64,000 nt of DNA from Collinsella aerofaciens. GTDB lineage: Bacteria; Actinomycetota; Coriobacteriia; Coriobacteriales; Coriobacteriaceae. The notes under the pieces are model-generated. The model was given only the letters and a program-made list of their open reading frames with translations, did no database searches and had not been told where the DNA came from. The translations under genes and the position numbers were made by a program. Below are positions 1 to 64,000 of this stretch, one piece after another; the stretch's first letter is position 1, and the number at the start of each line of letters is the position of its first letter. Where the stretch lies: contig NZ_JADNJQ010000001.1 in the NCBI RefSeq assembly GCF_015555045.1, positions 62,001 through 126,000 on the forward strand. Reading direction: 5' to 3'.

Positions 1-1494
1 TTTTTTCGGCACATAGATTGCACAAGCTCCATTAGGAAGAAGCCTATTTGCATAATAGATTGAGAGGTCACGAGCCTGCTCAGGATCATTTCCACTGTAG
101 TCAGGAAAATATCTGCGTTTCCGCTCTCTTGGAAACCGATCCAATTCCTGAGGCTCAACATCCACCATCACGAAGTAGTCTTCACTGGAAATGTCTTCTC
201 GGTTGACATAAGAAACTCGAGACCCCTTGTTCTGGATTAAGCCGATTGACTTTTCAGTGACCTGGATGTTTCCCCCTTTTACAATTCTCTCAGAATCGCC
301 AAATGCCCATTTTGCGATCTCGTCAGCATTCGAGACAACAGCGGATATCAAAACCATTTGCACATCGGGCTTAAATCTAAATATCTCCGTTAACAGCAAT
401 TCGTATCCGGGGCCCCTCGATTCACTATCAAGCAAATGAGCTTCGTCGAAGACGAACAAATCCGATTCCTGTAAAAGCAACGGATCATGGTGGATGATAA
501 AACCAAGCTTCTCCGGTGTGGAAACTATAATCTCATGATCAGATGCGCCCTCCTCGAACCATGAGTCGATTTCCATTACGTCCGACGCCTGTTTGACCCT
601 CGCGATTCCTTTCAGGGCAGCGGACAGATTTCGAGCAATTTCAGAGCAAAGCGCCCGCAGAGGAGCAACCACGACTGCCATCCGACAGTGCTTTGCAAGT
701 ATTCTTGAACGAAGTAGTAGCTCCACGCTTCTGGTCTTTCCTGAACCAGTGGGAAGTTGGATGAACGCGTTTTCGCCCGCAAATACCCCGGCTAAACCTA
801 TCTGCCTCTGAGCTTGCCAGAGAAGCTTTGGGGCTGCTTCTATTGAAAGAAAGGACCGCCAATCGTTGATATCAAGGTGAGTGTACCCTGGAAGCAGCGC
901 CCTCGCGGAGCAGGAAACAGCATCGGATATCGAGACGTATAGAACCCCGCTGAAGAAAGTATCTTCTGGGCTGTCCTCCGTCAAAAGGGAATCAGCGGCG
1001 GAGATCACTTCGGCACGATCAACATCCTCGCCAGCTAAGTAGTCTGCCAGTATAGCCAGGTCCGGCGGAACCGGCTGAGATGGAACAAGGAGGAACATGA
1101 TAAGGTCATATAGAGTCCTTGCCCTTGCGCCATAGAAATCCGGTTCCTTGACCTTTTCTGCGCACACCTTTGCGCTCCCATAGTTACCCAGAAGAAAATA
1201 TGTCGCCATGGCAAGCGTCCAGTAGCCATCCGAGTACTCACGATAGCGCTCGTCATTCGATGCCGAGTCGTAGAATGATCCAACCTTTTGCAGATCAGTC
1301 ATGTATTCTGCGCCATCATCCCCCGACAACCTCGAATTAACATATGTCGATAACGTCAAAATCGAAGTGTAGTGAAGCTCATCAGAATTCAACTTGAAAT
1401 GAGGAACGGATGAGGGATCGACGAAAAATTCCGTGGCTTTCGCCTTGGCTTTTGCATATTTAAGTTCGCGGTCGGAACGTTTTCCAAAGATCAT
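1..1494 (-). CDS. hamB: HamB-like DEAH-box helicase of a Hachiman system, N-terminal 498 codons (cut by window edge)
   Basis: I translated this open frame by hand from an ATG at 1494; it has no stop and runs off the left edge. After about 240 residues without a recognised domain come superfamily 2 helicase motifs: LPTGSGKT (Walker A, near 737-760), VVVAPLRAL (motif Ia), IIVSTPEK (Ib), LFVFDEAH (Walker B/DEAH, near 430-460) and LISAVVSN in the place of motif III. The ATG overlaps the stop of the upstream gene by 4 bp (ATGA), so the pair is translationally coupled. Known of the family: Hachiman joins a DUF1837-type HamA nuclease with a HamB helicase that senses damaged or phage DNA. Assignment rests on the partner gene and gene order; the helicase half alone would only support 'Ski2-like helicase'. 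GC is visibly lower than in the BREX genes upstream. Confidence 0.75.
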   Translation of the reverse strand, partial: MIFGKRSDRELKYAKAKAKATEFFVDPSSVPHFKLNSDELHYTSILTLSTYVNSRLSGDDGAEYMTDLQKVGSFYDSASNDERYREYSDGYWTLAMATYFLLGNYGSAKVCAEKVKEPDFYGARARTLYDLIMFLLVPSQPVPPDLAILADYLAGEDVDRAEVISAADSLLTEDSPEDTFFSGVLYVSISDAVSCSARALLPGYTHLDINDWRSFLSIEAAPKLLWQAQRQIGLAGVFAGENAFIQLPTGSGKTRSVELLLRSRILAKHCRMAVVVAPLRALCSEIARNLSAALKGIARVKQASDVMEIDSWFEEGASDHEIIVSTPEKLGFIIHHDPLLLQESDLFVFDEAHLLDSESRGPGYELLLTEIFRFKPDVQMVLISAVVSNADEIAKWAFGDSERIVKGGNIQVTEKSIGLIQNKGSRVSYVNREDISSEDYFVMVDVEPQELDRFPRERKRRYFPDYSGNDPEQARDLSIYYANRLLPNGACAIYVPKK

Positions 1495-2315
1495 CGGATA
1501 CACCTGCTGTAAACTTCGCGAATCAAATCCATGAGGTGATTTTTGTGAATAATGAATACTCGATCGTTTTGATTGATTAGAAATTCGGATGCGTCTCTAC
1601 CGTCAAGCTGACGCTTGGCATTCTTTACGCCAACCACAGCTCCTATCCCAAATGATTCTATGAAGGGATGTTCGCTAGCTTTAAGAAAGCGTCTCAGCTC
1701 GGCAGATGTTTGCCTGTCGCCGGACTTAAGACTGCGCATTGAATAATACGATAACGTCATGGCCACGCGACTTCTATCTTTTTTCGAGTCCTTTGAAGCT
1801 TCAGAGATAGCTCCCGTCAAATCAGTCGAAGCACTGCGCGATTTGACTTCAATTGCCAGTAGCTCATCGCTCGCATTTGGTTTCTCTGGATCGGTAATCT
1901 TATAGGCAATCACATCCGAACCATGCTCCGAGCTGTTCTTGTCAGTCCGGCCATGTTGTTTGTATCGAGGAACTTCATACCCCTCAACAAACTGGAGAAG
2001 ATCGCTGATCATGATTTCCGCGAAATCGCCACCTATAATTTGCGGAATATCAGGGATACAGCTATCACGCAAGTATTCTTCTGTGGAAGTTTCGTAGAAG
2101 CTAACATAATCGGACAACTCGTCATCTCGAATATAGTGCCTTCTAACATGTAGCGCCCACCTCTGAAGAGCCTCCTCGTCGATGTCACCCTCGAGTCGAA
2201 AGCACCTAGTGCTAACACCAGCGATTAAGACGTCCTCTTCTTCAACAAGCCATTTGATGAAATCCGGCTTTGGAAGATCCCTGATGTTTGAACAGTTTAT
2301 GGGTGTCTTTTCCAA
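1491..2315 (-). CDS. hamA: HamA-like nuclease (DUF1837 type) of a Hachiman system
   Basis: The 274-residue product carries a PD-(D/E)XK-like core: GGDFAEIMISDLLQF (about residues 93-107), HGSDVIAYK (about 130) and LLAIEVKSRSA (about 151), the spacing expected of E, D and ExK metal ligands. This pattern and the helicase immediately downstream match Hachiman HamA, which degrades DNA when released by HamB; the function is inferred from the family. An in-frame TAG lies two codons upstream and there is no early ATG, so translation must begin at the TTG at 2315, behind a poor ribosome site. It starts 29 bp after brxL ends, with no room for an independent promoter, so it probably depends on read-through from the BREX operon. 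Base composition is more AT-rich than BREX, which suggests separate acquisition. Confidence 0.7.
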   Translation of the reverse strand: MEKTPINCSNIRDLPKPDFIKWLVEEEDVLIAGVSTRCFRLEGDIDEEALQRWALHVRRHYIRDDELSDYVSFYETSTEEYLRDSCIPDIPQIIGGDFAEIMISDLLQFVEGYEVPRYKQHGRTDKNSSEHGSDVIAYKITDPEKPNASDELLAIEVKSRSASTDLTGAISEASKDSKKDRSRVAMTLSYYSMRSLKSGDRQTSAELRRFLKASEHPFIESFGIGAVVGVKNAKRQLDGRDASEFLINQNDRVFIIHKNHLMDLIREVYSRCIR

Positions 2316-2344
2316 TACCTATCACAACCTTGAAGCGACAACCT

Positions 2345-4516
2345 TTAGATCGCCAACGCTTTGCGAGCCGCGCCTACGATGTCGCCGTCCTGATAGAAAT
2401 CCGGGCTGACGCTGCTGGCAAGCTCCATGGGAATGTTCTGCATGTCGCGGATTGCGCTGAACGGCAGAAGAATTCGCTTTGCACCGGCGTTCTTGGCCAC
2501 CCTCAGGATATCCTCGAGCCCCTTCAGATCATCCATGGATCCCGAGAGCCTAACGATGCCGGGAATCGCCAAAGAGGCCACGACGGGACGGTTGCATGCT
2601 GCAGAGCAAAGCCCGATGAACTCCGCTAGGCTGATCTCGTCGCTCGGTCCCTTCGCCTGCAGATCGTTCACAAAGAGGAGGTAATCCTTCTTCCTCATGT
2701 GCATACCAGCCGCAACGCGGTCGCCGTTGTTCTCGAAGCAGCTCCATGCAGCCTCAATACACTCGCGAGCGGCACGGTTCGAACCTACGCCCTCGTTCTC
2801 GAAGCGGAACGACCCCGCAACCGCCTTGTTCTCCAGCTTGTATACGGCGTACTCGTCGTCGATGCTTCGCCCTATCGCGAATACGTGCCCCGGTTGCAGC
2901 GGAGCCTCGGGTATCAGGGTCTCGTCCGCCTGCTCGGCTACGAACACGATGCGCGCGTCAGCGGGGTTCTCGGCATCGACGTAGCCCAGGTTCACATCCA
3001 TGAACTCGACGCCGGCCATGATCTTGAGCTGCTCCTTCACACGCCGCCTTCCCTCGATGGCGTACTCGAGAATCATGCGCGCATCTTCCTTGTCAATGTT
3101 CTCGTCTGGAAAGACAAGCTTCATGAGTCCGCTGAAGGTCCTGCGAACGCCTATCTCGTCGCGTGTGTTGAAGTCGCTATTCAACCTGAAAAAGCCATCG
3201 ATATGATGGGTATAGTCCCTCCTGCGCATCTCCTTGCAGAACTCGCTCAAGCAGTCGGTGATGAGACCGTAGTGGCTCGTGAGCAAATCGCTGCGCATCT
3301 TGGGTATCTCCCAGCCAGGCAGGTAGCAGTGAATGCGGTCGAAGAACGCGGAATCTTCGTTGAATTCCGGCGGGAACGGATCGAACAGGTGCGTGGTCTT
3401 GAGCACGTTGTGCACGCTGTCATTGATGTTTCCCTCGAAGACGAGGGAGGCGTCAGCGCTGAAAGACTCTCTTCCCCTGGCGTACGTGCCGCCCGCCATG
3501 TAGCCCTTGAGGATCTGGATGGCGTTCGTGTCTTTGAAGTGCATGCCCGCCACCTCGTCGAAGGTGACGCAGTCCCAGTTGCCAACGAGCCCGGTGCGTT
3601 CCATGCTCGTCGCGTGCCTGGGGCTCGCGTTGAGCCTGCCGAAGAGGTTCGCCGTGGTGGTCTGACCACCGGAGAGCAGGATGGCATACGGGCTCACTTC
3701 GTTGTATATATGGCTCTTGCCCGTTCCGCGCGGCCCGAGCTCGCAGAGATTGTAGTTACGTTCAATCAAAGGCACCATGCGCTCGATGAAGTGGAGTTTC
3801 GTGCGCAGCTCCATGCCAGCGGGTTCATAGCCCGCGCTGCGCAAGAGCAGGTCGATCCACTCGTCGGTAGTGAACCTCTCCCTCTGGCCGATTATCGAGT
3901 CGAGGTCGAGCCTCGGCATCTGGATGGGGGTGAGGTTCGCGATCTTGAACGGGTTGTCCTCAGGGCCCGCGTTCCTCTTCGGCGCCGAACGGGGCTTGCG
4001 CGGCTCGTCGAAGATGTCGGCGAGCTCGTCTTCCAGCTCGTCCTCGAGACGGAAGTATTCCATCTGCATGATGCACCACATGCCGCCGGAGAGCATCTTG
4101 GGATACTCGCGGACGAACTCGTCGGGCATCACCACGGGGTCGATGGCGAGATTGGAAAACGTCGCCACGTGGATGTCACGGTACTCGTCAACCTTCGCGG
4201 TCACCTTGTCGATAATGGTGTAGGTGCGCAAGTCGCGTATCTTTGATTTGATGCGTTCCGACTCGTCAGGTCGCACGTAGTTCTGGGTCAGGATTCTCCT
4301 GATGCGGTCGAGCCCCTGCTCGATCGACTCCTCGTCATCGGTCGAGCAGTACATGCCCAATAGGTACTCCAGTACGAACGTGGGCACGTTCACGCCGCGC
4401 TTCATGAGCGAGGTGAGATCTTTCCTCACGGTTTTACCGGGAAAGGCCTCCATGATCTTTCTGTCGAGCGGATCGAGCTCGAGTGCGGGAACCGCATCTG
4501 TCTGATGTTCTGACAT
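2345..4516 (-). CDS. brxL: BREX effector BrxL, AAA+ ATPase with Lon-like C-terminal domain
   Basis: The start is ATG 4516, preceded by AGGAGAGATGAA; a longer frame upstream only reads antisense-like residues out of pglZ. The 723-residue protein has an N-terminal DNA-binding-like region, a Walker A loop GPRGTGKS (residues 261-268), the B-box sequence CVTFDEVAG, and a C-terminal Lon-protease-like fold with KGPSDEIS and DLKGLEDILRVAKNAG, where the Ser and Lys of a Lon dyad could sit. In type 1 BREX, BrxL forms ring multimers on DNA and is the part needed to block phage replication. It lies 10 bp downstream of pglZ and is the last core BREX gene; hamA follows. Confidence 0.93.
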   Translation of the reverse strand: MSEHQTDAVPALELDPLDRKIMEAFPGKTVRKDLTSLMKRGVNVPTFVLEYLLGMYCSTDDEESIEQGLDRIRRILTQNYVRPDESERIKSKIRDLRTYTIIDKVTAKVDEYRDIHVATFSNLAIDPVVMPDEFVREYPKMLSGGMWCIMQMEYFRLEDELEDELADIFDEPRKPRSAPKRNAGPEDNPFKIANLTPIQMPRLDLDSIIGQRERFTTDEWIDLLLRSAGYEPAGMELRTKLHFIERMVPLIERNYNLCELGPRGTGKSHIYNEVSPYAILLSGGQTTTANLFGRLNASPRHATSMERTGLVGNWDCVTFDEVAGMHFKDTNAIQILKGYMAGGTYARGRESFSADASLVFEGNINDSVHNVLKTTHLFDPFPPEFNEDSAFFDRIHCYLPGWEIPKMRSDLLTSHYGLITDCLSEFCKEMRRRDYTHHIDGFFRLNSDFNTRDEIGVRRTFSGLMKLVFPDENIDKEDARMILEYAIEGRRRVKEQLKIMAGVEFMDVNLGYVDAENPADARIVFVAEQADETLIPEAPLQPGHVFAIGRSIDDEYAVYKLENKAVAGSFRFENEGVGSNRAARECIEAAWSCFENNGDRVAAGMHMRKKDYLLFVNDLQAKGPSDEISLAEFIGLCSAACNRPVVASLAIPGIVRLSGSMDDLKGLEDILRVAKNAGAKRILLPFSAIRDMQNIPMELASSVSPDFYQDGDIVGAARKALAI

Positions 4517-4526
4517 TTCATCTCTC

Positions 4527-7160
4527 CTAGAAACCGAAATCGACCGAAGGCGCGAAGGCCATGTCGATGGTGAACTCTTCCTTCCAGGCGATCTCGCCAG
4601 TCTCCTTGTCCCTGCACACCAGGAAGTAGCGCTCGTCAGGCGGATAGTCGATACCTGCCTTGAGGGTGAACATGGGCCTGGAGACCCTGGCGCGTTCGTC
4701 GGGTGTCGCCATGTCCGCATGCGCCTTCTGGATGTCGGTGACCGGGTTGCCCGAGCCGTCGGTGAGGCACAGCTCGTACTCGCATGGGAGCACCTTGCCG
4801 GAAACGGGTTCGCGCTGGTACAGATCCACGTGGAACATGGAACTCGTGATGCGCCTGCTGGTGGAGACTAGGGAAAGCGTCGCCTTCTCCTGGTCGACCC
4901 GCGCCTTCGAATTGGACCTGTGGTTTCTGAACTCGATGACCGGGACGCACATCTCCTGAAGGCTCACACCCCCATGGGCGTAGTTCTTGTTGCCCGCGAC
5001 GCTTTTCAACCTGATACACTCGCGCAACGCCAGTCCATAATATTCTCCGCCGTGGATGTCTTCCATGTTCATCTTCACGAGAATGTTGCTATCAATAGCC
5101 TCTCTGGAGAGGACGTGCCTGCGGTGCAGTTGGACATCGCCCGACCCGATGTCGGCCTTGGCGATCTTGTCGTGCTCCTTGAGGGGCCTACGCGTGTAGA
5201 GGAAGCCATGATCCGCCGTCACGAAGACGCGGTTGATGCCGAGGTCGTTCACGACGATCTTGCACAACGCGACGAGCTCGTCGACAGCGCTCTCGCAGGC
5301 CGCGAACACGTCGTGCTCGAGTTTGGGTTTCTCGCCGGTCGAATCGATCTTGTCTTGGTAGATGTACACGAGCGGCGCACTGCCCACAAGCTCCCTTCGC
5401 GCAGCGCGGTTGCCCGCACGCAGATCCTGCGCCGTCAGCGCCCGCGCACCGGGAACTGCTTTCTGGAGCACAGCCTCGCGCTCTTTCGTGGTTTTCGTTG
5501 GCATACCATCGGCGAAAACCTCGCCGGAGTCCCATGAGTATGAGATCTCAGATTGCGGGAGCAGTGCCGCCATGCCGAACTCCGTGACCGAGGGAAACAC
5601 GCTCTGGCACGCCTCCAGAGTGACGGAACCCTTCGTCTCCTGCTCGAGCCTGCGGGCAAGCTCTGCCCCGACCTCGTAGCGCATGCCATCGGATACGATC
5701 ACCACGGTTCGCTTGAAGTCCCTCGAGTTTCTCGAGGGGTAGCGGTTGTAGAACTCTCTCTGCAGCGGCATTCCCGCAACATGGCCTTTCTCGGCCCAAT
5801 CGGGCTCGCAACATCCGATCCAGCAGCCGTTTACTCCAGGAAGGAACCAGTTCACATACAGGTTCTCGACGCGCTCCGCTGTCTTCTCCGCGGCATCGCG
5901 CAACGCGTCGGGGACCTCCTCGGCACTCAACTGGCACTCGTCGAAGGAAGTGCAGAAGCTGCGGTAGATGGCATCCATGGAATTCCAGCCGCTCACGTAG
6001 CCCTTCCATGCATCAACGGGATTAGGCGCGTGGAAGCCCTGCGGATGCTCGCGGTAGAAGCTCTCGGCCTGCGCTGCATTGACAAGCAGGTCAAAGAAGC
6101 ACGCAACGCGCTTGTACCATTTGAGGTTCTTGCGCCTCTGGCAGATGGCAAGAGCCTCTGCACTGCGGTCAGACCCCTGCGCCAGGCTGCCCAGCAAGGA
6201 GGTCAGGATAACCTCGTTTACGCATGGGAAAATGTCAGTATCCGAAAGTCGAGAGACTTCCGCACCAGAAAGCACATCGGAAAGGTTCGTCTCCTGTTCG
6301 ACCCTGCGGCATATCTCGTAGAGGATGCTGCGGGTATCCTGCCTGTCAAGCCAATCGCGGACAATATTGAGACAGAAGCGCGCATGTGTCTTGGAGATCC
6401 TATTGGAGTAGCCGGACATCACGTCCTCTGGCAGCGTGCAGAACGCAGCCGAGAGCAGCAGGTGCTCCGAAAGAGAGGTCTCGGATGTGGGGTCCCCGGT
6501 ATAGCCCAGGCGCTTCTCCAACAGGGCGGCAAGCGCCGAGAGGGCATCGTATTTCTCGAAATCGGAGAGGAGCTGCTCGCCGCTACCTTCGTGCAGAGCA
6601 CACAGTAAACCTTCAACGATGTCCTCCATGCGGGACGTCTGCGCCTTTAAGATCGTGGAGACAACGCCAACCGCAACGTCACCAGGGGTCGCGGTCTCGG
6701 GCATGCGCTTGAGGTATGCTGCACGCCGTTCTGCCGCCCCGAAGAACCTCGCAAACCTCGCCACCGCGTCGCGCGCATCGGGGCCGGCATTCACCTCTCC
6801 CAAGAGCATCGATGCCTTGTCGGCCTGGAAGTGCTCGGATATAAGCTCTATATCGGCAAGCCAGTTTCCCTCCAGCCCGCCTTCCGAGAAGTCCCGGGAA
6901 GAGCGCGTGTAGACGAGGAAGTCGTCTTCGCGGTTCTCGCGCAGGATGCGGCGTTTCAGGTCGAAGAGCGACTCGCTGGAGGCGTCGGCAAAGAGAACCT
7001 TCCTTCCGCCTGCCCCGCCGATTCCCTCTTGACGCAGCTGCTCGAACTCCTGGGCAAAGGAGCCCTCCACATCGTGCCAGAACACGATGCGCCTATCTTC
7101 CTCGTCAAGATGAGGTGATGAGAATACCTGTCTTAGCTGATCTGCAGCGCTATCTGCCAC
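4527..7160 (-). CDS. pglZ: BREX type 1 alkaline-phosphatase-like protein PglZ
   Basis: The 877-residue protein has a long helical N-terminal half and an alkaline-phosphatase superfamily domain: VIVSDGMRYEVGAEL (residues 487-501, metal-binding Asp) and, near residue 660, FVTADHGFLY with the His-bearing metal motif. PglZ is essential in BREX and acts as a metal-dependent phosphodiesterase or nuclease within the complex with BrxB and PglX. The start codon is GTG at 7160, chosen because GGAGGAAAGCG stands just before it; it overlaps the end of the AlbA-type gene by 11 bp. Ten bases separate it from brxL. Confidence 0.95.
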   Translation of the reverse strand: MADSAADQLRQVFSSPHLDEEDRRIVFWHDVEGSFAQEFEQLRQEGIGGAGGRKVLFADASSESLFDLKRRILRENREDDFLVYTRSSRDFSEGGLEGNWLADIELISEHFQADKASMLLGEVNAGPDARDAVARFARFFGAAERRAAYLKRMPETATPGDVAVGVVSTILKAQTSRMEDIVEGLLCALHEGSGEQLLSDFEKYDALSALAALLEKRLGYTGDPTSETSLSEHLLLSAAFCTLPEDVMSGYSNRISKTHARFCLNIVRDWLDRQDTRSILYEICRRVEQETNLSDVLSGAEVSRLSDTDIFPCVNEVILTSLLGSLAQGSDRSAEALAICQRRKNLKWYKRVACFFDLLVNAAQAESFYREHPQGFHAPNPVDAWKGYVSGWNSMDAIYRSFCTSFDECQLSAEEVPDALRDAAEKTAERVENLYVNWFLPGVNGCWIGCCEPDWAEKGHVAGMPLQREFYNRYPSRNSRDFKRTVVIVSDGMRYEVGAELARRLEQETKGSVTLEACQSVFPSVTEFGMAALLPQSEISYSWDSGEVFADGMPTKTTKEREAVLQKAVPGARALTAQDLRAGNRAARRELVGSAPLVYIYQDKIDSTGEKPKLEHDVFAACESAVDELVALCKIVVNDLGINRVFVTADHGFLYTRRPLKEHDKIAKADIGSGDVQLHRRHVLSREAIDSNILVKMNMEDIHGGEYYGLALRECIRLKSVAGNKNYAHGGVSLQEMCVPVIEFRNHRSNSKARVDQEKATLSLVSTSRRITSSMFHVDLYQREPVSGKVLPCEYELCLTDGSGNPVTDIQKAHADMATPDERARVSRPMFTLKAGIDYPPDERYFLVCRDKETGEIAWKEEFTIDMAFAPSVDFGF

Positions 7161-8652
7161 CGCTTTCCTCCTCTCCGCTTTTTTGGGTGCGGGTCCTCTT
7201 GAACCGATAGCGCCCCTTGCCGTGCCCCTTCACCTGCTCGATGATTCCTGCCTCGAGCATCTTTTTCAGGAGCTTGCCGGCACGGCTGTCGGAACCTCCA
7301 ATGGTCTCGATCACCTCGTGCCGACCGAACTGGTCCGCATCCGAGAGACTTCTGCGGAGCTCGTCGATGTTCTGGAGGGTCGTCGCATTGAAACCGCCGT
7401 TGTCGTTTCGTGACGTTTCGGGCGAATCGGCACGTTCTGCGTCCGAATCGTCATGTTCTTCAATCGAATCGGTACGTTTCCTGCTCGAATCGGTACGCTC
7501 CATACCCAAAACGGCATCTTTCTCCCTGGGTGATCCCGCACCCGCCAGACGGTCGTTCGGAGCCTCGAACTCCACGCTGAGGTTGTTGCCCACCATGCGG
7601 AAAACGGGAACCCCGATGCCGTCGAGCTTGCAGTCGCTGAAGATCTTCTGCACGCCTCTGCCCCAGCTCTCGATGTGCCCTGCGAGGAAGAAGACGCTGG
7701 CTATCTTGGGATTGTGCGGCTCGGAGGGGTGCGGTGCCAGCAGGTCGTCCACGTTCCAGCCCTCTGGCAGGATGCACGAGTTCCCCACGACGAGGCGGTT
7801 GTCGTAGACGCGTATCTGGATCGGCGCGCCCGAGGGGTAGTTCTTGTGGACGATGGCGTTCACCACCGCCTCGCGCACCGCGGAAAGGGGGAAGGGATAG
7901 CGTTCCACGCGGCGGATGCCGTCGTAGCTGATCTGCGCCTTCAGGTACTTCGAGTACAGGAGGTCTATCGCCTTGTCCGCCTGCTCGACGATGGGGCCCG
8001 ACACCTCGTCCTGGTAGAGGATCTCGGCTTCCTCGAAGTACCCGATCTTCACTGAGCACCCCGGCACGTAGCGGTCGGGCTCGGGATGGAACAGCAGGAC
8101 GGCGGCGTTCGTCAGATAGCCATCGCGGTCGAGCCGCAGATGGCGGACGAGGGTGCCGGGCTCTTCCGCCAACGCCTCGTCGGGCACGCGCCCCTTGCCT
8201 CGAGCCCTTTCGGCGAACCCCCTTATCGCTTCGCTGCTCAGGTCATCCGGCTTCACGTCGGGGACGGGCGCGGCATCCCAGCTCTGCCCCTGCTTGCGCA
8301 AGAGGAAGGTATCCAGTGCCGTGCCGCTCAAAAGCTGGTTCGTCGCGCCGACGCGAACGTAGTACTGGCTCTTGTAGCTCACCGGGAAGGCCTGCGCCTC
8401 CACCTCGATTTCGAGATAGGAGCCCTGGCGCGTCTCGTGCAGCATGACGGCCGCCACGATGCCCAACCCGGATATGATCTTGTTGGGGATGTCCTCGAGG
8501 AGGCGACGCGCATCGGAAAGCCCCGTCACGCTGCCGTCGTCGCCTATGCCGACGTAGAGCGTCCCGCCCTTCGCGTTGGCGAAGCCGCAGACCCACTTGA
8601 GGTACTCATCGCGCCACGAGCTCTTGTATTCGATGGATTGGCTCTCTGACAT
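7150..8652 (-). CDS. AlbA_2/Schlafen-type ATP-binding protein inserted in the BREX operon
   Basis: The 500-residue protein opens with the Schlafen AlbA_2 signature (SIEYKSSW at 6-13, GGTLYVGIGDDG at 29-40), followed by a GHKL/HATPase-like region (AVREAVVNAIVHKNYP, then an RLVVGNSC strand near residues 255-290) and a C-terminal winged helix (GKLLKKMLEAGIIEQV). Proteins of this shape are usually annotated as transcriptional regulators or ATP-dependent helicase-like factors; in several BREX loci a gene of this kind sits between pglX and pglZ, but its task is not established. Start ATG 8652 follows GGAGGACGCG. Residues about 384-412 are a low-complexity acidic linker made of four 7-residue units (RTDSSRK-like) encoded by a 21-bp tandem repeat. 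Confidence 0.85.
   Translation of the reverse strand: MSESQSIEYKSSWRDEYLKWVCGFANAKGGTLYVGIGDDGSVTGLSDARRLLEDIPNKIISGLGIVAAVMLHETRQGSYLEIEVEAQAFPVSYKSQYYVRVGATNQLLSGTALDTFLLRKQGQSWDAAPVPDVKPDDLSSEAIRGFAERARGKGRVPDEALAEEPGTLVRHLRLDRDGYLTNAAVLLFHPEPDRYVPGCSVKIGYFEEAEILYQDEVSGPIVEQADKAIDLLYSKYLKAQISYDGIRRVERYPFPLSAVREAVVNAIVHKNYPSGAPIQIRVYDNRLVVGNSCILPEGWNVDDLLAPHPSEPHNPKIASVFFLAGHIESWGRGVQKIFSDCKLDGIGVPVFRMVGNNLSVEFEAPNDRLAGAGSPREKDAVLGMERTDSSRKRTDSIEEHDDSDAERADSPETSRNDNGGFNATTLQNIDELRRSLSDADQFGRHEVIETIGGSDSRAGKLLKKMLEAGIIEQVKGHGKGRYRFKRTRTQKSGEEESGGR
7423..7506. repeat. Four-copy 21-bp tandem repeat inside the AlbA-type gene
   Basis: CGAATCGG-type units begin at 7423, 7444, 7465 and 7486, a period of exactly 21 bp. 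On the coding (minus) strand they give four related heptapeptides, RTDSSRK, RTDSIEE, HDDSDAE and RADSPET. The exact period and whole-codon length mean copy number could change without breaking the frame. Confidence 0.85.
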
Positions 8653-8661
8653 CGCGTCCTC

Positions 8662-11600
8662 CTATTTGATCTTCGCCAGGACGTCCTGGAACAGCGCGTA
8701 GTTGTGTTTCACGCCGTCGTCGAGATCAATCTCAATCATCTGGTCGGCGAGATGGTGCACCTTCTCATCGAAAGCGATCGTCTCGACGAGCTGGTCGGCG
8801 AGTTTCTTGCGACGTTTGCGCAGGTCGGCGGCCTCCCGTCTGTCCGCCGTCGCCATTGCGTCGTCAATAGCGTCGATCTGCGTGTTGTAGCGGTCCTGCT
8901 GCGGAAGTACATACTCGGTACGCAGACGTGCTAAAAGGTCTGGCGTGTAGCGGTGCATGTAGAAAAGTGCACGGAAGCCGCCCTTCTTGCCGCTGTCGAA
9001 AAGCCAGTAGATAGGACGCTTGCCCGCGCTCTGCACGCTGTAGGCCTTGCAATGGTCCGAGAAGAACCCGTCGCGGAAGTACGCGCGGATGACCTGGCGT
9101 GGCGTGCCAGTACCACCAAGAGCGTCGGCGACGAACTGCAGGTTCTCCTCCAGGTGCTCCTCACCGAATGCAGCTGCCATAAAGTCGACGAACAGACCCG
9201 TCGCGTCATCATGAAAATATTCGATATCGGTGAGAGGAATGATCCCATCTGCATCGGGTGTGAAGCTAGGCTCGGGCACCTGCTGCAGATACTCGGAAAG
9301 ACCGTCGCCCTGGTTCGCCAGCACGAGTCCCGACTTGTCAAGTGAGTAACGACCCATGATACAGCCCACTGCATAGCTGATGAGGCTCTTCACCTCGTCC
9401 GCCTTCGTGCGGACGTAATTGCTGCCTTTCAGTTCTTCGGGCACATCATCGTCACTGTCAAAGACGATGTGCACACTCACTTTGTCGAGCGGCACCTCGA
9501 TAGGCACCTCGTTTTCCATGTGGTAGATTTCCGCGAAGATACGGTTGAGTTCTTCCTCGTTTGCCTTGAGCTGATAGAATCGCTCACTGCACTCTGTTTT
9601 CCAGGACTCATAAGCCTGTTCTAGAGTCCCCTTAGACCTGTGGAGGCGGATGAGGGAGAGTTTGTCAAAATCCCATGAAGTCTCATAGGAGTCCCAATCA
9701 ACACGAGAAATGCTAACATTGGTGGGTGCCAATGTATCAACAGTATTTCTTGTTATCTCATCGGGCTCAACGTAAGGAATTGACCCCAGATAACCTGGAG
9801 GAAAGTTCAAAGTAGGATTTATAACATTAATTAAGGATCGATATGTCGATGATGACATAAGTGACAAAATATAGTTCAAGTTATGAAGGTTAATTACCTC
9901 ACAGAATGGACCAGCCGTATCAAACATGAACCCATTAGGAACATACCTGCAATGAAATGATGCCGAAGAAATAGTGCTCCAAGATATCCCTTCCTTGAAT
10001 GCTTGGGTCCCATTGAAATTATGCGCACGGCATCTTGACCCGTCATAATTATCGTTTTTCATTTCCCAACCGTCATTTTCCCAATTTACAACAAAATTGT
10101 TATTTCCATACCAAAGGCGATAGTTGCCACCTTTAGTGCAAGGAATCCATTTGCGTAAATTAGAATCACCAGGCATTAACCCAAATTCTATAGAGTTAAA
10201 AGATACCTCCTGCCATTGCTTTAAAAAGCGATTCACGTTTCCAGTTATCAGACCAACTCGAGCATCAATTTCGGTACTCAACATAGAGTTGCTTGCAAAA
10301 AGCATTACGGCATCACTTGGTAGCCAATATGCAATCGGGCTGCCAGGGATTTTCTTGAAATCCTGCTGGTTGGCACGGTAGAACCATCCACATTCAGGGT
10401 TGCGTATTGCCTCTCGCAATGCTGCGCTTTTTACAGCTTCTCCCAGCGGATCGACTAGCCTTACATATCCTCCACGAGCGTTCTGATAATCGTTCAGCAG
10501 CACTGTGGCTGTGGTCTGAACCACCTCGCCGCTGATGGCATCAAACGCCCGAGCCCCGAGATGAGCCATGTTGGCGATGGTCTTAGTCTCGATGATACTC
10601 TTGCGCAGGTTCTCGAAACTGCTCAGGAACATCCACGACTGCATGGTCACCATGGCGCTGTAGCCGCGCGCATCCGCGAGAGAAAAGCCCCTGCAAATAA
10701 AAGCAGCAAAGAGATCCGCTTTTCCATCGGGGTAGTTCTTCTTCACCCACTTGCCCATCCAAGGGTTCATACTGCCGCTTCCGAAATAGGGCGGGTTGGC
10801 GATAACCGCGTCATAATGCCGCGCAAGGGGCTCAAGCTCCTCGAGTGCCCGCTGCGCTTTCACGGCGGCGGCCATGCCGAACATGCCCGCCTCGTCCATG
10901 ACGGTTTCAGCGACCTCCCTCACCGATCCCAGATCTGCCTCCGTCGGCGCGAAGAGGCTGCCCGCCTCGTCGAGATGGGCCAAGACGTCAAGCAGGTCGA
11001 CCTGTTCGAGCAGGAACGGCGCGTCGATACGCTCCTGGTCCTTCATCGTGCGAGCTATGGCATCGCGCTCATTTTCGTCGAACTCGATGCGAGAGAGTAC
11101 CGTGATTCTCGGACGCACCCCACGACGCAGGAAGCGCGAGTCGTACTCGCACGCCTTCATGGTGAGCGCGAAGCTCGCCATCGCCGCCGCGCGCGGATCG
11201 ATCTCGAGACCCGTGAGGTTCTTCTCCAGGATAAGGCGCGGGATATCCCTGCGGGAATAGCCCTCCTCCTCGTACATGGCGGCTATCAAGTCGAAGGCGT
11301 ACACGAGTATATGGCCGCTTCCGCAGGCGGGATCCACTGCCGTGATGTCCTCCGGCGACTCAATGCACTTGAAATCAGCCTCGACATCCCCATCCGGCGC
11401 GATGTAGTACTCCATGCGGGTAGCAAGCGCGCTGTCCGGGTGGTTCAGCATCCACAGGCGACCGAGCGAGTTTTCCGTCAGGTAGCGGACGATCCACTCC
11501 GGCGTGAAAAGCTGGGTGGCAGGGGCCAGGTCCTCGCGCGTCGCCTTGCGCTTGGACGCGAAGTACTCGTCCTTGCGCTCGGAGACGTAGTACTGGTACA

Positions 11601-12216
11601 TCCAGCCCACGATCTCCACGCCTTCGAGCCAGTCCTCTTCGGGAATGTCCCCGACCATGCGCTCGATGACGCCGCCCGCCCTTAGTAGACCGTCGGGCAG
11701 AAGCAGCTCCATGCTCGAACCGACCTGCGAAAACACCGTGGGCATGCAACTGGCAAGCTCAGCACATTGGGCAAGGAACAGATAGCGGAACGTTTCCTCA
11801 TCATCGCCCGATTGAACCAGTTGAGCCACGTGCGCACGGTCGATGCCCTCTATGTCCACCTGCAACGCCTCGGCAAGCGCCTGCGGCTTGAAGGAGCCGT
11901 CGTTGCCGGAAAGGAGACGCGTGTGCGACGGGAGACGGTCGTTTATCTCCATGAAACGGATGGCCATAATGCGGTTAAACCAGGTATATGCGGCTTGCTC
12001 CACTAGTGTGTCGTAGCCTTCGTCGTGAGCTTTCCGCAAAAGGTCTGACCTTTGCTTGCGCTCTTGGGAGGAGAGAACCCTGCCGCCAACGGCCTGTGCG
12101 TCCTTCGGGTTCTCTGGATGTTCCGATATGTCGTACAGGGCGCATCTGCGCTCGACTTCAGAGATGAGCTCGCGGCGTGCCCAAACACAGAAATTCTTAA
12201 TGGCTGAATCGTGCAT
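8662..12216 (-). CDS. pglX: BREX type 1 adenine-specific DNA methyltransferase PglX
   Basis: The 1,184-residue protein contains the SAM-binding motif DPACGSGH (residues 295-302), a second FxIDP-like element (GLEIDPRAAAM) and the catalytic NPPY (474-477), the order of gamma-class N6-adenine methyltransferases. PglX methylates one strand of a short non-palindromic site, marking host DNA so BREX ignores it. The segment from about 9,640 to 10,480 (residues roughly 580-860, the region where the target-recognition domain lies) is strikingly AT-rich compared with both flanks, as if swapped in from another genome. Start ATG 12216 lies one base after the brxC stop and uses GGGAG inside brxC as its ribosome site. 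Confidence 0.96.
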   Translation of the reverse strand: MHDSAIKNFCVWARRELISEVERRCALYDISEHPENPKDAQAVGGRVLSSQERKQRSDLLRKAHDEGYDTLVEQAAYTWFNRIMAIRFMEINDRLPSHTRLLSGNDGSFKPQALAEALQVDIEGIDRAHVAQLVQSGDDEETFRYLFLAQCAELASCMPTVFSQVGSSMELLLPDGLLRAGGVIERMVGDIPEEDWLEGVEIVGWMYQYYVSERKDEYFASKRKATREDLAPATQLFTPEWIVRYLTENSLGRLWMLNHPDSALATRMEYYIAPDGDVEADFKCIESPEDITAVDPACGSGHILVYAFDLIAAMYEEEGYSRRDIPRLILEKNLTGLEIDPRAAAMASFALTMKACEYDSRFLRRGVRPRITVLSRIEFDENERDAIARTMKDQERIDAPFLLEQVDLLDVLAHLDEAGSLFAPTEADLGSVREVAETVMDEAGMFGMAAAVKAQRALEELEPLARHYDAVIANPPYFGSGSMNPWMGKWVKKNYPDGKADLFAAFICRGFSLADARGYSAMVTMQSWMFLSSFENLRKSIIETKTIANMAHLGARAFDAISGEVVQTTATVLLNDYQNARGGYVRLVDPLGEAVKSAALREAIRNPECGWFYRANQQDFKKIPGSPIAYWLPSDAVMLFASNSMLSTEIDARVGLITGNVNRFLKQWQEVSFNSIEFGLMPGDSNLRKWIPCTKGGNYRLWYGNNNFVVNWENDGWEMKNDNYDGSRCRAHNFNGTQAFKEGISWSTISSASFHCRYVPNGFMFDTAGPFCEVINLHNLNYILSLMSSSTYRSLINVINPTLNFPPGYLGSIPYVEPDEITRNTVDTLAPTNVSISRVDWDSYETSWDFDKLSLIRLHRSKGTLEQAYESWKTECSERFYQLKANEEELNRIFAEIYHMENEVPIEVPLDKVSVHIVFDSDDDVPEELKGSNYVRTKADEVKSLISYAVGCIMGRYSLDKSGLVLANQGDGLSEYLQQVPEPSFTPDADGIIPLTDIEYFHDDATGLFVDFMAAAFGEEHLEENLQFVADALGGTGTPRQVIRAYFRDGFFSDHCKAYSVQSAGKRPIYWLFDSGKKGGFRALFYMHRYTPDLLARLRTEYVLPQQDRYNTQIDAIDDAMATADRREAADLRKRRKKLADQLVETIAFDEKVHHLADQMIEIDLDDGVKHNYALFQDVLAKIK

Positions 12217-12217
12217 G

Positions 12218-15200
12218 CTAATCTCCCAGCCTTACCGCGCCGCTTTCGTGCAGCGCATCCATCAGGGTTTCTTTTACGCTATCCACATACGCCAGCACTT
12301 CTTCTTCGCTTCGCAAGGTCCTCGTGGGGCACACGCGGCTGCGGTGCAGAACCTTTGGCTTGGGTGCCGCCGGCTTCGCTGGCGGCATGTCGCTGTTAGT
12401 CGGCATCTTGCCGCGCTTTGCCGCCTCTTCCTTCGCGCGAGCCTGAGCGATCGCATCGTCAATCTTCTGGTACTGCTGCCCGCCCCATGTCTCGAGCTGC
12501 TTGAGCTGGGCATCGAGCTGGCTACAGCGCGTCTCGTTCATTGCGGCGTTCTTCTTCGCAGCGGCATCCTGACGAATAGAGGAAAGCACTCCCGCTACCG
12601 CGCTTTCGAGCGCTCCCGCCTCGTCTTTCGCGTAACGCTCGAGCGCCGACACCGCATCCTCGATGCTCTCGAGGAGGTTGTCGCGCTTGACCCCTGCGGC
12701 CTTGCTCAGCGCACCCGAAAGCCTCGAGTTCAGGGCCCCGAGGTCCTTGATTGCCGAGTAGGGCTTCTCCATGCCCAGGATGCGCTCGATGCGCTCGATG
12801 GCATCCTGCGCCTCCGAATCGCCTTCCAAGTAGACACCTTCAGTTTTGAGAGAGCCGATGAGCCTGGTGGAATCGTCCCACAGGCGCACCTGGCTGTTGA
12901 AGAAGCCGCGGATCTCGAGCATGTCCTCGGCGAAGTCGCGCAGGCCGTCTTGAACCTGCCTGTTGGCAAGCGCCATGCACAGAAGAAGCGGATCCGTCTC
13001 GTTGGATACTACGTTAGCGATAAGCTTTTGGCCGTCGACGACCACGCCCTTGCCTGGGTAGGCACTTCTGGAATAGCGCTGGGCGAGGAGGTCCCTGCAT
13101 TCCTCCTGGACATCGTGCAGTTTCTCCTTGGTGAAGGCGACTAAACCATCCTCGTCGGCAGGAACCTGGTTCGTGTCGGCGAAGTCCTTCATGAGACGCT
13201 GAACCGTCGCGAGCGTCGCAGGATCGATCGCCTCTCGTTTCTTGATTGAGGCTTTGTCCGCATCACGCCTGAGGCACGCGACGATCGCGTGGGCATCGCC
13301 CGAGTCGAGTTGCTTGCCGCCGACCGACAAGGCGACCTTCTGGTCGTAGAGCATGCGCGCGACGACGGCCGCTATGTCCGCCTCGCGCCATCCATAGGGC
13401 ACCTTCTGGTACTTGCGCTTGAGGTCTCCCATATTGGTCGCCTGCTTCGAATATGCCTGAGCGTCGAGGAACAGCATGATTTCGTCCATGGCGCGCTGGT
13501 TCGGCAGGTTTCCGTCCGTGTCGGGCTGGTTTAAGAGCTCGCCTCTGAATACCGAGATGATCTCGGAATCGGAACTTACCGAGGCATCGATGTAGTCGGC
13601 CTTGGTGTAGGTGCTCTTCACGAGCTCGTCCAGCGCGGCCTCGATCACCTTCGGCGCGCTCTTCTCGCGGACGGCGACCATGCGCCCGTCCACTGCGACG
13701 CGGGCGTGTGCCACGGCATCCTCGAGGGACTTGCGCGCGGCCCTCTCGTTTTCCCGCGCCTCCTCGCGCTTACGGGTCACGATCTCACGCTTCGAAGCCG
13801 ACCACTGCTCGCGTGAGCTCATGCGGATGTACTTCTCCACTCGGCAGCTCATGTCCAAAAGGTCGTAATAGTCTCCCTCTTCCAGTCCTATGAGCGCCTG
13901 GTTCGTCGACTTGAAGGCGAACTCGGAATCGGCCAGGCGCGACCACTCGTGCGCGTAGGTGATCACGTTGAGCTTCATTCCGCCCATGTCCTTGCCGTGA
14001 ACCGAATCGTCCACGTAGCGGTCGAACGGGAAGTCGTTCACACCCACGCGGTGTTTTGACGAGGTGAATATGCCGTCGAAGAGCAGGCGCTTGATGCGAT
14101 CGATGACCTCGGAAGACTCTATCTGCACTTTGGATATCTCGTCGGCGACGTCCTGCTCCTCGCTGGTGAGGAAGTTGTACCTGTCGCCGTTTCTTGCGGC
14201 CTTGTTCTCGCGGACGAGCCGCTCGAGCGATGCTTGTACCTCGCGGCGCAGCTCGACCTTGTCGACGTCCATGGAGTCGATCATGAGGTTGGCGATGTTG
14301 TTCACGTTGGGCGTGATGTCGCCGATGTAGCGGATGAGATAGAGCGTCTTGATGACGTGCACGTCCTGTTGGAACAGCCCGTGCCCCTCGTCGGCGGCGT
14401 CCTGGCAGCGGTTGATGACTTGGCGGATGCCGTAGTCGAGCGCCGTCTCCATGGTGTCGTAGAAACGCCAGAACGGGATGAGCGCTCCGATATCGTCGTT
14501 TTCGACCGGCCAGACAGATTCTTGGAAAGCCGATATCATCGAGCGCTCGCCGCTGGACATGTGCTTTCCGGAGAAGCCGTGCTCGCGCGTCCTGGTGAAC
14601 ACGTCGGGCAGGATGCGGAACTGGTAGCCCACGAACGGGTAGCTTTCCACGAAGTCGCGCTCGCTGGCGTAGCCGAAAAGGTCGCTCGTGGAGTCGTCGA
14701 AGGTGAAGAGGTTCTTGAGCACCGTCGCCTTCTGCCCGTACTCGACTTCGAGGGCTGCCTTCGCCTCGTCTTTTTTGGCGAGGATGCGCTCCTTGATGAC
14801 CTCGTCAACGTCGCTCGACGACAGCGAAAGCCTGGTGTCGAAGCGTCCCTGGATCTTGGAGAAGTCCATGCCGACGACGCTCGTCACCGAGTCGATCGCC
14901 TGTTGGCTGGTGACGACGATCCAGACCTTGTCTCCGCAGTAGGTGCCCAGGTCCTCGGTCAGCGTCTGCATGCTCAGCATGAGGCTGCTGTCTGAGCCTA
15001 TGAACTGGCCTATCTCGTCGGCCATGAACAGAAGCCTGAACTCGCCACCGGTCTCCGACTCCCTCTTAGCGATGTACTCGGCGACCTCCTTGGCAAAGGT
15101 CTCCGACGAGATGACGTCGGTCTCGGTGCCGTCGAACCAGTGCTGGGCGGCGTCCCTGCTCATCCCGAGCACCTCTTGCAAGGTCTCGACCATCTCGTCT

Positions 15201-15823
15201 TCGTAGAACGACCAGCCGTCGCGGTTATCCAACCAGTCCATGCCGCTTATGCGCTCGAAGGCCGCGCGGAACTCCTCTGTCTTGCCCTTCTCGTCGATGA
15301 AAGCCTCGAGCTTGGCGAGCTTGAGGTCCTCGCCGTAGAAACCCCGGTTCTCGTAGAACACCCTTTGAAACGAGCGTAAGAGCGCCGTCTTGGCGGTGTC
15401 TCCCTCTTTCCACTTGCCTCCCTTGGAGTCCACGTTGAACAGCAACGTCTCGGTCGGGATGGCGGAGACGCGCTTCATGGAAGCGAACACCATGGGGTCA
15501 GCGATCTTGCCCTCGAAGTAGTCGACCGCGCGCTTACCGCCGACCACCGGGTTCGAGAGCACGTAGCTGAGCATCTTCAGGAAGTGGGACTTGCCCGATC
15601 CGAAGAAGCCGCTTATCCACGCGCCGATCTTGCCGGTCGGCATGTCGATGGAGCGCTCGTAGTTGTGGAAGAACGTCGCGAAGTGACCCTGGAGCTCCTT
15701 TGCAACGACGTATTCCTCGAGCTCCTGGATGACGAGCTTTTCATCGACGTCGCCAACCTTCACAACGCCATTAATGTCGCGGTCGATATCGTGTTCGAAT
15801 ATGTCACGGATATGCATATGCAT
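12218..15823 (-). CDS. brxC: BREX type 1 P-loop ATPase BrxC
   Basis: The 1,201-residue protein matches BrxC in length and layout: a Walker A loop GFFGSGKS at residues 72-79 inside the family-typical WISGFFGSGKSHFLKML, a Walker B LLFMADEIGQF near residue 275, and a long helical C-terminal half with an Ala/Lys-rich low-complexity tail before residue 1160. BrxC is an AAA+/ORC-like ATPase needed for both methylation and restriction in BREX. The start is written MHMH (ATGCATATGCAT), so either the first or third codon could be used. It begins 8 bp after the brxB stop. Confidence 0.96.
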   Translation of the reverse strand: MHMHIRDIFEHDIDRDINGVVKVGDVDEKLVIQELEEYVVAKELQGHFATFFHNYERSIDMPTGKIGAWISGFFGSGKSHFLKMLSYVLSNPVVGGKRAVDYFEGKIADPMVFASMKRVSAIPTETLLFNVDSKGGKWKEGDTAKTALLRSFQRVFYENRGFYGEDLKLAKLEAFIDEKGKTEEFRAAFERISGMDWLDNRDGWSFYEDEMVETLQEVLGMSRDAAQHWFDGTETDVISSETFAKEVAEYIAKRESETGGEFRLLFMADEIGQFIGSDSSLMLSMQTLTEDLGTYCGDKVWIVVTSQQAIDSVTSVVGMDFSKIQGRFDTRLSLSSSDVDEVIKERILAKKDEAKAALEVEYGQKATVLKNLFTFDDSTSDLFGYASERDFVESYPFVGYQFRILPDVFTRTREHGFSGKHMSSGERSMISAFQESVWPVENDDIGALIPFWRFYDTMETALDYGIRQVINRCQDAADEGHGLFQQDVHVIKTLYLIRYIGDITPNVNNIANLMIDSMDVDKVELRREVQASLERLVRENKAARNGDRYNFLTSEEQDVADEISKVQIESSEVIDRIKRLLFDGIFTSSKHRVGVNDFPFDRYVDDSVHGKDMGGMKLNVITYAHEWSRLADSEFAFKSTNQALIGLEEGDYYDLLDMSCRVEKYIRMSSREQWSASKREIVTRKREEARENERAARKSLEDAVAHARVAVDGRMVAVREKSAPKVIEAALDELVKSTYTKADYIDASVSSDSEIISVFRGELLNQPDTDGNLPNQRAMDEIMLFLDAQAYSKQATNMGDLKRKYQKVPYGWREADIAAVVARMLYDQKVALSVGGKQLDSGDAHAIVACLRRDADKASIKKREAIDPATLATVQRLMKDFADTNQVPADEDGLVAFTKEKLHDVQEECRDLLAQRYSRSAYPGKGVVVDGQKLIANVVSNETDPLLLCMALANRQVQDGLRDFAEDMLEIRGFFNSQVRLWDDSTRLIGSLKTEGVYLEGDSEAQDAIERIERILGMEKPYSAIKDLGALNSRLSGALSKAAGVKRDNLLESIEDAVSALERYAKDEAGALESAVAGVLSSIRQDAAAKKNAAMNETRCSQLDAQLKQLETWGGQQYQKIDDAIAQARAKEEAAKRGKMPTNSDMPPAKPAAPKPKVLHRSRVCPTRTLRSEEEVLAYVDSVKETLMDALHESGAVRLGD

Positions 15824-15831
15824 GCCTTTCC

Positions 15832-16428
15832 CTAAATCAGGTCGAATGCCCGGTAATAGTTGCCGTCGGTGAGCTTGCCGAAGAGCGAGAGCGTCTGCCC
15901 GTCGAACCTTCCGGGGTACATCACGACCACCGGCGTGTTCTCGAATAGATGCTGGATGTTGTCGAGTACGTTATGGACCCTCATGAACGGGTACACCTCG
16001 CCGACGCCCGTGATAACGAGCACATCGCCCGGCACGTTCTCCTCGGCAGAGATCCTCTTCGCAAACGCCTCCGCGCTCGCCACGCTCGACAGGCGCTTCT
16101 TGAGCTGCTCGCGCCCGCGCTTCTCCTCCATCTTCGGCACCGCATCCAGAATCCTCTTGTCGGCACATATATCCAGCAGGATGTCGTAGAGGTTGGCCTC
16201 CCGTATCCTGCACGGAAGCGAGGGGTCGCCCTTTAGCCTGTCCAAAAAGCGCCGCGCCTCCGCCTTGAGCCGCGGATCATAGCAAAACGTGTATATCCCG
16301 ACCTCGTTTCCAAGGCCGCGGTTGTGGAGGAAATCATCGCTTTGCAAACGCGTCTTGAACGCCTCGCAGCGCTCTTCGAACTCGGATAACGCCGATGCTG
16401 GCGCGGAGTCGCGATAAGTGATCGTCAT
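15832..16428 (-). CDS. brxB: BREX protein BrxB (DUF1788)
   Basis: The 198-residue protein has the DUF1788 pattern: an N-terminal helical part with FEERCEAFKTRL, a central LYDILLDICADKRILD, and the C-terminal PVVVMYPGRFDGQTLSLFGKL that typifies BrxB. BrxB is a small core protein that bridges PglZ with other BREX components. Its ATG directly abuts the brxA stop (no spacer), and GGAGATGTAG at the end of brxA serves as ribosome site, so the two are coupled. Confidence 0.93.
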   Translation of the reverse strand: MTITYRDSAPASALSEFEERCEAFKTRLQSDDFLHNRGLGNEVGIYTFCYDPRLKAEARRFLDRLKGDPSLPCRIREANLYDILLDICADKRILDAVPKMEEKRGREQLKKRLSSVASAEAFAKRISAEENVPGDVLVITGVGEVYPFMRVHNVLDNIQHLFENTPVVVMYPGRFDGQTLSLFGKLTDGNYYRAFDLI

Positions 16429-17040
16429 CTACATCTCCTCCCTTGCCCCGAATGCCCGAAGCGCCTCAACATCCTTCCGTTCACGAAGGACATTCTCCAG
16501 CTCCATGTCGAGAATCACCGGCATGAGCCTGTTTTCCTGATTGAGCAGCCCCGCTTCTTTCAAGCATTTGCGAAGGACCTGCTTGAGCTTCGAGACGGTG
16601 CTCTCGGACATGATCGCGAAGTTGTCGAACTCGGATGCGAGGCGCGTGAAGTAGGCGTTCATGTCCGTGGACCCGAATTCGTAGTCAAGCTCGGCGTAGC
16701 GACGAGCTATCTCGGTCGTCATGAAATGTCGCACAAGCGGGTAGAACTGCATCATCGCATAAAGGTTCGTCTGCGCTGCAGCATCGGGCATTCCGTAAGC
16801 CACGATACGCACTAGACGCTCGTCTCCGAGGGCGTCGAGCCTGCGGTTGCACGCGAGTGTGATCCTGCCCAGGCTGCGCTCTGTTGGGTACCTGAAGAGG
16901 TTTTCTTCCTTGACCTTGCGCGCCGCCTCGTCGGCGGACATCCCCTCGAGCCTGAGTTGGGCCATGATGCGCGCCTCGTTGAGCAGGAACTGTTCGCGGG
17001 CTATGGTGTTGCCGAGAAGCTTCCTATTCGGCGCTGCCAT
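16429..17040 (-). CDS. brxA: BREX protein BrxA (DUF1819)
   Basis: The 203-residue product from ATG 17040 begins MAAPNRKLLG and shows the DUF1819 features: RNRxL-like N-terminus, EARIMAQLRLEGMSADEAARKV, RYPTERSLGRI and a C-terminal LKEAGLL...LMPVILDMELENVL. BrxA is a small DNA-binding NusB-like protein and the first core gene of type 1 BREX. An upstream extension to 17118 is out of a neighbouring reading frame and looks like shadow sequence. The gene overlaps the preceding small RHH-like gene by 17 bp, so the pair is likely translated together. Confidence 0.92.
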   Translation of the reverse strand: MAAPNRKLLGNTIAREQFLLNEARIMAQLRLEGMSADEAARKVKEENLFRYPTERSLGRITLACNRRLDALGDERLVRIVAYGMPDAAAQTNLYAMMQFYPLVRHFMTTEIARRYAELDYEFGSTDMNAYFTRLASEFDNFAIMSESTVSKLKQVLRKCLKEAGLLNQENRLMPVILDMELENVLRERKDVEALRAFGAREEM

Positions 17041-17224
17041 CGAAGAGCTCCTTGTTGGCGATAACCTCGTCGAGCGCAAGCGAGGTGAGCAGCGCAGAGA
17101 CACTCGTGCACTTCTCATGCGCGATTCTCTCGAGCGCGCTTTTCATCTCGGGCGTGGCGGCGAAGATGATCCGCTCCGTCTTCTTCGCACCGAGCACGTG
17201 CTTTCTCAGATCCTGCTCGTCCAT
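17024..17224 (-). CDS. Small RHH-like DNA-binding protein heading the BREX operon
   Basis: The 66-residue product from ATG 17224 (preceded by GAGAGGTGG) has a basic N-terminal strand region (KKTERIIFAATPEM) and two helices (KSALERIAHEKC, SVSALLTSLALDEVI), the outline of a ribbon-helix-helix protein. A longer frame to 17605 lacks a good start and reads through low-quality sequence. As the first gene, overlapping brxA by 17 bp, it is a candidate autoregulator of BREX expression; this is inference, as other BREX loci use different regulators (BrxR is a WYL protein). Confidence 0.7.
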   Translation of the reverse strand: MDEQDLRKHVLGAKKTERIIFAATPEMKSALERIAHEKCTSVSALLTSLALDEVIANKELFDGSAE

Positions 17225-17713
17225 CGAGACCACCTCTCGCCTTCTCGGGTTTTCATAAAAGTTATAAAAAAGTGTACCATGCCTGCCGCAATTTACCTCC
17301 GACATGCTGGCGACATGCCATTTTGACCACATATCGGCAAGCTGCACGCCCTCTTCGGTAATTCCAGCAGGCTGCCCGCCCCAGTTCCTAGCCGAAAACC
17401 CATCATCTGCCTCAGCTTTTATGAGTTCGCAAGATGCCTCCTCGACCGCCAGTGCCCCTTCGCCACCTGCCTTGCACGCGCATTGCCGCACGGAACCTGC
17501 CGCCGACGCAAGGGCCAGCGATGTTTCCCGAAAACTTTTCCCTGAAAAAGACCGTTTGACGCAGGCAAAACTTTTCGAAAAACACCGGAGCGAATCTCTT
17601 TCCAAGCCCTCCTTCGCTTTCCTCCCTTGTGCCCGCGGCAGAACCCATGCGCCCCTCGCTTCACAAGGCGGAAGGCCAAAGGGGCGAACCGCCGATACCC
17701 AAGGAGGTCAATC
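17225..17713. other. 489-bp divergent spacer between BREX and the YraN-like gene
   Basis: No credible gene lies here. It must hold the BREX promoter (leftward); an AT-rich stretch at 17,250-17,275 with TATAAC on the minus strand is the best candidate for the -10 box, but I could not settle a -35 box. GACATGC occurs twice at 17,302-17,318. AAAACTTTTC occurs at 17,531-17,540 and again at 17,567-17,576; with its flanks the first copy is the palindrome GAAAACTTTTC, an operator-like arrangement. Confidence 0.4.
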
Positions 17714-18103
17714 ATGTCCGAACTCAAGGAAAAAGCCATCAAGGCGGCGGAGAAGTTTCTCGAGCAGCGCGGATACGAGGTCATCGAGAGCAACTGGAAA
17801 TCCGAAGGCGGAAATTCGCTCGACCTGGTGGCAAGGGAAGACGGCACCGTGGTCTTCGTGGACGTCTACGCACGGCACGGCTTCGACAAGGGAATGCCCG
17901 AAGAAGGCAACGAGGGCTCTCGCGAACGCAGGGAGATCGCCGCGGCGGCTTGGCTTTCGGAGCACGCAGACGACGCCGGCTACGTCGACATGCCGGTACG
18001 TTTCGACAGCATCGCGATGATGCTCCTCTCGGAAAACCGGGCGCTGCTGAAGCACCACATCAACTGCCTCGGGTGCGGGCTTACCGCCGGCCAGGCCGAC
18101 TAG
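17714..18103 (+). CDS. YraN-like (UPF0102) nuclease-fold protein
   Basis: The 129-residue product from ATG 17714 (behind AAGGAGGT) starts MSELKEKAIKAAEKFLEQRGYEVIESNW and continues LDLVAREDGTVVFVDVYAR, the core of UPF0102/YraN, a small PD-(D/E)XK-like fold found beside mobile genes. The acidic residues of SLDLVA and the VFVDV strand are present, but the usual VEVK Lys appears replaced by VDVY, so catalytic ability is doubtful. The C-terminus has a CxxC-like pair (NCLGCGL). It is the first rightward gene after BREX and starts the conjugative backbone. Confidence 0.75.
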   Translation: MSELKEKAIKAAEKFLEQRGYEVIESNWKSEGGNSLDLVAREDGTVVFVDVYARHGFDKGMPEEGNEGSRERREIAAAAWLSEHADDAGYVDMPVRFDSIAMMLLSENRALLKHHINCLGCGLTAGQAD

Positions 18104-18133
18104 GACCTCCGGGTCTAGCCGGATTCGACATAA

Positions 18134-18161
18134 GCCGCCTCGGGCACCGGCTCGAGGCGGC
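18134..18161. repeat. 9-bp GC-rich inverted repeat
   Basis: GCCGCCTCG at 18134-18142 is matched by CGAGGCGGC at 18153-18161 across a 10-bp loop. There is no following T run, so it is at best a weak terminator for the YraN-like gene or an mRNA stability stem ahead of the next gene. Confidence 0.5.
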
Positions 18162-18200
18162 GCACCAACCGATTCGCATCTTCGCAGAAAGGAACGCATC

Positions 18201-18803
18201 ATGGGAAACCGAGCCGTCATCACCACCCCCGAACGCAAGATCGGGCTGTACCTGCATTGGAACGGAGGGCGCGACACCGTAGAGCCCTTGCTGAGGTACT
18301 GCGAGCTCAAGGGCTACCGCGCGCCGAGCTCCGACAGCTACGGATGGGCCAGGCTCTGCCAGGTCGTCGGCAACTTCTTCGGCGGAACGCTGAGCGTGGG
18401 CATAGCGCCCTACTCCGACGACAGGCGCATGAACCCCGGAGACAACGGGATCTACGTCGTCGACGGATGGAAGATAGTCGACCGCATCCTCCCGTACGAG
18501 GGTTTCGTAGAGGAAGACGAACACGATTTCGACGGGATGCTCCGCGCGCTCGATGAGTCCATGCCCGAAGCCGAGAGACTCGGCGCGCTGCTGGACTCCA
18601 CAGAGGTGGCGACTTCGGAACTTGAGCTCGGCGACGAGGTGTGGGCTCGAGGGATCGACGGCAAGTACTCCACCTACCCGGTGGTCGCCTTCGATGATGA
18701 CGGGACGCCGCTCGTGGCGCGCTACGACCACGACGGCGACTGGTCATGGAACCCCAACAACCGCATCGAAGAGAAATCCGCCCTGATCGTTGGCCGCAAG
18801 TAG
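18201..18803 (+). CDS. Conserved mobile-element protein of unknown function (200 aa)
   Basis: The product starts MGNRAVITTPERKIGLYLHWNGG and is acidic, without membrane segments, with a GDEVWARGIDGKYSTYPVVAF segment near residue 147 that reads like an SH3-like strand run. AAAGGAACGC precedes ATG 18201. I do not recognise a named domain. Position between the YraN-like gene and parA, in the same direction, suggests an accessory function of the element such as establishment or anti-restriction, but nothing in the residues proves it. Confidence 0.65.
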   Translation: MGNRAVITTPERKIGLYLHWNGGRDTVEPLLRYCELKGYRAPSSDSYGWARLCQVVGNFFGGTLSVGIAPYSDDRRMNPGDNGIYVVDGWKIVDRILPYEGFVEEDEHDFDGMLRALDESMPEAERLGALLDSTEVATSELELGDEVWARGIDGKYSTYPVVAFDDDGTPLVARYDHDGDWSWNPNNRIEEKSALIVGRK

Positions 18804-18815
18804 CCGCCTTTCCCG

Positions 18816-18861
18816 CCCTAAACCGTTCGTTTTCGAACGGTTTAGGGTATACTGGGTATAC
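18816..18861. promoter_or_regulatory. Paired palindromes in front of parA
   Basis: CCCTAAACCGTTCG (18816-18829) is perfectly repeated in reverse as CGAACGGTTTAGGG (18834-18847) around TTTT, 14-bp arms. Immediately after it stands GTATAC-TGG-GTATAC. TATACT inside the second could act as a -10 box. The arrangement fits an operator at which ParA or ParB represses the par operon, or a centromere-like site. Confidence 0.6.
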
Positions 18862-18930
18862 GAAACGCGGACGCCGCCGAACCTTCCACATCACACGGCG
18901 GCATCTGAAGATGCAAAGGAGGCAGAAGAC

Positions 18931-19692
18931 ATGCGAACCATCGCGGTATCGAACTACAAGGGCGGGGTCGGCAAGACCACCACCGCGGTCAACCTCGCCA
19001 CAATCTACGCAAAGAGGGGCCTGAGAACGCTCCTCATCGACCTGGACCCGCAGGCGTCCGCTACCGACTACTTCGGTCTCTACGACAAGGCCGCGCAGGA
19101 GCGCCGAAGCGCGGTGGAGCTCCTCTACGCAAACGCGGCAGTGGAGGACATCGCCTTCGAAACCGGGACGGAAGGCCTTTCGGTCGTGCCCTCGACCATC
19201 GAGCTCGTCGACCAAAACGAGCTCCTCCTGCGCGAGCAGAGGCTGCGATTCGCGCTCGACGACTGCACGGGGCTCTACGACATCTGCATACTGGATTGCA
19301 GCCCCACCATGAAACGCCTCGCTTTCAGCGCCTATCTCGCAGCAGCGGGAGACGGAATGGTCGTCGTGCCGGTGAAGCTCGACTCCACCGTGATGCGGGG
19401 CACCGCGCTCACGGTCAACGCCATAGAGTCCATCGCCGACGCCCTGCGCGTGCCCACGCCAAAATGGAAGATCCTGCGCACCTGCGTTCCAGGGCTCATG
19501 ACGAACGCAGAGGCCACCGGCGCGGAGGTGCTCGACTCCTACTTCCCAGACAACCAGTTCGAGACCGTCATCCACGCGAGCTCCAAGGTCTGCGAGGGAA
19601 GCTGGCAGTGGCAGCCCGTTGCGACGTTCAAGCCCGACAGCCGCCCCGCGAAGGACTACGAGAGGCTCGCAGAGGAGGTGCTCCATGGCTAG
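18931..19692 (+). CDS. parA: ParA-family partition ATPase
   Basis: The 253-residue product from ATG 18931 (AAAGGAGG 12 bases upstream) begins MRTIAVSNYKGGVGKTTT, the deviant Walker A of ParA/MinD ATPases, followed by LLIDLDPQASATDYFG (A') and CILDCSPTMKRL (Walker B). Small ParA proteins of this size lack the N-terminal DNA-binding extension of plasmid P1 type. It forms DNA-bound polymers or gradients that position ParB-bound DNA; on an integrative element it likely stabilises the excised circle. It overlaps parB by 8 bp. The frame upstream to 18790 crosses palindromes and is not used. Confidence 0.93.
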   Translation: MRTIAVSNYKGGVGKTTTAVNLATIYAKRGLRTLLIDLDPQASATDYFGLYDKAAQERRSAVELLYANAAVEDIAFETGTEGLSVVPSTIELVDQNELLLREQRLRFALDDCTGLYDICILDCSPTMKRLAFSAYLAAAGDGMVVVPVKLDSTVMRGTALTVNAIESIADALRVPTPKWKILRTCVPGLMTNAEATGAEVLDSYFPDNQFETVIHASSKVCEGSWQWQPVATFKPDSRPAKDYERLAEEVLHG

Positions 19693-20611
19693 GGCAACGG
19701 CATCGGGGTTCACCATCTCGGGCCTCCTCGACAAGAACGCGGCCACTCGAAGCGATTACCCTATCGAGAGAATCCCCGTCGGCGAGATAGCCGACCATCC
19801 CGAGAACACGGCCTATTCGATGGACGATGCGGGGATAGCGCAGCTCGCGAAGAGCATCGAGAAAGAGGGTCTCACCGACCTGCCCCTCGTCCGCAAGCTC
19901 GACGACGGGAGCTGGCAGATGGTGAGCGGGCACCGCAGGAAGGCCGCATACGCCATGCTCGCCGAAGAGGACGAGAGGTACGCCCAGATCCCCTGCCGGA
20001 TAATACGCGGCATCTCCGACGAGCAGTCGGTCATGCTGCTCCATGCCGCCAACTACTTCGTGCGCAACCTCACCGTGACCGAGCGCGCAGCGGCGAGCCG
20101 CGCTCTCGGGATGGAGGTCGAGCGCATGCGGGTGGAAAACCCCGAGCTTTCCGGCATGCGCACGGAAGACATCAAGGCGGCGATCATCTCGGAGCAGACA
20201 GGGCGAAAGGTGTCAGGAAAGACGATCCAGCGCCAGGAGTCGCTGGCGCGCAAGATCGAAGAGGATCTTGTCGCGGGGTGGCGCGAGGCGGCGCTTTCCG
20301 ACTCGCTCTCGGCAGACGCCGTGAACGCCCTCGCGAAAATGGAACCCGACGAGCAGGAACGGCTCTTCTCCTCGTGGAAGGAGCATCCTCTCGACAAGAA
20401 GAAGACGACGGAGTTCCTGAGGAAAGCGACGAGCGAGCCGAGCGCGAAACCTCGTCAAGAAGAAGAGCGGAAGCCTTCGGCACCGCTCGGAAGCGCCCTG
20501 CGCGCGCTCAGGCGCTACGAATCGAAAGCACTGGGCGAACCGAGCGAGCTGGACAGGCAGGCGCTTGAGGATATCGCGGGAATGGCCGACAGGCTCCTCG
20601 GACGAATTTAG
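19685..20611 (+). CDS. parB: ParB-family partition protein
   Basis: The 308-residue product from ATG 19685 contains the ParB/Spo0J N-terminal CTPase-type domain: IERIPVGEIADHPENTAY (near residue 28), GLTDLPLVRKL, WQMVSGHRRKAAYAML (the GxRR CTP-binding patch) and a HTH region with GRKVSGKTIQRQESLARKI around 180. The C-terminal part is Lys/Glu-rich. It binds a parS-like site and works with ParA; the palindromes at 18,816-18,861 and 20,661-20,684 are candidate sites. It starts inside the parA end, so the genes are coupled. Confidence 0.9.
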   Translation: MARATASGFTISGLLDKNAATRSDYPIERIPVGEIADHPENTAYSMDDAGIAQLAKSIEKEGLTDLPLVRKLDDGSWQMVSGHRRKAAYAMLAEEDERYAQIPCRIIRGISDEQSVMLLHAANYFVRNLTVTERAAASRALGMEVERMRVENPELSGMRTEDIKAAIISEQTGRKVSGKTIQRQESLARKIEEDLVAGWREAALSDSLSADAVNALAKMEPDEQERLFSSWKEHPLDKKKTTEFLRKATSEPSAKPRQEEERKPSAPLGSALRALRRYESKALGEPSELDRQALEDIAGMADRLLGRI

Positions 20612-20873
20612 CCCCATGCAGGCGCCCCGTTGGGGCTCCTGCACCATTTCCAGCAAGTAGCCTATCTCGTATACACGAGATAGGAGGCGGCATCTCAGGC
20701 ACCCGAATGCGCCGCTCTGCCCCGTCCCTGCGCCAGGCGGCGCAAGGGGAGGGTCACGCCAGCGCGGAGATGCGCGAATGCCGCCATGCGGGGGATGCCC
20801 CGCGCCCCTGAGAAGACGCGCCGCGCAAGCTTCCACGACGTCCGCGCGGCGAAGGATGCGAAGGATCGAGAAG
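20612..20873. other. Spacer with hairpins before the mobilisation genes; candidate oriT
   Basis: After parB there is an imperfect hairpin GCAGGCGCCCC / GGGGCTCCTGC (20618-20642, one mismatch) without a T run. A perfect palindrome CCTATCTCGT / ACGAGATAGG follows at 20661-20684 around ATAC, and a small TGCGCC / GGCGCA repeat near 20,730. Inverted repeats just upstream of a MobC-like gene and a relaxase are where MOBP-type transfer origins usually lie, so the nic site may be here; I cannot identify it by sequence. Confidence 0.4.
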
Positions 20874-21293
20874 ATGACGAAGGTCTTGAAATACGACAAC
20901 GTGCTCACCGCCCGCGTGAGCGACGCCGACTTCCGCGCAGTCTGCGAGCGAGCCGACGAAGAGGAGCTCACGCGCTCCGAGTACCTGCGCTACGTCGCGC
21001 GAATGGTCGCGGACGACGCCGCGAACGCCGACCGCGGCGGCGTGCTGCTCGATGGGCGCTCCATGCGCAAGCTCTCTCGCGAGCTCGTCAAGTGGGGACA
21101 TCACTACAACCAGGGCATGCACGCCCTGAACTCCATAAAGTTCGCCCTCGAGCACGGCCGAGGGGACCTGGAGTGGGTATCCGGCAAGCTCGACGAGTGC
21201 GCTCTTTTGCTCGCGCAGGTCGAAGAGGGCCGCTCGGAGATCGAAAGCGAGCTCGATGCCCTCGAGGGTCGCGCGATAGTCGGGGGCGATTAG
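20874..21293 (+). CDS. MobC-like relaxosome accessory protein
   Basis: The 139-residue product from ATG 20874 (AAGGA 9 bases upstream) has an N-terminal RHH-like part (NVLTARVSDADFRAVCERA, TRSEYLRYVARMV) and then RSMRKLSRELVKWGHHYNQGMHALNSIK, the pattern seen in MobC-type proteins that bind oriT and recruit the relaxase. It ends one base before the relaxase GTG start, consistent with coupling. An alternative ATG at 20856 has no suitable ribosome site. Confidence 0.78.
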   Translation: MTKVLKYDNVLTARVSDADFRAVCERADEEELTRSEYLRYVARMVADDAANADRGGVLLDGRSMRKLSRELVKWGHHYNQGMHALNSIKFALEHGRGDLEWVSGKLDECALLLAQVEEGRSEIESELDALEGRAIVGGD

Positions 21294-21294
21294 C

Positions 21295-22545
21295 GTGCCG
21301 CTCCTGAAGCCCATAGCCGGGCACACGGGGTGCGCCGGCATAAAGCGCTACCTCGAGAAAGGGGGACGCGCGCTCGGGGTCCTGACGATGAACTTCGCAT
21401 GGCAAGAGGAGCGCGTCTTCGAGAACGTCTCTGAAGCCCCGGGGGATTTCGACTGGGCGAAGTCGATGGACGCGACGAGGCACGCCTGCGGCAACGACAC
21501 GCCGTACCGCGGCAAACCGGCCCGCACGTTCAAGCACTACGTCATGTCGCCCGACCCCCAAGACGGATTGACCGCAGACCAGGTCGCGGAGCTCGCGAGC
21601 GCTTGGGCGCTCAAGCACTTCAGCGACTTCGAGGTGGCGATCGTCCTTCACGACGACAACGAGAACCGGATCCCGCACGCGCACATCGTCGTCAACAACA
21701 CCAACCTGGCAACCGAGCGCCGGCTGCAGACCCCCGACCCGCTGGAGCTCAACCGCAGCCTCCAGGACCTCGCCGAGGAGCGGGGGCTTCGGTTCATGAG
21801 GGACGAGATCGTGAGGGAATGCGAAGAGGAGCCGGCACGCAAGAAAACGCCCGCCACGATGCAGAAGACCTACATCCGCCGCGCAGAAAAGGAGATCGCT
21901 AGCGAGGGCGGCTATTCCTGGGTCTCGGACATACGCAACCGCGTGACGGTAGCCAAGGCACTCGCCCGAAACGAGGACGAGTTCATGGCAGTGCTCGAAA
22001 CGCTGGAAGTCGATGTCGCGCAGAACTCAGAGCGCTCATGGAGGCGTGACTGGGTCTACTCGCTCGCCGACCACCCCACCTGGCGCATCGGCGGAGAGAA
22101 GCTGGGGCTCTCCTTCGGGCAGGAGGCGCTCAGGCGGCGCTTTTCCAGGATTGCCGCCTGGCACCCCACCCCGGCATCCTCGCGCGAGATACTCTCCCAT
22201 GCCGAAGGCGCGCTCGAACTGAACGACCTTTCGGAACTGGATCGGCTCGCCAAGGCCATCGAGGCCTGCATGTCCTCGAACGCCCGCAGCCTCGCGGACC
22301 TCGACAGAAGGATCAGAAGGCTCGAGTCCCGTGGCGATGCGGGCTCCGCCGATCAGGCGAACGCTCTGCGCGAGGTGCGGGCGTACATGGCCCAGGCAAG
22401 GCTGCTGCCCGAGACTTTGCAGACGAAGCGGCAAAGGCCGCCGCAGAGCGCGGAAGGAGCCCTCAGGCGAGACGATCAGGAGCAGCGGAGCCAGAAAGCA
22501 CAAGCGCATCGGGTCAGGCAGCGAGATAGGAGGGAGGCTCGATGA
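21295..22545 (+). CDS. Relaxase / mobilisation nuclease (MobA/VirD2 type)
   Basis: The 416-residue protein starts at GTG 21295 immediately after the MobC-like stop. It has a candidate nucleophile Tyr19 in GIKRYLEKGGR and the metal-binding HUH triad PHAHIVVNN (His128, His130, Asn134) preceded by VAIVLHDDNENRI. The family nicks oriT and stays covalently attached to the transferred strand. The C-terminal third is helical and charged and could contact the VirD4 coupling protein encoded at 35,869-37,701. It is shorter than relaxases with primase or helicase domains. Confidence 0.9.
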   Translation: MPLLKPIAGHTGCAGIKRYLEKGGRALGVLTMNFAWQEERVFENVSEAPGDFDWAKSMDATRHACGNDTPYRGKPARTFKHYVMSPDPQDGLTADQVAELASAWALKHFSDFEVAIVLHDDNENRIPHAHIVVNNTNLATERRLQTPDPLELNRSLQDLAEERGLRFMRDEIVRECEEEPARKKTPATMQKTYIRRAEKEIASEGGYSWVSDIRNRVTVAKALARNEDEFMAVLETLEVDVAQNSERSWRRDWVYSLADHPTWRIGGEKLGLSFGQEALRRRFSRIAAWHPTPASSREILSHAEGALELNDLSELDRLAKAIEACMSSNARSLADLDRRIRRLESRGDAGSADQANALREVRAYMAQARLLPETLQTKRQRPPQSAEGALRRDDQEQRSQKAQAHRVRQRDRREAR

Positions 22546-23114
22546 GGATAGAGATCGCCTACGAAGGGCGCATAGAGGTATTCGATACCGACCGCTTCAC
22601 CGAAGCCCAGCCCTTCTCGGGCAAGAGCATGCTCGCCGACTTCACGCTCGACTACGAAGACGCCGAAAAAGACGGCATCTGGCTTACTGCCCACTGCTAC
22701 GCTGCGAACGAGAGCTACCGAGAAGAGGGAGAAGGCGTTCCCGAGGCGAGGCGCGAGAAGGGCTGGAGATTCCAGCTCGCCACACCAAAGGAAACTGCCG
22801 CGATCGAGAGCATCGCCATGGACGGCTCGGCGGTGCTCGCCAGGCTGTTCGGCGAGCTCGTTGACGTGGCGAAGATAGACCGAGCCTGCTTCCTGTTCAC
22901 CGGATTTGGAGGATCGCTTGCAGGCCGCATCGTGCGGCTGAACGAATACCTGGCAAACGCCGACGAGGAGCTGGCGGCGAGCCAGGTGCTCATGGCCGAA
23001 GCCATCGGAATCACGGCAAATGCGCTCGAACGGGCAATCGAGGCTGAGGCGGCCCAAGAAATGCCCTTGGAAAAAGAAGAGGGAAACTGGATGGAGGGAT
23101 TTGAAGATGATTAG
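22542..23114 (+). CDS. Unknown acidic protein coupled to the relaxase
   Basis: The 190-residue acidic product starts at an ATGA overlap with the relaxase stop, so it is coupled to it. It opens with beta-rich sequence (MRIEIAYEGRIEVFDTDRF) and carries a KIDRACFLFTGFGGSLAGRI segment near residue 110 that is mildly hydrophobic but too broken for a clear membrane helix. I do not recognise the family. Its tight link with the relaxase points to a role in DNA processing or relaxosome assembly, by position only. Confidence 0.65.
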   Translation: MRIEIAYEGRIEVFDTDRFTEAQPFSGKSMLADFTLDYEDAEKDGIWLTAHCYAANESYREEGEGVPEARREKGWRFQLATPKETAAIESIAMDGSAVLARLFGELVDVAKIDRACFLFTGFGGSLAGRIVRLNEYLANADEELAASQVLMAEAIGITANALERAIEAEAAQEMPLEKEEGNWMEGFEDD

Positions 23115-23181
23115 AGCGATATTCAGAGGAATAGGTGCGTTCGTCCGCTGGCTGTTTAAAGCCGTGTTTCGGTTTATGTGA
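23107..23181 (+). CDS. Possible 24-residue basic amphipathic peptide
   Basis: ATG 23107 overlaps the end of the preceding gene and opens a frame reading MIRAIFRGIGAFVRWLFKAV plus four residues, ending TGA at 23181. It is hydrophobic with evenly spaced Arg/Lys, like a small membrane-active peptide, and GGATTTGAAG upstream is a weak ribosome site. Without homologues it could be chance. Confidence 0.3.
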   Translation: MIRAIFRGIGAFVRWLFKAVFRFM

Positions 23182-23239
23182 AGTATATTGCACTGCGAGC
23201 ACACAATTGAATGCAATTGCTTTGTCTGAGCGTGTGAAG

Positions 23240-23839
23240 TTATTCTTCACACGCCTCTATATCGCGTTTTATCTGCTCCCATTTTCGTATCGAAACTGAC
23301 TTAAGCTGCCCAGTATGCGCCATCTTATATGAAATAATGGAGACGTATATAAGTGCAACAAGGGCAAACAATCCCCCTATGGCTAAAGGTATGGTATCGA
23401 AGCTCGATTCAGCCGCATAGTACAGATACAGCAACACGCAGATGGCAGATTCAAACAAGTATTCGTAATTTCTAAAAATGGTAAATTTTGAATACTTTTT
23501 ATCCTCTTTGTACTTTTCAACCAGAGTCTCCCATAGATAGCCCTCAATTCCTGGCTCAAGCATGACGATCATATATGCGCTAATTTTTGAAATATTCTTA
23601 CGGTAATACAGACTTTTTGAAGACAACGGAATTATTAGCACGAAGGGAACCAAGAAAAGAAAAGGGTTATCGGACGAAAATGCAAATGCAAGAACAGCTG
23701 CTAGAGCAGTCATTGAAAATGTTGAGAATTCGTTTGAGTAGCGTGTGCAGTTAGAAATCTCTTCTCTCAATGTTTCATATTGCATTTCATATTGAGCCGT
23801 AAGTTCATTGGCTCTTTCTATTCTAGAAAATTCTTCCAA
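23240..23839 (-). CDS. Four-helix membrane protein resembling SLATT-domain effectors
   Basis: The 199-residue protein uses a TTG start at 23839 behind AGGAAG. It has two pairs of membrane segments: FSMTALAAVLAFAF and FLFLVPFVLIIPL near residues 42-75, then FESAICVLLYLYYAA and IPLAIGGLFALVALIYVSI near 130-170, joined by a soluble helix with a GYLWETLVEKYKEDK motif. Layout and charge pattern recall SLATT proteins, membrane effectors of nucleotide-activated defence systems, but the match is by eye and uncertain. The DNA is much more AT-rich than its neighbours, so the gene is recent cargo. It is divergent from the HIT-like gene. Confidence 0.6.
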   Translation of the reverse strand: MEEFSRIERANELTAQYEMQYETLREEISNCTRYSNEFSTFSMTALAAVLAFAFSSDNPFLFLVPFVLIIPLSSKSLYYRKNISKISAYMIVMLEPGIEGYLWETLVEKYKEDKKYSKFTIFRNYEYLFESAICVLLYLYYAAESSFDTIPLAIGGLFALVALIYVSIISYKMAHTGQLKSVSIRKWEQIKRDIEACEE

Positions 23840-23905
23840 ACCGTTCTTCCTAACAAGTTGCTATAAAGACGCATGTAATGCCTGTTTGATGATGCATTAT
23901 TCAAA

Positions 23906-23940
23906 CGCGGTACAATTTATTAGTTATGAATTGTACCGCG
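23906..23940. promoter_or_regulatory. Perfect 12-bp palindrome between divergent SLATT-like and HIT-like genes
   Basis: CGCGGTACAATT (23906-23917) is mirrored by AATTGTACCGCG (23929-23940) across 11 bp. Each arm contains TACAAT, a -10-like hexamer, pointing rightward in the left arm and leftward in the right arm. TTGATG at 23886-23891 could be the rightward -35 (19 bp spacing). This looks like a shared operator-promoter controlling both genes. Confidence 0.6.
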
Positions 23941-23977
23941 ATATGCTGCAGATTTAGACAGAAGGAAGAAAGAGCTG

Positions 23978-24493
23978 ATGGATGATATCGAGCCAGTCGT
24001 TTGGGAAGATGATGATTTTCAAATAAGGTTACCGAAGCGCCCACACGTAGATCGAGATGATGGAGGCCATCTTGTTGTTTACCCTAAACGAGATGTTAGC
24101 TACAGGAGCGAGCTCTCCGTTCGAGAAGCGCAAAAATTAGCCGTCTTACTTCAAGCGCTGGAAGCGGCTTATATTGTTGCTCTACGAAAACGGGGACTCA
24201 AAATAATTTGGTTGAATTTTCAAGATAACGGAAACTGGTCGTTCCTTCGTAAACAGCAAAGACATTTCCACATCCATGTATATGGGAGAAGCGAAATCGA
24301 AACGAGGCAAACACCTGGTCAAGCACTCTTTTTTCCTGATCCGAAATCTTCAGTTTACGATACGAACAGACCTCTAAATGAGAAAGACCTTGATGCAATA
24401 ATTGAAAGACTTAATCATAATATTGCAATGTTACGTGAAAGCGATTTTGAATCGCCATGCCCTCTAGGAAAAGTAGACGTATTGCTTAAATGA
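23978..24493 (+). CDS. HIT-like nucleotide hydrolase/transferase
   Basis: The 171-residue product from ATG 23978 (GAAGGAAG upstream) carries the histidine triad RHFHIHVYGR with His96, His98 and His100, after a NWSFLRKQQ segment, as in HIT-family nucleotide hydrolases acting on dinucleoside polyphosphates or AMP conjugates. The upstream residues GHLVVYPKRDV resemble the first HIT strand pair. It is low in GC, like the divergent membrane gene. A nucleotide-processing enzyme beside a SLATT-like effector suggests a signal-maker or signal-remover and effector pair; that link is inference. Confidence 0.72.
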   Translation: MDDIEPVVWEDDDFQIRLPKRPHVDRDDGGHLVVYPKRDVSYRSELSVREAQKLAVLLQALEAAYIVALRKRGLKIIWLNFQDNGNWSFLRKQQRHFHIHVYGRSEIETRQTPGQALFFPDPKSSVYDTNRPLNEKDLDAIIERLNHNIAMLRESDFESPCPLGKVDVLLK

Positions 24494-24768
24494 AAGAATA
24501 CATCGCATTGAATGCCACAAAGGCAATATGCTAAGACAATATCAATTATTGCCCTCAAAAAGCTGGAGCACGGCAAAAGCCAGCAACAACATGTAGGGCA
24601 GAAGCTCTATCGTCTACGACAAGCGTAATGGCTATCTGAGCTATCCTACTTGTATGCAGCAAGCATTTCCTTCGCGCTTGATTGATCCCACTTGATAGAA
24701 TGAAGCGTATTCTGCGGTCGCGATTGCCTTCATCGGCATGGCGATGAAGAAACATATGGCCAGATTCG
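24494..24768. other. 275-bp AT-rich spacer
   Basis: I see no gene or clear signal here; base composition changes from AT-rich to GC-rich near 24,780, so the right edge of the SLATT/HIT cargo probably lies just before the sortase gene. Confidence 0.4.
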
Positions 24769-25506
24769 CTATTCCGCCCTCTCGCACGCATACACTATCG
24801 TCCTCTCGTGCCCGTTCCACCTGCCGTAGCTGCAGGTGCAGAACGCCTTGACGCTTTCTGCACGAGTGTCTCCATCGAGCACGACGTCAGCTTCCGCCAA
24901 AAGCCTCCCGAGCCAGGAGTCGAAATCCTCGGTTCCGGCGAAGTCCAAACGTTTGTACTCGACGTTGGAGTCCACGACATCCGCCGCGATGACCTTTAGG
25001 CGGATCTTTTCCCCGGGCGTCTGAAGGAAGATCTCGCTGTGCGCCTCGGCGAATCCTGCGTCGGAATAGCTGGCGAACGCCGAGAACATGCTGCCGTCGT
25101 TCATGTGATGTGCGAACACGAGCGCGAGCGGGCTGTCGATCCCCCGCTCGGCGCACCCGGCATCGAGATAGGGGCATCCGTAGGGGTTCCAGCCCCGATA
25201 GACGTCATGGTCGAGGTAGAAGGTCGGGTCGTCGGCGCTCGCCTGGACCACCGGGTAGTCGATACCCGTGCCAGGGACACTCACCCAGGCCACGATATCG
25301 GGGTTCACGGACAGCCAGTACTCCCAGTCGACAACGGGAAACCCATCGCCCGCCTCGCATTCCAAGGGGGTGTTCGAAACGGGAGACGGGTCTATGTCCA
25401 CGGCCCTGCTGTGGATGCCGAAGAGCCAAATCCCCAGCACCGCAGCGCCGATCAATGCCGTTATCGATGCCAGAAGGGCAAGCCTCTGCTTGATGTTCGT
25501 CTTCAT
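24769..25506 (-). CDS. srtB: Class B sortase
   Basis: The start is ATG 25506 behind TTTGGAGG; the extension to a TTG at 25518 merely includes this ribosome site. The 245-residue protein has an N-terminal membrane anchor (LALLASITALIGAAVLGIWLFG, cut here into residues 9-30), then the sortase B core: VSVPGTGIDYPVVQ, LVFAHHMNDGSMF (catalytic His) and FCTCSYGRWNGHERTIV (catalytic Cys in TC, then Arg). It should attach the adjacent VaFE protein to the cell wall or polymerise it. It is the last gene of the transfer operon, 76 bp after the adhesin; a GC-rich stem at about 25,527-25,554 lies between them. Confidence 0.9.
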   Translation of the reverse strand: MKTNIKQRLALLASITALIGAAVLGIWLFGIHSRAVDIDPSPVSNTPLECEAGDGFPVVDWEYWLSVNPDIVAWVSVPGTGIDYPVVQASADDPTFYLDHDVYRGWNPYGCPYLDAGCAERGIDSPLALVFAHHMNDGSMFSAFASYSDAGFAEAHSEIFLQTPGEKIRLKVIAADVVDSNVEYKRLDFAGTEDFDSWLGRLLAEADVVLDGDTRAESVKAFCTCSYGRWNGHERTIVYACERAE

Positions 25507-25582
25507 AGGAGCCTCCAAAATGACAGGCGGGGAGGCTCTAACGCCGCCCCGCCCTTCTCTATAAGCCGAGGAGAAAGCCTAG

Positions 25583-28500
25583 CTACTCGTCGGAAGCCTC
25601 CTTGGCGCCTGCCGCGTCGTTACGGGCACGGCTGCGAAGCACATATGCGCCCGCTGCCGCCCCGCAGACGACCAGGACGCTGATCAGAACCCATACAGGG
25701 AGCAAATCGTTGCCCGTTTTGTCGTAGGGGGTGCCAGGAGTCTCTGGATTGTCGACGAGCACGGTCTGCCCCTCGTCGTCGATGTCCTGGTGCACGGCGA
25801 CGACGTTTCCGTTCACGTCGAGCACTTCTTCGAACGCCACGAGCGCAGCCCCCTCCTCGATCTTCGACGCATCGAACTCGAAGGTCACCTCTACGGCTCC
25901 TTCCGAGCTTTCAGCCACGAACTCCGCGGTGGAAGTCACCGGGTTGCCGTCCGAATCCTCGAGAGGCATGCCGGTGGCCTTGTCCATGATGGTGCCGTGG
26001 GCGGTGTAGGTCTCGCCAGCGACGAGCCCCTTGTACTCGACGGTGTCCACGACGCTCACCGTCCCGTTCTCGACCGTGTGGTCGCCGTCGGACGCGTCGA
26101 CGAGCACGGTCCCGATCTCGACGGCCGTTACGGACTGGCCCTCGTCGTCGATGTCCTCGTGCACGGCAAGGGTCGATCCTTGCGAATCGAGCAGCTTCTC
26201 GAACACGACCAGGCGATGACCGCCCAGGCCGGCAGAATCGAAGGAGAGCTCTACGACCTGAATGCCGTCGGCTGCCTCGGCGACGAACTCGACGGATGCG
26301 GTCACGTCAGATGCGAGGGGACCCTCGCCGGTTTTCAGGGGCTCTCCCGTCTCCGCGTCCATGAGCGTTGCCTCGAGCGTGTAGCGCTCGCCGGGGGTCA
26401 GCCCCTCGTAGGAGACCTCATCGGCGATGAGCACCTCGGAGCCCGTCACGAGCTTGTCGCCGTCGGAGGCGTCGGTTGCGGTCGTCCCGATGTCGACGAA
26501 GTGCACCGTCTGGCCAGAGTCTTCTATGTCCGCATGGGTCGCGACCTCGATACCGTCTTTGGCCATGCTCTCGAATGCCACGACGTCCTCGCCCGCGAGC
26601 AGGCTCGCGTCGAAGGTGAACTCGATGTCGACCGAGCCGTTCGTGTTGTTGGCCGTGAACTCCTTGGTGGCGGTCACGGGGTTGCCATCCGCGTCGAGCA
26701 GGGGCTCGCCGGTGGATTTCACCATGAGGGTACCGGTAAGGGTGTAGGTTCCGCCGAACTCGAGGTTCTCGTAGTAGACGGTGTCGACGATCGTCGCCTG
26801 CTCATCCGCCTGGGCGATCTGGTCGCCGTCAGCCGCATCGGCCGCTTGCGTTCCGATCTTCGGTCCTTCCTGGTCGTCGAGCGTCATCCAGACCGCCTCG
26901 GCAACACCGGAATCGCGGTCGATCCAGAAGGTCTTCGTTATGAGGTTGTAGCCCTCGTTCGCCTCGCAGGGAAGCTCCTCGAGAGTGTACTGCCCGAAGG
27001 GAAGAGCGGCGAGCGCGTCGTCGGCGGGCGCTGCCGATCCGTCCTCGCCCAGCCCGAACCAGATCCCCGCCTCGGAATCCATCATTTCGGAAGTGATGGA
27101 ATCCGCCTCGAGCAGATGGTCGTTTCCGTTGGTGTTGGCGGTGTGCTTGTTCCAGCTTGCCTCGGTCGAAGCCTGGCCGTTGCGATCGCTCACCAAAACA
27201 TGGGTCTCGCCGGTCGCCTCGTTGGTGATGGCGAAGGGCACCTGCAGACTCTCGTTGGTGTCTTCTGCCTTCTTGGAGATCTTGAGGTCGTTGCGAACGA
27301 CCTGGTCTCGGAACTCGAGGTCCCCGCCAGCGGCATCGGCCGAGACGATGACGCCGTCCTCGCGGATCTCGAAGGTCTTGGGCTCGCCGTCGGTCAGCAG
27401 GTACGTATCGTTGGTTGCGGTTTCCTGGATCGTGTAGGTGCCGTAGGGCAGCGCGTCGGAGGCCGTCTGCGCCGTGTACGCGCCCGCCTCTTCGTTCCAG
27501 GCGGTCTCGATTGCCATGATCGTGTCGCCTGGCTCGTACCAGGCGTCTCCCACGAGGACCTTGGCCGCAGAGTCGTTCGTTATGGTGAGCTCGATGCCGG
27601 AGAGCGTCGTTCCAATGCCGTCGGAAGTATGGCCGTTTCCGCCTACCGCCTCGGATTTGCCAAGCTCGGCGTCTGCCTTCACCACTTGCACGCCGCCGCG
27701 GATCACGTCGTCCGAGACGGGACCCCCGGTGAGGTCGACAACTTGCCCGTCGCTTTCGATCGCGAACTCGAGCGCACCGTCCCAAGCGAGGTAGCCTTCG
27801 GGCGCGGATGTCTCGACGATGCGGTAGGAGCCGCACGGGAGTGCGTCGCCTGCGGTCTGCGCGGTGTAGGCGGAGCCGTCCCAGGTGGTGGAGATGGTCA
27901 TGACCGTCTCGCCGTCGGCATAGCTATGCCCTCCCACGAAGGAGTTCATCCCAGAGGCGTTGACGATGGCGAACTCGGCTCCCTCGAGGGAAGCGTCGCC
28001 TTGCTCGGATGAGCCCGCCTCCGCGTCAACCTTGGAGATCTTCACGCCGCCACGGTCCCAGGTGAAGCTCGCGAGTTCCTGGGAATCGGTGCCCGTGTCG
28101 ATCCTGAAGGCTGAGAACCCGGTAGAGACCTCGCCTGCGCGCGAGCAGACCTTGCTCCAAGCGCCCCCGATCACCTCGCGCTCCGCCCAGGAGGCGAAAT
28201 CGGCATTCGTGCCGTAGGTCGCCTGCGCTGCGGAACCGAGGTTCGCATACGAGAGCAGGATATGGCTCGCGACCTGGTACTTGTCGTCGTCCATGCCGCT
28301 GCCATCGTACCAGGAGGCAGGCCACATGGACGCGTCGAAGCCGGGTGCGCCGAAGGAGAACCACATGGCTGCGGCCAGGTCCTCGGCAGGGCTCGTGGAG
28401 TACGACCCCGCAGCCGGCGTTCCGCGCATGGGCTCGATGCAGTAGGCGAGCTGCCCATCCGCACTCATATCTGTGGTGAGGTATCCCGCATAGGGGATGT

Positions 28501-28639
28501 CGCGGCCGATAGAGACGTTCACGTTCCCAGCGGCGTACGCGGATGCAGGAACGATGGCGACGGACAACACGAGGGCCATCGCCATGGCCACGCGCACGAT
28601 TTTCGAGGAGGTTATCCTCTCCATCGCTTTCTCTTTCAT
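25583..28639 (-). CDS. VaFE-repeat, thioester-containing surface adhesin
   Basis: The 1,018-residue protein has a signal peptide (AMAMALVLSVAIVPASAYA), a thioester-like domain around QLAYCIEP (Cys67) and DKYQVASHILL (candidate Gln), three SpaA/Cna-B-like domains beginning near residues 198, 312 and 452 (GGVKISKVDAE, GGVQVVKADAE, NDLKISKK), and three VaFE repeats (each with IGTxxxDASDGD and a VAFE or VVFE element) to about residue 950. The C-terminus is a cell-wall anchor with YDKTGN, a hydrophobic helix (LLPVWVLISVLVV) and a basic tail. A canonical LPxTG is missing. Such proteins on conjugative elements mediate attachment to recipient cells. Start ATG 28639 follows GGTGGGAG. Confidence 0.9.
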   Translation of the reverse strand: MKEKAMERITSSKIVRVAMAMALVLSVAIVPASAYAAGNVNVSIGRDIPYAGYLTTDMSADGQLAYCIEPMRGTPAAGSYSTSPAEDLAAAMWFSFGAPGFDASMWPASWYDGSGMDDDKYQVASHILLSYANLGSAAQATYGTNADFASWAEREVIGGAWSKVCSRAGEVSTGFSAFRIDTGTDSQELASFTWDRGGVKISKVDAEAGSSEQGDASLEGAEFAIVNASGMNSFVGGHSYADGETVMTISTTWDGSAYTAQTAGDALPCGSYRIVETSAPEGYLAWDGALEFAIESDGQVVDLTGGPVSDDVIRGGVQVVKADAELGKSEAVGGNGHTSDGIGTTLSGIELTITNDSAAKVLVGDAWYEPGDTIMAIETAWNEEAGAYTAQTASDALPYGTYTIQETATNDTYLLTDGEPKTFEIREDGVIVSADAAGGDLEFRDQVVRNDLKISKKAEDTNESLQVPFAITNEATGETHVLVSDRNGQASTEASWNKHTANTNGNDHLLEADSITSEMMDSEAGIWFGLGEDGSAAPADDALAALPFGQYTLEELPCEANEGYNLITKTFWIDRDSGVAEAVWMTLDDQEGPKIGTQAADAADGDQIAQADEQATIVDTVYYENLEFGGTYTLTGTLMVKSTGEPLLDADGNPVTATKEFTANNTNGSVDIEFTFDASLLAGEDVVAFESMAKDGIEVATHADIEDSGQTVHFVDIGTTATDASDGDKLVTGSEVLIADEVSYEGLTPGERYTLEATLMDAETGEPLKTGEGPLASDVTASVEFVAEAADGIQVVELSFDSAGLGGHRLVVFEKLLDSQGSTLAVHEDIDDEGQSVTAVEIGTVLVDASDGDHTVENGTVSVVDTVEYKGLVAGETYTAHGTIMDKATGMPLEDSDGNPVTSTAEFVAESSEGAVEVTFEFDASKIEEGAALVAFEEVLDVNGNVVAVHQDIDDEGQTVLVDNPETPGTPYDKTGNDLLPVWVLISVLVVCGAAAGAYVLRSRARNDAAGAKEASDE

Positions 28640-28654
28640 CTTCTCCCACCTCGC

Positions 28655-29131
28655 TCACATCGCCAGATTCTCGCGGCTATGCGCGGCGCGTGAATCGCCG
28701 TTTCCCAGGCGCTCCGAGCCCTCGCGCGCTCCGCGCGCCTTCTCCGAGAGGCTCTGCAGGTACTCGCTGCGGCTGCGGTCGAGCGCCTCCTTGATCTGCG
28801 CCGGCATGACGCGCACGACGTCCTTTGCCGGCTTTCCGTTCTCGTCAACGATCGGCTGCCCGTTCTCGTCGAGAACGCTCTTCTTGAGCCACACCTCGCG
28901 ATCCGTCAGAAGCGGGATGTCGCGGTAGTTCTCCCCGCGGAAGCGGGACTCGTTGACGAACATCGGGCTGAACTGGTAGTAGCTCACGTCCACTCCGTCG
29001 ATCACCGTGCCCTTCGGCAACGTGACCGAGTTGAAGGTGCGCGACTCGCCCGTAACGCGGTCGGCGTACTCGATGTCGGTACGCACGAAATTCTTGTGGA
29101 GCGTGAGGTAGGTGTTCTTTTTCTCAGGCAT
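28655..29131 (-). CDS. Conserved conjugative-element protein of unknown function
   Basis: The product from ATG 29131 (AAAGGGG upstream) is 158 residues, soluble, starting MPEKKNTYLTLHKNFVRTDIEY. It has a beta-rich N-terminal half (RTFNSVTLPKGTVIDG, YYQFSPMFVNESRFRG, IPLLTDREVWLKKSVL) and a helical tail. I have the impression that this VMPAQIKEALDRSR-type protein recurs in actinobacterial and clostridial transfer regions, but I cannot name a domain. It sits between the VirB6-like gene and the adhesin, 15 bp upstream of the adhesin start codon. Confidence 0.7.
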   Translation of the reverse strand: MPEKKNTYLTLHKNFVRTDIEYADRVTGESRTFNSVTLPKGTVIDGVDVSYYQFSPMFVNESRFRGENYRDIPLLTDREVWLKKSVLDENGQPIVDENGKPAKDVVRVMPAQIKEALDRSRSEYLQSLSEKARGAREGSERLGNGDSRAAHSRENLAM

Positions 29132-29256
29132 TTCATGCCCCTTTCTTTGCATCCTTTAGGCGTGCGTAGTTGTGGAAGCCCCGCCTGATTGCCTTGCCTT
29201 CGGTTTCGGTCAGCCATCCAAGGCGACCACCCCCTTTCAAAACGTCAGTTCCCGGA

Positions 29257-30261
29257 TCAGATTCCCGAGACGATGTCGCGCGCCCATGCGCCGCTCTTGA
29301 CGAGGGAGAGGATGAGCAGCACGCACATCGCCAGGTACTGCAGCGCGTAGGTGAGCCCCGCCGCTATGCCGTCGATGGGGGTGCCCGTCGAGGTGCTCGC
29401 CCCGGTGAGGCCTCCCAAGATGAGCGGAAAGGCTATGAGCAGGATCAGGATGATCAGCCCCGCCAGGCACACCGCCGTGAAGTTCTTCAGGTATCCGATT
29501 CCTATCTGGCGGGTGTCGTCTAACGCCATGAGGGAGAGCGGGATCGGGCTGAACGCGGCCATGATGTAGAGCTGGATGGCGCGCGCCCAGCAGACAACGA
29601 GCGCCACGATGTAGGCTCCGAGCACCACGACCCAGCTGATGACCGACACCAACAGCAGCGCTATGAGGGCGGGCACGTCGTCGTCCTCGGTGACCACGTT
29701 CACTGCGGTGAGGTCCATCGCCCCGCCCGATCCGAGCAGCGCCATCGTGCGGTCGATGGCAAGACCGACCACCGAGTAGACCGCCTCCATGAGCTCGAAG
29801 CTGTTCTGTATGAGGAAGAGGAACACGGCGAAGAAAACGAGCAGGAACACGACCTCCTTCACGCCGGGGAAGGAGGCGTTGCCGTCCATTCGCTGGCTGA
29901 TCTGGATGAGCTTCACCGTGAACACGAGGCTGAGCACGCCGCAGCCTATGGGCAGCACCGCGACGTCCCAGACGCCGTGTGCGATGTCGTACATGGACAC
30001 GTCTCCGGCGGTCGTGAGCATCTGCGAGAAGTCAGCGCCTATGATGCCGTCGTAGCCGATGCTCGAGAGGACGGCGACCTGGTTGGTGAACATCCAGTTG
30101 CAGGCGTCGCGCAGAAGCCCCGCGAGCCACGCGTTGACGTCGTCCGCGATGCTCGCGTATGCGGGAGCGGCAGGAAGGAACAGAACCGCGAGCATCAGGA
30201 GAGTCGTTGCGAAAGCAAGGCGAAAGCGCCTGTTCGCAATGAAGGCAGCTACCCGCCTCAT
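29257..30261 (-). CDS. TrbL/VirB6-like polytopic membrane protein of the T4SS
   Basis: The 334-residue product from ATG 30261 overlaps the upstream stop (ATGA). It has a signal-like first helix (LAFATTLLMLAVLFLPAAPAYA) and about six further membrane segments, including LPIGCGVLSLVFTVKLIQ, VVFLLVFFAVFLFLIQ, ALIALLLVSVISWVVVLG and two near the C-terminus. Amphipathic loops contain RAIQLYIMAAFSPIPLSLM, a motif typical of VirB6/CD0411-like channel proteins in Gram-positive conjugation systems. It would form the inner membrane pore of the mating channel. Confidence 0.85.
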   Translation of the reverse strand: MRRVAAFIANRRFRLAFATTLLMLAVLFLPAAPAYASIADDVNAWLAGLLRDACNWMFTNQVAVLSSIGYDGIIGADFSQMLTTAGDVSMYDIAHGVWDVAVLPIGCGVLSLVFTVKLIQISQRMDGNASFPGVKEVVFLLVFFAVFLFLIQNSFELMEAVYSVVGLAIDRTMALLGSGGAMDLTAVNVVTEDDDVPALIALLLVSVISWVVVLGAYIVALVVCWARAIQLYIMAAFSPIPLSLMALDDTRQIGIGYLKNFTAVCLAGLIILILLIAFPLILGGLTGASTSTGTPIDGIAAGLTYALQYLAMCVLLILSLVKSGAWARDIVSGI

Positions 30262-30968
30262 AGCGCGCTCAGCTCCCCGGTAGCGCGGTCGAGCGAGAGC
30301 TGCACGATGGTGGAGGCGCCGTCGTCCAGATGGAACGTGGTCGTGATGACGTCCTCTTTGCAGTCGATGTAGACCTCGCTGTCCCAAGTGGCGAGCGTCG
30401 CGGTTGGGGATACAACTGACGCCCTAGGCGCTATGGCGGAGGCGATCTCGGAGTCGTCCGCACCGAGGAGCTCGTTGAGCTCGGAGGAGTGCGCGGACAG
30501 CTCGATACCCGCTGAAGCGCCTTCGGCGAGCAGGTAGCTCTTCGACAACGCGAGGGCGTCGCAAGTGAGGCTGGCCGAATCTGCCGACGGGCGTATCGAG
30601 AGCAGGGTCTGCGAGCTTGGCTCGTCGGCCGAGCGCGTGAACGAAATCTGCGCTGCGAGGCCCTCGTCGCTGGTATCTTCGGAGAGCACCTCGTAGTACA
30701 TGACCTGGGCTCCCGCCTCTCCCTGCTCGACGATCGTCGACTCGGACAGGGTGAGCGTCGCAGAGCCGTCTGCGCTTTCCCAGGTTGTTCCCATGTAGTC
30801 GGAAAGCGCCTCGCCTTCCTGGACGAGGGGCGCGCTCGCCTCCTCGGCAGCCGGCACTGCCGCTTCCGGTTCTGCGGGCGTGGCCGCGCAGCGGGCGAGC
30901 CCGGCCCCTATGAGGATCACCGCTGCGCCCGCGGCGCATATGGCCATCAGTTTCGTCTTTTTGTCCAT
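30258..30968 (-). CDS. Membrane-anchored extracytoplasmic protein of the transfer operon
   Basis: The 236-residue product has a Lys-rich N-terminus and one hydrophobic segment ending GAGLARCAATP; the Cys could be lipidated, but Arg just before it makes a poor lipobox. An Ala/Glu/Pro linker follows, then an acidic beta-rich domain (TTWESADGSATLTLSES). No family is recognised. Position between the NlpC/P60 and VirB6-like genes suggests a wall-side channel component. Confidence 0.7.
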   Translation of the reverse strand: MDKKTKLMAICAAGAAVILIGAGLARCAATPAEPEAAVPAAEEASAPLVQEGEALSDYMGTTWESADGSATLTLSESTIVEQGEAGAQVMYYEVLSEDTSDEGLAAQISFTRSADEPSSQTLLSIRPSADSASLTCDALALSKSYLLAEGASAGIELSAHSSELNELLGADDSEIASAIAPRASVVSPTATLATWDSEVYIDCKEDVITTTFHLDDGASTIVQLSLDRATGELSAL

Positions 30969-30983
30969 CTTCTTGCTCCTTTT

Positions 30984-32558
30984 CTATCGGTACGACAGGG
31001 CGCAGGTGAAGCTCGAGATCCCGCTATCGATCTTCACGACCTCGCCCCGGTGGGGAGCGTGGATGTAGCGGTCGCCCCCTATGTAGATGCCAACGTGCCC
31101 CGTTCGGTAGAGGATGTCGCCCGGCTGGGCTTCCGACAGGGAGAGCTTCTTGCCCTTGGCGTACTGGCTTTCGGTGTTTCTCGGGATCGGGATCCCCGCC
31201 TGGCGGTAGCAGTACTGGGTGAGGCCGCTGCAGTCCAGGCCGACGCCCGGCGTCGTCCCGCCCCACACGTAGGGGACCCCGAGCTGGCTGTAGGCTGCGG
31301 AAACCACCGCGTCCGCCGAAAGGGCTCCTGACTGCAGGTCCTCCACGCTCATCCCGTCGAACCGGTAGAGGTTGTAGGCCTCCAAGGCGGACTTGAGGCT
31401 CTCGACGTAGCTCGAGCTCGTCGCCCACCCCGCGTCCTTGAGCCCTTCGGCCATCTTGTCCGAATCGTGGTTCGCCACCGCCTCGCGTATGAGCGCGTTG
31501 TCTGCGTAACGGCTAGCCTGCAGAAAGACGCGGCTCCGAAAGCGGATGCACTCGGCGGCGCCGACGAAGCTGATGAAGTCGGCGGTGACGGTGACCTGTT
31601 CGCCGCCGTACTCCTCGCCGGTCCTCCAGGAGCTCTTGCCAGCGACCTCCTCGCACAGCGCGTACGAGCTCGACCACTTCATGCCGAAGAGGTTGTGGTC
31701 TTGGGTCGCGAGGCCGGAGAGGTGGTCCCCTTGCCCCGACTCGACGATGATCTGGGCGAGCGTGCATCCTGCCGGGTGCCCGTACTCCTCCTGGCAGGCG
31801 AGCGACTCCTCGACCATCTCGTAGGTTATGTACGGGGGAAGTCCCTCGAGCGAGGCTTTTGACGCTTCGTTTTGCCAGAAGCCGAAAAGCGCGCTCACTA
31901 TCTGGGAGATCGCGAGCACGGCGAGCAGAAACGCCATGACCGCTGCGAGCACGCCTGCCACGGGGACGGCTACCGACGAGACCGCGCCCACGACCGCGCC
32001 CTTGCCGCCGGCGGATGCCGCGGCCTTCGCCGCCCCGGCGGAAGCCTGGCTGGCTGCCGCGTGCCGGGCCCTCGCGGCAGCGCCATGCCCGAGTGCCCCT
32101 GCCTTGGCATGCTTGGCTGTCCCCTTCAGAGGGCCCTTCGCCTTCGAGGCCGCAGGCGCCTTCTTTGAGGCGGCGCGCCGTGCGATCACGGAACGCGCGC
32201 CCCGTACGGCACCGCTCGCCCGCTCGATGCCGGAGAGCTCCTCGGAGTCGTCCGCCTCTGATACGGCGGCGTCCGCGATCGCGCGCTTGAGGTTCCCCTT
32301 GGCTTGCGAGGCAAGATGCGCTTTCGGCTTCGCCTTCTCCGCACCGGCAGGGGAGGGTTTGAAGGAAACCGCCCCGCCCCGCCCCGCAGACCCGTCCCTC
32401 GTCGCCAGGGCTTCGCCCGCGCGTTCGGCCGCGCCCTTGACGATTCCCGCCGAGAAGGCGTCCTGACGCTCGCTCTCGCCAAGCGCGCGGGCCTCGGTTC
32501 GCCCCGTCGCCTCGAGACGCTTGGAATCGGCGGAGTATTTAGCAACGCTCTCAGGCAT
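30984..32558 (-). CDS. Bifunctional cell-wall hydrolase (lysozyme/glucosaminidase-like plus NlpC/P60)
   Basis: The 524-residue protein has an Ala/Lys-rich cytoplasmic N-terminus (residues 1-200), one membrane helix (VAVPVAGVLAAVMAFLLAVLAI), a glucosaminidase-like domain (CTLAQIIVESGQGDHLSGLA, HNLFGMKWSSSY) and a C-terminal NlpC/P60 endopeptidase with Cys in GLDCSGLTQYC and His in TGHVGIYIGG. It is the VirB1-like enzyme that opens peptidoglycan for the conjugation channel, homologous in design to CwlT of ICEBs1 and Tn916 Orf14. It overlaps the virB4 end by 8 bp. Confidence 0.92.
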   Translation of the reverse strand: MPESVAKYSADSKRLEATGRTEARALGESERQDAFSAGIVKGAAERAGEALATRDGSAGRGGAVSFKPSPAGAEKAKPKAHLASQAKGNLKRAIADAAVSEADDSEELSGIERASGAVRGARSVIARRAASKKAPAASKAKGPLKGTAKHAKAGALGHGAAARARHAAASQASAGAAKAAASAGGKGAVVGAVSSVAVPVAGVLAAVMAFLLAVLAISQIVSALFGFWQNEASKASLEGLPPYITYEMVEESLACQEEYGHPAGCTLAQIIVESGQGDHLSGLATQDHNLFGMKWSSSYALCEEVAGKSSWRTGEEYGGEQVTVTADFISFVGAAECIRFRSRVFLQASRYADNALIREAVANHDSDKMAEGLKDAGWATSSSYVESLKSALEAYNLYRFDGMSVEDLQSGALSADAVVSAAYSQLGVPYVWGGTTPGVGLDCSGLTQYCYRQAGIPIPRNTESQYAKGKKLSLSEAQPGDILYRTGHVGIYIGGDRYIHAPHRGEVVKIDSGISSFTCALSYR

Positions 32559-35061
32559 CGCCGCCCTCCCGGGCGCGCGCGAACGCCTGGGCGCGCTTTA
32601 TCTGGGCGATCTCCTCGGGCTTGGTGTTGAACAGGTCGTAGAGCGCCCCTTTCGGGAAGTCGTCCTTGAGGGGCACGCGCACGCCGCCTGCCACCAGCAG
32701 GCCTTCGCCTGCCTTGATGGAGTCGTCGATGTATCCCTCCTCCTGCGCCGAGAGGGCCAGCAGGTCCACCCAGCTTTTCCGGTCCAGGTGGCTTTGCTTG
32801 TGGAGCAGCACGAAGTCCGAGTTGAGCACCATGTTGCGGGCGTCTTCGTGCTCGAGCATGTAGGTCGAGTTCTGCGTGATGCCCGTGCATATCAGGTTGA
32901 ACTTGCGCCCCTCCGCCCAGAACTTCGAGAAGTAGCTGATGATCGCCGGGTGCCCGAAGAGGCTCTGGACCTCGTCGATGTAGAGCCAGGTCGTCACCCC
33001 GCGCTCGAAGTTCGCGTACATGCGGTTGCGAACCGCCTCCAGGGCGGTGAGCATGCCGAACACCCTCATGTTCTGCGAGAGGTCCTTGAAGTCCACGTTG
33101 GTGATGCGGTTTTCGAAGCCGACGTTGCTCTGGTGGTTGAAAAACGACAGCGCCCCCTTGACGTAGCGTTCGTAGCGGAGCGCTATGTCGCGCGCCTCGG
33201 GCTCTTCCTGGTCGAGCAGCAGCTCGTAGAAATCGCCCAGCACGGGCAGGCGGCCCTTGTCCTCGCAGCGCATGTAGGCGAGCTCCACGCACCGGCTGAT
33301 GATGGACTTGTCCGCCTCGGGCAGCCCCTCTCGCCCTTCCGCCATGGTCGCGCTCGAGAGCGCCAGTATCGCGTCGATCTTGAATGCGAGCTGCGCCTGG
33401 TTTGCCTTGTCGGCGACGTCGGAGAGGTCGAAGGGGTTCATGAACGTGTCGGTGTCCGGCGAGAAGCGAATGCAGGTCCCGCCTGCGGGCTCCACCACCG
33501 GCGCATATTCTCCTGCGGGGTCGAAGACGATCACCTCGTCGTCGGGATAGGCCAGGATCGTGTTCATGATTTCGCGCTTGACGCTGAAGCTTTTGCCCGA
33601 GCCGGGCTTGCCGCAGACGAAGCCCATGGGGCTCGCCAGCTTCTTTCGGTTGCAGATGACGAGGTTGCCCGACTGCTTGGACTGGCCGTAGTAGCCACCG
33701 CCTTCCTGGTTGAGCTCCTGGGAGGCAAAGGGCATCTGTATGGCAACCTGCGCTGTGGTCATGTAGCGGGACACGTCCACATGGTTGAGCCCCAGCGGCA
33801 GGATCGAGTTTATGCCCTGGCGCTGGCGGTACGCCAGCGGCTCGACCTCGATGGAGCGCTGGCGGGCAGCCGCCATGATCTGGCGGGTCTGGTGGTCGAG
33901 GGCCTCCGCCGTGTCCGCATAGGTGAACACGAGCCCCGTGTAGGTGAACAGGCGCTGGTTCTTGTTCTGCAGCTGGTCGAGGAGCTCTTCGGCCTCCTCC
34001 TTCGAATGGGAGAGCTCGGGCGGGAGTATCGAGAAATCGTACCCTTTCTTCACCGCGCTCATCTGCTCGTCGATGACCTCTTTGTCCATCCAGGCGATGC
34101 GCTTTTTCACGTAGGCGACGGCTGCCGCCTTTCCCATGGGGTGAACGTGCAGGGTGACGTTCAGGGGCATCGGCAGGTCGACGACGTTGGCGATGCAATC
34201 GTCCTCCAAATCGCTTCCGAAGCCGCGGAAGACAAGCACGCGGCACCAGGCGTCGTCCGCCCGGTAGCAGTCCGCGCGCCCCTCGGGCTTGAAGTCGAGC
34301 ACGGAGGGCGCGACCAGGTCCTTGGTTCGAAGCCCGCTCGCGTGGGACAGTTTGTCCCACGAGAACGAGGGCTCGGATCCCGGGCGCAGCTGGGATTGGA
34401 GCAGCGCCAGGCGCTGCTGCCCATCGAGCGTGCGCGACTCGCATCGGATCCTCGCGAGCGTCTGCATGCAGTCGCTGCGGGCACGCGCGAGCCTGGGCGC
34501 AGCCGCATCGACGTCGTCCGCCCCCACGAGGAAGGTGAGGTATCGGTGGCGCACGAGGTTCGACACCCCCTCGCGCATCTTGTCGTTGAGGATGCGGTTG
34601 TACTCCTCGACGTATCCGTCGACGCGCGGGTCGCTCTTCTCGAAGAAGCGCTTGCGCCCGATCTCCCGCTCGGGGATGGGGGTGTTGATGATGGTGAGCT
34701 GGACCGAGGTCTCCGATCCGAAGTAGTCGTAGAGCTCGCTCATAGCTGCGAAGACGGACTGCTGGTTCTCCTCCCGCGCCGACTGGTAGCTGATGTCTCC
34801 GAACTCGATGGTCTGGCTGAACAGCCCTTCCTCTACCTGCGCGGTCCCGTCGGCGTACATTGCGTCGTAGCCGATTGCCGAGAGCACGTCTTTGGCTTCC
34901 GCGCGTGCGCGCCTCTTTCGGCGCGCAGCCTGCTCGACCCTCTTTTCTTCCTCCTCCAGCCCCGCCGGTCGGGCGTGCGCGCCGTGGGCGCGCCAGCTGC
35001 CCTTGCGCGGCTCGGCTTTCCCCGTCGGAGACTCCTTTTTGCCCTTACCTGACAGGATCAT
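32551..35061 (-). CDS. virB4: VirB4-type conjugation ATPase
   Basis: The 836-residue protein has a basic N-terminal extension, a VirB4 N-terminal domain and a RecA-like ATPase: Walker A CGKPGSGKS near residue 484, EVIVFDPAGEY, and Walker B TTWLYIDEVQSL near 690, followed by ICTGITQNSTYML. VirB4 powers assembly and substrate transfer in type IV secretion. It overlaps the PrgI-like gene by 17 bp. A 21-bp perfect inverted repeat, CGTGGGACA / TGTCCCACG, lies inside its coding sequence at 34,341-34,361. Confidence 0.93.
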   Translation of the reverse strand: MILSGKGKKESPTGKAEPRKGSWRAHGAHARPAGLEEEEKRVEQAARRKRRARAEAKDVLSAIGYDAMYADGTAQVEEGLFSQTIEFGDISYQSAREENQQSVFAAMSELYDYFGSETSVQLTIINTPIPEREIGRKRFFEKSDPRVDGYVEEYNRILNDKMREGVSNLVRHRYLTFLVGADDVDAAAPRLARARSDCMQTLARIRCESRTLDGQQRLALLQSQLRPGSEPSFSWDKLSHASGLRTKDLVAPSVLDFKPEGRADCYRADDAWCRVLVFRGFGSDLEDDCIANVVDLPMPLNVTLHVHPMGKAAAVAYVKKRIAWMDKEVIDEQMSAVKKGYDFSILPPELSHSKEEAEELLDQLQNKNQRLFTYTGLVFTYADTAEALDHQTRQIMAAARQRSIEVEPLAYRQRQGINSILPLGLNHVDVSRYMTTAQVAIQMPFASQELNQEGGGYYGQSKQSGNLVICNRKKLASPMGFVCGKPGSGKSFSVKREIMNTILAYPDDEVIVFDPAGEYAPVVEPAGGTCIRFSPDTDTFMNPFDLSDVADKANQAQLAFKIDAILALSSATMAEGREGLPEADKSIISRCVELAYMRCEDKGRLPVLGDFYELLLDQEEPEARDIALRYERYVKGALSFFNHQSNVGFENRITNVDFKDLSQNMRVFGMLTALEAVRNRMYANFERGVTTWLYIDEVQSLFGHPAIISYFSKFWAEGRKFNLICTGITQNSTYMLEHEDARNMVLNSDFVLLHKQSHLDRKSWVDLLALSAQEEGYIDDSIKAGEGLLVAGGVRVPLKDDFPKGALYDLFNTKPEEIAQIKRAQAFARAREGGDA

Positions 35062-35452
35062 AGAGCTCGGCCCCCTTCCTCTTCGCCTTCCGCCTCGCCT
35101 TGCGCGACGGATTCCCCGGCGCAGGAGCGGGCCGAGCGCCCTCGAGCACGGGGGTCGAGCGATAGAAGACCCTCTGGTCCTCGAGCTGGAAATCGAGCCA
35201 AAGCGGGACGAACTTCTCCAATTTCATGTGATAGGGCCGCCAGAACCCCGCGAGCCAGAACGGCATGGATGCGCACATGACGGGAAGGGCTGCGTTGCGC
35301 ACCTCGATCCCGAGCATGAACTGGCAGATGGCGGCTGTTCCGACAGCCGAGGCGAGACCTCCCGCGAGGCACACGAGCGTGCGCGCGGAGAGCTTGCCGA
35401 CGATCTTTTCGGTGTATTCACCGATGTCCTTCTGGACCCTTACAGACAGCAT
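35045..35452 (-). CDS. PrgI-family membrane protein
   Basis: The 135-residue protein has two adjacent membrane helices (LVCLAGGLASAVGTAAICQFML, here residues 28-49, and ALPVMCASMPFWLAGFW) flanked by a soluble N-terminal VQKDIGEYTEKIVGKLSAR and a basic tail (RKARRKAKRKG). This is the PrgI layout found just upstream of VirB4 in Gram-positive conjugation operons, thought to be the VirB3-like partner. Its end overlaps the virB4 start. Confidence 0.85.
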   Translation of the reverse strand: MLSVRVQKDIGEYTEKIVGKLSARTLVCLAGGLASAVGTAAICQFMLGIEVRNAALPVMCASMPFWLAGFWRPYHMKLEKFVPLWLDFQLEDQRVFYRSTPVLEGARPAPAPGNPSRKARRKAKRKGAELYDPVR

Positions 35453-35462
35453 TTCCGGCTCC

Positions 35463-35678
35463 TTAAGCTGGAAGCCAGGACGTGTCGAGCTGCCCGAAGT
35501 AAATCGCCGCAGCTATGATGATCGCCCCGCCTGCGATGGTCGAGATCGCGCTTGCGATCTGGGCTCCTCCCTGCTGTTCCCGGATGGCGAGACCGAGCGA
35601 CACCGCGCCCCAGACGACCAGAAAGCCGCCCAGGAACGTGACGCAGCCGGAAACGAGCCCGATTATGTTTGAGAGCAT
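35463..35678 (-). CDS. Maff2/VirB2-like small membrane protein
   Basis: The 71-residue product from ATG 35678 (AGGAGACACGGG upstream) has two hydrophobic helices separated by a short polar loop (IREQQGGAQIASAI), as in the Maff2 family of Gram-positive transfer operons and in VirB2-like pilin-type subunits. It lies 10 bp upstream of the PrgI-like gene. The longer frame to 35768 has no ribosome site. Confidence 0.75.
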   Translation of the reverse strand: MLSNIIGLVSGCVTFLGGFLVVWGAVSLGLAIREQQGGAQIASAISTIAGGAIIIAAAIYFGQLDTSWLPA

Positions 35679-35868
35679 CCCGTGTCTCCTTTGCATGTCT
35701 TGAAAGGGACGGCCGCGCGAAGCTATGAGGGGGCCGCCCCAGTTGGTACAATTGGTTGCGGAGCGCATCTCGCGCCCCTTTGCATCCGGGACGGCGCGCG
35801 GCTGGCCTGTGTGGAAGCTGGCCTCGCCGCGCTTGTCAAGGGAGTGTCGGCTCCCGCCGTCCCATCTC

Positions 35869-37701
35869 TCATCTCATGGGCGCATCACCGCCTCTCCTTT
35901 CCCGGTACTCCTTGAAGTCGAAGCGCTCCTCGTGCCTCGCGTCCGCATGCCCGGGGTCGACCTCCGGATAGGAGGGATGCTCCTCGATGCGGTATTTCGC
36001 CCCTTTCAGGGGGTAGGTCCCGCTGATGAGGACGATCGACTCGTCGCGCGGGAGCCTGCCCACCTCGTCGGGCGTCATGAGGTCGCGCTCGATCACGTTG
36101 TAGTTCTGGGTCGTGGAGCGGTTCGCGCCCCTCGAATCGCTTTCCGTGAGCACCTTCACGGTCTGCTTGCCGACCATCTTCGAGACCATCTCGTTGGTCT
36201 CGGTGGACTTGCCGCCCAGGAACACCACGGTGTCGCAGCAGTCAAGGATGGTCTTCGCGCCTTCCTTCTTGTAGGCGCGCTCGAGCTGGCTTGCCGACTG
36301 CAGGATGATGCTGAAGCTCACGTTGCGCGAGCGCGCCGTTGCGATGACCCTCTCGAAATCGGGCACCGTGCCGATGTTGCCGAACTCGTCGAGCAGGAAG
36401 TGCACGGGCCGTTTGAGCGAGCCCCCGAAGCGAGCGAGAGCCGTCTTGTACAGGACGCTCGTCGCCTGCCACATGAGGAGCGCGAAGAGGAAGTCGAAGG
36501 TCGAGTCGGAATCCGACATGCTCGCGAAGATGGCGTGCTTGCCTTCGCCCGAGCCGAGCGCGTCGAGGGCCATCTCGTCGTAGGAGATCAGCTTCGAAAC
36601 CGCATCGACCGAGAGCGGCTTGAGGCGCACGTTGCAGCTGATGATGATCGATTTCAGCGTCTTTCCCGCCGCCACCTTGAAGGCGCGGTAGTTCGAGAGC
36701 GCGAAATCTTCTTCGGGACTGCGGGGCTCGCCGACGCGGACCCATCCCCAGTCGCCTCCGTCGTCGAAGGGGCGTTCCCCTTGCGCGCTTTGCCCGCGCC
36801 CCCGCTCCATGAAGCGCATGCCCGTCTCGAGCTCCTCGAAGATGAGGTCCAGCGGGCTCATGTAGGACTCGTCCTCTTCGCGCGCCTCGGCAAGGCTCAA
36901 AAGCAGCATGAGCGAGTTGAGGTCCCTTTCCTCGGGTCTGGCGTGGTACACGAGAAACGCCACGAGCGCCGTGTAGAGCAGGCGCTCCGAGTTCTCCCAG
37001 AACGGGTCGGCGCCCTTGCGGTCCTCGGCGGTGGTGTTCTTGATCAGGCATTCGACGAAGACGAGGATGTCCGCCTGGTCGCTCACGTAGGCGAGCGGGT
37101 TGTAGTGCATCGAGCGCGAGAAATCGGTGGTGTCGAAGGTCCGGATGTCGTAGCCGGCGTCCTCGAGGGCCCACCCGACATCGCCCAAAAGCGTGCCCTT
37201 GGGGTCTGTCACGAAGAAGTCGGCGTTCTTCTGCATTATGTTCGGCTTGACGTAGTAGCGCGTCTTGCCCGAGCCGGGACCGCCGAGAACGCATACGTTG
37301 CGGTTGCGGTCGTGCTTGAGGTCGAAGCGCTTCGGCTTGAGGGCAAGAGCGAAGTCCCTCGAGAGAAGGATGTTGTTGGCGGGATCCTTCCTGTCCATGA
37401 ACGCGAGCCCCTCCTTGAGTGTTCCCCAGCGGGCCGAGCCGTGCTCCTCTCCCTGCCGGTACGTGCCCGCGCGCACGAGTCTGCGCGCCCAGACCGCCCA
37501 GGGGACGCAGGCTGCCATGAGCCCCACGGCAAGCGCCATGGGCTCTGACGTGAGCCCCGTTTCGAGCATTTCTGACAGAAGGACGAGAGCGTCGCACCTC
37601 GGGAAGCCCGATGCGCTCGCCGCGCTCGCAAGGGCGTCGCCGGCGCAGAAGCACGCGATGCTCGCCGCGGACACGGCGATAGCTTGTGATAGCGGCCTCA
37701 T
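35869..37701 (-). CDS. virD4: VirD4/TraG-type coupling protein
   Basis: The 610-residue product from ATG 37701 has two N-terminal membrane helices, a Walker A GGPGSGKTRYYVKPN near residue 142, the TraG/VirD4 signature FFVTDPKGTLLGDVG, and Walker B VHFLLDEFGNIGTVPDF near 437, followed by SIILQSASQLERAY. It brings the relaxase-DNA complex to the T4SS channel. Its start codon overlaps the stop of the DUF3801-like gene (ATGA). Frame extension to 38280 is antisense-like and not translated. Confidence 0.94.
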   Translation of the reverse strand: MRPLSQAIAVSAASIACFCAGDALASAASASGFPRCDALVLLSEMLETGLTSEPMALAVGLMAACVPWAVWARRLVRAGTYRQGEEHGSARWGTLKEGLAFMDRKDPANNILLSRDFALALKPKRFDLKHDRNRNVCVLGGPGSGKTRYYVKPNIMQKNADFFVTDPKGTLLGDVGWALEDAGYDIRTFDTTDFSRSMHYNPLAYVSDQADILVFVECLIKNTTAEDRKGADPFWENSERLLYTALVAFLVYHARPEERDLNSLMLLLSLAEAREEDESYMSPLDLIFEELETGMRFMERGRGQSAQGERPFDDGGDWGWVRVGEPRSPEEDFALSNYRAFKVAAGKTLKSIIISCNVRLKPLSVDAVSKLISYDEMALDALGSGEGKHAIFASMSDSDSTFDFLFALLMWQATSVLYKTALARFGGSLKRPVHFLLDEFGNIGTVPDFERVIATARSRNVSFSIILQSASQLERAYKKEGAKTILDCCDTVVFLGGKSTETNEMVSKMVGKQTVKVLTESDSRGANRSTTQNYNVIERDLMTPDEVGRLPRDESIVLISGTYPLKGAKYRIEEHPSYPEVDPGHADARHEERFDFKEYRERRGGDAPMR

Positions 37702-38252
37702 TTCGCCCTCGTCTCGACGCCGCGCGAGATATCGCGTGCCTTGCCCTTGGCCGCCTCGAGACGAGAGGACGCCTCCCTGGCATGCGCGGCCTTCTCGGCT
37801 ATAGGCTCGTCCTTGGCGCGCTCGCGCATCTTCGAGAGCTCTTTTTCCGCACGCGGGGCAGAGGCCCGAGTGGCCTTTTCGAGGTCCTTGAAGGCATCGT
37901 TCACCGCAGGCGCGTCCTCGACCATGAAGACGAGGTGCTCGCCTTCGGGCATGGGCGCGAACTCGTGGCGGATGCCCTCGCGGGACAGCTTCTCGTCGAT
38001 GATCTGGCGGATGGTCTCGTATTCGGGCAGGGCCGCGAACTCCGACATGTCGAGCTTCGCCCATTCCGCGACACCCGGAGAGGACTCGATCTCCCCTCCG
38101 GATATGTTTTCGCAATCGCCGCGGGCTCGCTTGAATGCCGAAGCCAATCGCTCGCCGCCCGCCACCATCGCCGCCTCTCCGGCATCCTGGCCGATGCGGA
38201 TCATCCAGTCGACGAGCTTCTCGCCGGAGTCGTCGCCGAAGTCGTTCGTCAT
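37698..38252 (-). CDS. PcfB/DUF3801-like coupling-protein partner
   Basis: The 184-residue product from ATG 38252 (AAAGGAAAACCA upstream) has an N-terminal helical part (KLVDWMIRIGQDAGEAAMVAG), a central alpha/beta segment (LPEYETIRQIIDEKLSREGI, HLVFMVEDAPAVNDAFKDLEK) that resembles DUF3801/PcfB, and a long charged tail rich in Ala/Lys/Arg. PcfB-type proteins are encoded directly before VirD4 homologues and help recruit the relaxosome. The 4-bp overlap with virD4 supports this reading. Confidence 0.7.
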   Translation of the reverse strand: MTNDFGDDSGEKLVDWMIRIGQDAGEAAMVAGGERLASAFKRARGDCENISGGEIESSPGVAEWAKLDMSEFAALPEYETIRQIIDEKLSREGIRHEFAPMPEGEHLVFMVEDAPAVNDAFKDLEKATRASAPRAEKELSKMRERAKDEPIAEKAAHAREASSRLEAAKGKARDISRGVETRAK

Positions 38253-38272
38253 TGGTTTTCCTTTCTTTCCAG

Positions 38273-38289
38273 TGGGACAAACTGTCCCA
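38273..38289. repeat. Palindrome TGGGACA-AAC-TGTCCCA, copy 2 of 3
   Basis: A perfect 7-bp inverted repeat around AAC lies 20 bp upstream of the DUF3801-like start. It is the exact reverse complement of the copy within virB4 (34,343-34,359), and a third copy with one change sits at 44,833-44,849. Confidence 0.8.
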
Positions 38290-38300
38290 GTCGCCTTCCC

Positions 38301-38333
38301 AAAACAGAGAAGGCGGGATGAACCCGCCTTCTC
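38301..38333 (-). terminator. Rho-independent terminator after the 38,341-38,865 gene
   Basis: On the minus strand an 11-bp perfect stem (GAGAAGGCGGG / CCCGCCTTCTC, 38307-38333) with a 5-base loop is followed by TGTTTT. It separates the unknown gene from the main transfer operon, so that operon would need its own promoter between 38,253 and 38,300, where the 17-bp palindrome lies. Confidence 0.8.
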
Positions 38334-38340
38334 AGATGCA

Positions 38341-38865
38341 TCAGCGAACCTCCGCCCGCGCATTTCGCGAATGCGGGTTCGCAGTCTTATTCAATTGCGG
38401 GATGGAATCCCGTGCGCGTCTTGCCGCGTCCTCGATGCTCGGAATAGCGCTCATGTAGTCGAGACGCTTGCACTGCTCTGGAGTTGCGCGATGCATGCAC
38501 TCGATCGCATGCGCGAACCGCTCTGGCTCCTTCACGATGTCATTGAAGGACCAGCTCTCGAAGTCGACCCAATCCGAGCCGTCACTTTTAAGCGTCCACC
38601 ACTCGTCTCCGCCGTCGACCTGTTGCACGAAGGCAAGATCCTCGTACACCACGCCCTGGCGGAGCGCAAAGTTTCCCTGCGCGAAGAAGCCGCGCAGCTC
38701 CTCGATGCTGCCGGCTTTCGCGAATTCGTATGGGTACTCTTCAAGATAGAGGTCGTCCTGCCAGGCATAGCCGCCGCGCTTGAGCCAGCCGTTCTCCTGG
38801 CATTTGGCCACGAGAGACTCGACGGTTTCGTCGTCGGCTCTCTGCAGTCTAGAAGCGTTCGCCAT
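38341..38865 (-). CDS. Unknown acidic protein (174 aa)
   Basis: The product starts MANASRLQRADDETVESLVAK and is rich in Trp, Glu and Asp (DEWWTLKSDGSDWVDFESWSF), soluble, without motifs I recognise. AAGGGATAAGCC precedes ATG 38865, and a clear terminator follows its stop. It is a single-gene unit between the replication-like genes and the transfer operon. An acidic surface and small size would suit a DNA-mimic anti-restriction protein, but that is speculation. Confidence 0.6.
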   Translation of the reverse strand: MANASRLQRADDETVESLVAKCQENGWLKRGGYAWQDDLYLEEYPYEFAKAGSIEELRGFFAQGNFALRQGVVYEDLAFVQQVDGGDEWWTLKSDGSDWVDFESWSFNDIVKEPERFAHAIECMHRATPEQCKRLDYMSAIPSIEDAARRARDSIPQLNKTANPHSRNARAEVR

Positions 38866-39098
38866 GGCTTATCCCTTTCCTTAGGCGCCTGCCCAGCCAT
38901 GCCGGAAAGGACGCTTGAAGTTGTGCTTGCTATTCCGAAACACGTTCCCTAGAGACAGGGGCGTGTTGATTGCGGGCGGCCGCTTGGTTTGTCCGTCTTG
39001 GACTACCCGGCAGCCGCCCTGCTTCAGTTAACCGCATGGCACTCGCGCAAATTCCCCTGAGAGCCGCTTCAGGTTCCCTAGGGGGCCTGCAAGTCGGA

Positions 39099-39893
39099 TT
39101 AATTTTTCCTCCTGCGACGGTCAGGGCTTTTCAGCACCACTACCTTGTTCATCTCACAGATGCGCGAGACCACGGCTTTGGCACTTTCCACCTCGTTATT
39201 GCGTGAAAGGCGACGCTCGAGAGCATCAAGGCTGTACTGGGATGTGAAAACGGTGGGAAGCATGTTCTCGTAGCGATAGTTAACTACCTCGAACAGCGTC
39301 GTAAGCGCCCAGCTGTTGGCGTTTTCCTTTCCTATATCATCGAGGAAGAGGATGTCCACCTCGCAGAACCTGCGCACGCCGTCATGCTCGCTGCCGTTAT
39401 AGCTATCGTGGATCGAGTTGAGCATCGCGAGCGTGGTCGTAGCCTTGACGGAATACCCCGCGAACACGAAGGCCTTCGCCAGCGCGCACATCTCGTAGGT
39501 CTTTCCCGCCCCGACGCTTCCTTGGATGTAGAGGCCCTTGCCATTGGCATCTGCAAAAGTGTTTACGTATTCGATGCACTCGGGTACCGAAGGATATGCC
39601 TCCAAATAGAGCTTGCCGATTCCCGCCTTCCTGCACTTGGCAAGTGCCGCCTGTCTGGCCCTTTCCTCGCGCAAACGTTCCTTGGCCTCTTCCTGCCGCT
39701 TGATCTGAGCTCTCCTTCCTTTGCAGTCGCAGTCCTTGACCGTCACCCACCTCACAAAACCATCCTTCGAGATGATTCCGAGCCATTCGAGTGGCTTGCC
39801 GCAGTGCTCGCAAACGCGCTTCTCCTGTTTTTCGTACGGGAGACCCTTCGCCTTCGCCTCCTCGAGCGTGTAGAGCTGGAAATCAGGTTTCAT
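39099..39893 (-). CDS. DnaC/IstB-like AAA+ ATPase with zinc-finger N-terminus
   Basis: The 264-residue protein has an N-terminal Cys cluster (CEHC at 28-31, CDC at 55-57) as in phage and plasmid DnaC-like helicase loaders, then a coiled segment and an AAA+ domain: IQGSVGAGKT (123-132), VDILFLDDIGKENANSW (Walker B), VFTSQYSLDALERRLS (sensor). It probably loads a replicative helicase on the excised element. It lies 14 bp downstream of the HTH protein gene, as in many phage-like replication modules. Confidence 0.87.
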   Translation of the reverse strand: MKPDFQLYTLEEAKAKGLPYEKQEKRVCEHCGKPLEWLGIISKDGFVRWVTVKDCDCKGRRAQIKRQEEAKERLREERARQAALAKCRKAGIGKLYLEAYPSVPECIEYVNTFADANGKGLYIQGSVGAGKTYEMCALAKAFVFAGYSVKATTTLAMLNSIHDSYNGSEHDGVRRFCEVDILFLDDIGKENANSWALTTLFEVVNYRYENMLPTVFTSQYSLDALERRLSRNNEVESAKAVVSRICEMNKVVVLKSPDRRRRKN

Positions 39894-39907
39894 ATCATTA
39901 GTCCTAT

Positions 39908-40438
39908 CTATTCGAAATGTTTGTTCTTGCTCTTTGGTATCGGGTGAACTTCCTTCATAGATGGAAGTGAGGGGTCTTCATGGCCGCCGACGCGCGAAGG
40001 TGAAGCATCTTCATGCACGGGAGAGTCTGCCCCCGAAGCATCTTCATGGGGTGAAGGGTCTTCATATGAGAAACCTTCATGGTCAGCACTCATGACGCCA
40101 ATCGCCTGCAAGGGCTCCACCGCCACCTTGTAGCACTTACTGCCGATACGCCTCGCTTCGGCGCACGGCTCGGCTTCCATGATGAGATCCTTTTCCTTGA
40201 GGCGCTTCACGGCGTCGAACACCGCGCGCTCGCTCAGTCCGAAGAAACGGGCGGTTCCGCTTTTGGACTCGTAGAAAGCCTTCCCGGAGTTCTCGAACCC
40301 GAAGATGCGGGCATACACAACCAGGTCGGCGTTCTTGAGGCCCAAGTCGCGCCCCATAAAGTCCCAGACCAGGACGAATCCGTGCCCCTCGAGATTGAAG
40401 TCCTCCGGTCTTTCCGGATTCTCCTCCACCCCGCACAT
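39908..40438 (-). CDS. Winged-helix replication-initiator-like protein
   Basis: The 176-residue product from ATG 40438 begins MCGVEENPERPEDFNLEG and has a helix-turn-helix region (DLGLKNADLVVYARIFGF, TARFFGLSERAVFDAVKRLKEKDLI) of the type found in phage replication proteins paired with DnaC loaders. The C-terminal third is a repetitive, acidic linker (EDPSPHEDASG repeated four times in variants). Pairing with the DnaC-like gene supports a replication role; the ribosome site (GTAGGT) is weak. Confidence 0.72.
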   Translation of the reverse strand: MCGVEENPERPEDFNLEGHGFVLVWDFMGRDLGLKNADLVVYARIFGFENSGKAFYESKSGTARFFGLSERAVFDAVKRLKEKDLIMEAEPCAEARRIGSKCYKVAVEPLQAIGVMSADHEGFSYEDPSPHEDASGADSPVHEDASPSRVGGHEDPSLPSMKEVHPIPKSKNKHFE

Positions 40439-40445
40439 GACATAC

Positions 40446-40697
40446 CTACAGATCGGCGTCGATTGCGCAGTTCTCGAGAAGGTCCTCGATGTTCTTCTGG
40501 GTAAAACGCAGGGAAGATCCGATGCGCACACCCACAAGGACACCATCGCGCATGAGGCGATAGACCGTCGCCGTGCTAACCTGGAGGTAATCGGCGAGCT
40601 CTGAGATCGTGAACAGGGGCGGCATTGGAACGGCCTTCTCCACGCTAATGCTGTCGACAGAAGTCCGATGCGTTTCTGCCTGCTCAATGGTTTGCAT
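40446..40697 (-). CDS. Excisionase-like HTH protein
   Basis: The 83-residue product contains a MerR/Xis-type winged helix (FTISELADYLQVSTATVYRLMRDGVLVGVRIGSSLRFTQKNIEDLL). Proteins of this type are recombination directionality factors or small regulators on mobile elements. It ends 7 bp before the start of the replication-like gene, on the same strand. Confidence 0.8.
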   Translation of the reverse strand: MQTIEQAETHRTSVDSISVEKAVPMPPLFTISELADYLQVSTATVYRLMRDGVLVGVRIGSSLRFTQKNIEDLLENCAIDADL

Positions 40698-40792
40698 GTC
40701 GGCTCTCTTTCCGCGGCTGCACTGCCGTGCACCGCTGTGTCCGTGATTGACTTGATCTGACGCGTCATTGACTGCAGTGAAACAAAACGAAA

Positions 40793-40816
40793 GGCCCCGT
40801 ATATCGAGACGGAGCC
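40793..40816 (-). terminator. Terminator after the 40,840-41,175 HTH gene
   Basis: On the minus strand GGCTCCGT and ACGGGGCC (40793-40816, one wobble pair) form a stem over 8 bases and are followed by TTTCGTTTTGTTT. Confidence 0.75.
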
Positions 40817-40839
40817 TTCCAGGTGCTGTAGGGGGTCAG

Positions 40840-41175
40840 CTAGACGCAATTACTTTTGTCTTTCGGTGGGTAATACGGTTCGGGAAGCGTGGTGAAATCG
40901 CGGAGCCACTCGACGAGTTCATCGCGTAATGCGAACGAGCCGCGCGCACCGTTTGGCCATTTGCGCAAAGGAAGCGGATTCCTCGGCGAGCTCGCGTATG
41001 CATAGACACGTTTCTTGCTGATTCCCAAAAGATGCGCTATCTCGTTCGGTGAATAGGCATCCTGCGGCAGCACAGGCTGCTGCACGAGGCGCATAACGTA
41101 CAGGGCATTGCCCCCGCTCTCTCCCTCATGCTTGAGATCGGGCATGGTGATAACAGGCTGCTTCTTGTCTGTCAT
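40840..41175 (-). CDS. HTH DNA-binding protein
   Basis: The 111-residue product from ATG 41175 has a central helix-turn-helix (YSPNEIAHLLGISKKRVYAYAS) followed by a short wing (LPLRKWPNGARGSFALRDELVEWLRDF), typical of AlpA/excisionase-like regulators. GGAAGGATCGACCC precedes the start. It stands alone before a terminator and divergently from the ABC-3C-like operon, and may regulate element excision. The upstream extension to 41280 is not supported. Confidence 0.75.
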   Translation of the reverse strand: MTDKKQPVITMPDLKHEGESGGNALYVMRLVQQPVLPQDAYSPNEIAHLLGISKKRVYAYASSPRNPLPLRKWPNGARGSFALRDELVEWLRDFTTLPEPYYPPKDKSNCV

Positions 41176-41360
41176 GGGTCGATCCTTCCTCGACCGATGA
41201 TATGAGCAGCGCGAATACTCAACATCGGATCGTGTCTCCTTGGTTGGTCGGAGAATTCGCGCAACCCGCCGAATCCACACTCAAGGCCTTACTTCATTTC
41301 GCTATCGAAGAACACTCCCTTGCTCCATCAGCAGCAGGAGGACCACCTCTGAGCTGGGGT

Positions 41361-41390
41361 TTGATAGGAGTATTCGACGATTGGTATAAT
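41361..41390 (+). promoter_or_regulatory. Strong sigma-70-type promoter of the ABC-3C-like operon
   Basis: TTGATA (41361-41366) and TATAAT (41385-41390) are separated by 18 bp, with TGG just before the -10 box. Its position rules out the long upstream start at 41202 for the first gene and places the transcript start near 41,397, right at the GGGAGG ribosome site. Confidence 0.7.
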
Positions 41391-41414
41391 TTGCAGCGGG
41401 AGGCACCTTGGTGC

Positions 41415-42557
41415 ATGTCGACTGCTCACGTTGCAATTAGAAGCATATCGACGCAGCAGAAGGATGTCGTTACCCGGCGGTTACCCTCCGGTTCCCCGTG
41501 GTTTCCACGTTGTGAGATCGAAAGGAAGCAAACGCGTCCGACCGAGATTAAGACGGTGAGTGAGGTAGCTAAAAAGGGAAAACATATTTCTGATGACTTT
41601 GTCTTTTCGGGCTACGTCCGTGCATTGAAAGATGCCTGGACTGGCGCTATCGCAGATGCTGACTTGATTGAGCTGCTCTATGGACTGATTGCAGAACCGC
41701 TTAAGCTCAAAGGGCAAACAGGGCAGCCTATTGGCTGCTCGAAAAAAGAAGCTAGCGGCATCATGAATCGCAAGAAAGAAGCGCACGGTGAGATCAGGAG
41801 ACACTGCAGGGACGCGGCTGTAGAGGATTCCATTGTTGAAAACTATGAGAAATCTGTTCTTCCTAGACTCAACGAATGCAAATTCGATTTGCTACGAATT
41901 GAGCTAATCACTCTCATTCTCGATTCAGACTGCTCCAAAGCGGTGAAAGAAGAGCTTTCGTCCTTAGCAGATCAGGAGAACCTTGCGCCTTTCCTTGCGC
42001 GTTCGCTGCAGCTGTCGCTTTCTTGGGACAACAAGCTCTCCGAGAAATCTGAGCAAGGGGAAGAAGAGCTGCCGCTCCCGAAATTTAAAGGAAGAATAGA
42101 TCCTGAAGTCCCTGAAGATATTGCCGAATGTGAGCTGCCCTACGTCGATGCGCTCGTCAGAGTCTACGGCGAAGAAGAAAACGCCGAATTCACTTCGGCA
42201 GACGAAATAGATGAATTCCCAAGGTACAAAGATCATCTCACAAGGCAGCGAAAAGACTACTATTCGGCGGAATTCATAAGACGATGCATGAGGGATACCT
42301 ACGACGCAGAAGGCGATGATCAATTCGAGATTCTCGAAGAAGAGGTGTTCAACGGGGTCATTGACATCCACGGGCGCAAATTCGATACGGGAAGGCAGAG
42401 GCTAGATGAAGTCCTCACACAGGCCGCGAATCTCAACATGGATGGAGTCTGGGTAAATCGTGACACCGACTGGATAAGGACTTATGTCAAAAAAGGCGTA
42501 TGCCACATCCTTGTGAATGACAGAAGAATTAGGGGGTGGCTAGATGAGGACCGATAA
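41415..42557 (+). CDS. ABC-3C-like system, first (effector/CTD-type) component
   Basis: The 380-residue product from ATG 41415 is soluble and largely helical: KHISDDFVFSGYVRALKDAWTGAI near residue 57, GCSKKEASGIMNRKKEAHGEI near 105, then an acidic second half with a WVNRDTDWIRTYVKKG tail. I cannot name its domain. It is the first of three overlapping genes whose second and third members look like the middle component and the DUF3732 ATPase of ABC-three-component systems, where this position is held by the variable effector protein. Start selection follows the promoter at 41,361-41,390; an in-frame ATG at 41202 lies upstream of it. Confidence 0.7.
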   Translation: MSTAHVAIRSISTQQKDVVTRRLPSGSPWFPRCEIERKQTRPTEIKTVSEVAKKGKHISDDFVFSGYVRALKDAWTGAIADADLIELLYGLIAEPLKLKGQTGQPIGCSKKEASGIMNRKKEAHGEIRRHCRDAAVEDSIVENYEKSVLPRLNECKFDLLRIELITLILDSDCSKAVKEELSSLADQENLAPFLARSLQLSLSWDNKLSEKSEQGEEELPLPKFKGRIDPEVPEDIAECELPYVDALVRVYGEEENAEFTSADEIDEFPRYKDHLTRQRKDYYSAEFIRRCMRDTYDAEGDDQFEILEEEVFNGVIDIHGRKFDTGRQRLDEVLTQAANLNMDGVWVNRDTDWIRTYVKKGVCHILVNDRRIRGWLDEDR

Positions 42558-43008
42558 GGTTTTTAACACCGCCTTTGAGACCTCCCTGAGGATCCTGCTA
42601 CTCCTCGACGCATCGGACATCGATTTGGACGAACAGACCATTCGAGTTGCTGACTTTATTGCCACCTACGGTAAAGAGTTTAAATTGTCTGCCGATTCTC
42701 CGAATGGGGATAATCCCTACATGTACTGCGAGCTGGCGGCACGAAAATCATTGATGAACGAGGCGATGAGGCTTCTCGTGATTGATGGGTTCGTTTTGCC
42801 AAGCGCAACTGAAAGCGGGTTCTTATATAGGATTACCCTACGTGGTCATCGCTACGTTAGCTCGCTGGAATCGAGATACGCAGAAGAGTACCAGCGAGCA
42901 GCATCGTCGGCTCTCGAGCTGATCGAGGCCAGAGGTATAACGTCCGTATTCGCTGTTATCAGGGAGAAGGCAAGGTACGCAAGCGAAGTGGAGCTGGACA
43001 ATGAATAA
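42544..43008 (+). CDS. ABC-3C-like middle component (winged helix)
   Basis: The 154-residue product starts inside the end of the first gene (14-bp overlap). It reads FETSLRILLLLDASDIDLDEQTIRVADFIATYGKEF, then ARKSLMNEAMRLLVIDGFVLPSA and YRITLRGHRYVSSLESRYA, a winged-helix outline shared by the middle components of ABC-three-component conflict systems. These link the ATPase and effector. Its stop overlaps the ATPase start by 8 bp. Confidence 0.72.
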   Translation: MRTDKVFNTAFETSLRILLLLDASDIDLDEQTIRVADFIATYGKEFKLSADSPNGDNPYMYCELAARKSLMNEAMRLLVIDGFVLPSATESGFLYRITLRGHRYVSSLESRYAEEYQRAASSALELIEARGITSVFAVIREKARYASEVELDNE

Positions 43009-44818
43009 CTTTATCGTCACGCGACTGTCCGCAACCAGCACGTCGGGAAAGATTTCGACGGTACATCTCGAACCAGGGGTGAACATAGTCTGCGGCCCTT
43101 CGAATAGCGGAAAGTCGATGATTGTCAACTGCCTCGATTACCTTTTTGGGGGCAAGAAAGAACCCTTCGATCCGCTGGTAGAGGGATACGACTGTGTTTC
43201 AATGCAGCTCGTTAACGAAAACGGCGAGATATTGATTATCGAAAGAGCGATTGGACTTGATGACGGGCAGGCGAAACCCATCAACGAAGTAACCATCGAC
43301 TCGGAAGTTGACGGGATAGAGGGCGGTGTATACAAAGTAAAGCCGAGCGAGAAGCCTAAGAGAAAATCCTATATGGATATCCTCATGCAAATACTCGGCA
43401 TACCGAATACTGTCAAGATCATTTCCAGCCAGCAAGGAAAGACTCAAAGGCTTTCCCCCAGAACCTTCTTTCATCAACTCTGTATCAAAGAAGAAGATAT
43501 TTTCAAAGAGAAGTCGATTATTGAAAACCCGGGCTACAACTCAATCACACCTTGCATCAACGCACTTGCATACCTCATCTATGAAGGAGGTGTTCGAGAG
43601 GACGACTACGAAGATCCCGAGATAAGAAAAGCGAAGAAGAAGGCAGTGATTGCCTATATTTCCGGCAAAATCTCGTCCTTAGAAAGCAAGCGAGAGGAGC
43701 TTCAAGAGGAGATCGAAAAAGCCGGCACGGCAGATGTTGAAACGCTTATTTCCGAGATGATGGACGAAATTAGCGCCGCTGACGCGGAGATAACAAAAGT
43801 TCAAAAGGAAAGCCAGAAGCTCTTGAACGACATCTACGAAACAGACGATAAGTTGACTTTAGAGAAACAACTCAAGGAGAGGTACAGACTACTCCATTCC
43901 CAATACGATTCAGATGTGAAGAGACTGGAATTCATCATCGAGGGAGAAAGCAGCAAACCGGACAATGAACAAAGCAGGTGCCCTTTCTGCGACTCGGAGG
44001 TACACGTCCCCCGTGACAGAGAATCCTATATCGAGGCATCAAAGGCGGAGCTCGAGAAAGTGCGCCTTCAGATAAACGACCTGAGAGCTCTCGAAGACGA
44101 GACGGACGAGCGTATCTCCGTGCTGGATTCTAGACAAGCTTCCCTTCGGGCTAAAAGCAGTTCCGTTAAAGATCTTCTGGCAAAAGAGTTTTGCCCAAAG
44201 GCGGAAAAGCTCCGGGAAGAATTGGCAAACTACCAGCGAATCGCCCAACTCAAGCAGGAGGTAGATACTCTCGATGCCCTGAGCAGTGAATTCAGCATGG
44301 ATATCTTCGAGAAAAGCGGCGAGGATGAATCAGCTCCAGTATTCGATGCAAAGGAAATGTTCGACACGTCGGTATTCAGCAGGTTGAGCTCAGCCGTCTG
44401 TCAAGCAATAAGGGAATGCAACTATCCCGAATTCAGAGTTGCGGGGTTGTCGCAAAGCACGTTCGATGTCGTTGTGAACGGCAAAGACAAAAGGCATGAG
44501 GGAAAGGGCTACAGGGCTTTCCTGAATACCCTGTACGCATTCACCCTCATGAAGTTCATCGAGGACGAAGGCATACATAAGCCCAAGATGCTTATCATGG
44601 ACTCACCAATCCTGAGCCTGAAACAGGACGTGACCGATCCTGCGTCAGATGATATGAAGAGTTCGCTTTTCAGCTACATCATCAGAAACTGCGGTTCTTG
44701 CCAGGTACTAATAGCCGAAAACGATATTCCAGAGAACGTAGACTATAGCGATGCAAATATCATCAGATTCGGACGAGGAGAGGGCACTTTGAGGCAAGGG
44801 TTTCTAGTCAGAGGCTAG
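43001..44818 (+). CDS. DUF3732-type SMC/Rad50-like ABC ATPase
   Basis: The 605-residue protein has an N-terminal Walker A (CGPSNSGKS, residues 31-39) after TVHLEPGVNIV, long coiled coils (about residues 215-310 and 335-430) separated by a CPFC (near 327) like the zinc hook of Rad50, and a C-terminal MLIMDSPILSL Walker B/D-loop near 530. This is the DUF3732 type of ABC-three-component system ATPase, expected to sense foreign DNA or DNA ends and activate the effector. It is the last gene of the operon; a palindrome follows 14 bp after its stop. Confidence 0.85.
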   Translation: MNNFIVTRLSATSTSGKISTVHLEPGVNIVCGPSNSGKSMIVNCLDYLFGGKKEPFDPLVEGYDCVSMQLVNENGEILIIERAIGLDDGQAKPINEVTIDSEVDGIEGGVYKVKPSEKPKRKSYMDILMQILGIPNTVKIISSQQGKTQRLSPRTFFHQLCIKEEDIFKEKSIIENPGYNSITPCINALAYLIYEGGVREDDYEDPEIRKAKKKAVIAYISGKISSLESKREELQEEIEKAGTADVETLISEMMDEISAADAEITKVQKESQKLLNDIYETDDKLTLEKQLKERYRLLHSQYDSDVKRLEFIIEGESSKPDNEQSRCPFCDSEVHVPRDRESYIEASKAELEKVRLQINDLRALEDETDERISVLDSRQASLRAKSSSVKDLLAKEFCPKAEKLREELANYQRIAQLKQEVDTLDALSSEFSMDIFEKSGEDESAPVFDAKEMFDTSVFSRLSSAVCQAIRECNYPEFRVAGLSQSTFDVVVNGKDKRHEGKGYRAFLNTLYAFTLMKFIEDEGIHKPKMLIMDSPILSLKQDVTDPASDDMKSSLFSYIIRNCGSCQVLIAENDIPENVDYSDANIIRFGRGEGTLRQGFLVRG

Positions 44819-44832
44819 AACAGTCGTCCCGC

Positions 44833-44849
44833 TGGGACAGTTTGTCTCA
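44833..44849. repeat. Palindrome TGGGACA-GTT-TGTCTCA, copy 3 of 3
   Basis: This copy differs from the perfect version by one base in the right arm and lies just after the DUF3732 gene. GTCCC at 44,826 with the first GGGAC also makes a small nested repeat. Confidence 0.75.
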
Positions 44850-44920
44850 ACAAGCAGTTCGGTTGTGCTATCCGCCCGAATTAAACAACGCAGCAATTGG
44901 TGGTTGTCTTGCCAGAATGT

Positions 44921-46207
44921 TTACCCCATAAAGCGAATCGGTTCGTTCCTCGTCACCCGATAAAACGTAAACCCTTCTTCATTCTGGTAAGTCTCAATTG
45001 TGGAGTTGGTACCTCTTAGGCTTCGATTTAAATCCTCAATCAAAGAACGCCCTTTGTCTGGCGATGCCCCGTCAACCAGTCCGTTTGCGTAAAGACTTGC
45101 GAGATTCGCATAATCCTGCGCTTGCATGATGGGAGAATTTGACTCAGGGGTTATCCTCTGAGTAGGAGAGGCTTCGTAGAGCGTGGCTGCTTTTGCGTAG
45201 TTTCGGGGAATCCATCTGCCGTAGAAATGCTCCCTCGCCAAACATAAATTCATAGATTGGCATTCCATGTCGGAAAGGATACGCTCTCCCTTGCTGGGCG
45301 AGGCGTTTGCAATCAACCCACGCAGGTGCAACCCTGCATATTGGATCTTCTCATCCCGGAGTAAGTTTTCTATGCCACGAATTTCGAAATAATATGCCGC
45401 TTTGCTGTAGTCGATTGGCGTTATGTCGTCTCCAAAATAGTATGCATAAGCAAGATTCGATGCGGCCGGCGTATACCCCTCGCTAACCAGAGCCTCATTG
45501 AATTTATGCCAGAGAAGAAGCGACGAATGCCTGTCCTCGGGAAATCGAGATAGCCATTTCTTAAATACCGCTCCATAAGATGCAAGAGGATCGGAGGAAG
45601 AAGCGATATCGTGTGCTTCCATTTTCGCCTGACGCTCCAAATCTCTCATCAGACTAAAATGCTCATCAAATTCCTCCCTGTTCGCATCCTTCGTTTCTTG
45701 GATAATCTTGAGAGACGCCGCAGAAAAGTCCTCGTATCGCTCCCTGCTTAGCATCCCATCTGCGCTTTCCACAAAGCGCTCTATACGGTCAAGAGCCTCA
45801 TACGACCACGGCTTTACATATTCCCATGGCTCGTTTGTCGATTCATGCGAATCGTAGTTCTTGTCATTAACTATATCGACAAAAAGTTTGTATTGCGCAT
45901 CGGGAAGCCAAATCTCTAAGGGATGAATATACAATACAATCGTCCGCAGGGCGGTCAAATCCCAACTGCTCATATCGACATTCTCAAGCCCAATATGCTC
46001 AATTTGCCTGATAACGGCTTCATAGCTCACCTTGTGGCGAGACTCTTTGCCTTTCCTCCTGCACGCTTCCTCCAGAATGCGCTCGACTTCTTTTATCCAG
46101 CTCTCCCTGTCTGGACATCTTTCCTCGACCAGCAGCCCTAGATATCTCTGGATTACTCTCGTCGCAGTTTTCTTTACGTTATGAATTACCTGGCTACTGT
46201 CGTTCAT
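44921..46207 (-). CDS. Unknown protein with Sel1-like helical repeats (428 aa)
   Basis: The product is soluble and helical. The C-terminal half has Sel1-like units (SNLAYAYYFGDDITPIDYSKAAYYFEIRG near 255, DYANLASLYANGLVDGASPDKG near 365), a scaffold for protein contacts. The N-terminal half (WDLTALRTIVLYIHPLEIWLP) may be a HEPN-like bundle, but I cannot confirm it. It lies convergent to the ABC-3C-like operon and 85 bp downstream of the WYL regulator on the same strand. Confidence 0.6.
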   Translation of the reverse strand: MNDSSQVIHNVKKTATRVIQRYLGLLVEERCPDRESWIKEVERILEEACRRKGKESRHKVSYEAVIRQIEHIGLENVDMSSWDLTALRTIVLYIHPLEIWLPDAQYKLFVDIVNDKNYDSHESTNEPWEYVKPWSYEALDRIERFVESADGMLSRERYEDFSAASLKIIQETKDANREEFDEHFSLMRDLERQAKMEAHDIASSSDPLASYGAVFKKWLSRFPEDRHSSLLLWHKFNEALVSEGYTPAASNLAYAYYFGDDITPIDYSKAAYYFEIRGIENLLRDEKIQYAGLHLRGLIANASPSKGERILSDMECQSMNLCLAREHFYGRWIPRNYAKAATLYEASPTQRITPESNSPIMQAQDYANLASLYANGLVDGASPDKGRSLIEDLNRSLRGTNSTIETYQNEEGFTFYRVTRNEPIRFMG

Positions 46208-46292
46208 TTTCGTTCCTGTTCTTTGACTTTAATATCGAGAAGCCTTTATCTATTCAACATACGACTTCTCCAACCTTCAGAGAAAAGAAATG

Positions 46293-47498
46293 TCACAATC
46301 CTGTGACATGCTTATCAACCGTTGTTCGGGCAGCGACATCGTTGCGGACTGCAGTGAGCTTATCTAGATAGAGTTTAGTTGCTGCACGATAATCTTCGAC
46401 TAGCAACGCTAAAGTTGCCTGATTACAATTGTGCAATCCATTGAAACGACGCGCCCAAGTTAGTTCTCTAGGGCAGAACAAGGATACTTTCGGCGACATA
46501 CCGAACAGCCATCTGAAAAATGTCGGAGAGAGCTGCACTCTTATGCAAACATATCCGACGGCGGCCTCTTCGTCGATGTGCTCGAACTTGATGTCATTGC
46601 CGAATGCATCATAGACGTATTTCGCGTGTGAGCCCTCTACGCGAAGGAAGAGTGTTCTGCATACGCCGTCACCATACATGTCGAACTTCTCGGAGACGTC
46701 CCTTATAACCGAATGGGACAGTTCTTGTATTCGCGGTGCGTATCTCGTCTTTCTTCCGATCTCCACATCTTTCATCCGGTCGAGACGCCTGTACCACGCT
46801 TCGCCACCAGGAGAGGCTTCCGTGGGAACGCAGGTCTCGAGATAGTAGTGCCCGAAGCTGTAGATGAGGGCGATGGGCGTCTCTTCCTTTTCCTCTGATT
46901 CGTATATCGATCCGTTCATGAGATGGCTTACGTATCTGAAAGTGACCGTCTTGCCCTCGTTGATTGCCTTGGACGCGGCGTTTGCCGCTCGGAAGACATC
47001 TACGTAATCGCTGGTCTGCCGTTCATCGACGTAGACAGTCCCGACGACTTCGTCCTGTTTCCTTTCGGGCATCGTTCCGACAATCTTGCCGCTCAGCGTC
47101 TCACGCTGGTCAGGACTCAGGTACTTGCAGGTCTTCACCAAGTTGACGAGTACTGCTGCCTCGTCAGGAGTCACGAACCTCTGGACGCAGCGGAAGCCCT
47201 TCTTGTCGCCTTTGGAAGCCGCTTTTATCTCCATCCCGAAGGGAGGATTGTCGGAAAGTGCCCTCAGGTCATCCAGCACCGTGTTCTCGGAAGGAGCGCT
47301 TCCGCTGAGCAATCCGATTATTCGAGCGATTTCCTTCGCAGTGAGCCCCTCCTCATCGTCGGAGAAGACCCTGAGTATCTCCAATACCGCGAGCAGCCTC
47401 TCCCGAGTTGGAAGCGGTCTTCCGTCTTTCAGAGGGCTTTTGCCGACATGCGGCGGAAGCAGCTGTTCGATTTCCTCGCTAGAGATGGTTCTTGACAT
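46293..47498 (-). CDS. WYL-domain transcriptional regulator
   Basis: The 401-residue protein has an N-terminal winged helix (RERLLAVLEILRVFSDDEEGLTAKEIARII, ENTVLDDLRALSDNPPFGMEI) and a WYL domain (KTVTFRYVSH, IALIYSFGHYYLETCVP, YRRLDRMKDVEI) followed by a C-terminal WCX-like part. WYL regulators sense nucleic acid or nucleotide ligands and often control phage-defence genes. It is divergent from the small membrane genes at 47,613; the repeat at 47,517-47,536 lies between and is a likely operator. Confidence 0.87.
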   Translation of the reverse strand: MSRTISSEEIEQLLPPHVGKSPLKDGRPLPTRERLLAVLEILRVFSDDEEGLTAKEIARIIGLLSGSAPSENTVLDDLRALSDNPPFGMEIKAASKGDKKGFRCVQRFVTPDEAAVLVNLVKTCKYLSPDQRETLSGKIVGTMPERKQDEVVGTVYVDERQTSDYVDVFRAANAASKAINEGKTVTFRYVSHLMNGSIYESEEKEETPIALIYSFGHYYLETCVPTEASPGGEAWYRRLDRMKDVEIGRKTRYAPRIQELSHSVIRDVSEKFDMYGDGVCRTLFLRVEGSHAKYVYDAFGNDIKFEHIDEEAAVGYVCIRVQLSPTFFRWLFGMSPKVSLFCPRELTWARRFNGLHNCNQATLALLVEDYRAATKLYLDKLTAVRNDVAARTTVDKHVTGL

Positions 47499-47516
47499 GT
47501 CCCCTCCAATCTAAAT

Positions 47517-47536
47517 GACCTTAATTATTTTAGGTC
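47517..47536. promoter_or_regulatory. Possible operator between the WYL gene and the small membrane genes
   Basis: GACCTTAATTATTTTAGGTC is an imperfect AT-centred inverted repeat with GACCT/AGGTC ends, 18 bp upstream of the WYL start codon and on the approach to ATG 47613. Confidence 0.4.
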
Positions 47537-47612
47537 TTCAAAAGAGTTCTGATGAGCAGGATCGAGACGATTCGCCAATAATCAATTCATCCCACAGTGA
47601 TAGGAGGAAGAA

Positions 47613-47867
47613 ATGGCAACCATCGACTCACCTGTAAGGCCCATCACTCCAAGCGAACCCAAATTCGGCGAAAAAGTCATCGAGCTCGGCAACAGAGCAC
47701 TCGATTTCATGGAGAAACACCCAGCTGTGCCCGTTATAGCCGTTGCACTGGGCGTCTTCGGTTCCATGGGAAGAACCGCGATAAAGGCAGGTTGGACGCC
47801 CGAACAAATCGTGGGACTCGGCAAGGCGTTCCCAGTCCAGATTTCCATCCCAACCCTCAGCCTCTAA
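47613..47867 (+). CDS. Small single-pass membrane protein (84 aa)
   Basis: The product from ATG 47613 (GATAGGAGGAAGAA) has one short hydrophobic helix (PVIAVALGVFGSMG) flanked by HP and basic residues. No family recognised. It is 29 bp upstream of another protein with a C-terminal membrane anchor, and both are divergent from the WYL regulator, so they may form its target operon. Confidence 0.6.
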   Translation: MATIDSPVRPITPSEPKFGEKVIELGNRALDFMEKHPAVPVIAVALGVFGSMGRTAIKAGWTPEQIVGLGKAFPVQISIPTLSL

Positions 47868-47896
47868 GACAGACCGCGATCCCGAAAGGACAGGCC

Positions 47897-48496
47897 ATGA
47901 GCGGAACGATACACATTTCCTTTCCCAAACCGGGCACCGTACTCACCTACGCTGACGCTTTCAAAGCGTACCGTGAGCTTGAGGGCTACATGCTCTCGCG
48001 CGTCTACATCTCCTCTTTCCAAGGCAATGTCGGGGTCTACGACCTCATAACGCACCTAGAGGATCTGGCATCGAAGCACGGAGTCGACGACGGAAGAAAG
48101 CTCAGCAGCCTGCGCGAGCTGATGCATCTGTTCGTCTCCGAGCGCACCGCTCTGGCCAACGGCGTCAACGGCGCGCGCTTTTACCTACATGGGAACGCGA
48201 AAGCGCTGGCAAAGCACGACGAGACGCACCTGTTCGAGATTGGCATCGACGGCGAGAGGCTGTGCCGGGAACTCGATGAGTTCATCGAGCTCCTTGGCGA
48301 AGAGTCTGCAGACACCGACGAGTATGCCGACACCTATTCGCCCTATCCACCGAAAAGAATGGCCACGAGGAAGACAAACAACGGGTTCCCGAAATGGCTT
48401 ACAGTCAGCATCTGCGCTCTCATGGCCTGCTTCGGCCTGTCGGTACTTGCCCATGTCATCATCCAATTTGGAATTCTCTCAAGATGGCTTGTGTGA
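47897..48496 (+). CDS. Unknown C-tail-anchored protein (199 aa)
   Basis: The product from ATG 47897 (GAAAGGACAGGCC) has a soluble alpha/beta N-terminal part (GTIHISFPKPGTVLTYADAFKAYREL), an acidic linker and a C-terminal membrane helix (LTVSICALMACFGLSVLAHVI). The long frame upstream to 47597 is another frame of the preceding gene. No domain is recognised; the tail anchor suggests a membrane-associated partner of the preceding 84-residue protein. Confidence 0.6.
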   Translation: MSGTIHISFPKPGTVLTYADAFKAYRELEGYMLSRVYISSFQGNVGVYDLITHLEDLASKHGVDDGRKLSSLRELMHLFVSERTALANGVNGARFYLHGNAKALAKHDETHLFEIGIDGERLCRELDEFIELLGEESADTDEYADTYSPYPPKRMATRKTNNGFPKWLTVSICALMACFGLSVLAHVIIQFGILSRWLV

Positions 48497-48653
48497 CGTC
48501 CATGTCATACAGCGAAGTCCTTAGGATACAAGCCGAATTATCCAGACATTCATTCTTATACGCTTGGAGCCAACGCGCACTTGCAATCACGCTGACTTCG
48601 CAGGGAATCGCAGGCGAGTGCCCCGAATGAGAAACGAGAGGAGTGTTCTTCTA

Positions 48654-48683
48654 TTGCCAAAAACAGCATTCGATGGTATAAAG
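48654..48683 (+). promoter_or_regulatory. Promoter of the DUF3800 leader RNA
   Basis: TTGCCA (48654-48659) and TATAAA (48678-48683) are 18 bp apart. A transcript would begin near 48,690. Confidence 0.6.
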
Positions 48684-48689
48684 TAGGTG

Positions 48690-48748
48690 GTTCTCCGATA
48701 GGAGGGCTTCCAAGTGCCGGGGACGTTTTCCCCGGCTTTCTTTGTTTT
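48690..48748 (+). ncRNA. Short terminated leader RNA upstream of DUF3800
   Basis: About 60 nt lie between the promoter and a strong hairpin: CTCC-GATA-GGAG first, then GCCGGGGA...TCCCCGGC followed by TTTCTTTGTTTT, a Rho-independent terminator about 10 bp before the DUF3800 start. Conserved RNA motifs upstream of DUF3800 genes have been described from comparative genomics (the DUF3800 RNA motifs); whether this belongs to one needs a covariance search. A terminated RNA directly before a toxin-like gene also resembles the type III toxin-antitoxin layout. Confidence 0.5.
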
Positions 48749-48758
48749 AGGGGGCGAA

Positions 48759-49430
48759 TTGCGCGAGCTCAGCCTGTTCATAGACGAATCCGGGAGCGAC
48801 AACCTGAGGGACAGGTATTATCTCCTCACGCTCGTGCTCCACGAGCAGGACGAGGACGTGTCCGAGAGCATTCGCCTGTACGAGCGTTCGCTCGCCGAGA
48901 AGGGTCTGCCCGACATCCCGTTCCATGCCTCCCCGCTGCTGAACGGCCATGACAGCTACGAGAACATGGACCCTGCCGACAGGAAGCGTCTCCTCTCGTC
49001 GTTCAGAGTCTTCTTCCGCCACATGCCGGTACGCTACACGTGCATCACGCTCAAGACGAAGGAGCACGGCGACCTCGACGGAGTCACGGCCGCGATGCGC
49101 AAGCGCCTCGTCGACTTCCTGTTCGACAAGCTGACGTACTTCCAGGATTTCGATGTCGTCAAGATCTATTACGACGACGGGCAGAAGTCGGTCGCGCAGG
49201 CGATCCACAAGGCCGTCGATTACGCCCTCTCGAAAGACGCGATGGTCTACAGGCTGGCCTCTTCCTCGGACTACAGGCTCAGCCAGATCGCGGACTACAT
49301 CTGCACGATGGAACTGACCGCCCTCAAGTACGCCGACAAAGCGTCCACCGCTACCGATGAGAAGTTCTTTGGCTCGTGGTCCCAGTTCAGGAAGGGCATC
49401 CTCAAGGAAGTGCGGGCGAAGAGAATCTAA
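48759..49430 (+). CDS. DUF3800 protein
   Basis: The most likely start is TTG 48759, because AGGGGG stands 4 bases before it and the family begins with LSLFIDESG; a start further upstream would lie within the terminator hairpin. The 223-residue protein shows FIDESGSDN (5-14), PFHASPLLNG, KIYYDDGQKSV and a C-terminal LSQIADYICTMELTALKYAD, the DUF3800 pattern, with acidic residues spaced as in a metal-dependent nuclease fold. The biochemical role of DUF3800 is not settled. Confidence 0.8.
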   Translation: MRELSLFIDESGSDNLRDRYYLLTLVLHEQDEDVSESIRLYERSLAEKGLPDIPFHASPLLNGHDSYENMDPADRKRLLSSFRVFFRHMPVRYTCITLKTKEHGDLDGVTAAMRKRLVDFLFDKLTYFQDFDVVKIYYDDGQKSVAQAIHKAVDYALSKDAMVYRLASSSDYRLSQIADYICTMELTALKYADKASTATDEKFFGSWSQFRKGILKEVRAKRI

Positions 49431-49880
49431 TCGCGCGGCGGCTGATTGGATTTCAGAACGTTATCGGCAAACCGCTTGTGACAATTGTCCAGGAACGGCA
49501 AACGGCGATTCGAGGATAGTTTAAGCAGCTGATTCGCATGAATCGGTCAGTTTCCAAGCCACCCGTAACGATTCCCAAGTGCGAATCGGGGAGTCGTAGC
49601 GCGCATAATGTCTAGTATCGGGACATTATGCAACTATTCCCCGCCCTCCCGAATCAACCCTTGATTCGGGATTGATTCGGACGATATGACACAAGGTAGC
49701 ACCTTATGGACGATAAGACACGCAAAAGCACGTCGTGCACGTGCGCAACTATCGAGTGGGAGTAGGCTGATAGGGTTCTGACCTGCATTTTTGAGTGCCG
49801 CACTGTGCCGCTGAGTTTCGTTTCGTACGAGAGTCATGGCAAAGCCGCCAGCGATGTTGGTGAGTAAATACGATAACCGA

Positions 49881-49917
49881 GCCTCCGTTCCCGCGTTGGG
49901 ACGGAGGCTTTTTCTTT
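49881..49917 (+). terminator. Rho-independent terminator
   Basis: GCCTCCGTTCCC and GGGACGGAGGC pair around GCGTT and are followed by TTTTTCTTT. There is no gene directly before it, so it may insulate the integration module from DUF3800 transcription. Confidence 0.75.
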
Positions 49918-49922
49918 GTCGT

Positions 49923-50296
49923 TTTACTCCCTTTCACCTGCGATTTCGCAATTTACTCCCCCGTGTTTCAAGACGGCAAGGCACGGTGCGGCATTCGGAG
50001 GAACGGGAGTAAGGATTCATCCCAAGTGAGTAGACGCGCGATTTTTGTCTCCGAGAGCCAAACGGGGCCGTTTCGGGGCCTGTGAAACTCAAATCGAACT
50101 CAATAGGCTTTTCGGCGGTCTTCTCACAGCGTTTTCCCAGGTGGTTAATGGGGAGTAAAGAATCTCGCCGCCTCAATGAAAACGGGAGTAACCAGGGGAA
50201 ATGCCGCGGCGTACTGCCGCGTGCCGCCGTGTAAGCCACCGCGTCATTTACTCCCCAGGTGCGCCGGAAATGCCTTGGCATGCAATGGGGAGTAAA
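49923..50296. repeat. Seven copies of TTTACTCCC / GGGAGTAAA (putative integrase arm sites)
   Basis: Copies are at 49923-49931, 49952-49960 and 50247-50255 (TTTACTCCC) and at 50005-50012, 50151-50159, 50184-50191 and 50288-50296 (GGGAGTAA, usually followed by A). Short dispersed repeats in both orientations next to xis/int are what an AP2-type integrase N-terminal domain binds. Weaker matches occur at 49,757 and 49,863. Confidence 0.7.
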
Positions 50297-50383
50297 AACT
50301 CAGCTTACGCAGGCCCGAGCGGCGCTCGCCGCCTGGTCCACCGTCCTGATTCGGTTGCGTTGATCGCGAAATGCGGAGAGCCG

Positions 50384-50797
50384 CTACAGCGAGGCTTTCC
50401 AGTCCTCGTATTCGTCGGCGTCGATCTTGCCGTTTTCGAGCTGCGCGCGCTTCTCTGCCCACAGTTCGATCGCCATCGCGGCTTTGGGCGCGTGCGGCGC
50501 CTTGGGGTTCAGGGAGAGGCCCGTGCCGTCGGCTGCGGGCACGATGCCGAAGGAGTCCTCGAGCCGCACGAGCAGCGACATGAGGTCGCCCGCAGTCTCG
50601 ACGCCGTAATCCTTGAGGGCGTTGACGGACACGCCGAGCGCCGCGGAGATGGACTCGAGCAGCTCGGGCTTCACGGCGCGGATGCCGCTCTCGTAGTGGC
50701 GCACGGCCCCCTCGGTCAGGCCGACCGCCTCGGCGAGCTGCGCCTGCGTCATGCCGCGCGACTTGCGGTACCGCCTTATGTTCTCGCCTACGGACAT
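50384..50797 (-). CDS. XRE-family repressor
   Basis: The 137-residue product from ATG 50797 (AGGAGGAGGGCTC) has a Cro/CI HTH (GENIRRYRKSRGMTQAQLAEAVGLTEGAVRHYESG, residues 4-38) and a helical C-terminal dimerisation part. It faces the xis-int operon across a 140-bp divergent region filled with GTACG-type repeats, so it likely represses integrase expression and its own. The upstream extension to 50857 crosses the operators. Confidence 0.85.
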   Translation of the reverse strand: MSVGENIRRYRKSRGMTQAQLAEAVGLTEGAVRHYESGIRAVKPELLESISAALGVSVNALKDYGVETAGDLMSLLVRLEDSFGIVPAADGTGLSLNPKAPHAPKAAMAIELWAEKRAQLENGKIDADEYEDWKASL

Positions 50798-50837
50798 GAG
50801 CCCTCCTCCTGGAATTACGTACCAGCACATCTTATCA

Positions 50838-50920
50838 GCGTACGCAAATGTACGCAATTCTATTGACAGTACAGATATGTACGTTTACTCTGAATCTGTG
50901 AACCGTACGTATCCGTACGC
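50838..50920. promoter_or_regulatory. Operator-promoter region of the xis-int switch
   Basis: GCGTACGCA and GTACGCA (50839-50856), GTACAGATATGTAC (50869-50882) and CGTACGTATCCGTACG (50904-50919) are repeated GTACG palindromes. TTGACA (50863-50868) and TACTCT (50886-50891), 17 bp apart, form a rightward promoter with the middle operator inside its spacer. Repressor binding there would block xis-int. Confidence 0.7.
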
Positions 50921-50937
50921 CATTGATTGGAGGAGCC

Positions 50938-51141
50938 ATGGACGAGAAGGTGGCGAAGACGCCGAGGCCGCACATGCTGGACGCCGACGAGGTCGCGGAG
51001 CTGCTGAGGATCAAGAAAGGCAGCGCCTACGAGGTGATCAGGAAGATAAACGCCGAGCAGGAGGCGCGCGGGCGCGTGGTCATCCGCGGGCGCGTTCGAA
51101 GCGACGTCTTCGACGCCCTGTACTTCCCGGAGGTGGACTGA
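50938..51141 (+). CDS. xis: Excisionase-like small HTH protein
   Basis: The 67-residue product from ATG 50938 (GGAGGAGCC) has a winged-helix core (MLDADEVAELLRIKKGSAYEVIRKINAEQEARG, RGRVRSDVFDALY). It precedes the integrase by one base and is probably its directionality factor. The ATG at 50923 is an alternative without a good ribosome site. Confidence 0.8.
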   Translation: MDEKVAKTPRPHMLDADEVAELLRIKKGSAYEVIRKINAEQEARGRVVIRGRVRSDVFDALYFPEVD

Positions 51142-51142
51142 C

Positions 51143-52213
51143 ATGCCCGTGTACAAGGACGACGGCAACGGCACGTTCTACGTGCAGTGCTACTACCGCG
51201 ACGCCCGCGGCTCGAAGCGCCACAAGACGAAGCGCGGCTTCTCCTCCGAGGTGGAGGCCGCAGTGTGGGAGAGCCAGTTCAAGAGCCTTAACGGCGGGGC
51301 CATGGACATGACGTTCTCCGAGTTCGTCGAGGTGTACGCCTCCGAGGTGAAGCCGCGCATACGCGAGCACACGTGGATCACCAAGGAGTACATCATCAAC
51401 GACAAGCTCGTGCCGTTCTTCGGGGACATGCGCATGTGCGACGTGAGGCCGATCGACGTCATCAGGTGGCAAAACGAGCTCACCGAGCACCGGGACGCCG
51501 ACGGGAAGCCCTGGGCACCGACGTACCTGCGCACAGTGAACAACCAGCTCAACGCCATCTTCAACCACGCCGAGCGCTACTACGGCCTCAGCGACAACCC
51601 GGTGCGCAGGGTCGACAAGATAGGCTCGAAGAAGGGCGGCGAGATGCAGTTCTGGACCAAGGACGAGTACCTGAGGTTCAGCGAGGCCGTCATGGACAAG
51701 CCTCTCTCATTCCACGCCTTCGAGCTGCTTTACTGGACGGGCATACGCTGCGGCGAGCTCCTGGCGCTCACGCCGTCCGACTTCATGCTGGAGAGCTCGC
51801 GGCTGCGCATCAACAAGTCGTACCAGAGCCTCAACGGCGTTGACACCGTGACCGACCCCAAGACGCCCAAGTCCGTGCGCACGATCGTCATGCCCGCCTT
51901 CCTGCGCGACGAGATGGCGGACTTCATCGAGATGCGCGACGACGTCGCCCCCGACGAGCGCCTGTTCGCCGTGACCAAGCACTTCCTGGCCCACGAGATG
52001 GAGCGCGGGTGCAAGGCGTCGGGCGTGAAGCGCATCCGCGTGCACGACATACGCCACAGCCATGTGAGCCTGCTGATAGAGATGGGCTTCTCCGCGCTGG
52101 CCATCGCCGAGCGCATGGGCCACGAGGCGGTGGACATCACCTACCGCTACGCGCACCTGTTCCCCACGAAGCAGGACGAGATGGCCGCCGCGCTCGACGG
52201 GGCGAGGGGGTAA
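51143..52213 (+). CDS. int: Tyrosine recombinase (ICE/phage integrase)
   Basis: The 356-residue protein has an N-terminal AP2-like arm-binding domain (residues 1-50), a SAM-like core-binding domain (57-150) and a catalytic domain with Arg202 (TGIRCGEL), a Lys near 243, His301-x-x-Arg304 (HDIRHSH), His327 (MGH) and Tyr336 (RYAHL), a complete set. It integrates and excises the surrounding element. The repeats at 49,923-50,296 are its likely arm sites. Which side of them forms the element cannot be told from this window. Confidence 0.95.
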   Translation: MPVYKDDGNGTFYVQCYYRDARGSKRHKTKRGFSSEVEAAVWESQFKSLNGGAMDMTFSEFVEVYASEVKPRIREHTWITKEYIINDKLVPFFGDMRMCDVRPIDVIRWQNELTEHRDADGKPWAPTYLRTVNNQLNAIFNHAERYYGLSDNPVRRVDKIGSKKGGEMQFWTKDEYLRFSEAVMDKPLSFHAFELLYWTGIRCGELLALTPSDFMLESSRLRINKSYQSLNGVDTVTDPKTPKSVRTIVMPAFLRDEMADFIEMRDDVAPDERLFAVTKHFLAHEMERGCKASGVKRIRVHDIRHSHVSLLIEMGFSALAIAERMGHEAVDITYRYAHLFPTKQDEMAAALDGARG

Positions 52214-52218
52214 GAAGG

Positions 52219-52644
52219 ATGCCGTGCGAGAACAGCGCCCGCAAGCGCAGCAAGACGATGGCGTTCCGCTGCACGCCCGAGGAGCGCAAGCTCATATGCG
52301 AGATGGCAGCCTGGAGCGGCATGAGCAGGCAGGACTACATCATCGCCAAGCTCACCGATACCCAGGTCGAGGTGAGGCCCTCCGTGAGCGTGCAGAAGGC
52401 ACTGAGGGACTCGATGGCGGAATTGGCCAAGGAGGTGCGGCTGGCGGCCTCCTACGGCGAGCTGAGCGAGTCCCTGCAGCAGAGGGTTGAGCTCGTTATG
52501 GGGTTCTTCCTGGCGCTCGGCGAGCCTGTTGACGCGCCGACGGAAGAGACATCGCCACGAACTACGTTTTTGGAAGAGCCGGTTCCATCCGTCATCGATG
52601 CGGGTTCCGACACCGCAAGCATCTTCGAGATGGGACGCAGGTAG
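52219..52644 (+). CDS. RHH/MobC-like DNA-binding protein
   Basis: The 141-residue product from ATG 52219 reads KTMAFRCTPEERKLICEMAAWSGMSRQDYIIAKL, a ribbon-helix-helix plus MobC-like helix, followed by a long helical region and an acidic tail. It begins 5 bp after the integrase stop. It may act in relaxosome formation for a second, smaller mobilisable element whose relaxase is absent, or regulate int. Confidence 0.65.
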   Translation: MPCENSARKRSKTMAFRCTPEERKLICEMAAWSGMSRQDYIIAKLTDTQVEVRPSVSVQKALRDSMAELAKEVRLAASYGELSESLQQRVELVMGFFLALGEPVDAPTEETSPRTTFLEEPVPSVIDAGSDTASIFEMGRR

Positions 52645-52647
52645 GGC

Positions 52648-54351
52648 CTAGCGCCAGACCTCCAACGCCTTGTCCGCAAGCCATTCGGCGCGATCGGCGA
52701 TATCGCCCTCGTTCCAAGACTCCTTCTCTAGGGCGCCGGCCATGGTCGCAAGGCCGGCGGCGCAGAGGGCCAAGCCGTCCTTGTATCCCTTTCCCTGCTT
52801 CTTGGTGGTCCAATCGGCATCGCGGATGGAGGCGTTGAGCGAATGCGTGATGATGGCGAGGTTGCCGAGCGTGAGGAGCTTCCGGTCCCTTCGCGTTGCG
52901 GCTTCGTCGTCGAGGGCTCCCCATTTGTTGCGCCACTTCTTGGGCATCATGTGCTCGAGGGTGTACTGGTTGAACCCGAGCAGGGCCGTGCTGCTCATGC
53001 CCGGACGAATGGCGCTTTCCAGCAGATAGAGGACGCCCTTGGACTGGAGGTTGTACAGACACGATTCCTCGAATGCCGCTCGAACCTCGGCGTCGCCGGG
53101 CATGTACGTCGTCGCCTCGTCATTGGCTTCGAGAGCCTTCCTCAGCGCCTCCGCGTCCTTCACCTCGTTCAGGATCAGCGAGGTGAACAGCCTGTTGTAG
53201 TTCTTCGTGGTCGCCTGAACCAGCATTCGGCGGACGATGTAGCTCTCAAGCAGGGCGTAGATCTTAGATTCCTCGCTCGAAGACTCCGCGTTCTTTCGAA
53301 CGTAGAGCACGTACGGGATGAGCGTCGAGTTCTTGAGGCCGAATATCAGCACGTTCAGGCGCTCGACGCCGGAAGCGGAGGGGATGTCCGCGTCGCAGTA
53401 GCCAGGGTCGAACGTGGACTCGAACGCCTCGGCATACGCCTTCATGTTGTCGAGAATCTCGACCTTGTCGCCGTTGCAGTACCTGCCGATGAAATCCTTG
53501 TAGGACTGGAAGAGGTTCGAAGTACGCGAATAGAAGAGCTTGTCCTCGGTCGTGACGCCACGCCTCTTGTCCTGGACCAGAATCTGGAGGAACGCGTCGA
53601 AGAAGAGGTCGACGAGCGTGCGCTTGATGCGCCCGGTAACGATCTCCTGCTCCCAATACTCCCTCTTCTCAGCCGTGGGCTCGAAGACGTCTTCCCAGCA
53701 CTCCTTGAACGCCTGCTCGTTCTCGCGGTTGAAGAAGTAGTTCTTGAGGAGCTCCGCCGTCGTCAGGCGCACCCCGAGCGAGTTGATGGTGTCGAATATC
53801 TGCTGCTCGTCCTCGCCCTCGGTAAGGTCGATGCAGACGAACTGGACGTTCGACTTGATCGTGTTCCTGTCGACCTTCTCCGGGTCGATATTCTTGAGGA
53901 AGTAGTTGTAGGCAAGGACGATGGCCGAGGAGCCCTCGAGGGGTTCGCAGCCCGTGGCGCTGACGACCTTTTCGAAATCCTGCCGGTCGTACTTGCCGTG
54001 CCGCAAGGCGACATCGCCGGTCTCCAGGACGAAATCTCGCTCAAACAAATTGTTGGTGCCGTTTTTTGCACAGAGTGCCTTGAAGAAGATGACCATGGTC
54101 GTGAGTCGCTGCTGGCCGTCGATGACGGTGCGAACCTCGGAGACCTCGGACCAGGTGTTGCCGGAGGAGGCCTGCTTCAGGATGATGGAGCCCAGGAAAT
54201 AGGGCCGCTTCGAGGCCGTGACGAACTCCATGTCGCCGAGGAAACGCTCCCATTGCTCTTCTCCCCAGACGTACGCCCTTTGGTAAAAAGGTATTTCGAG
54301 CAGGCGCGATCCGTTGAACACGCCGCTTATCGTTGCTTTTCCTGCATCCAT
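52648..54351 (-). CDS. DUF262/HNH restriction-type protein (GmrSD/SspE-like)
   Basis: The 567-residue protein has the DUF262 ParB-like NTPase start (IPFYQRAYVW at 20-29, DGQQRLTT at 78-85) and a C-terminal DUF1524-type HNH region (YTLEHMMPKKWRNKWG, LTLGNLAIITHSLNASI). This single-chain architecture is shared by GmrSD type IV enzymes, which cut modified phage DNA, and related defence nucleases. It is the last gene of the leftward restriction island, 51 bp after the DUF4238 gene, and overlaps nothing on the integrase side (3 bp gap to the RHH gene, convergent). Confidence 0.87.
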   Translation of the reverse strand: MDAGKATISGVFNGSRLLEIPFYQRAYVWGEEQWERFLGDMEFVTASKRPYFLGSIILKQASSGNTWSEVSEVRTVIDGQQRLTTMVIFFKALCAKNGTNNLFERDFVLETGDVALRHGKYDRQDFEKVVSATGCEPLEGSSAIVLAYNYFLKNIDPEKVDRNTIKSNVQFVCIDLTEGEDEQQIFDTINSLGVRLTTAELLKNYFFNRENEQAFKECWEDVFEPTAEKREYWEQEIVTGRIKRTLVDLFFDAFLQILVQDKRRGVTTEDKLFYSRTSNLFQSYKDFIGRYCNGDKVEILDNMKAYAEAFESTFDPGYCDADIPSASGVERLNVLIFGLKNSTLIPYVLYVRKNAESSSEESKIYALLESYIVRRMLVQATTKNYNRLFTSLILNEVKDAEALRKALEANDEATTYMPGDAEVRAAFEESCLYNLQSKGVLYLLESAIRPGMSSTALLGFNQYTLEHMMPKKWRNKWGALDDEAATRRDRKLLTLGNLAIITHSLNASIRDADWTTKKQGKGYKDGLALCAAGLATMAGALEKESWNEGDIADRAEWLADKALEVWR

Positions 54352-54402
54352 CCTTAAAGCCCTATCTATCCTTTGCGGTTATTGCTGGCGGGGTCAATTT
54401 TA

Positions 54403-55530
54403 TCAATACGCTGCTTGACCCTTTAATGTTCCCGGTCCTTGCCGTCTTCTCCCCAGAAGGTGCTCGAAGATGATGCGCAGGTCCTCGTCATCAAGGCAGC
54501 CGCCCTCGAGGCAGCCACGGTCGATGGTATCGATCATCGTCTGCCCCTTCTTCTTCGAGCGGTCGTAGATCACTGTGTCGAGGGATAGCTCCCTGCCGTC
54601 GCGCGTGAACATCTCGTGCATGAATTCGGCACTGTTCGCTTGACTCCAATCGCGTACCGCGTGCTCGAGCGGGCCGCTTCCCCTCGATATGGCGACATCC
54701 CAATGCTCGCAGTTAAGCAGAAGAAGTCGGTTCATGAACTCGACGCCCGAAAAACCGAGTCTCGCAAACGGCAGAAATAGAGGGTCATCTGAAAAGACCG
54801 CAGCATACTCACTGCTCAACGGCATATACGCGAGATGAAAATCGTACGAGTCGTTCTCGGGCCCGATGATGAACATAGGCATCGACGTCGTAACGAACCC
54901 TGAGCCGACGGGTGCCCTAAGGATGGAGAAGCTCTTCTCAAAAAAAGCCTTTCGAATACGGTTAACTGGCACAATATCATCGTTGGAGAAGAGCATGGTT
55001 GCGGCGGCGGCAAGCTCGACCACCGCTTGGGAATCCCCGCGCCAATCCGACCAATCGAGCAAGCCGAGCTCATAGGGTGTCAGATGAACGTTTCTGAGCA
55101 GCTCTTCGGCAGTCTCGCGTGACCATTTCTTGTCGACGCGCATACTGATAGGGTGCCGGACGATGATATTTGCTGCCAGCTCGCAAACGGCGGCTTTCCC
55201 ATCAGAATACCCTTCGTCTTCGCACCGGTCTTCTTTCTGGCGTTCCAAAAAGCGATCGTAAAGCGGCGCGATGCGGCTCTCGAGCTCAGATAGCTTAACC
55301 TCGATGAGGTTCTGCGCATAGAATCTGTCTGTCGCATCGCCTGTCGCATCGGCATGCTCGACCTCATAAAGATCGCGCATGCTGCAAAGGTTCTCGCAAT
55401 TCGTGCGGAAGAAGGAGCCCTTCTGTCTGCTGTAGGCATGAAGCTGCCCGGAGGAATCCGCGAAATGGCGCAGGTAGAACCGCGGCACCCAGTGCTGCTT
55501 TCGCGTCATCTTTCCGGGCAGCTTCGACAT
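54403..55530 (-). CDS. DUF4238 protein in the restriction operon
   Basis: The 375-residue protein begins with the DUF4238 signature KQHWVPRFYLRHFAD (residues 11-25), then YSRQKGSFFRTNCENLCSMRDLYE, and has RHPISMRVDKKW in the middle. DUF4238 proteins are frequent in defence islands and carry conserved His/Arg/Asp residues suggestive of an enzyme, but the activity is not known. It starts 1 bp after the Res stop, so it belongs to the type III operon here. Confidence 0.83.
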   Translation of the reverse strand: MSKLPGKMTRKQHWVPRFYLRHFADSSGQLHAYSRQKGSFFRTNCENLCSMRDLYEVEHADATGDATDRFYAQNLIEVKLSELESRIAPLYDRFLERQKEDRCEDEGYSDGKAAVCELAANIIVRHPISMRVDKKWSRETAEELLRNVHLTPYELGLLDWSDWRGDSQAVVELAAAATMLFSNDDIVPVNRIRKAFFEKSFSILRAPVGSGFVTTSMPMFIIGPENDSYDFHLAYMPLSSEYAAVFSDDPLFLPFARLGFSGVEFMNRLLLLNCEHWDVAISRGSGPLEHAVRDWSQANSAEFMHEMFTRDGRELSLDTVIYDRSKKKGQTMIDTIDRGCLEGGCLDDEDLRIIFEHLLGRRRQGPGTLKGQAAY

Positions 55531-55531
55531 C

Positions 55532-58500
55532 CTAAGCCTTCACCGCCTCGTATTGGTAGGTCGTGCGCACGTTGTAATGGAAGTCGTTTCCGAGGTCCAG
55601 CGCCTCGAAGTGCTTCTTGGCGCAGCCGATCTTGATCTTCTCCGCGTCGCGCAGGGCGGGCTCGCCGTTCTTGCCGCCCTTGGTCTCGGTCACGAAGTAC
55701 ACGCGGCGCTCGCCGTCGGCCTCCTCGACGTACGCCCAGTCGGGGTTGTAACTGCCGAGCGGCGTGTCGATCTTGAACGCCGAGGGCAATTTCGCGAACA
55801 CGAGAACCTCCTCCTGCTTGTCTAGAGCCTCGGCAAAGGAGCGCTCGACCCCCGCCGAGTCGTAGACCACGTAGTTGTACAGGCTCTTGCTCGTCATGTC
55901 CGGCTTCCACGCGTTCTGCCCAAGGTAGGCCGTGTAGTCGTCAAGCTCGAGGTCGCGCATGGTGTACCACTCGTCCTCGGGAAGGCGCACGTACTTGATG
56001 CCCTGGGCGATGAGGTCGTTCTTCACGCGGTTGATCTTGTCGCCGACCTGCGCGAGGAAGGTCGCGGGGTCGATCTCGAACTCGTCGAGGCGGCTGCAGC
56101 CCTCGAGGATCGCCTTGATGGTGCCGCGGGTGAGCCCGACGGCGTCCTGCAGCTCTGCGATCGGGTCGGGAAGGTCGTATTTCACCTTTCCCGAAACGGA
56201 CACCACGGAGGTGCCCGTGCCCTCGGCGCTCACGCCCGCGTCGTCGATGCCCAGCGAGGCACGCTCGCTCGTCACCTGGGGCGGGCGCACGGCGAGCATG
56301 CCGTCGACAGCTTCGATGGCATGCTCGATGAGCTTGCCGGAGTCGACCTCGACCTGGAAGCGCGTGCGCTGGCGGATGCGGTCCCACAGGGCCTGGAACG
56401 CAGGGTCGAGCGTGACGTCCTTCTGCAGCTCGACCGAGACCTCCTTGGCCTTGTCACGGATCTGGACCCTCTGGGACTTGTGGATGATGATCGCCTCGAC
56501 CTGCTCCTTGGCAGGCTCGAGCTCGGCGGGGAGCTCGACCTTGCCCTCCTCGGCGGCCGCCTTCAGCTCGGGCGTCACCGCGCCCTTGCCGTCGACCATG
56601 CCGGTCGCGACGAGGTGGTCGTAGACCTGCTTGGACTTCTCGTAGCCCAGGCGCTCCTCGACGCCATCATCGCCCTTGACCGTGACCTTCGTGAAGCTCT
56701 CCGGAGTGATGACGCCGAACTTGAAGTCCTCAGCCTCAAGCTCCTTCTGCAGGCCGTTGGCGAAGTCGTCGTAGCTCTCGTTCGCGATGACGGTGAGCAC
56801 GTTCGCCTCTGGGTCGTACAGGCGCTCGCCATCCTGGTTCACGCACAGGCGCAGACCGCGGCCGATCTTCTGGCGCTTGGTCAGGTTGTCCTTTGTCTCG
56901 ACGAGCGTGCAGATCTGGAACACGTTGGGGTTGTCCCAGCCCTCCTTGAGCGCGGAGTGGCTGAAGACGAAAGAGACGTCCTTGTCCGCGTCCTTGCCGT
57001 CCGGGAAGGAGATGAGCGTCTCCTTCTTCTGCATGATGAGCTCGAAGGCCCCGGCGTCGTCGGCGGTGCCGGCGGCTCCCTTGGAGTCCTTGAACTTGCC
57101 CTTCTTGTCCTTGGCGAAGTATCCCTGGTGCACGGCGTGGGGGTCGCGCACCAGCGGGGCGCCGACGGCTTCGTAGCACTCGAGCCACGTGCCCTTGCCG
57201 ATCCCCGCCGCCTTTGCGATGCGACGAGGCGCCTTCGAGTTCAGGGCACCTGCGTACTCCTCCTCAAACATCAGGGCGTACAGGCCGCCGTGGACTTCGG
57301 GCTCGTAGACGCGGTATCGGTCGACGCGGTCGATGAAGAAGAGCGAGAGCACCTTCACGCCGCGCGGCCACAGCTCGAACTGGCGGGCCAGGTGGTCCTC
57401 GATGGTGCGGCGGATCTGCGCGCGCTTGACGACCTCCTCGTTGACGTCGCCCAGCGCCTCGCCGAGCTCGAGCACCTCGCCGTTCTGGAACTCTATGAAC
57501 TCGTCGCCCACTGCGGCGCCGATGTTGTTGACCACCCAGCCGCTCTCGTAGTCGCTGTTCTCGCCGCTCTTCTGGTAGAGGTCGTTGCCGGTCTTCACCG
57601 TGACGGCCTTGCGCTTCTGCGTGCCGTCGGCCTGGCGCACGTCGATGGACACCTTGGCGGAGAACGGGTCGGACTTGACGGACTCGAGCCTCACGTACGC
57701 GCCGTTGAGGTTCGCCTCGGCCTTGATCGAGTCCACGCAGATGCCCTTCACCAGGTGGCGCTCGAAGGCGTCGACCGGCGTGAGGCGGTAGATCATGTTG
57801 TAGGCCTGCTTGTGCGTGGCCGAGTAGCGCAGCACGAACAGCGGGTTCAGGCTCTTGATGGCGGCCTTGGCCTGCTTGGTGTTGTCGACGCTCTGGGGCT
57901 CGTCGATGATGACGACGGGCTTGCAGGCGCTCACGAGCTCGCGAGGGCTGAAGCCGCCGGTGAGCTTCTCGCTGGGACGGTGGAAGAGGTTGCCCTCCTT
58001 CGCGGTGCCATCCTTCTCGAGGCCCTTGTTGAACGCGTCGATGTTGATGACCATGACCTGGATGGAGCTCGACGTGGCGAAGTTACCCACCGGCCCCATG
58101 TCCTTCGAGTCGTACACGAAGTAGTCGAGCGGCGTGCGGTCGTAGAGCGTCTCGAAGTGCCTGCGGGTGGTCTGGAGGCTCTTGAGGACGCCCTCGCGGA
58201 TGGCCACGCTCGGCACGACGATAACGAACTTGGTGATGCCGTAGCGGCGGTTTAGCTCGTAGATGGAGCGGATGTAGACGTAGGTCTTGCCGGTGCCGGT
58301 CTCCATCTCGACGGTGAAGTCTCGCAGGCGCCCATCGGTGAGGACGTCGGTTGCCGGGAGGCAGCCCTCCTCCTGCACGGCGTGCAGGTTGTCGAGGAGC
58401 TGGCCCGGCGCCACGCGAAGCTCGTTGCCGTGGCCGACCATGAGCTCGCCGATTGCCGTCTGGCCTTTGCGGCCGGAATCGGCGGAGAATACGCTGCCAA

Positions 58501-58594
58501 TAAATTGTTGTCCGCGGAACAGGTCGCAGGTTGCTTCGATGGCCTCCAGCTGGTGCTGCTGGTCGGATGAGAACTTGAACTCGAGCGCCGCCAT
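55532..58594 (-). CDS. res: Type III restriction enzyme Res subunit
   Basis: The 1,020-residue protein has superfamily 2 helicase motifs (METGTGKTYVY, Walker A near 97-107; IIDEPQSVDN, motif II near 231; SHSALKEGWDNPNVFQICTL and QKIGRGLRLCVN, motifs V/VI) and a C-terminal PD-(D/E)XK nuclease (NPDWAYVE...VYFVTETKGG). Res translocates or switches on DNA and cuts when two Mod-bound sites collide. The gene is intact, but its Mod partner immediately upstream (1 bp gap) is truncated, so it has no functional recognition subunit in this window. Confidence 0.94.
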   Translation of the reverse strand: MAALEFKFSSDQQHQLEAIEATCDLFRGQQFIGSVFSADSGRKGQTAIGELMVGHGNELRVAPGQLLDNLHAVQEEGCLPATDVLTDGRLRDFTVEMETGTGKTYVYIRSIYELNRRYGITKFVIVVPSVAIREGVLKSLQTTRRHFETLYDRTPLDYFVYDSKDMGPVGNFATSSSIQVMVINIDAFNKGLEKDGTAKEGNLFHRPSEKLTGGFSPRELVSACKPVVIIDEPQSVDNTKQAKAAIKSLNPLFVLRYSATHKQAYNMIYRLTPVDAFERHLVKGICVDSIKAEANLNGAYVRLESVKSDPFSAKVSIDVRQADGTQKRKAVTVKTGNDLYQKSGENSDYESGWVVNNIGAAVGDEFIEFQNGEVLELGEALGDVNEEVVKRAQIRRTIEDHLARQFELWPRGVKVLSLFFIDRVDRYRVYEPEVHGGLYALMFEEEYAGALNSKAPRRIAKAAGIGKGTWLECYEAVGAPLVRDPHAVHQGYFAKDKKGKFKDSKGAAGTADDAGAFELIMQKKETLISFPDGKDADKDVSFVFSHSALKEGWDNPNVFQICTLVETKDNLTKRQKIGRGLRLCVNQDGERLYDPEANVLTVIANESYDDFANGLQKELEAEDFKFGVITPESFTKVTVKGDDGVEERLGYEKSKQVYDHLVATGMVDGKGAVTPELKAAAEEGKVELPAELEPAKEQVEAIIIHKSQRVQIRDKAKEVSVELQKDVTLDPAFQALWDRIRQRTRFQVEVDSGKLIEHAIEAVDGMLAVRPPQVTSERASLGIDDAGVSAEGTGTSVVSVSGKVKYDLPDPIAELQDAVGLTRGTIKAILEGCSRLDEFEIDPATFLAQVGDKINRVKNDLIAQGIKYVRLPEDEWYTMRDLELDDYTAYLGQNAWKPDMTSKSLYNYVVYDSAGVERSFAEALDKQEEVLVFAKLPSAFKIDTPLGSYNPDWAYVEEADGERRVYFVTETKGGKNGEPALRDAEKIKIGCAKKHFEALDLGNDFHYNVRTTYQYEAVKA

Positions 58595-58595
58595 G

Positions 58596-59354
58596 CTAGA
58601 CCGTCCTCAATTCGATCTCACAGCCCATGCGCTCGCCGGCGTGCTTGAAGATCTGCACGGCGTTGAGCTTGAGGGTGTCGTCGAGGACGGAATCGAGGAT
58701 GAGAACGCGCCTGGGCTCCATGTCGGCGATGGCCTCGAGCGCCTCAATGGTGAGGCCTCGGGACATGCAGCAGACGAGCTCGTCGCAAGCGACGGACCAG
58801 ATGGGATAGCCCGCGGCTTCAGACTTCTCGACGGGCAGCGTGAGCTCGAGGCCCCATTTGAGCATCATCTCGAAGACGATATCCATATCGGAGCGATCGG
58901 GCTTGACCACGTCGAAGAGGAGCTGACCGGGCTCGGGCTTCTCAATGCCGGACTCATCGAGCTCGAACACACGGAAGCCGATGTCGGGAAGCTGCTTGGG
59001 TCCCTCGCCAAGCTTGAGTTGACGGTTGGATTCCTCGAGCTCGGTTTTGATTTTGTCGCCTGCGCGGCGAATGCGTCCTTCGCCTATGTCGCAGAGAGTC
59101 TCATACCCGTCCTTGTAGGCGTCGCGTTTCGGGTCACAAGGCTCTGGAAGCTGGACAAGGATAAACTGATAGCGATCATCTTTTCCGAGCTCCTGCAGGA
59201 ACATGGCATGGGCGGTCGATGCTGAGCCTGAGAAAAAATCAAGCACAATATCACCCGTGCTTAAATGCTCATGTACGGTAAGGAAGCAAGCAACCGAAAA
59301 CAAGAGATAGACCGCCAGCACTACACTATTCCGAACCAAAGACCAAAAGATAAG
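58596..59354 (-). pseudogene. mod: Type III methyltransferase Mod, C-terminal fragment truncated by the tet(W) segment
   Basis: Convincing Mod sequence begins around STGDIVLDFFSGSASTAHAM (SAM-binding motif I of beta-class enzymes, near 59,220-59,270) and continues to the normal C-terminus (about 240 residues). In this class the catalytic DPPY lies N-terminal to motif I, so it is missing together with the recognition domain. The residues before motif I (hydrophobic, ending about 59,357) do not look like Mod. No ribosome site precedes the apparent ATG, which sits in a hairpin arm. The fragment should be inactive. Confidence 0.82.
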
Positions 59355-59395
59355 CATTGTGGGAAAATCTAAACTTTTGGATTTTCCTACAATGC
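59354..59395. repeat. 42-bp near-perfect hairpin at the left edge of the tet(W) segment
   Basis: Arms 59354-59373 and 59376-59395 are 20 bp long with 18 matches (starting GCATTGT, ending ACAATGC) and a 2-base loop; both mismatches would be G-U pairs in RNA. It may be a transposon-end or terminator remnant. Confidence 0.75.
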
Positions 59396-59599
59396 CAACT
59401 ACGGCGGAATCCCTCCCACTCCTTATATCTTTCTGTATACATTGAATTTGTATTTAGTAAAATGCAGACAACACCACGGATCGGCTTTTGGTTGGACAAT
59501 TCCAACCAAACACCACAGCAGACAGCAGAAAACATTCTGAACGCTAGGAAGCCGGTATGATTGTTACATATAAGGGGAAGAAAAATTTCTTTTAGGTAC

Positions 59600-59628
59600 T
59601 TGCTTTCCTAAAACTGATGTGATACAAT
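59600..59628 (+). promoter_or_regulatory. tet(W) promoter
   Basis: TTGCTT (59600-59605) and TACAAT (59623-59628) are separated by 17 bp. The transcript would begin near 59,635 and carry a leader of almost 290 nt. Confidence 0.8.
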
Positions 59629-59656
59629 GATTTAAACCAGAAAAGGAGTAAAAAAT

Positions 59657-59680
59657 ATGCGGCAAGGTAATCTTAAATAA
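59657..59680 (+). CDS. tet(W) leader peptide (MRQGNLK)
   Basis: AAAAGGAG is followed by ATG 59657 and seven codons, then TAA. It is too short to be a functional protein; short leader peptides with strong ribosome sites take part in attenuation control of ribosomal-protection tet genes, where drug-slowed ribosomes change the downstream folding. Confidence 0.65.
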   Translation: MRQGNLK

Positions 59681-59850
59681 AACTATAATCAAATAGTGGG
59701 AACAAAGGATTATGATAGCTACTTTTGTAGGGGCTTAGTTTTTTGTACCCAATTTAAGAATACTTTTGCCTTATCAATTTTGACATATCCCCAAAAACAG
59801 CAATCACAAACAGGTGTATGCTGTATATGTGTATGTCAGCAACTTATAAT

Positions 59851-59887
59851 CCCCAGTGGTAAAAGTATTTTACTGCTGGGGATTTTT
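59851..59887 (+). terminator. Attenuator hairpin ahead of tet(W)
   Basis: CCCCAGTGGTAAAA pairs with TTTTACTGCTGGGG around GTA (12 of 14 positions), followed by ATTTTTAT. It lies 35 bp before the tet(W) start, after the leader peptide, and fits transcriptional attenuation relieved by tetracycline. Confidence 0.8.
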
Positions 59888-59921
59888 ATGCCCTTTGGGG
59901 CTGTAAAGGGAGGACAATCAC

Positions 59922-61841
59922 ATGAAAATAATCAATATTGGAATTCTTGCCCATGTAGACGCTGGAAAGACGACCTTGACGGAGAGCCTGCTATATGCCA
60001 GCGGAGCCATTTCAGAACCGGGGAGCGTCGAAAAAGGGACAACGAGGACGGACACCATGTTTTTGGAGCGGCAGCGTGGGATTACCATTCAAGCGGCAGT
60101 CACTTCCTTCCAGTGGCACAGATGTAAAGTTAACATTGTGGATACGCCCGGCCACATGGATTTTTTGGCGGAGGTGTACCGCTCTTTGGCTGTTTTAGAT
60201 GGGGCCATCTTGGTGATCTCCGCTAAAGATGGCGTGCAGGCCCAGACCCGTATTCTGTTCCATGCCCTGCGGAAAATGAACATTCCCACCGTTATCTTTA
60301 TCAACAAGATCGACCAGGCTGGCGTTGATTTGCAGAGCGTGGTTCAGTCTGTTCGGGATAAGCTCTCCGCCGATATTATCATCAAGCAGACGGTGTCGCT
60401 GTCCCCGGAAATAGTCCTGGAGGAAAATACCGACATAGAAGCATGGGATGCGGTCATCGAAAATAACGATGAATTATTGGAAAAGTATATCGCAGGAGAA
60501 CCAATCAGCCGGGAAAAACTTGCGCGGGAGGAACAGCAGCGGGTTCAAGACGCCTCCCTGTTCCCAGTCTATCATGGCAGCGCCAAAAATGGCCTTGGCA
60601 TTCAACCGTTGATGGATGCGGTGACAGGGCTGTTCCAACCGATTGGGGAACAGGGGGGCGCCGCCCTATGCGGCAGCGTTTTCAAGGTTGAGTACACCGA
60701 TTGCGGCCAGCGGCGTGTCTATCTACGGTTATACAGCGGAACGCTGCGCCTGCGGGATACGGTGGCCCTGGCCGGGAGAGAAAAGCTGAAAATCACAGAG
60801 ATGCGTATTCCATCCAAAGGGGAAATTGTTCGGACAGACACCGCTTATCAGGGTGAAATTGTTATCCTTCCCAGCGACAGCGTGAGGTTAAACGATGTAT
60901 TAGGGGACCAAACCCGGCTCCCTCGTAAAAGGTGGCGCGAGGACCCCCTCCCCATGCTGCGGACGGCGATTGCGCCGAAAACGGCAGCGCAAAGAGAACG
61001 GCTGCTGGACGCTCTTACGCAACTTGCGGATACTGACCCGCTTTTGCGTTTCGAAGTGGATTCCATCACCCATGAGATCATTCTTTCTTTTTTGGGCCGG
61101 GTGCAGTTGGAGGTTGTTTCCGCTTTGCTGTCGGAAAAATACAAGCTTGAAACAGTGGTAAAGGAACCCTCCATCATTTATATGGAGCGGCCGCTCAAAG
61201 CAGCCAGCCACACCATCCATATCGAGGTGCCGCCCAACCCGTTTTGGGCATCCATAGGACTGTCTGTTACACCACTCTCGCTTGGCTCCGGTGTACAATA
61301 CGAGAGCCGGGTTTCGCTGGGATACTTGAACCAGAGTTTTCAAAACGCTGTCAGGGATGGTATCCGTTACGGGCTGGAGCAGGGCTTGTTCGGCTGGAAC
61401 GTAACGGACTGTAAGATTTGCTTTGAATACGGGCTTTATTACAGTCCGGTCAGCACGCCGGCGGACTTCCGCTCATTGGCCCCGATTGTATTGGAACAGG
61501 CATTGAAGGAATCGGGGACGCAGCTGCTGGAACCTTATCTCTCCTTCATCCTCTATGCGCCCCAGGAATACCTTTCCAGGGCTTATCATGATGCACCGAA
61601 ATACTGTGCCACCATCGAAACGGCCCAGGTAAAAAAGGATGAAGTTGTCTTTACTGGCGAGATTCCCGCCCGCTGTATACAGGCATACCGTACTGATCTG
61701 GCCTTTTACACCAACGGGCGGAGCGTATGCCTTACAGAGCTGAAAGGATATCAGGCCGCTGTCGGTCAGCCGGTCATCCAGCCCCGCCGTCCAAACAGCC
61801 GCCTGGACAAGGTGCGCCATATGTTTCAGAAGGTAATGTAA
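59922..61841 (+). CDS. tet(W): Tetracycline-resistance ribosomal protection protein Tet(W)
   Basis: The 639-residue protein is the length of Tet(W) and begins [21 protein letters not shown] recognise it along its length as Tet(W) rather than Tet(O) or Tet(M). It is an EF-G-like GTPase with G1 AHVDAGKT (10-17), G3 DTPGHMD and G4 NKIDQAG, which binds the ribosome and releases tetracycline. GGGAGG precedes ATG 59922. It is complete, with promoter, leader and attenuator, so likely active and inducible. GC is about 50% and gene direction is opposite to the surrounding restriction genes, in keeping with recent transfer from gut Firmicutes or bifidobacteria. Confidence 0.98.
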
Positions 61842-61891
61842 AGATACATAATCGTCAAGACGGCAACAATCAGAAGTTATGGAGGGTAACA

Positions 61892-62122
61892 ATGGAATAT
61901 AGTAAGGAAGATTTAATGGAAGCAAAAAAGCAAATTTGGGGAGTGGGAGAGAACATGGGAACAGAGGAAAGTAAAAAAATCTGGGAGGAGAACGCACAAT
62001 TTTGGGATAATGCAATGGGTGACGAATCTAATGAATTTCACAGAGAGGTAGTGCGTCCCAAAGTAACGGAACTTCTATCTCCTAATCCTGCGGATTACAT
62101 TTTGACGGCGAGCGCCTCGTAG
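61892..62122 (+). pseudogene. Truncated SAM-dependent methyltransferase downstream of tet(W)
   Basis: ATG 61892 follows GGAGGG and opens an acidic N-terminal region (MEYSKEDLMEAKKQIWGVG... to LSPNPADYIL). Class I methyltransferases would continue DIACGxG; here the frame leaves the family exactly before that SAM motif at about 62,102 and stops at 62,122 in helicase DNA. A methyltransferase-like reading frame is often found after tet(W), so this shows where the carried segment was cut. Confidence 0.75.
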
Positions 62123-62973
62123 GTCTTGCCCAGGCCCACCGAGTCGGCGATGATGCAGCCCTTGTACTTCTCCAGCTTGCGGATGGCGCCCACGACGGCG
62201 TCCTTCTGGAAGTCGTAGAGCTTGCTCCAGACCACGGACTCCTCGAACTTGAGGCCGGGGCGGATGCCGTTGTCCTCGTCGTCCTCCATGAAGTCGCGGA
62301 ACAGGTGGTACAGGGTCAGGAAATAGATGAACTCGGGCGGGTTCTCGCGGTAGAGCGTCTCGACCTGGGCGGCCACCTGCGCGGTGACCTCCTCGACCAT
62401 GGCAGGGTTGTCCCAGACCGACTCGAACATCATCTTGAGGCCGACGGCCTCGGTCGCGTTCTCGAAATGGCTCACGCAGGTCACGGTTCCCGGACGGCGC
62501 TCGTAGCCGAGGCCCTCCTGCGTGAAGTTCGCGGCGGCGCCCATGAAGGCGTGGTCGTCGCCGGATGGGTTCTCCACCACGTAGGTGCCGCCCGGCTGAA
62601 TGGCGCCGGACGTCTTGGCGGACTTGAAGACGCCCTTCTCGCGGATCCACTCGGCGCATTCGCGGGCGAGCGCGCGTTGGTTTAGGTTGTTGCGCAGCGT
62701 GAGCTCGAGCCCCGAGCCGCCGACGCCGACCTCGCGCGCGCGGCGGGCTACCTCGAACTCGCGCGGCTCCTTCGAGTCGGCCATGCGCTTGATGAAGGTG
62801 GGCTCGCTGAACAGGAAGCGCACCTCGTCGACCTTGGAGAGCTCCTCTTTGAGCTCCCCGTAGGCGAACACGGTGAAATACGAGCTGATTATCGACAACT
62901 TCGCGCCGTCGTCGATGGATTCGCCGAGGGCGTCTCCCAGGCGCTCCGCGCCGACGTTGCTTAGCGACTTCAC
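62103..62973 (-). pseudogene. PLD-type SNF2/DEAD helicase, N-terminal 290 residues; 3' part lost to the tet(W) segment
   Basis: GTG 62973 (GAGG upstream) starts a protein with a phospholipase-D-like N-terminal domain (GAKLSIISSYFTVFAYGELKEELSKV, VRFLFSEPTFI), a long middle region, and a Q-motif/Walker A (WSKLYDFQKDAVVGAIRKL, CIIADSVGLGKTYEALAV). It then runs into tet(W)-side DNA and ends after two foreign residues. Intact relatives are about 1,000 residues and stand before mod/res genes in a type III-like cassette. All helicase motifs after I are gone, so it is dead. Confidence 0.85.
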
Positions 62974-62977
62974 GCCT

Positions 62978-63190
62978 CTATGCCCCCTTTTTCGCGAGCT
63001 CTTCGATCATGCAGGTGCGCACGAAGGCGGAGAAGCTCATGCCCCGCAGGGCCGCCTCCTCCTTCGCCGCGTCGCGCAGGGTGTCGGGGATGCGCAGGGT
63101 CACGGAGACCTGGTCGCCGTCCACCAGGAAGCTTCTGATCTCGGTCTCGTCGGGATTGCTCTTGATGAGCTCCTTGTAGCTGTCGGGCAT
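62978..63190 (-). CDS. RHH-like antitoxin/regulator
   Basis: The 70-residue product from ATG 63190 (GGGAG 5 bases upstream; ATG 63202 is an alternative) has a strand RSFLVDGDQVSVTLRIPDTL, then DAAKEEAALRGMSFSAFVRTCMIEELAKKG, typical of ribbon-helix-helix proteins. It starts the restriction operon, 4 bp before the helicase, and probably regulates it. As in BREX at the other end of the window, an RHH gene heads the defence operon. Confidence 0.75.
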   Translation of the reverse strand: MPDSYKELIKSNPDETEIRSFLVDGDQVSVTLRIPDTLRDAAKEEAALRGMSFSAFVRTCMIEELAKKGA

Positions 63191-63358
63191 CTGCGCTCCC
63201 ATCGCTCGAAATGCAATACAAATGCGTTTGCAGCATTATAACGCGACGGCACGCGGCGGCACTGGGAATGCGAGGACAGCCGATGTCCAGGCTTTATATG
63301 AGCGCGGACGGCGATGGACGCCCTGATCGGGCTTGGATGGCCGCTTTCGTTCGGGTCC

Positions 63359-63634
63359 TCATCTCTCGTTTTCGCGAGGTTTGGCGTTTGCCCATTCCTC
63401 GGCGTAGAGAACCTCGTTCTGAGCCTCCAAGATTCGCGCGGCGTCGCCGATGCGCTCGGCGCACCTCTCACTTATCGACTTCAGGGCCAGAATCCCCTCG
63501 ACGTCGAGCGGGTCCAGCTGGTCGGCATGCGCCAGGGACTCGAGCAGCTGGTCCAGGCCCCTCGCCAGCCTCCCGGCATCCGCCACCGCGTCGAGCAGTT
63601 CGAGGCGCTCCACCTTCTCTTCGTAGCCCAACAT
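63359..63634 (-). CDS. Small coiled-coil protein of unknown function (91 aa)
   Basis: From ATG 63634 (AAGGAG 8 bases upstream) the product reads MLGYEEKVERLELLDAVADAG and is almost entirely helical with Leu heptads to VLYAEEWANAKP. No family recognised. It lies 168 bp upstream of the RHH gene, same strand, and may be a separate transcript. Confidence 0.6.
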   Translation of the reverse strand: MLGYEEKVERLELLDAVADAGRLARGLDQLLESLAHADQLDPLDVEGILALKSISERCAERIGDAARILEAQNEVLYAEEWANAKPRENER

Positions 63635-64000
63635 CAGCTCGTCTCCTTCTCTCAACGGACGTGTCGCGCAGCACCGTAGCCGTTCCGCGCAACGAAAGCC
63701 TCACCGCCAGCGATCTTGTGCGCACATCGGCCGCAAGCGGCACGGGAAAGCCGTCCGTCCCGACTCATGCCGCGGCGCCGCGACTCGGGAACCCGCCTCC
63801 GTCCCCGCCACGACGTCGTCGTCAATCCCCGCGGGAGCCCAGCAACCGCCGATGGGCCGCATCCCATGCCCGGAGGGTCTCGGCGCCCACGCCGGATTCC
63901 ATGCCGCACGCCTGCGCCCCTTTGATCCGAATACCCGCCCCGGCGCTCCTTGGACGCGCAGGGTCGCACGCCGGCAGGCGGCCAGCAAGGGCCGCGACAC
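63635..64000. other. GC-rich end of window without a supported gene
   Basis: Several open frames exist because stops are rare in this GC-rich DNA, but none has a credible protein composition or ribosome site. I see no repeat, terminator or RNA structure I can support. Confidence 0.4.

Follow-up and report, generated by a model that had tools for sequence, protein, structure and literature searches.

A conserved two-hairpin RNA gene upstream of DUF3800, often found inside BREX loci, fits an RNA-restrained defence toxin

Introduction

In type III toxin-antitoxin systems (ToxIN, CptIN and TenpIN), an RNA gene lies 5' of a nuclease gene and the terminator between them sets the ratio of RNA to mRNA. 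Excess of the RNA by termination, and a block of the toxin by that RNA, make up the textbook scheme. A comparable order was described for AbiF/RCd22 of C. difficile, in which a SigA promoter, a small structured RNA, a Rho-independent terminator and the effector gene follow one another (PMC12373285). AbiF, an Abi_2/Cas13-related protein, is toxic. Deletion of the RNA region raised abiF expression 17-fold, and the RCd22 RNA, which is ~98-132 nt long with two abiF motifs and is not cleaved into units, co-purifies with the protein (PMC12373285).

Published work assigns DUF3800 proteins an RNase H fold in which there is a catalytic rearrangement, and describes them as accessory nucleases of certain type V-A2 and VI-F CRISPR loci (PMC10910872, PMC12669027). 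The TPR-DUF3800 proteins beside Cas12a2 are multi-domain CRISPR accessories with links to defence and to ncRNAs (PMC10910872). Rfam catalogues RNAs that precede DUF3800 genes but assigns them no function. The locus described here adds an unlisted family to them, together with functional hints: the RNA outlives the gene, extra RNA copies occur, and the pair clusters with BREX.

Results

Promoter, RNA, terminator and gene in the window

We analysed a stretch of 64,000 nucleotides of Collinsella aerofaciens DNA, referred to as the window. Its DUF3800 locus has the following features (basis in brackets):

48654-48682, + strand: promoter, TTGCCA, 17-nt spacer, extended -10 TGgTATAAA (sequence)
48689-48748, + strand: two-hairpin small RNA, predicted transcript (CM match, fold z, covariation)
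48689-48708, + strand: hairpin P1, GGUUCUCC/GGAGGGCU, sequence-variable, covarying (9/9 pairs changed on both sides)
48709-48715, + strand: single-stranded linker, UCCAAGU type, 7 nt (aligned RNAs)
48716-48748, + strand: hairpin P2, GCCGGGG..CCCCGGC, with T-rich tail, an intrinsic terminator (terminator search, fold, alignment)
48749-48754, + strand: likely ribosome binding site AGGGGG (sequence)
48759-49430, + strand: DUF3800 gene, 223 aa, TTG start, predicted RNase HII-like fold (Pfam, AlphaFold, Foldseek, VIA-align)

The first-pass annotation had proposed a promoter, a ~60-nt RNA of two hairpins, the second a terminator, and a DUF3800 gene with a TTG start. Both promoter hexamers were read in the sequence (TTGCCA at 48654-48659, TATAAA at 48677-48682), but they are separated by 17 nt rather than the 18 nt given, and the -10 is extended. 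This promoter was not listed by a simple promoter scan of the window because the scan requires T as the final -10 base. The two hairpins were confirmed by coordinates and by fold, with an 8-bp P1, P2 proper at 48716-48736 and its T-rich tail at 48737-48748, and the terminator was also picked up by an independent terminator search. The RNA is predicted at 48689-48748, with the -10 used to place its 5' end and the terminator its 3' end. Folding of these 60 nt gave -27.8 kcal/mol (z -3.45), and none of 200 shuffles folded equally well. A covariance model matched 48683-48742 at 58.3 bits (E 2e-14), far above chance. The gene call also stood, as an ORF at 48759-49430 matching Pfam DUF3800 (PF12686; 32.4 bits, E 1.8e-7, above the gathering cut-off of 21 bits).

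No tandem repeats were found in 48400-49000, so that the RNA is one unit, and the RNAs of relatives are single units as well. In a search of the window for a competing antiterminator stem, the best alternative was 10-17 kcal/mol weaker; a riboswitch or attenuator with an antiterminator was rejected, there being no stable competing stem.

Conservation of the RNA

Relatives were gathered by protein similarity alone (37 loci; 20 of 43 genomes of the same genus), and their upstream regions were inspected afterwards. Nearly all share one order: TTGnnn, ~17 nt, TGnTATAAR, P1, YCAAGn, GCCGGGG..CCCCGGC, a T-run and the ORF. Covariance model R1, built from 7 seed members of equal length followed by CM realignment, gave 61 strong matches. 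Of the P1 cells 90% were base-paired, and each of the 9 pairs had changed on both sides (52 distinct sequences); the whole RNA structure showed 104 both-side changes compared with 32 in shuffles. When the pairing partner was slid, paired cells fell from 94% to 49-64%.

Linker length hardly varies, 88 of 92 aligned RNAs having exactly 7 nt. The same 29-nt core, UUCCAAGUGCCGGGGACGUUUUCCCCGGC, recurs without a mismatch in 14 of 38 protein-selected loci; among these are Gardnerella loci with a GC content of 44-46% that encode proteins ~58% identical to that of the window. The sequence of linker and P2, 29 identical nucleotides in Gardnerella and Collinsella, is thus kept beyond what a terminator needs. 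Given the covariation and the identical core, the RNA is under both structural and sequence constraint. The first-pass annotation had asked whether homologous loci lack a conserved RNA structure; they do not, as the structure is retained and covaries strongly. The window thus holds a genuine small RNA gene with two hairpins (predicted transcript), conserved among gut Actinobacteria.

The DUF3800 protein

DUF3800 was the only Pfam family found in the window protein, with no match to ToxN/AbiQ or to Abi_2/AbiD/F. PADLOC gave no model at E<1, NCBIfam and PHROGs gave nothing convincing, and a sequence search of the PDB gave nothing. The AlphaFold model (pLDDT 91.6, pTM 0.90, from 27 sequences) had as its best Foldseek match 3p83_E, an RNase HII/H2 structure (E 9.7e-4). 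VIA-align placed RNase H2/HII/HIII in the top ranks, with 1eke_B at a moderate Z of 8.4 over 159 residues (rmsd 3.8 A). An RNase HII-like fold is therefore predicted for the protein from these models. Residues D9, E10, H56, D139, Q142, Q176 and E185 are invariant and D179 is near-invariant among aligned DUF3800 proteins, and the conserved residues include a DE-S-G motif. At the level of sequence, this motif resembles the DE-A-G motif of RNase HII.

Comparison with described RNAs and systems

The first-pass annotation had linked the RNA to the DUF3800 RNAs of Rfam. No Rfam DUF3800 model matched the window, at gathering thresholds or at a relaxed E<10; the relaxed search returned chance-level matches far below cut-off (rli42, hairpin ribozyme and others), and the Coriobacteriia RNA set is not in Rfam. 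The link held in part, since DUF3800-XI (RF02975) is a relative. It too consists of a hairpin joined by a linker to a second, GC-rich hairpin, and it precedes DUF3800 genes, among them those of viral contigs L177-L181, where model R2 weakly matches some of its positions (L180, 31.4 bits; L178, 25.1 bits). The sequence of P1 (UGGGCUGGUCGAAAGACCC... in XI) and the linker (CCAAG in the window RNA) differ, and the window is without a match to RF02975 at its gathering score of 37.8 bits or at E<10. Because DUF3800-XI does not match the window, we file the window RNA as a new unlisted branch, a divergent cousin of DUF3800-XI.

The parallel with type III toxin-antitoxin operons, also drawn in the first-pass annotation, survived as far as the layout is concerned. 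The order of RNA gene, terminator and nuclease-fold gene was read in the sequence of 88 linked loci, behind a promoter in the window. It failed on the parts: the type III antitoxin consists of tandem repeats with a pseudoknot, whereas the window RNA is one unit of two plain hairpins, and the predicted RNase HII-like protein differs in fold from ToxN. Lacking the repeats and having a different predicted fold, the locus is not a member of type III, although it may work like one. Promoter, small structured RNA, Rho-independent terminator and effector gene are likewise shared with AbiF/RCd22, where the effector is Abi_2/Cas13-related and the RNA longer; here the effector is DUF3800, with a predicted RNase HII-like fold, and the RNA is ~60 nt. 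The TPR-DUF3800 proteins share the family and the RNase H-type fold predicted here, but the window protein is a single domain with its own RNA gene.

A longer conserved region (~110 nt) lies upstream of DUF3800 in three spirochaete loci (L032, L033, L038) and ends in GCCGGAGG..CCTTCGGC and a T-run. Judged from its sequence, it is possibly another unlisted DUF3800 RNA; the L032 region had no Rfam match.

Distribution

Among 396 Coriobacteriia genomes, model R2 was positive in 113, which represent 42 of 153 genera and have up to 8 copies per genome; DUF3800 (profile A5) was found in 123 of the same 396. In an evenly sampled set of the phylum, all 14 RNA-positive genomes belonged to the window's own order. 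Among protein-selected loci, the RNA was also seen in Gardnerella, Bifidobacterium and an Actinomycetaceae MAG. The phage records searched gave no match, and the plasmid records searched gave one, a Collinsella record of 900 kb.

RNAs with and without the gene

The listing comprises 150 RNAs, of which 88 directly precede a listed DUF3800 ORF, 6 lie beside one and 56 do neither, so about one third have no intact DUF3800 adjoining. The distance from RNA to ORF was 15-55 nt in 86 of the 88 linked cases. We read 41 of the 56 unlinked RNAs: 25 had no DUF3800 similarity within 1.2-1.5 kb, and 16 had such similarity nearby, which was an intact gene farther on in 2 cases and a truncated or internally deleted DUF3800 in 14. 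Deleted remnants include L123, where profile residues 1-63 are followed by 174-222 in a different frame, as well as L124, L125, L135 and L139. At least five apparent orphans sit at contig ends (for example in G010), and the true orphan share is therefore somewhat lower. Gene remnants beside RNAs are also expected of any decaying accessory gene.

Conversely, 20 DUF3800 loci were without a listed RNA. A divergent upstream copy was present in 15 of them (R2, E<0.01); the other five comprised one with a DUF3800-XI-like RNA, one with P1 deleted, two with an insertion-sequence-like end in front of the gene and one cut by a contig end. At most ~5 of 108 examined DUF3800 loci thus lack such an RNA.

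P1 of orphan RNAs was 92% paired, with 82 both-side changes compared with 30 in shuffles; as these RNAs were picked by model score, this conservation is biased upward. The -10 is not contained in the model and gives an independent test. The motif TGnTA(T/C)R stood at the matching position in 28 of 32 linked RNAs, 18 of 29 orphans and 4 of 8 flanking copies; its frequency among random 16-mers was 0.4%. RNA genes were also found in genomes with no detected DUF3800. In several loci a second RNA lies just downstream of the gene (L047, L049, L048/L027, L021 and others), and the window's own genome has three RNAs and one intact DUF3800, the other two RNAs being orphans on contig C32 (591-651, minus; 763-823, plus). 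The orphan RNAs, the flanking RNAs and the BREX association described below go beyond what the first-pass annotation claimed.

Several single loci were also noted. In C. aerofaciens TSDC17.2 (L207 6528-7196; H1, NZ_OY725717.1 261518-262195), a DUF3800 gene beside brxL is split by a stop into two annotated ORFs, and its RNA is intact. A DUF3800-like C-terminal segment (residues 152-223) lies within a 160-185-aa frame in three genomes of the genus (window's genome C11:150155-150370, L063; L056; L064), and the AAG-GCCGGGG core was not found nearby. In L010/L011 (1-245), GGACACA..TGTCC repeats resembling insertion-sequence ends stand directly 5' of the DUF3800 start, and no RNA was seen on the available contig side. 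L011 1666-1768 matches the Rfam azaaromatic (yjdF) riboswitch. An inverted repeat, CTAAGTGAGTAGnCTTT...AAAGnCTACTCACTTAG, lies near RNA copies in L069 (~360-490) and L047 (~2370-2500), with related AGTGAGTAG pieces in L074, in L079 and near 50020-50035 of the window; it may represent a small mobile element of this genus.

Genomic context and BREX

The window encodes, besides a TraG-type coupling protein (Pfam), the following:

2345-15823, - strand: BREX type 1, with brxL, pglZ, pglX (single 1184-aa ORF), brxC and an unassigned 500-aa ORF between pglX and pglZ (Pfam)
51143-52213, + strand: tyrosine integrase (Pfam)
52648-54351, - strand: GmrSD (Pfam)
54403-55530, - strand: DUF4238 protein (Pfam)
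55532-58594, - strand: type III restriction res subunit (Pfam)

Among Coriobacteriia, PglZ was found in 46 genomes, and in 18 of these an RNA or DUF3800 lay within 15 kb of it, compared with ~1 expected at random, counting loci as independent irrespective of shared ancestry. The RNA was commoner in genomes with PglZ (30 of 46) than without (83 of 350). In 12 genomes the module sits on the opposite strand between ORFs matching residues 1-856 and ~865-1184 of the window PglX (L027, L196-L202, L208, L209, L211, L212); in L210 the RNA alone occupies this slot, and in L204-L207 the module adjoins brxL. In most of these BREX genomes pglX consists of two ORFs with variable genes between them. In the window itself pglX is one ORF, and the module is ~43 kb from it. 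Neither DUF3800 nor split pglX is mentioned in the main text of a 2026 survey of BREX neighbourhoods (PMC12839542).

In the split pglX genes (L196-L202, L208-L212, L027), the N part runs to about residue 856 and the C part, of ~322 aa, begins MATLI(x)DKYEAxKAEV; variable cargo lies between them. In L205-L207 pglX is split with no DUF3800 in the gap.

In other genera, Pfam annotation of the gene context gave ordinary neighbours in many cases, so the link to defence rests on BREX and on the window. The clustering with BREX could reflect a shared insertion slot instead of a shared function.

LexA-type boxes in promoters of relatives

A GAACNNNNGTTY box was found in 12 of 79 distinct promoters, 55-60 nt upstream of the RNA model start (in some also at 82 nt), against an expectation of 0.011 per region. 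In the window's genome, three boxes of this type precede lexA and one lies in the recA locus. In L047, L059, L062 and L077 the box, as read in the sequence, occupies the spacer of a second, perfect-looking promoter, TTGACG-17-TATAAT. Because of these boxes some relatives look SOS-inducible, and SOS control of the RNA-DUF3800 module is likely in some lineages. The window's own promoter has no LexA box. Boxes at the fixed distance were noted in L021, L027, L030, L044, L045, L047, L059, L062, L065, L077 and L141.

Discussion

The pair of RNA and gene, often inside BREX anti-phage loci, fits an RNA-restrained defence toxin. We regard it as just about probable that the locus is an RNA-controlled nuclease module, its nuclease neutralised by the RNA, acting like AbiF/RCd22 and type III systems. 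A single promoter would yield large amounts of a ~55-60-nt RNA ending at its own terminator, and occasional read-through would supply the DUF3800 mRNA. The folded RNA, in excess over the protein, would bind DUF3800 in trans and keep the RNase HII-like nuclease off. Stress or phage infection may upset this balance, and the freed nuclease would then attack RNA or RNA-DNA hybrids and halt growth. Defence islands, BREX in particular, might retain the module as a guard or back-up, and where the nuclease gene decays a harmless RNA would remain. This parallels AbiF/RCd22, for which an RNA-held toxin has been demonstrated (PMC12373285). More doubtful is our tentative proposal of a new RNA-antitoxin class, with an RNase HII-fold toxin held by a ~55-nt two-hairpin RNA, solitary trans-acting antitoxin RNAs genome-wide, a guard or back-up role in the BREX pglX slot and SOS wiring in some lineages. 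If the RNA cures DUF3800 toxicity in trans, a set of orphan ncRNAs would be explained and BREX biology would gain an RNA-controlled effector.

The near-constant company of the RNA, and the several RNA copies per gene that are common, would also suit an obligate cofactor, the RNA and DUF3800 forming an active ribonucleoprotein nuclease whose supply or variants come from the extra copies. DUF3800 does occur as an accessory RNase H-fold nuclease in the CRISPR loci cited above. We hold this to be unlikely: RNA genes keep promoter and structure with no DUF3800 nearby, or none detected in the genome, and the variable part of the RNA is a base-paired hairpin rather than an open guide. Guiding by base pairing is disfavoured on this last ground. 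A role as cis leader alone, with DUF3800 expression set by a leaky terminator or switch and the RNA doing nothing in trans, agrees with the terminator that almost all linked copies have between their promoter and the gene, and with the rise in expression on deletion of the AbiF RNA region (PMC12373285). We think it improbable, as free-standing RNA copies with promoters occur both after the gene and at other sites, the search for a competing antiterminator stem was negative, and linker and P2 retain more sequence than a terminator requires. Orphan and extra RNAs are predicted by a toxin with an RNA antitoxin, and a role as leader only does not predict them.

The patchy distribution, the islands with integrase or IS neighbours and the repeated occupation of the pglX slot might be taken as marks of a selfish or mobile cassette, with hosts and slot (BREX, islands) incidental and DUF3800 acting on DNA or RNA to further its own spread. 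This seems very improbable to us. No cassette ends were seen in an unsystematic look for terminal repeats and target duplications; the neighbours vary, and the gene decays while the RNA stays.
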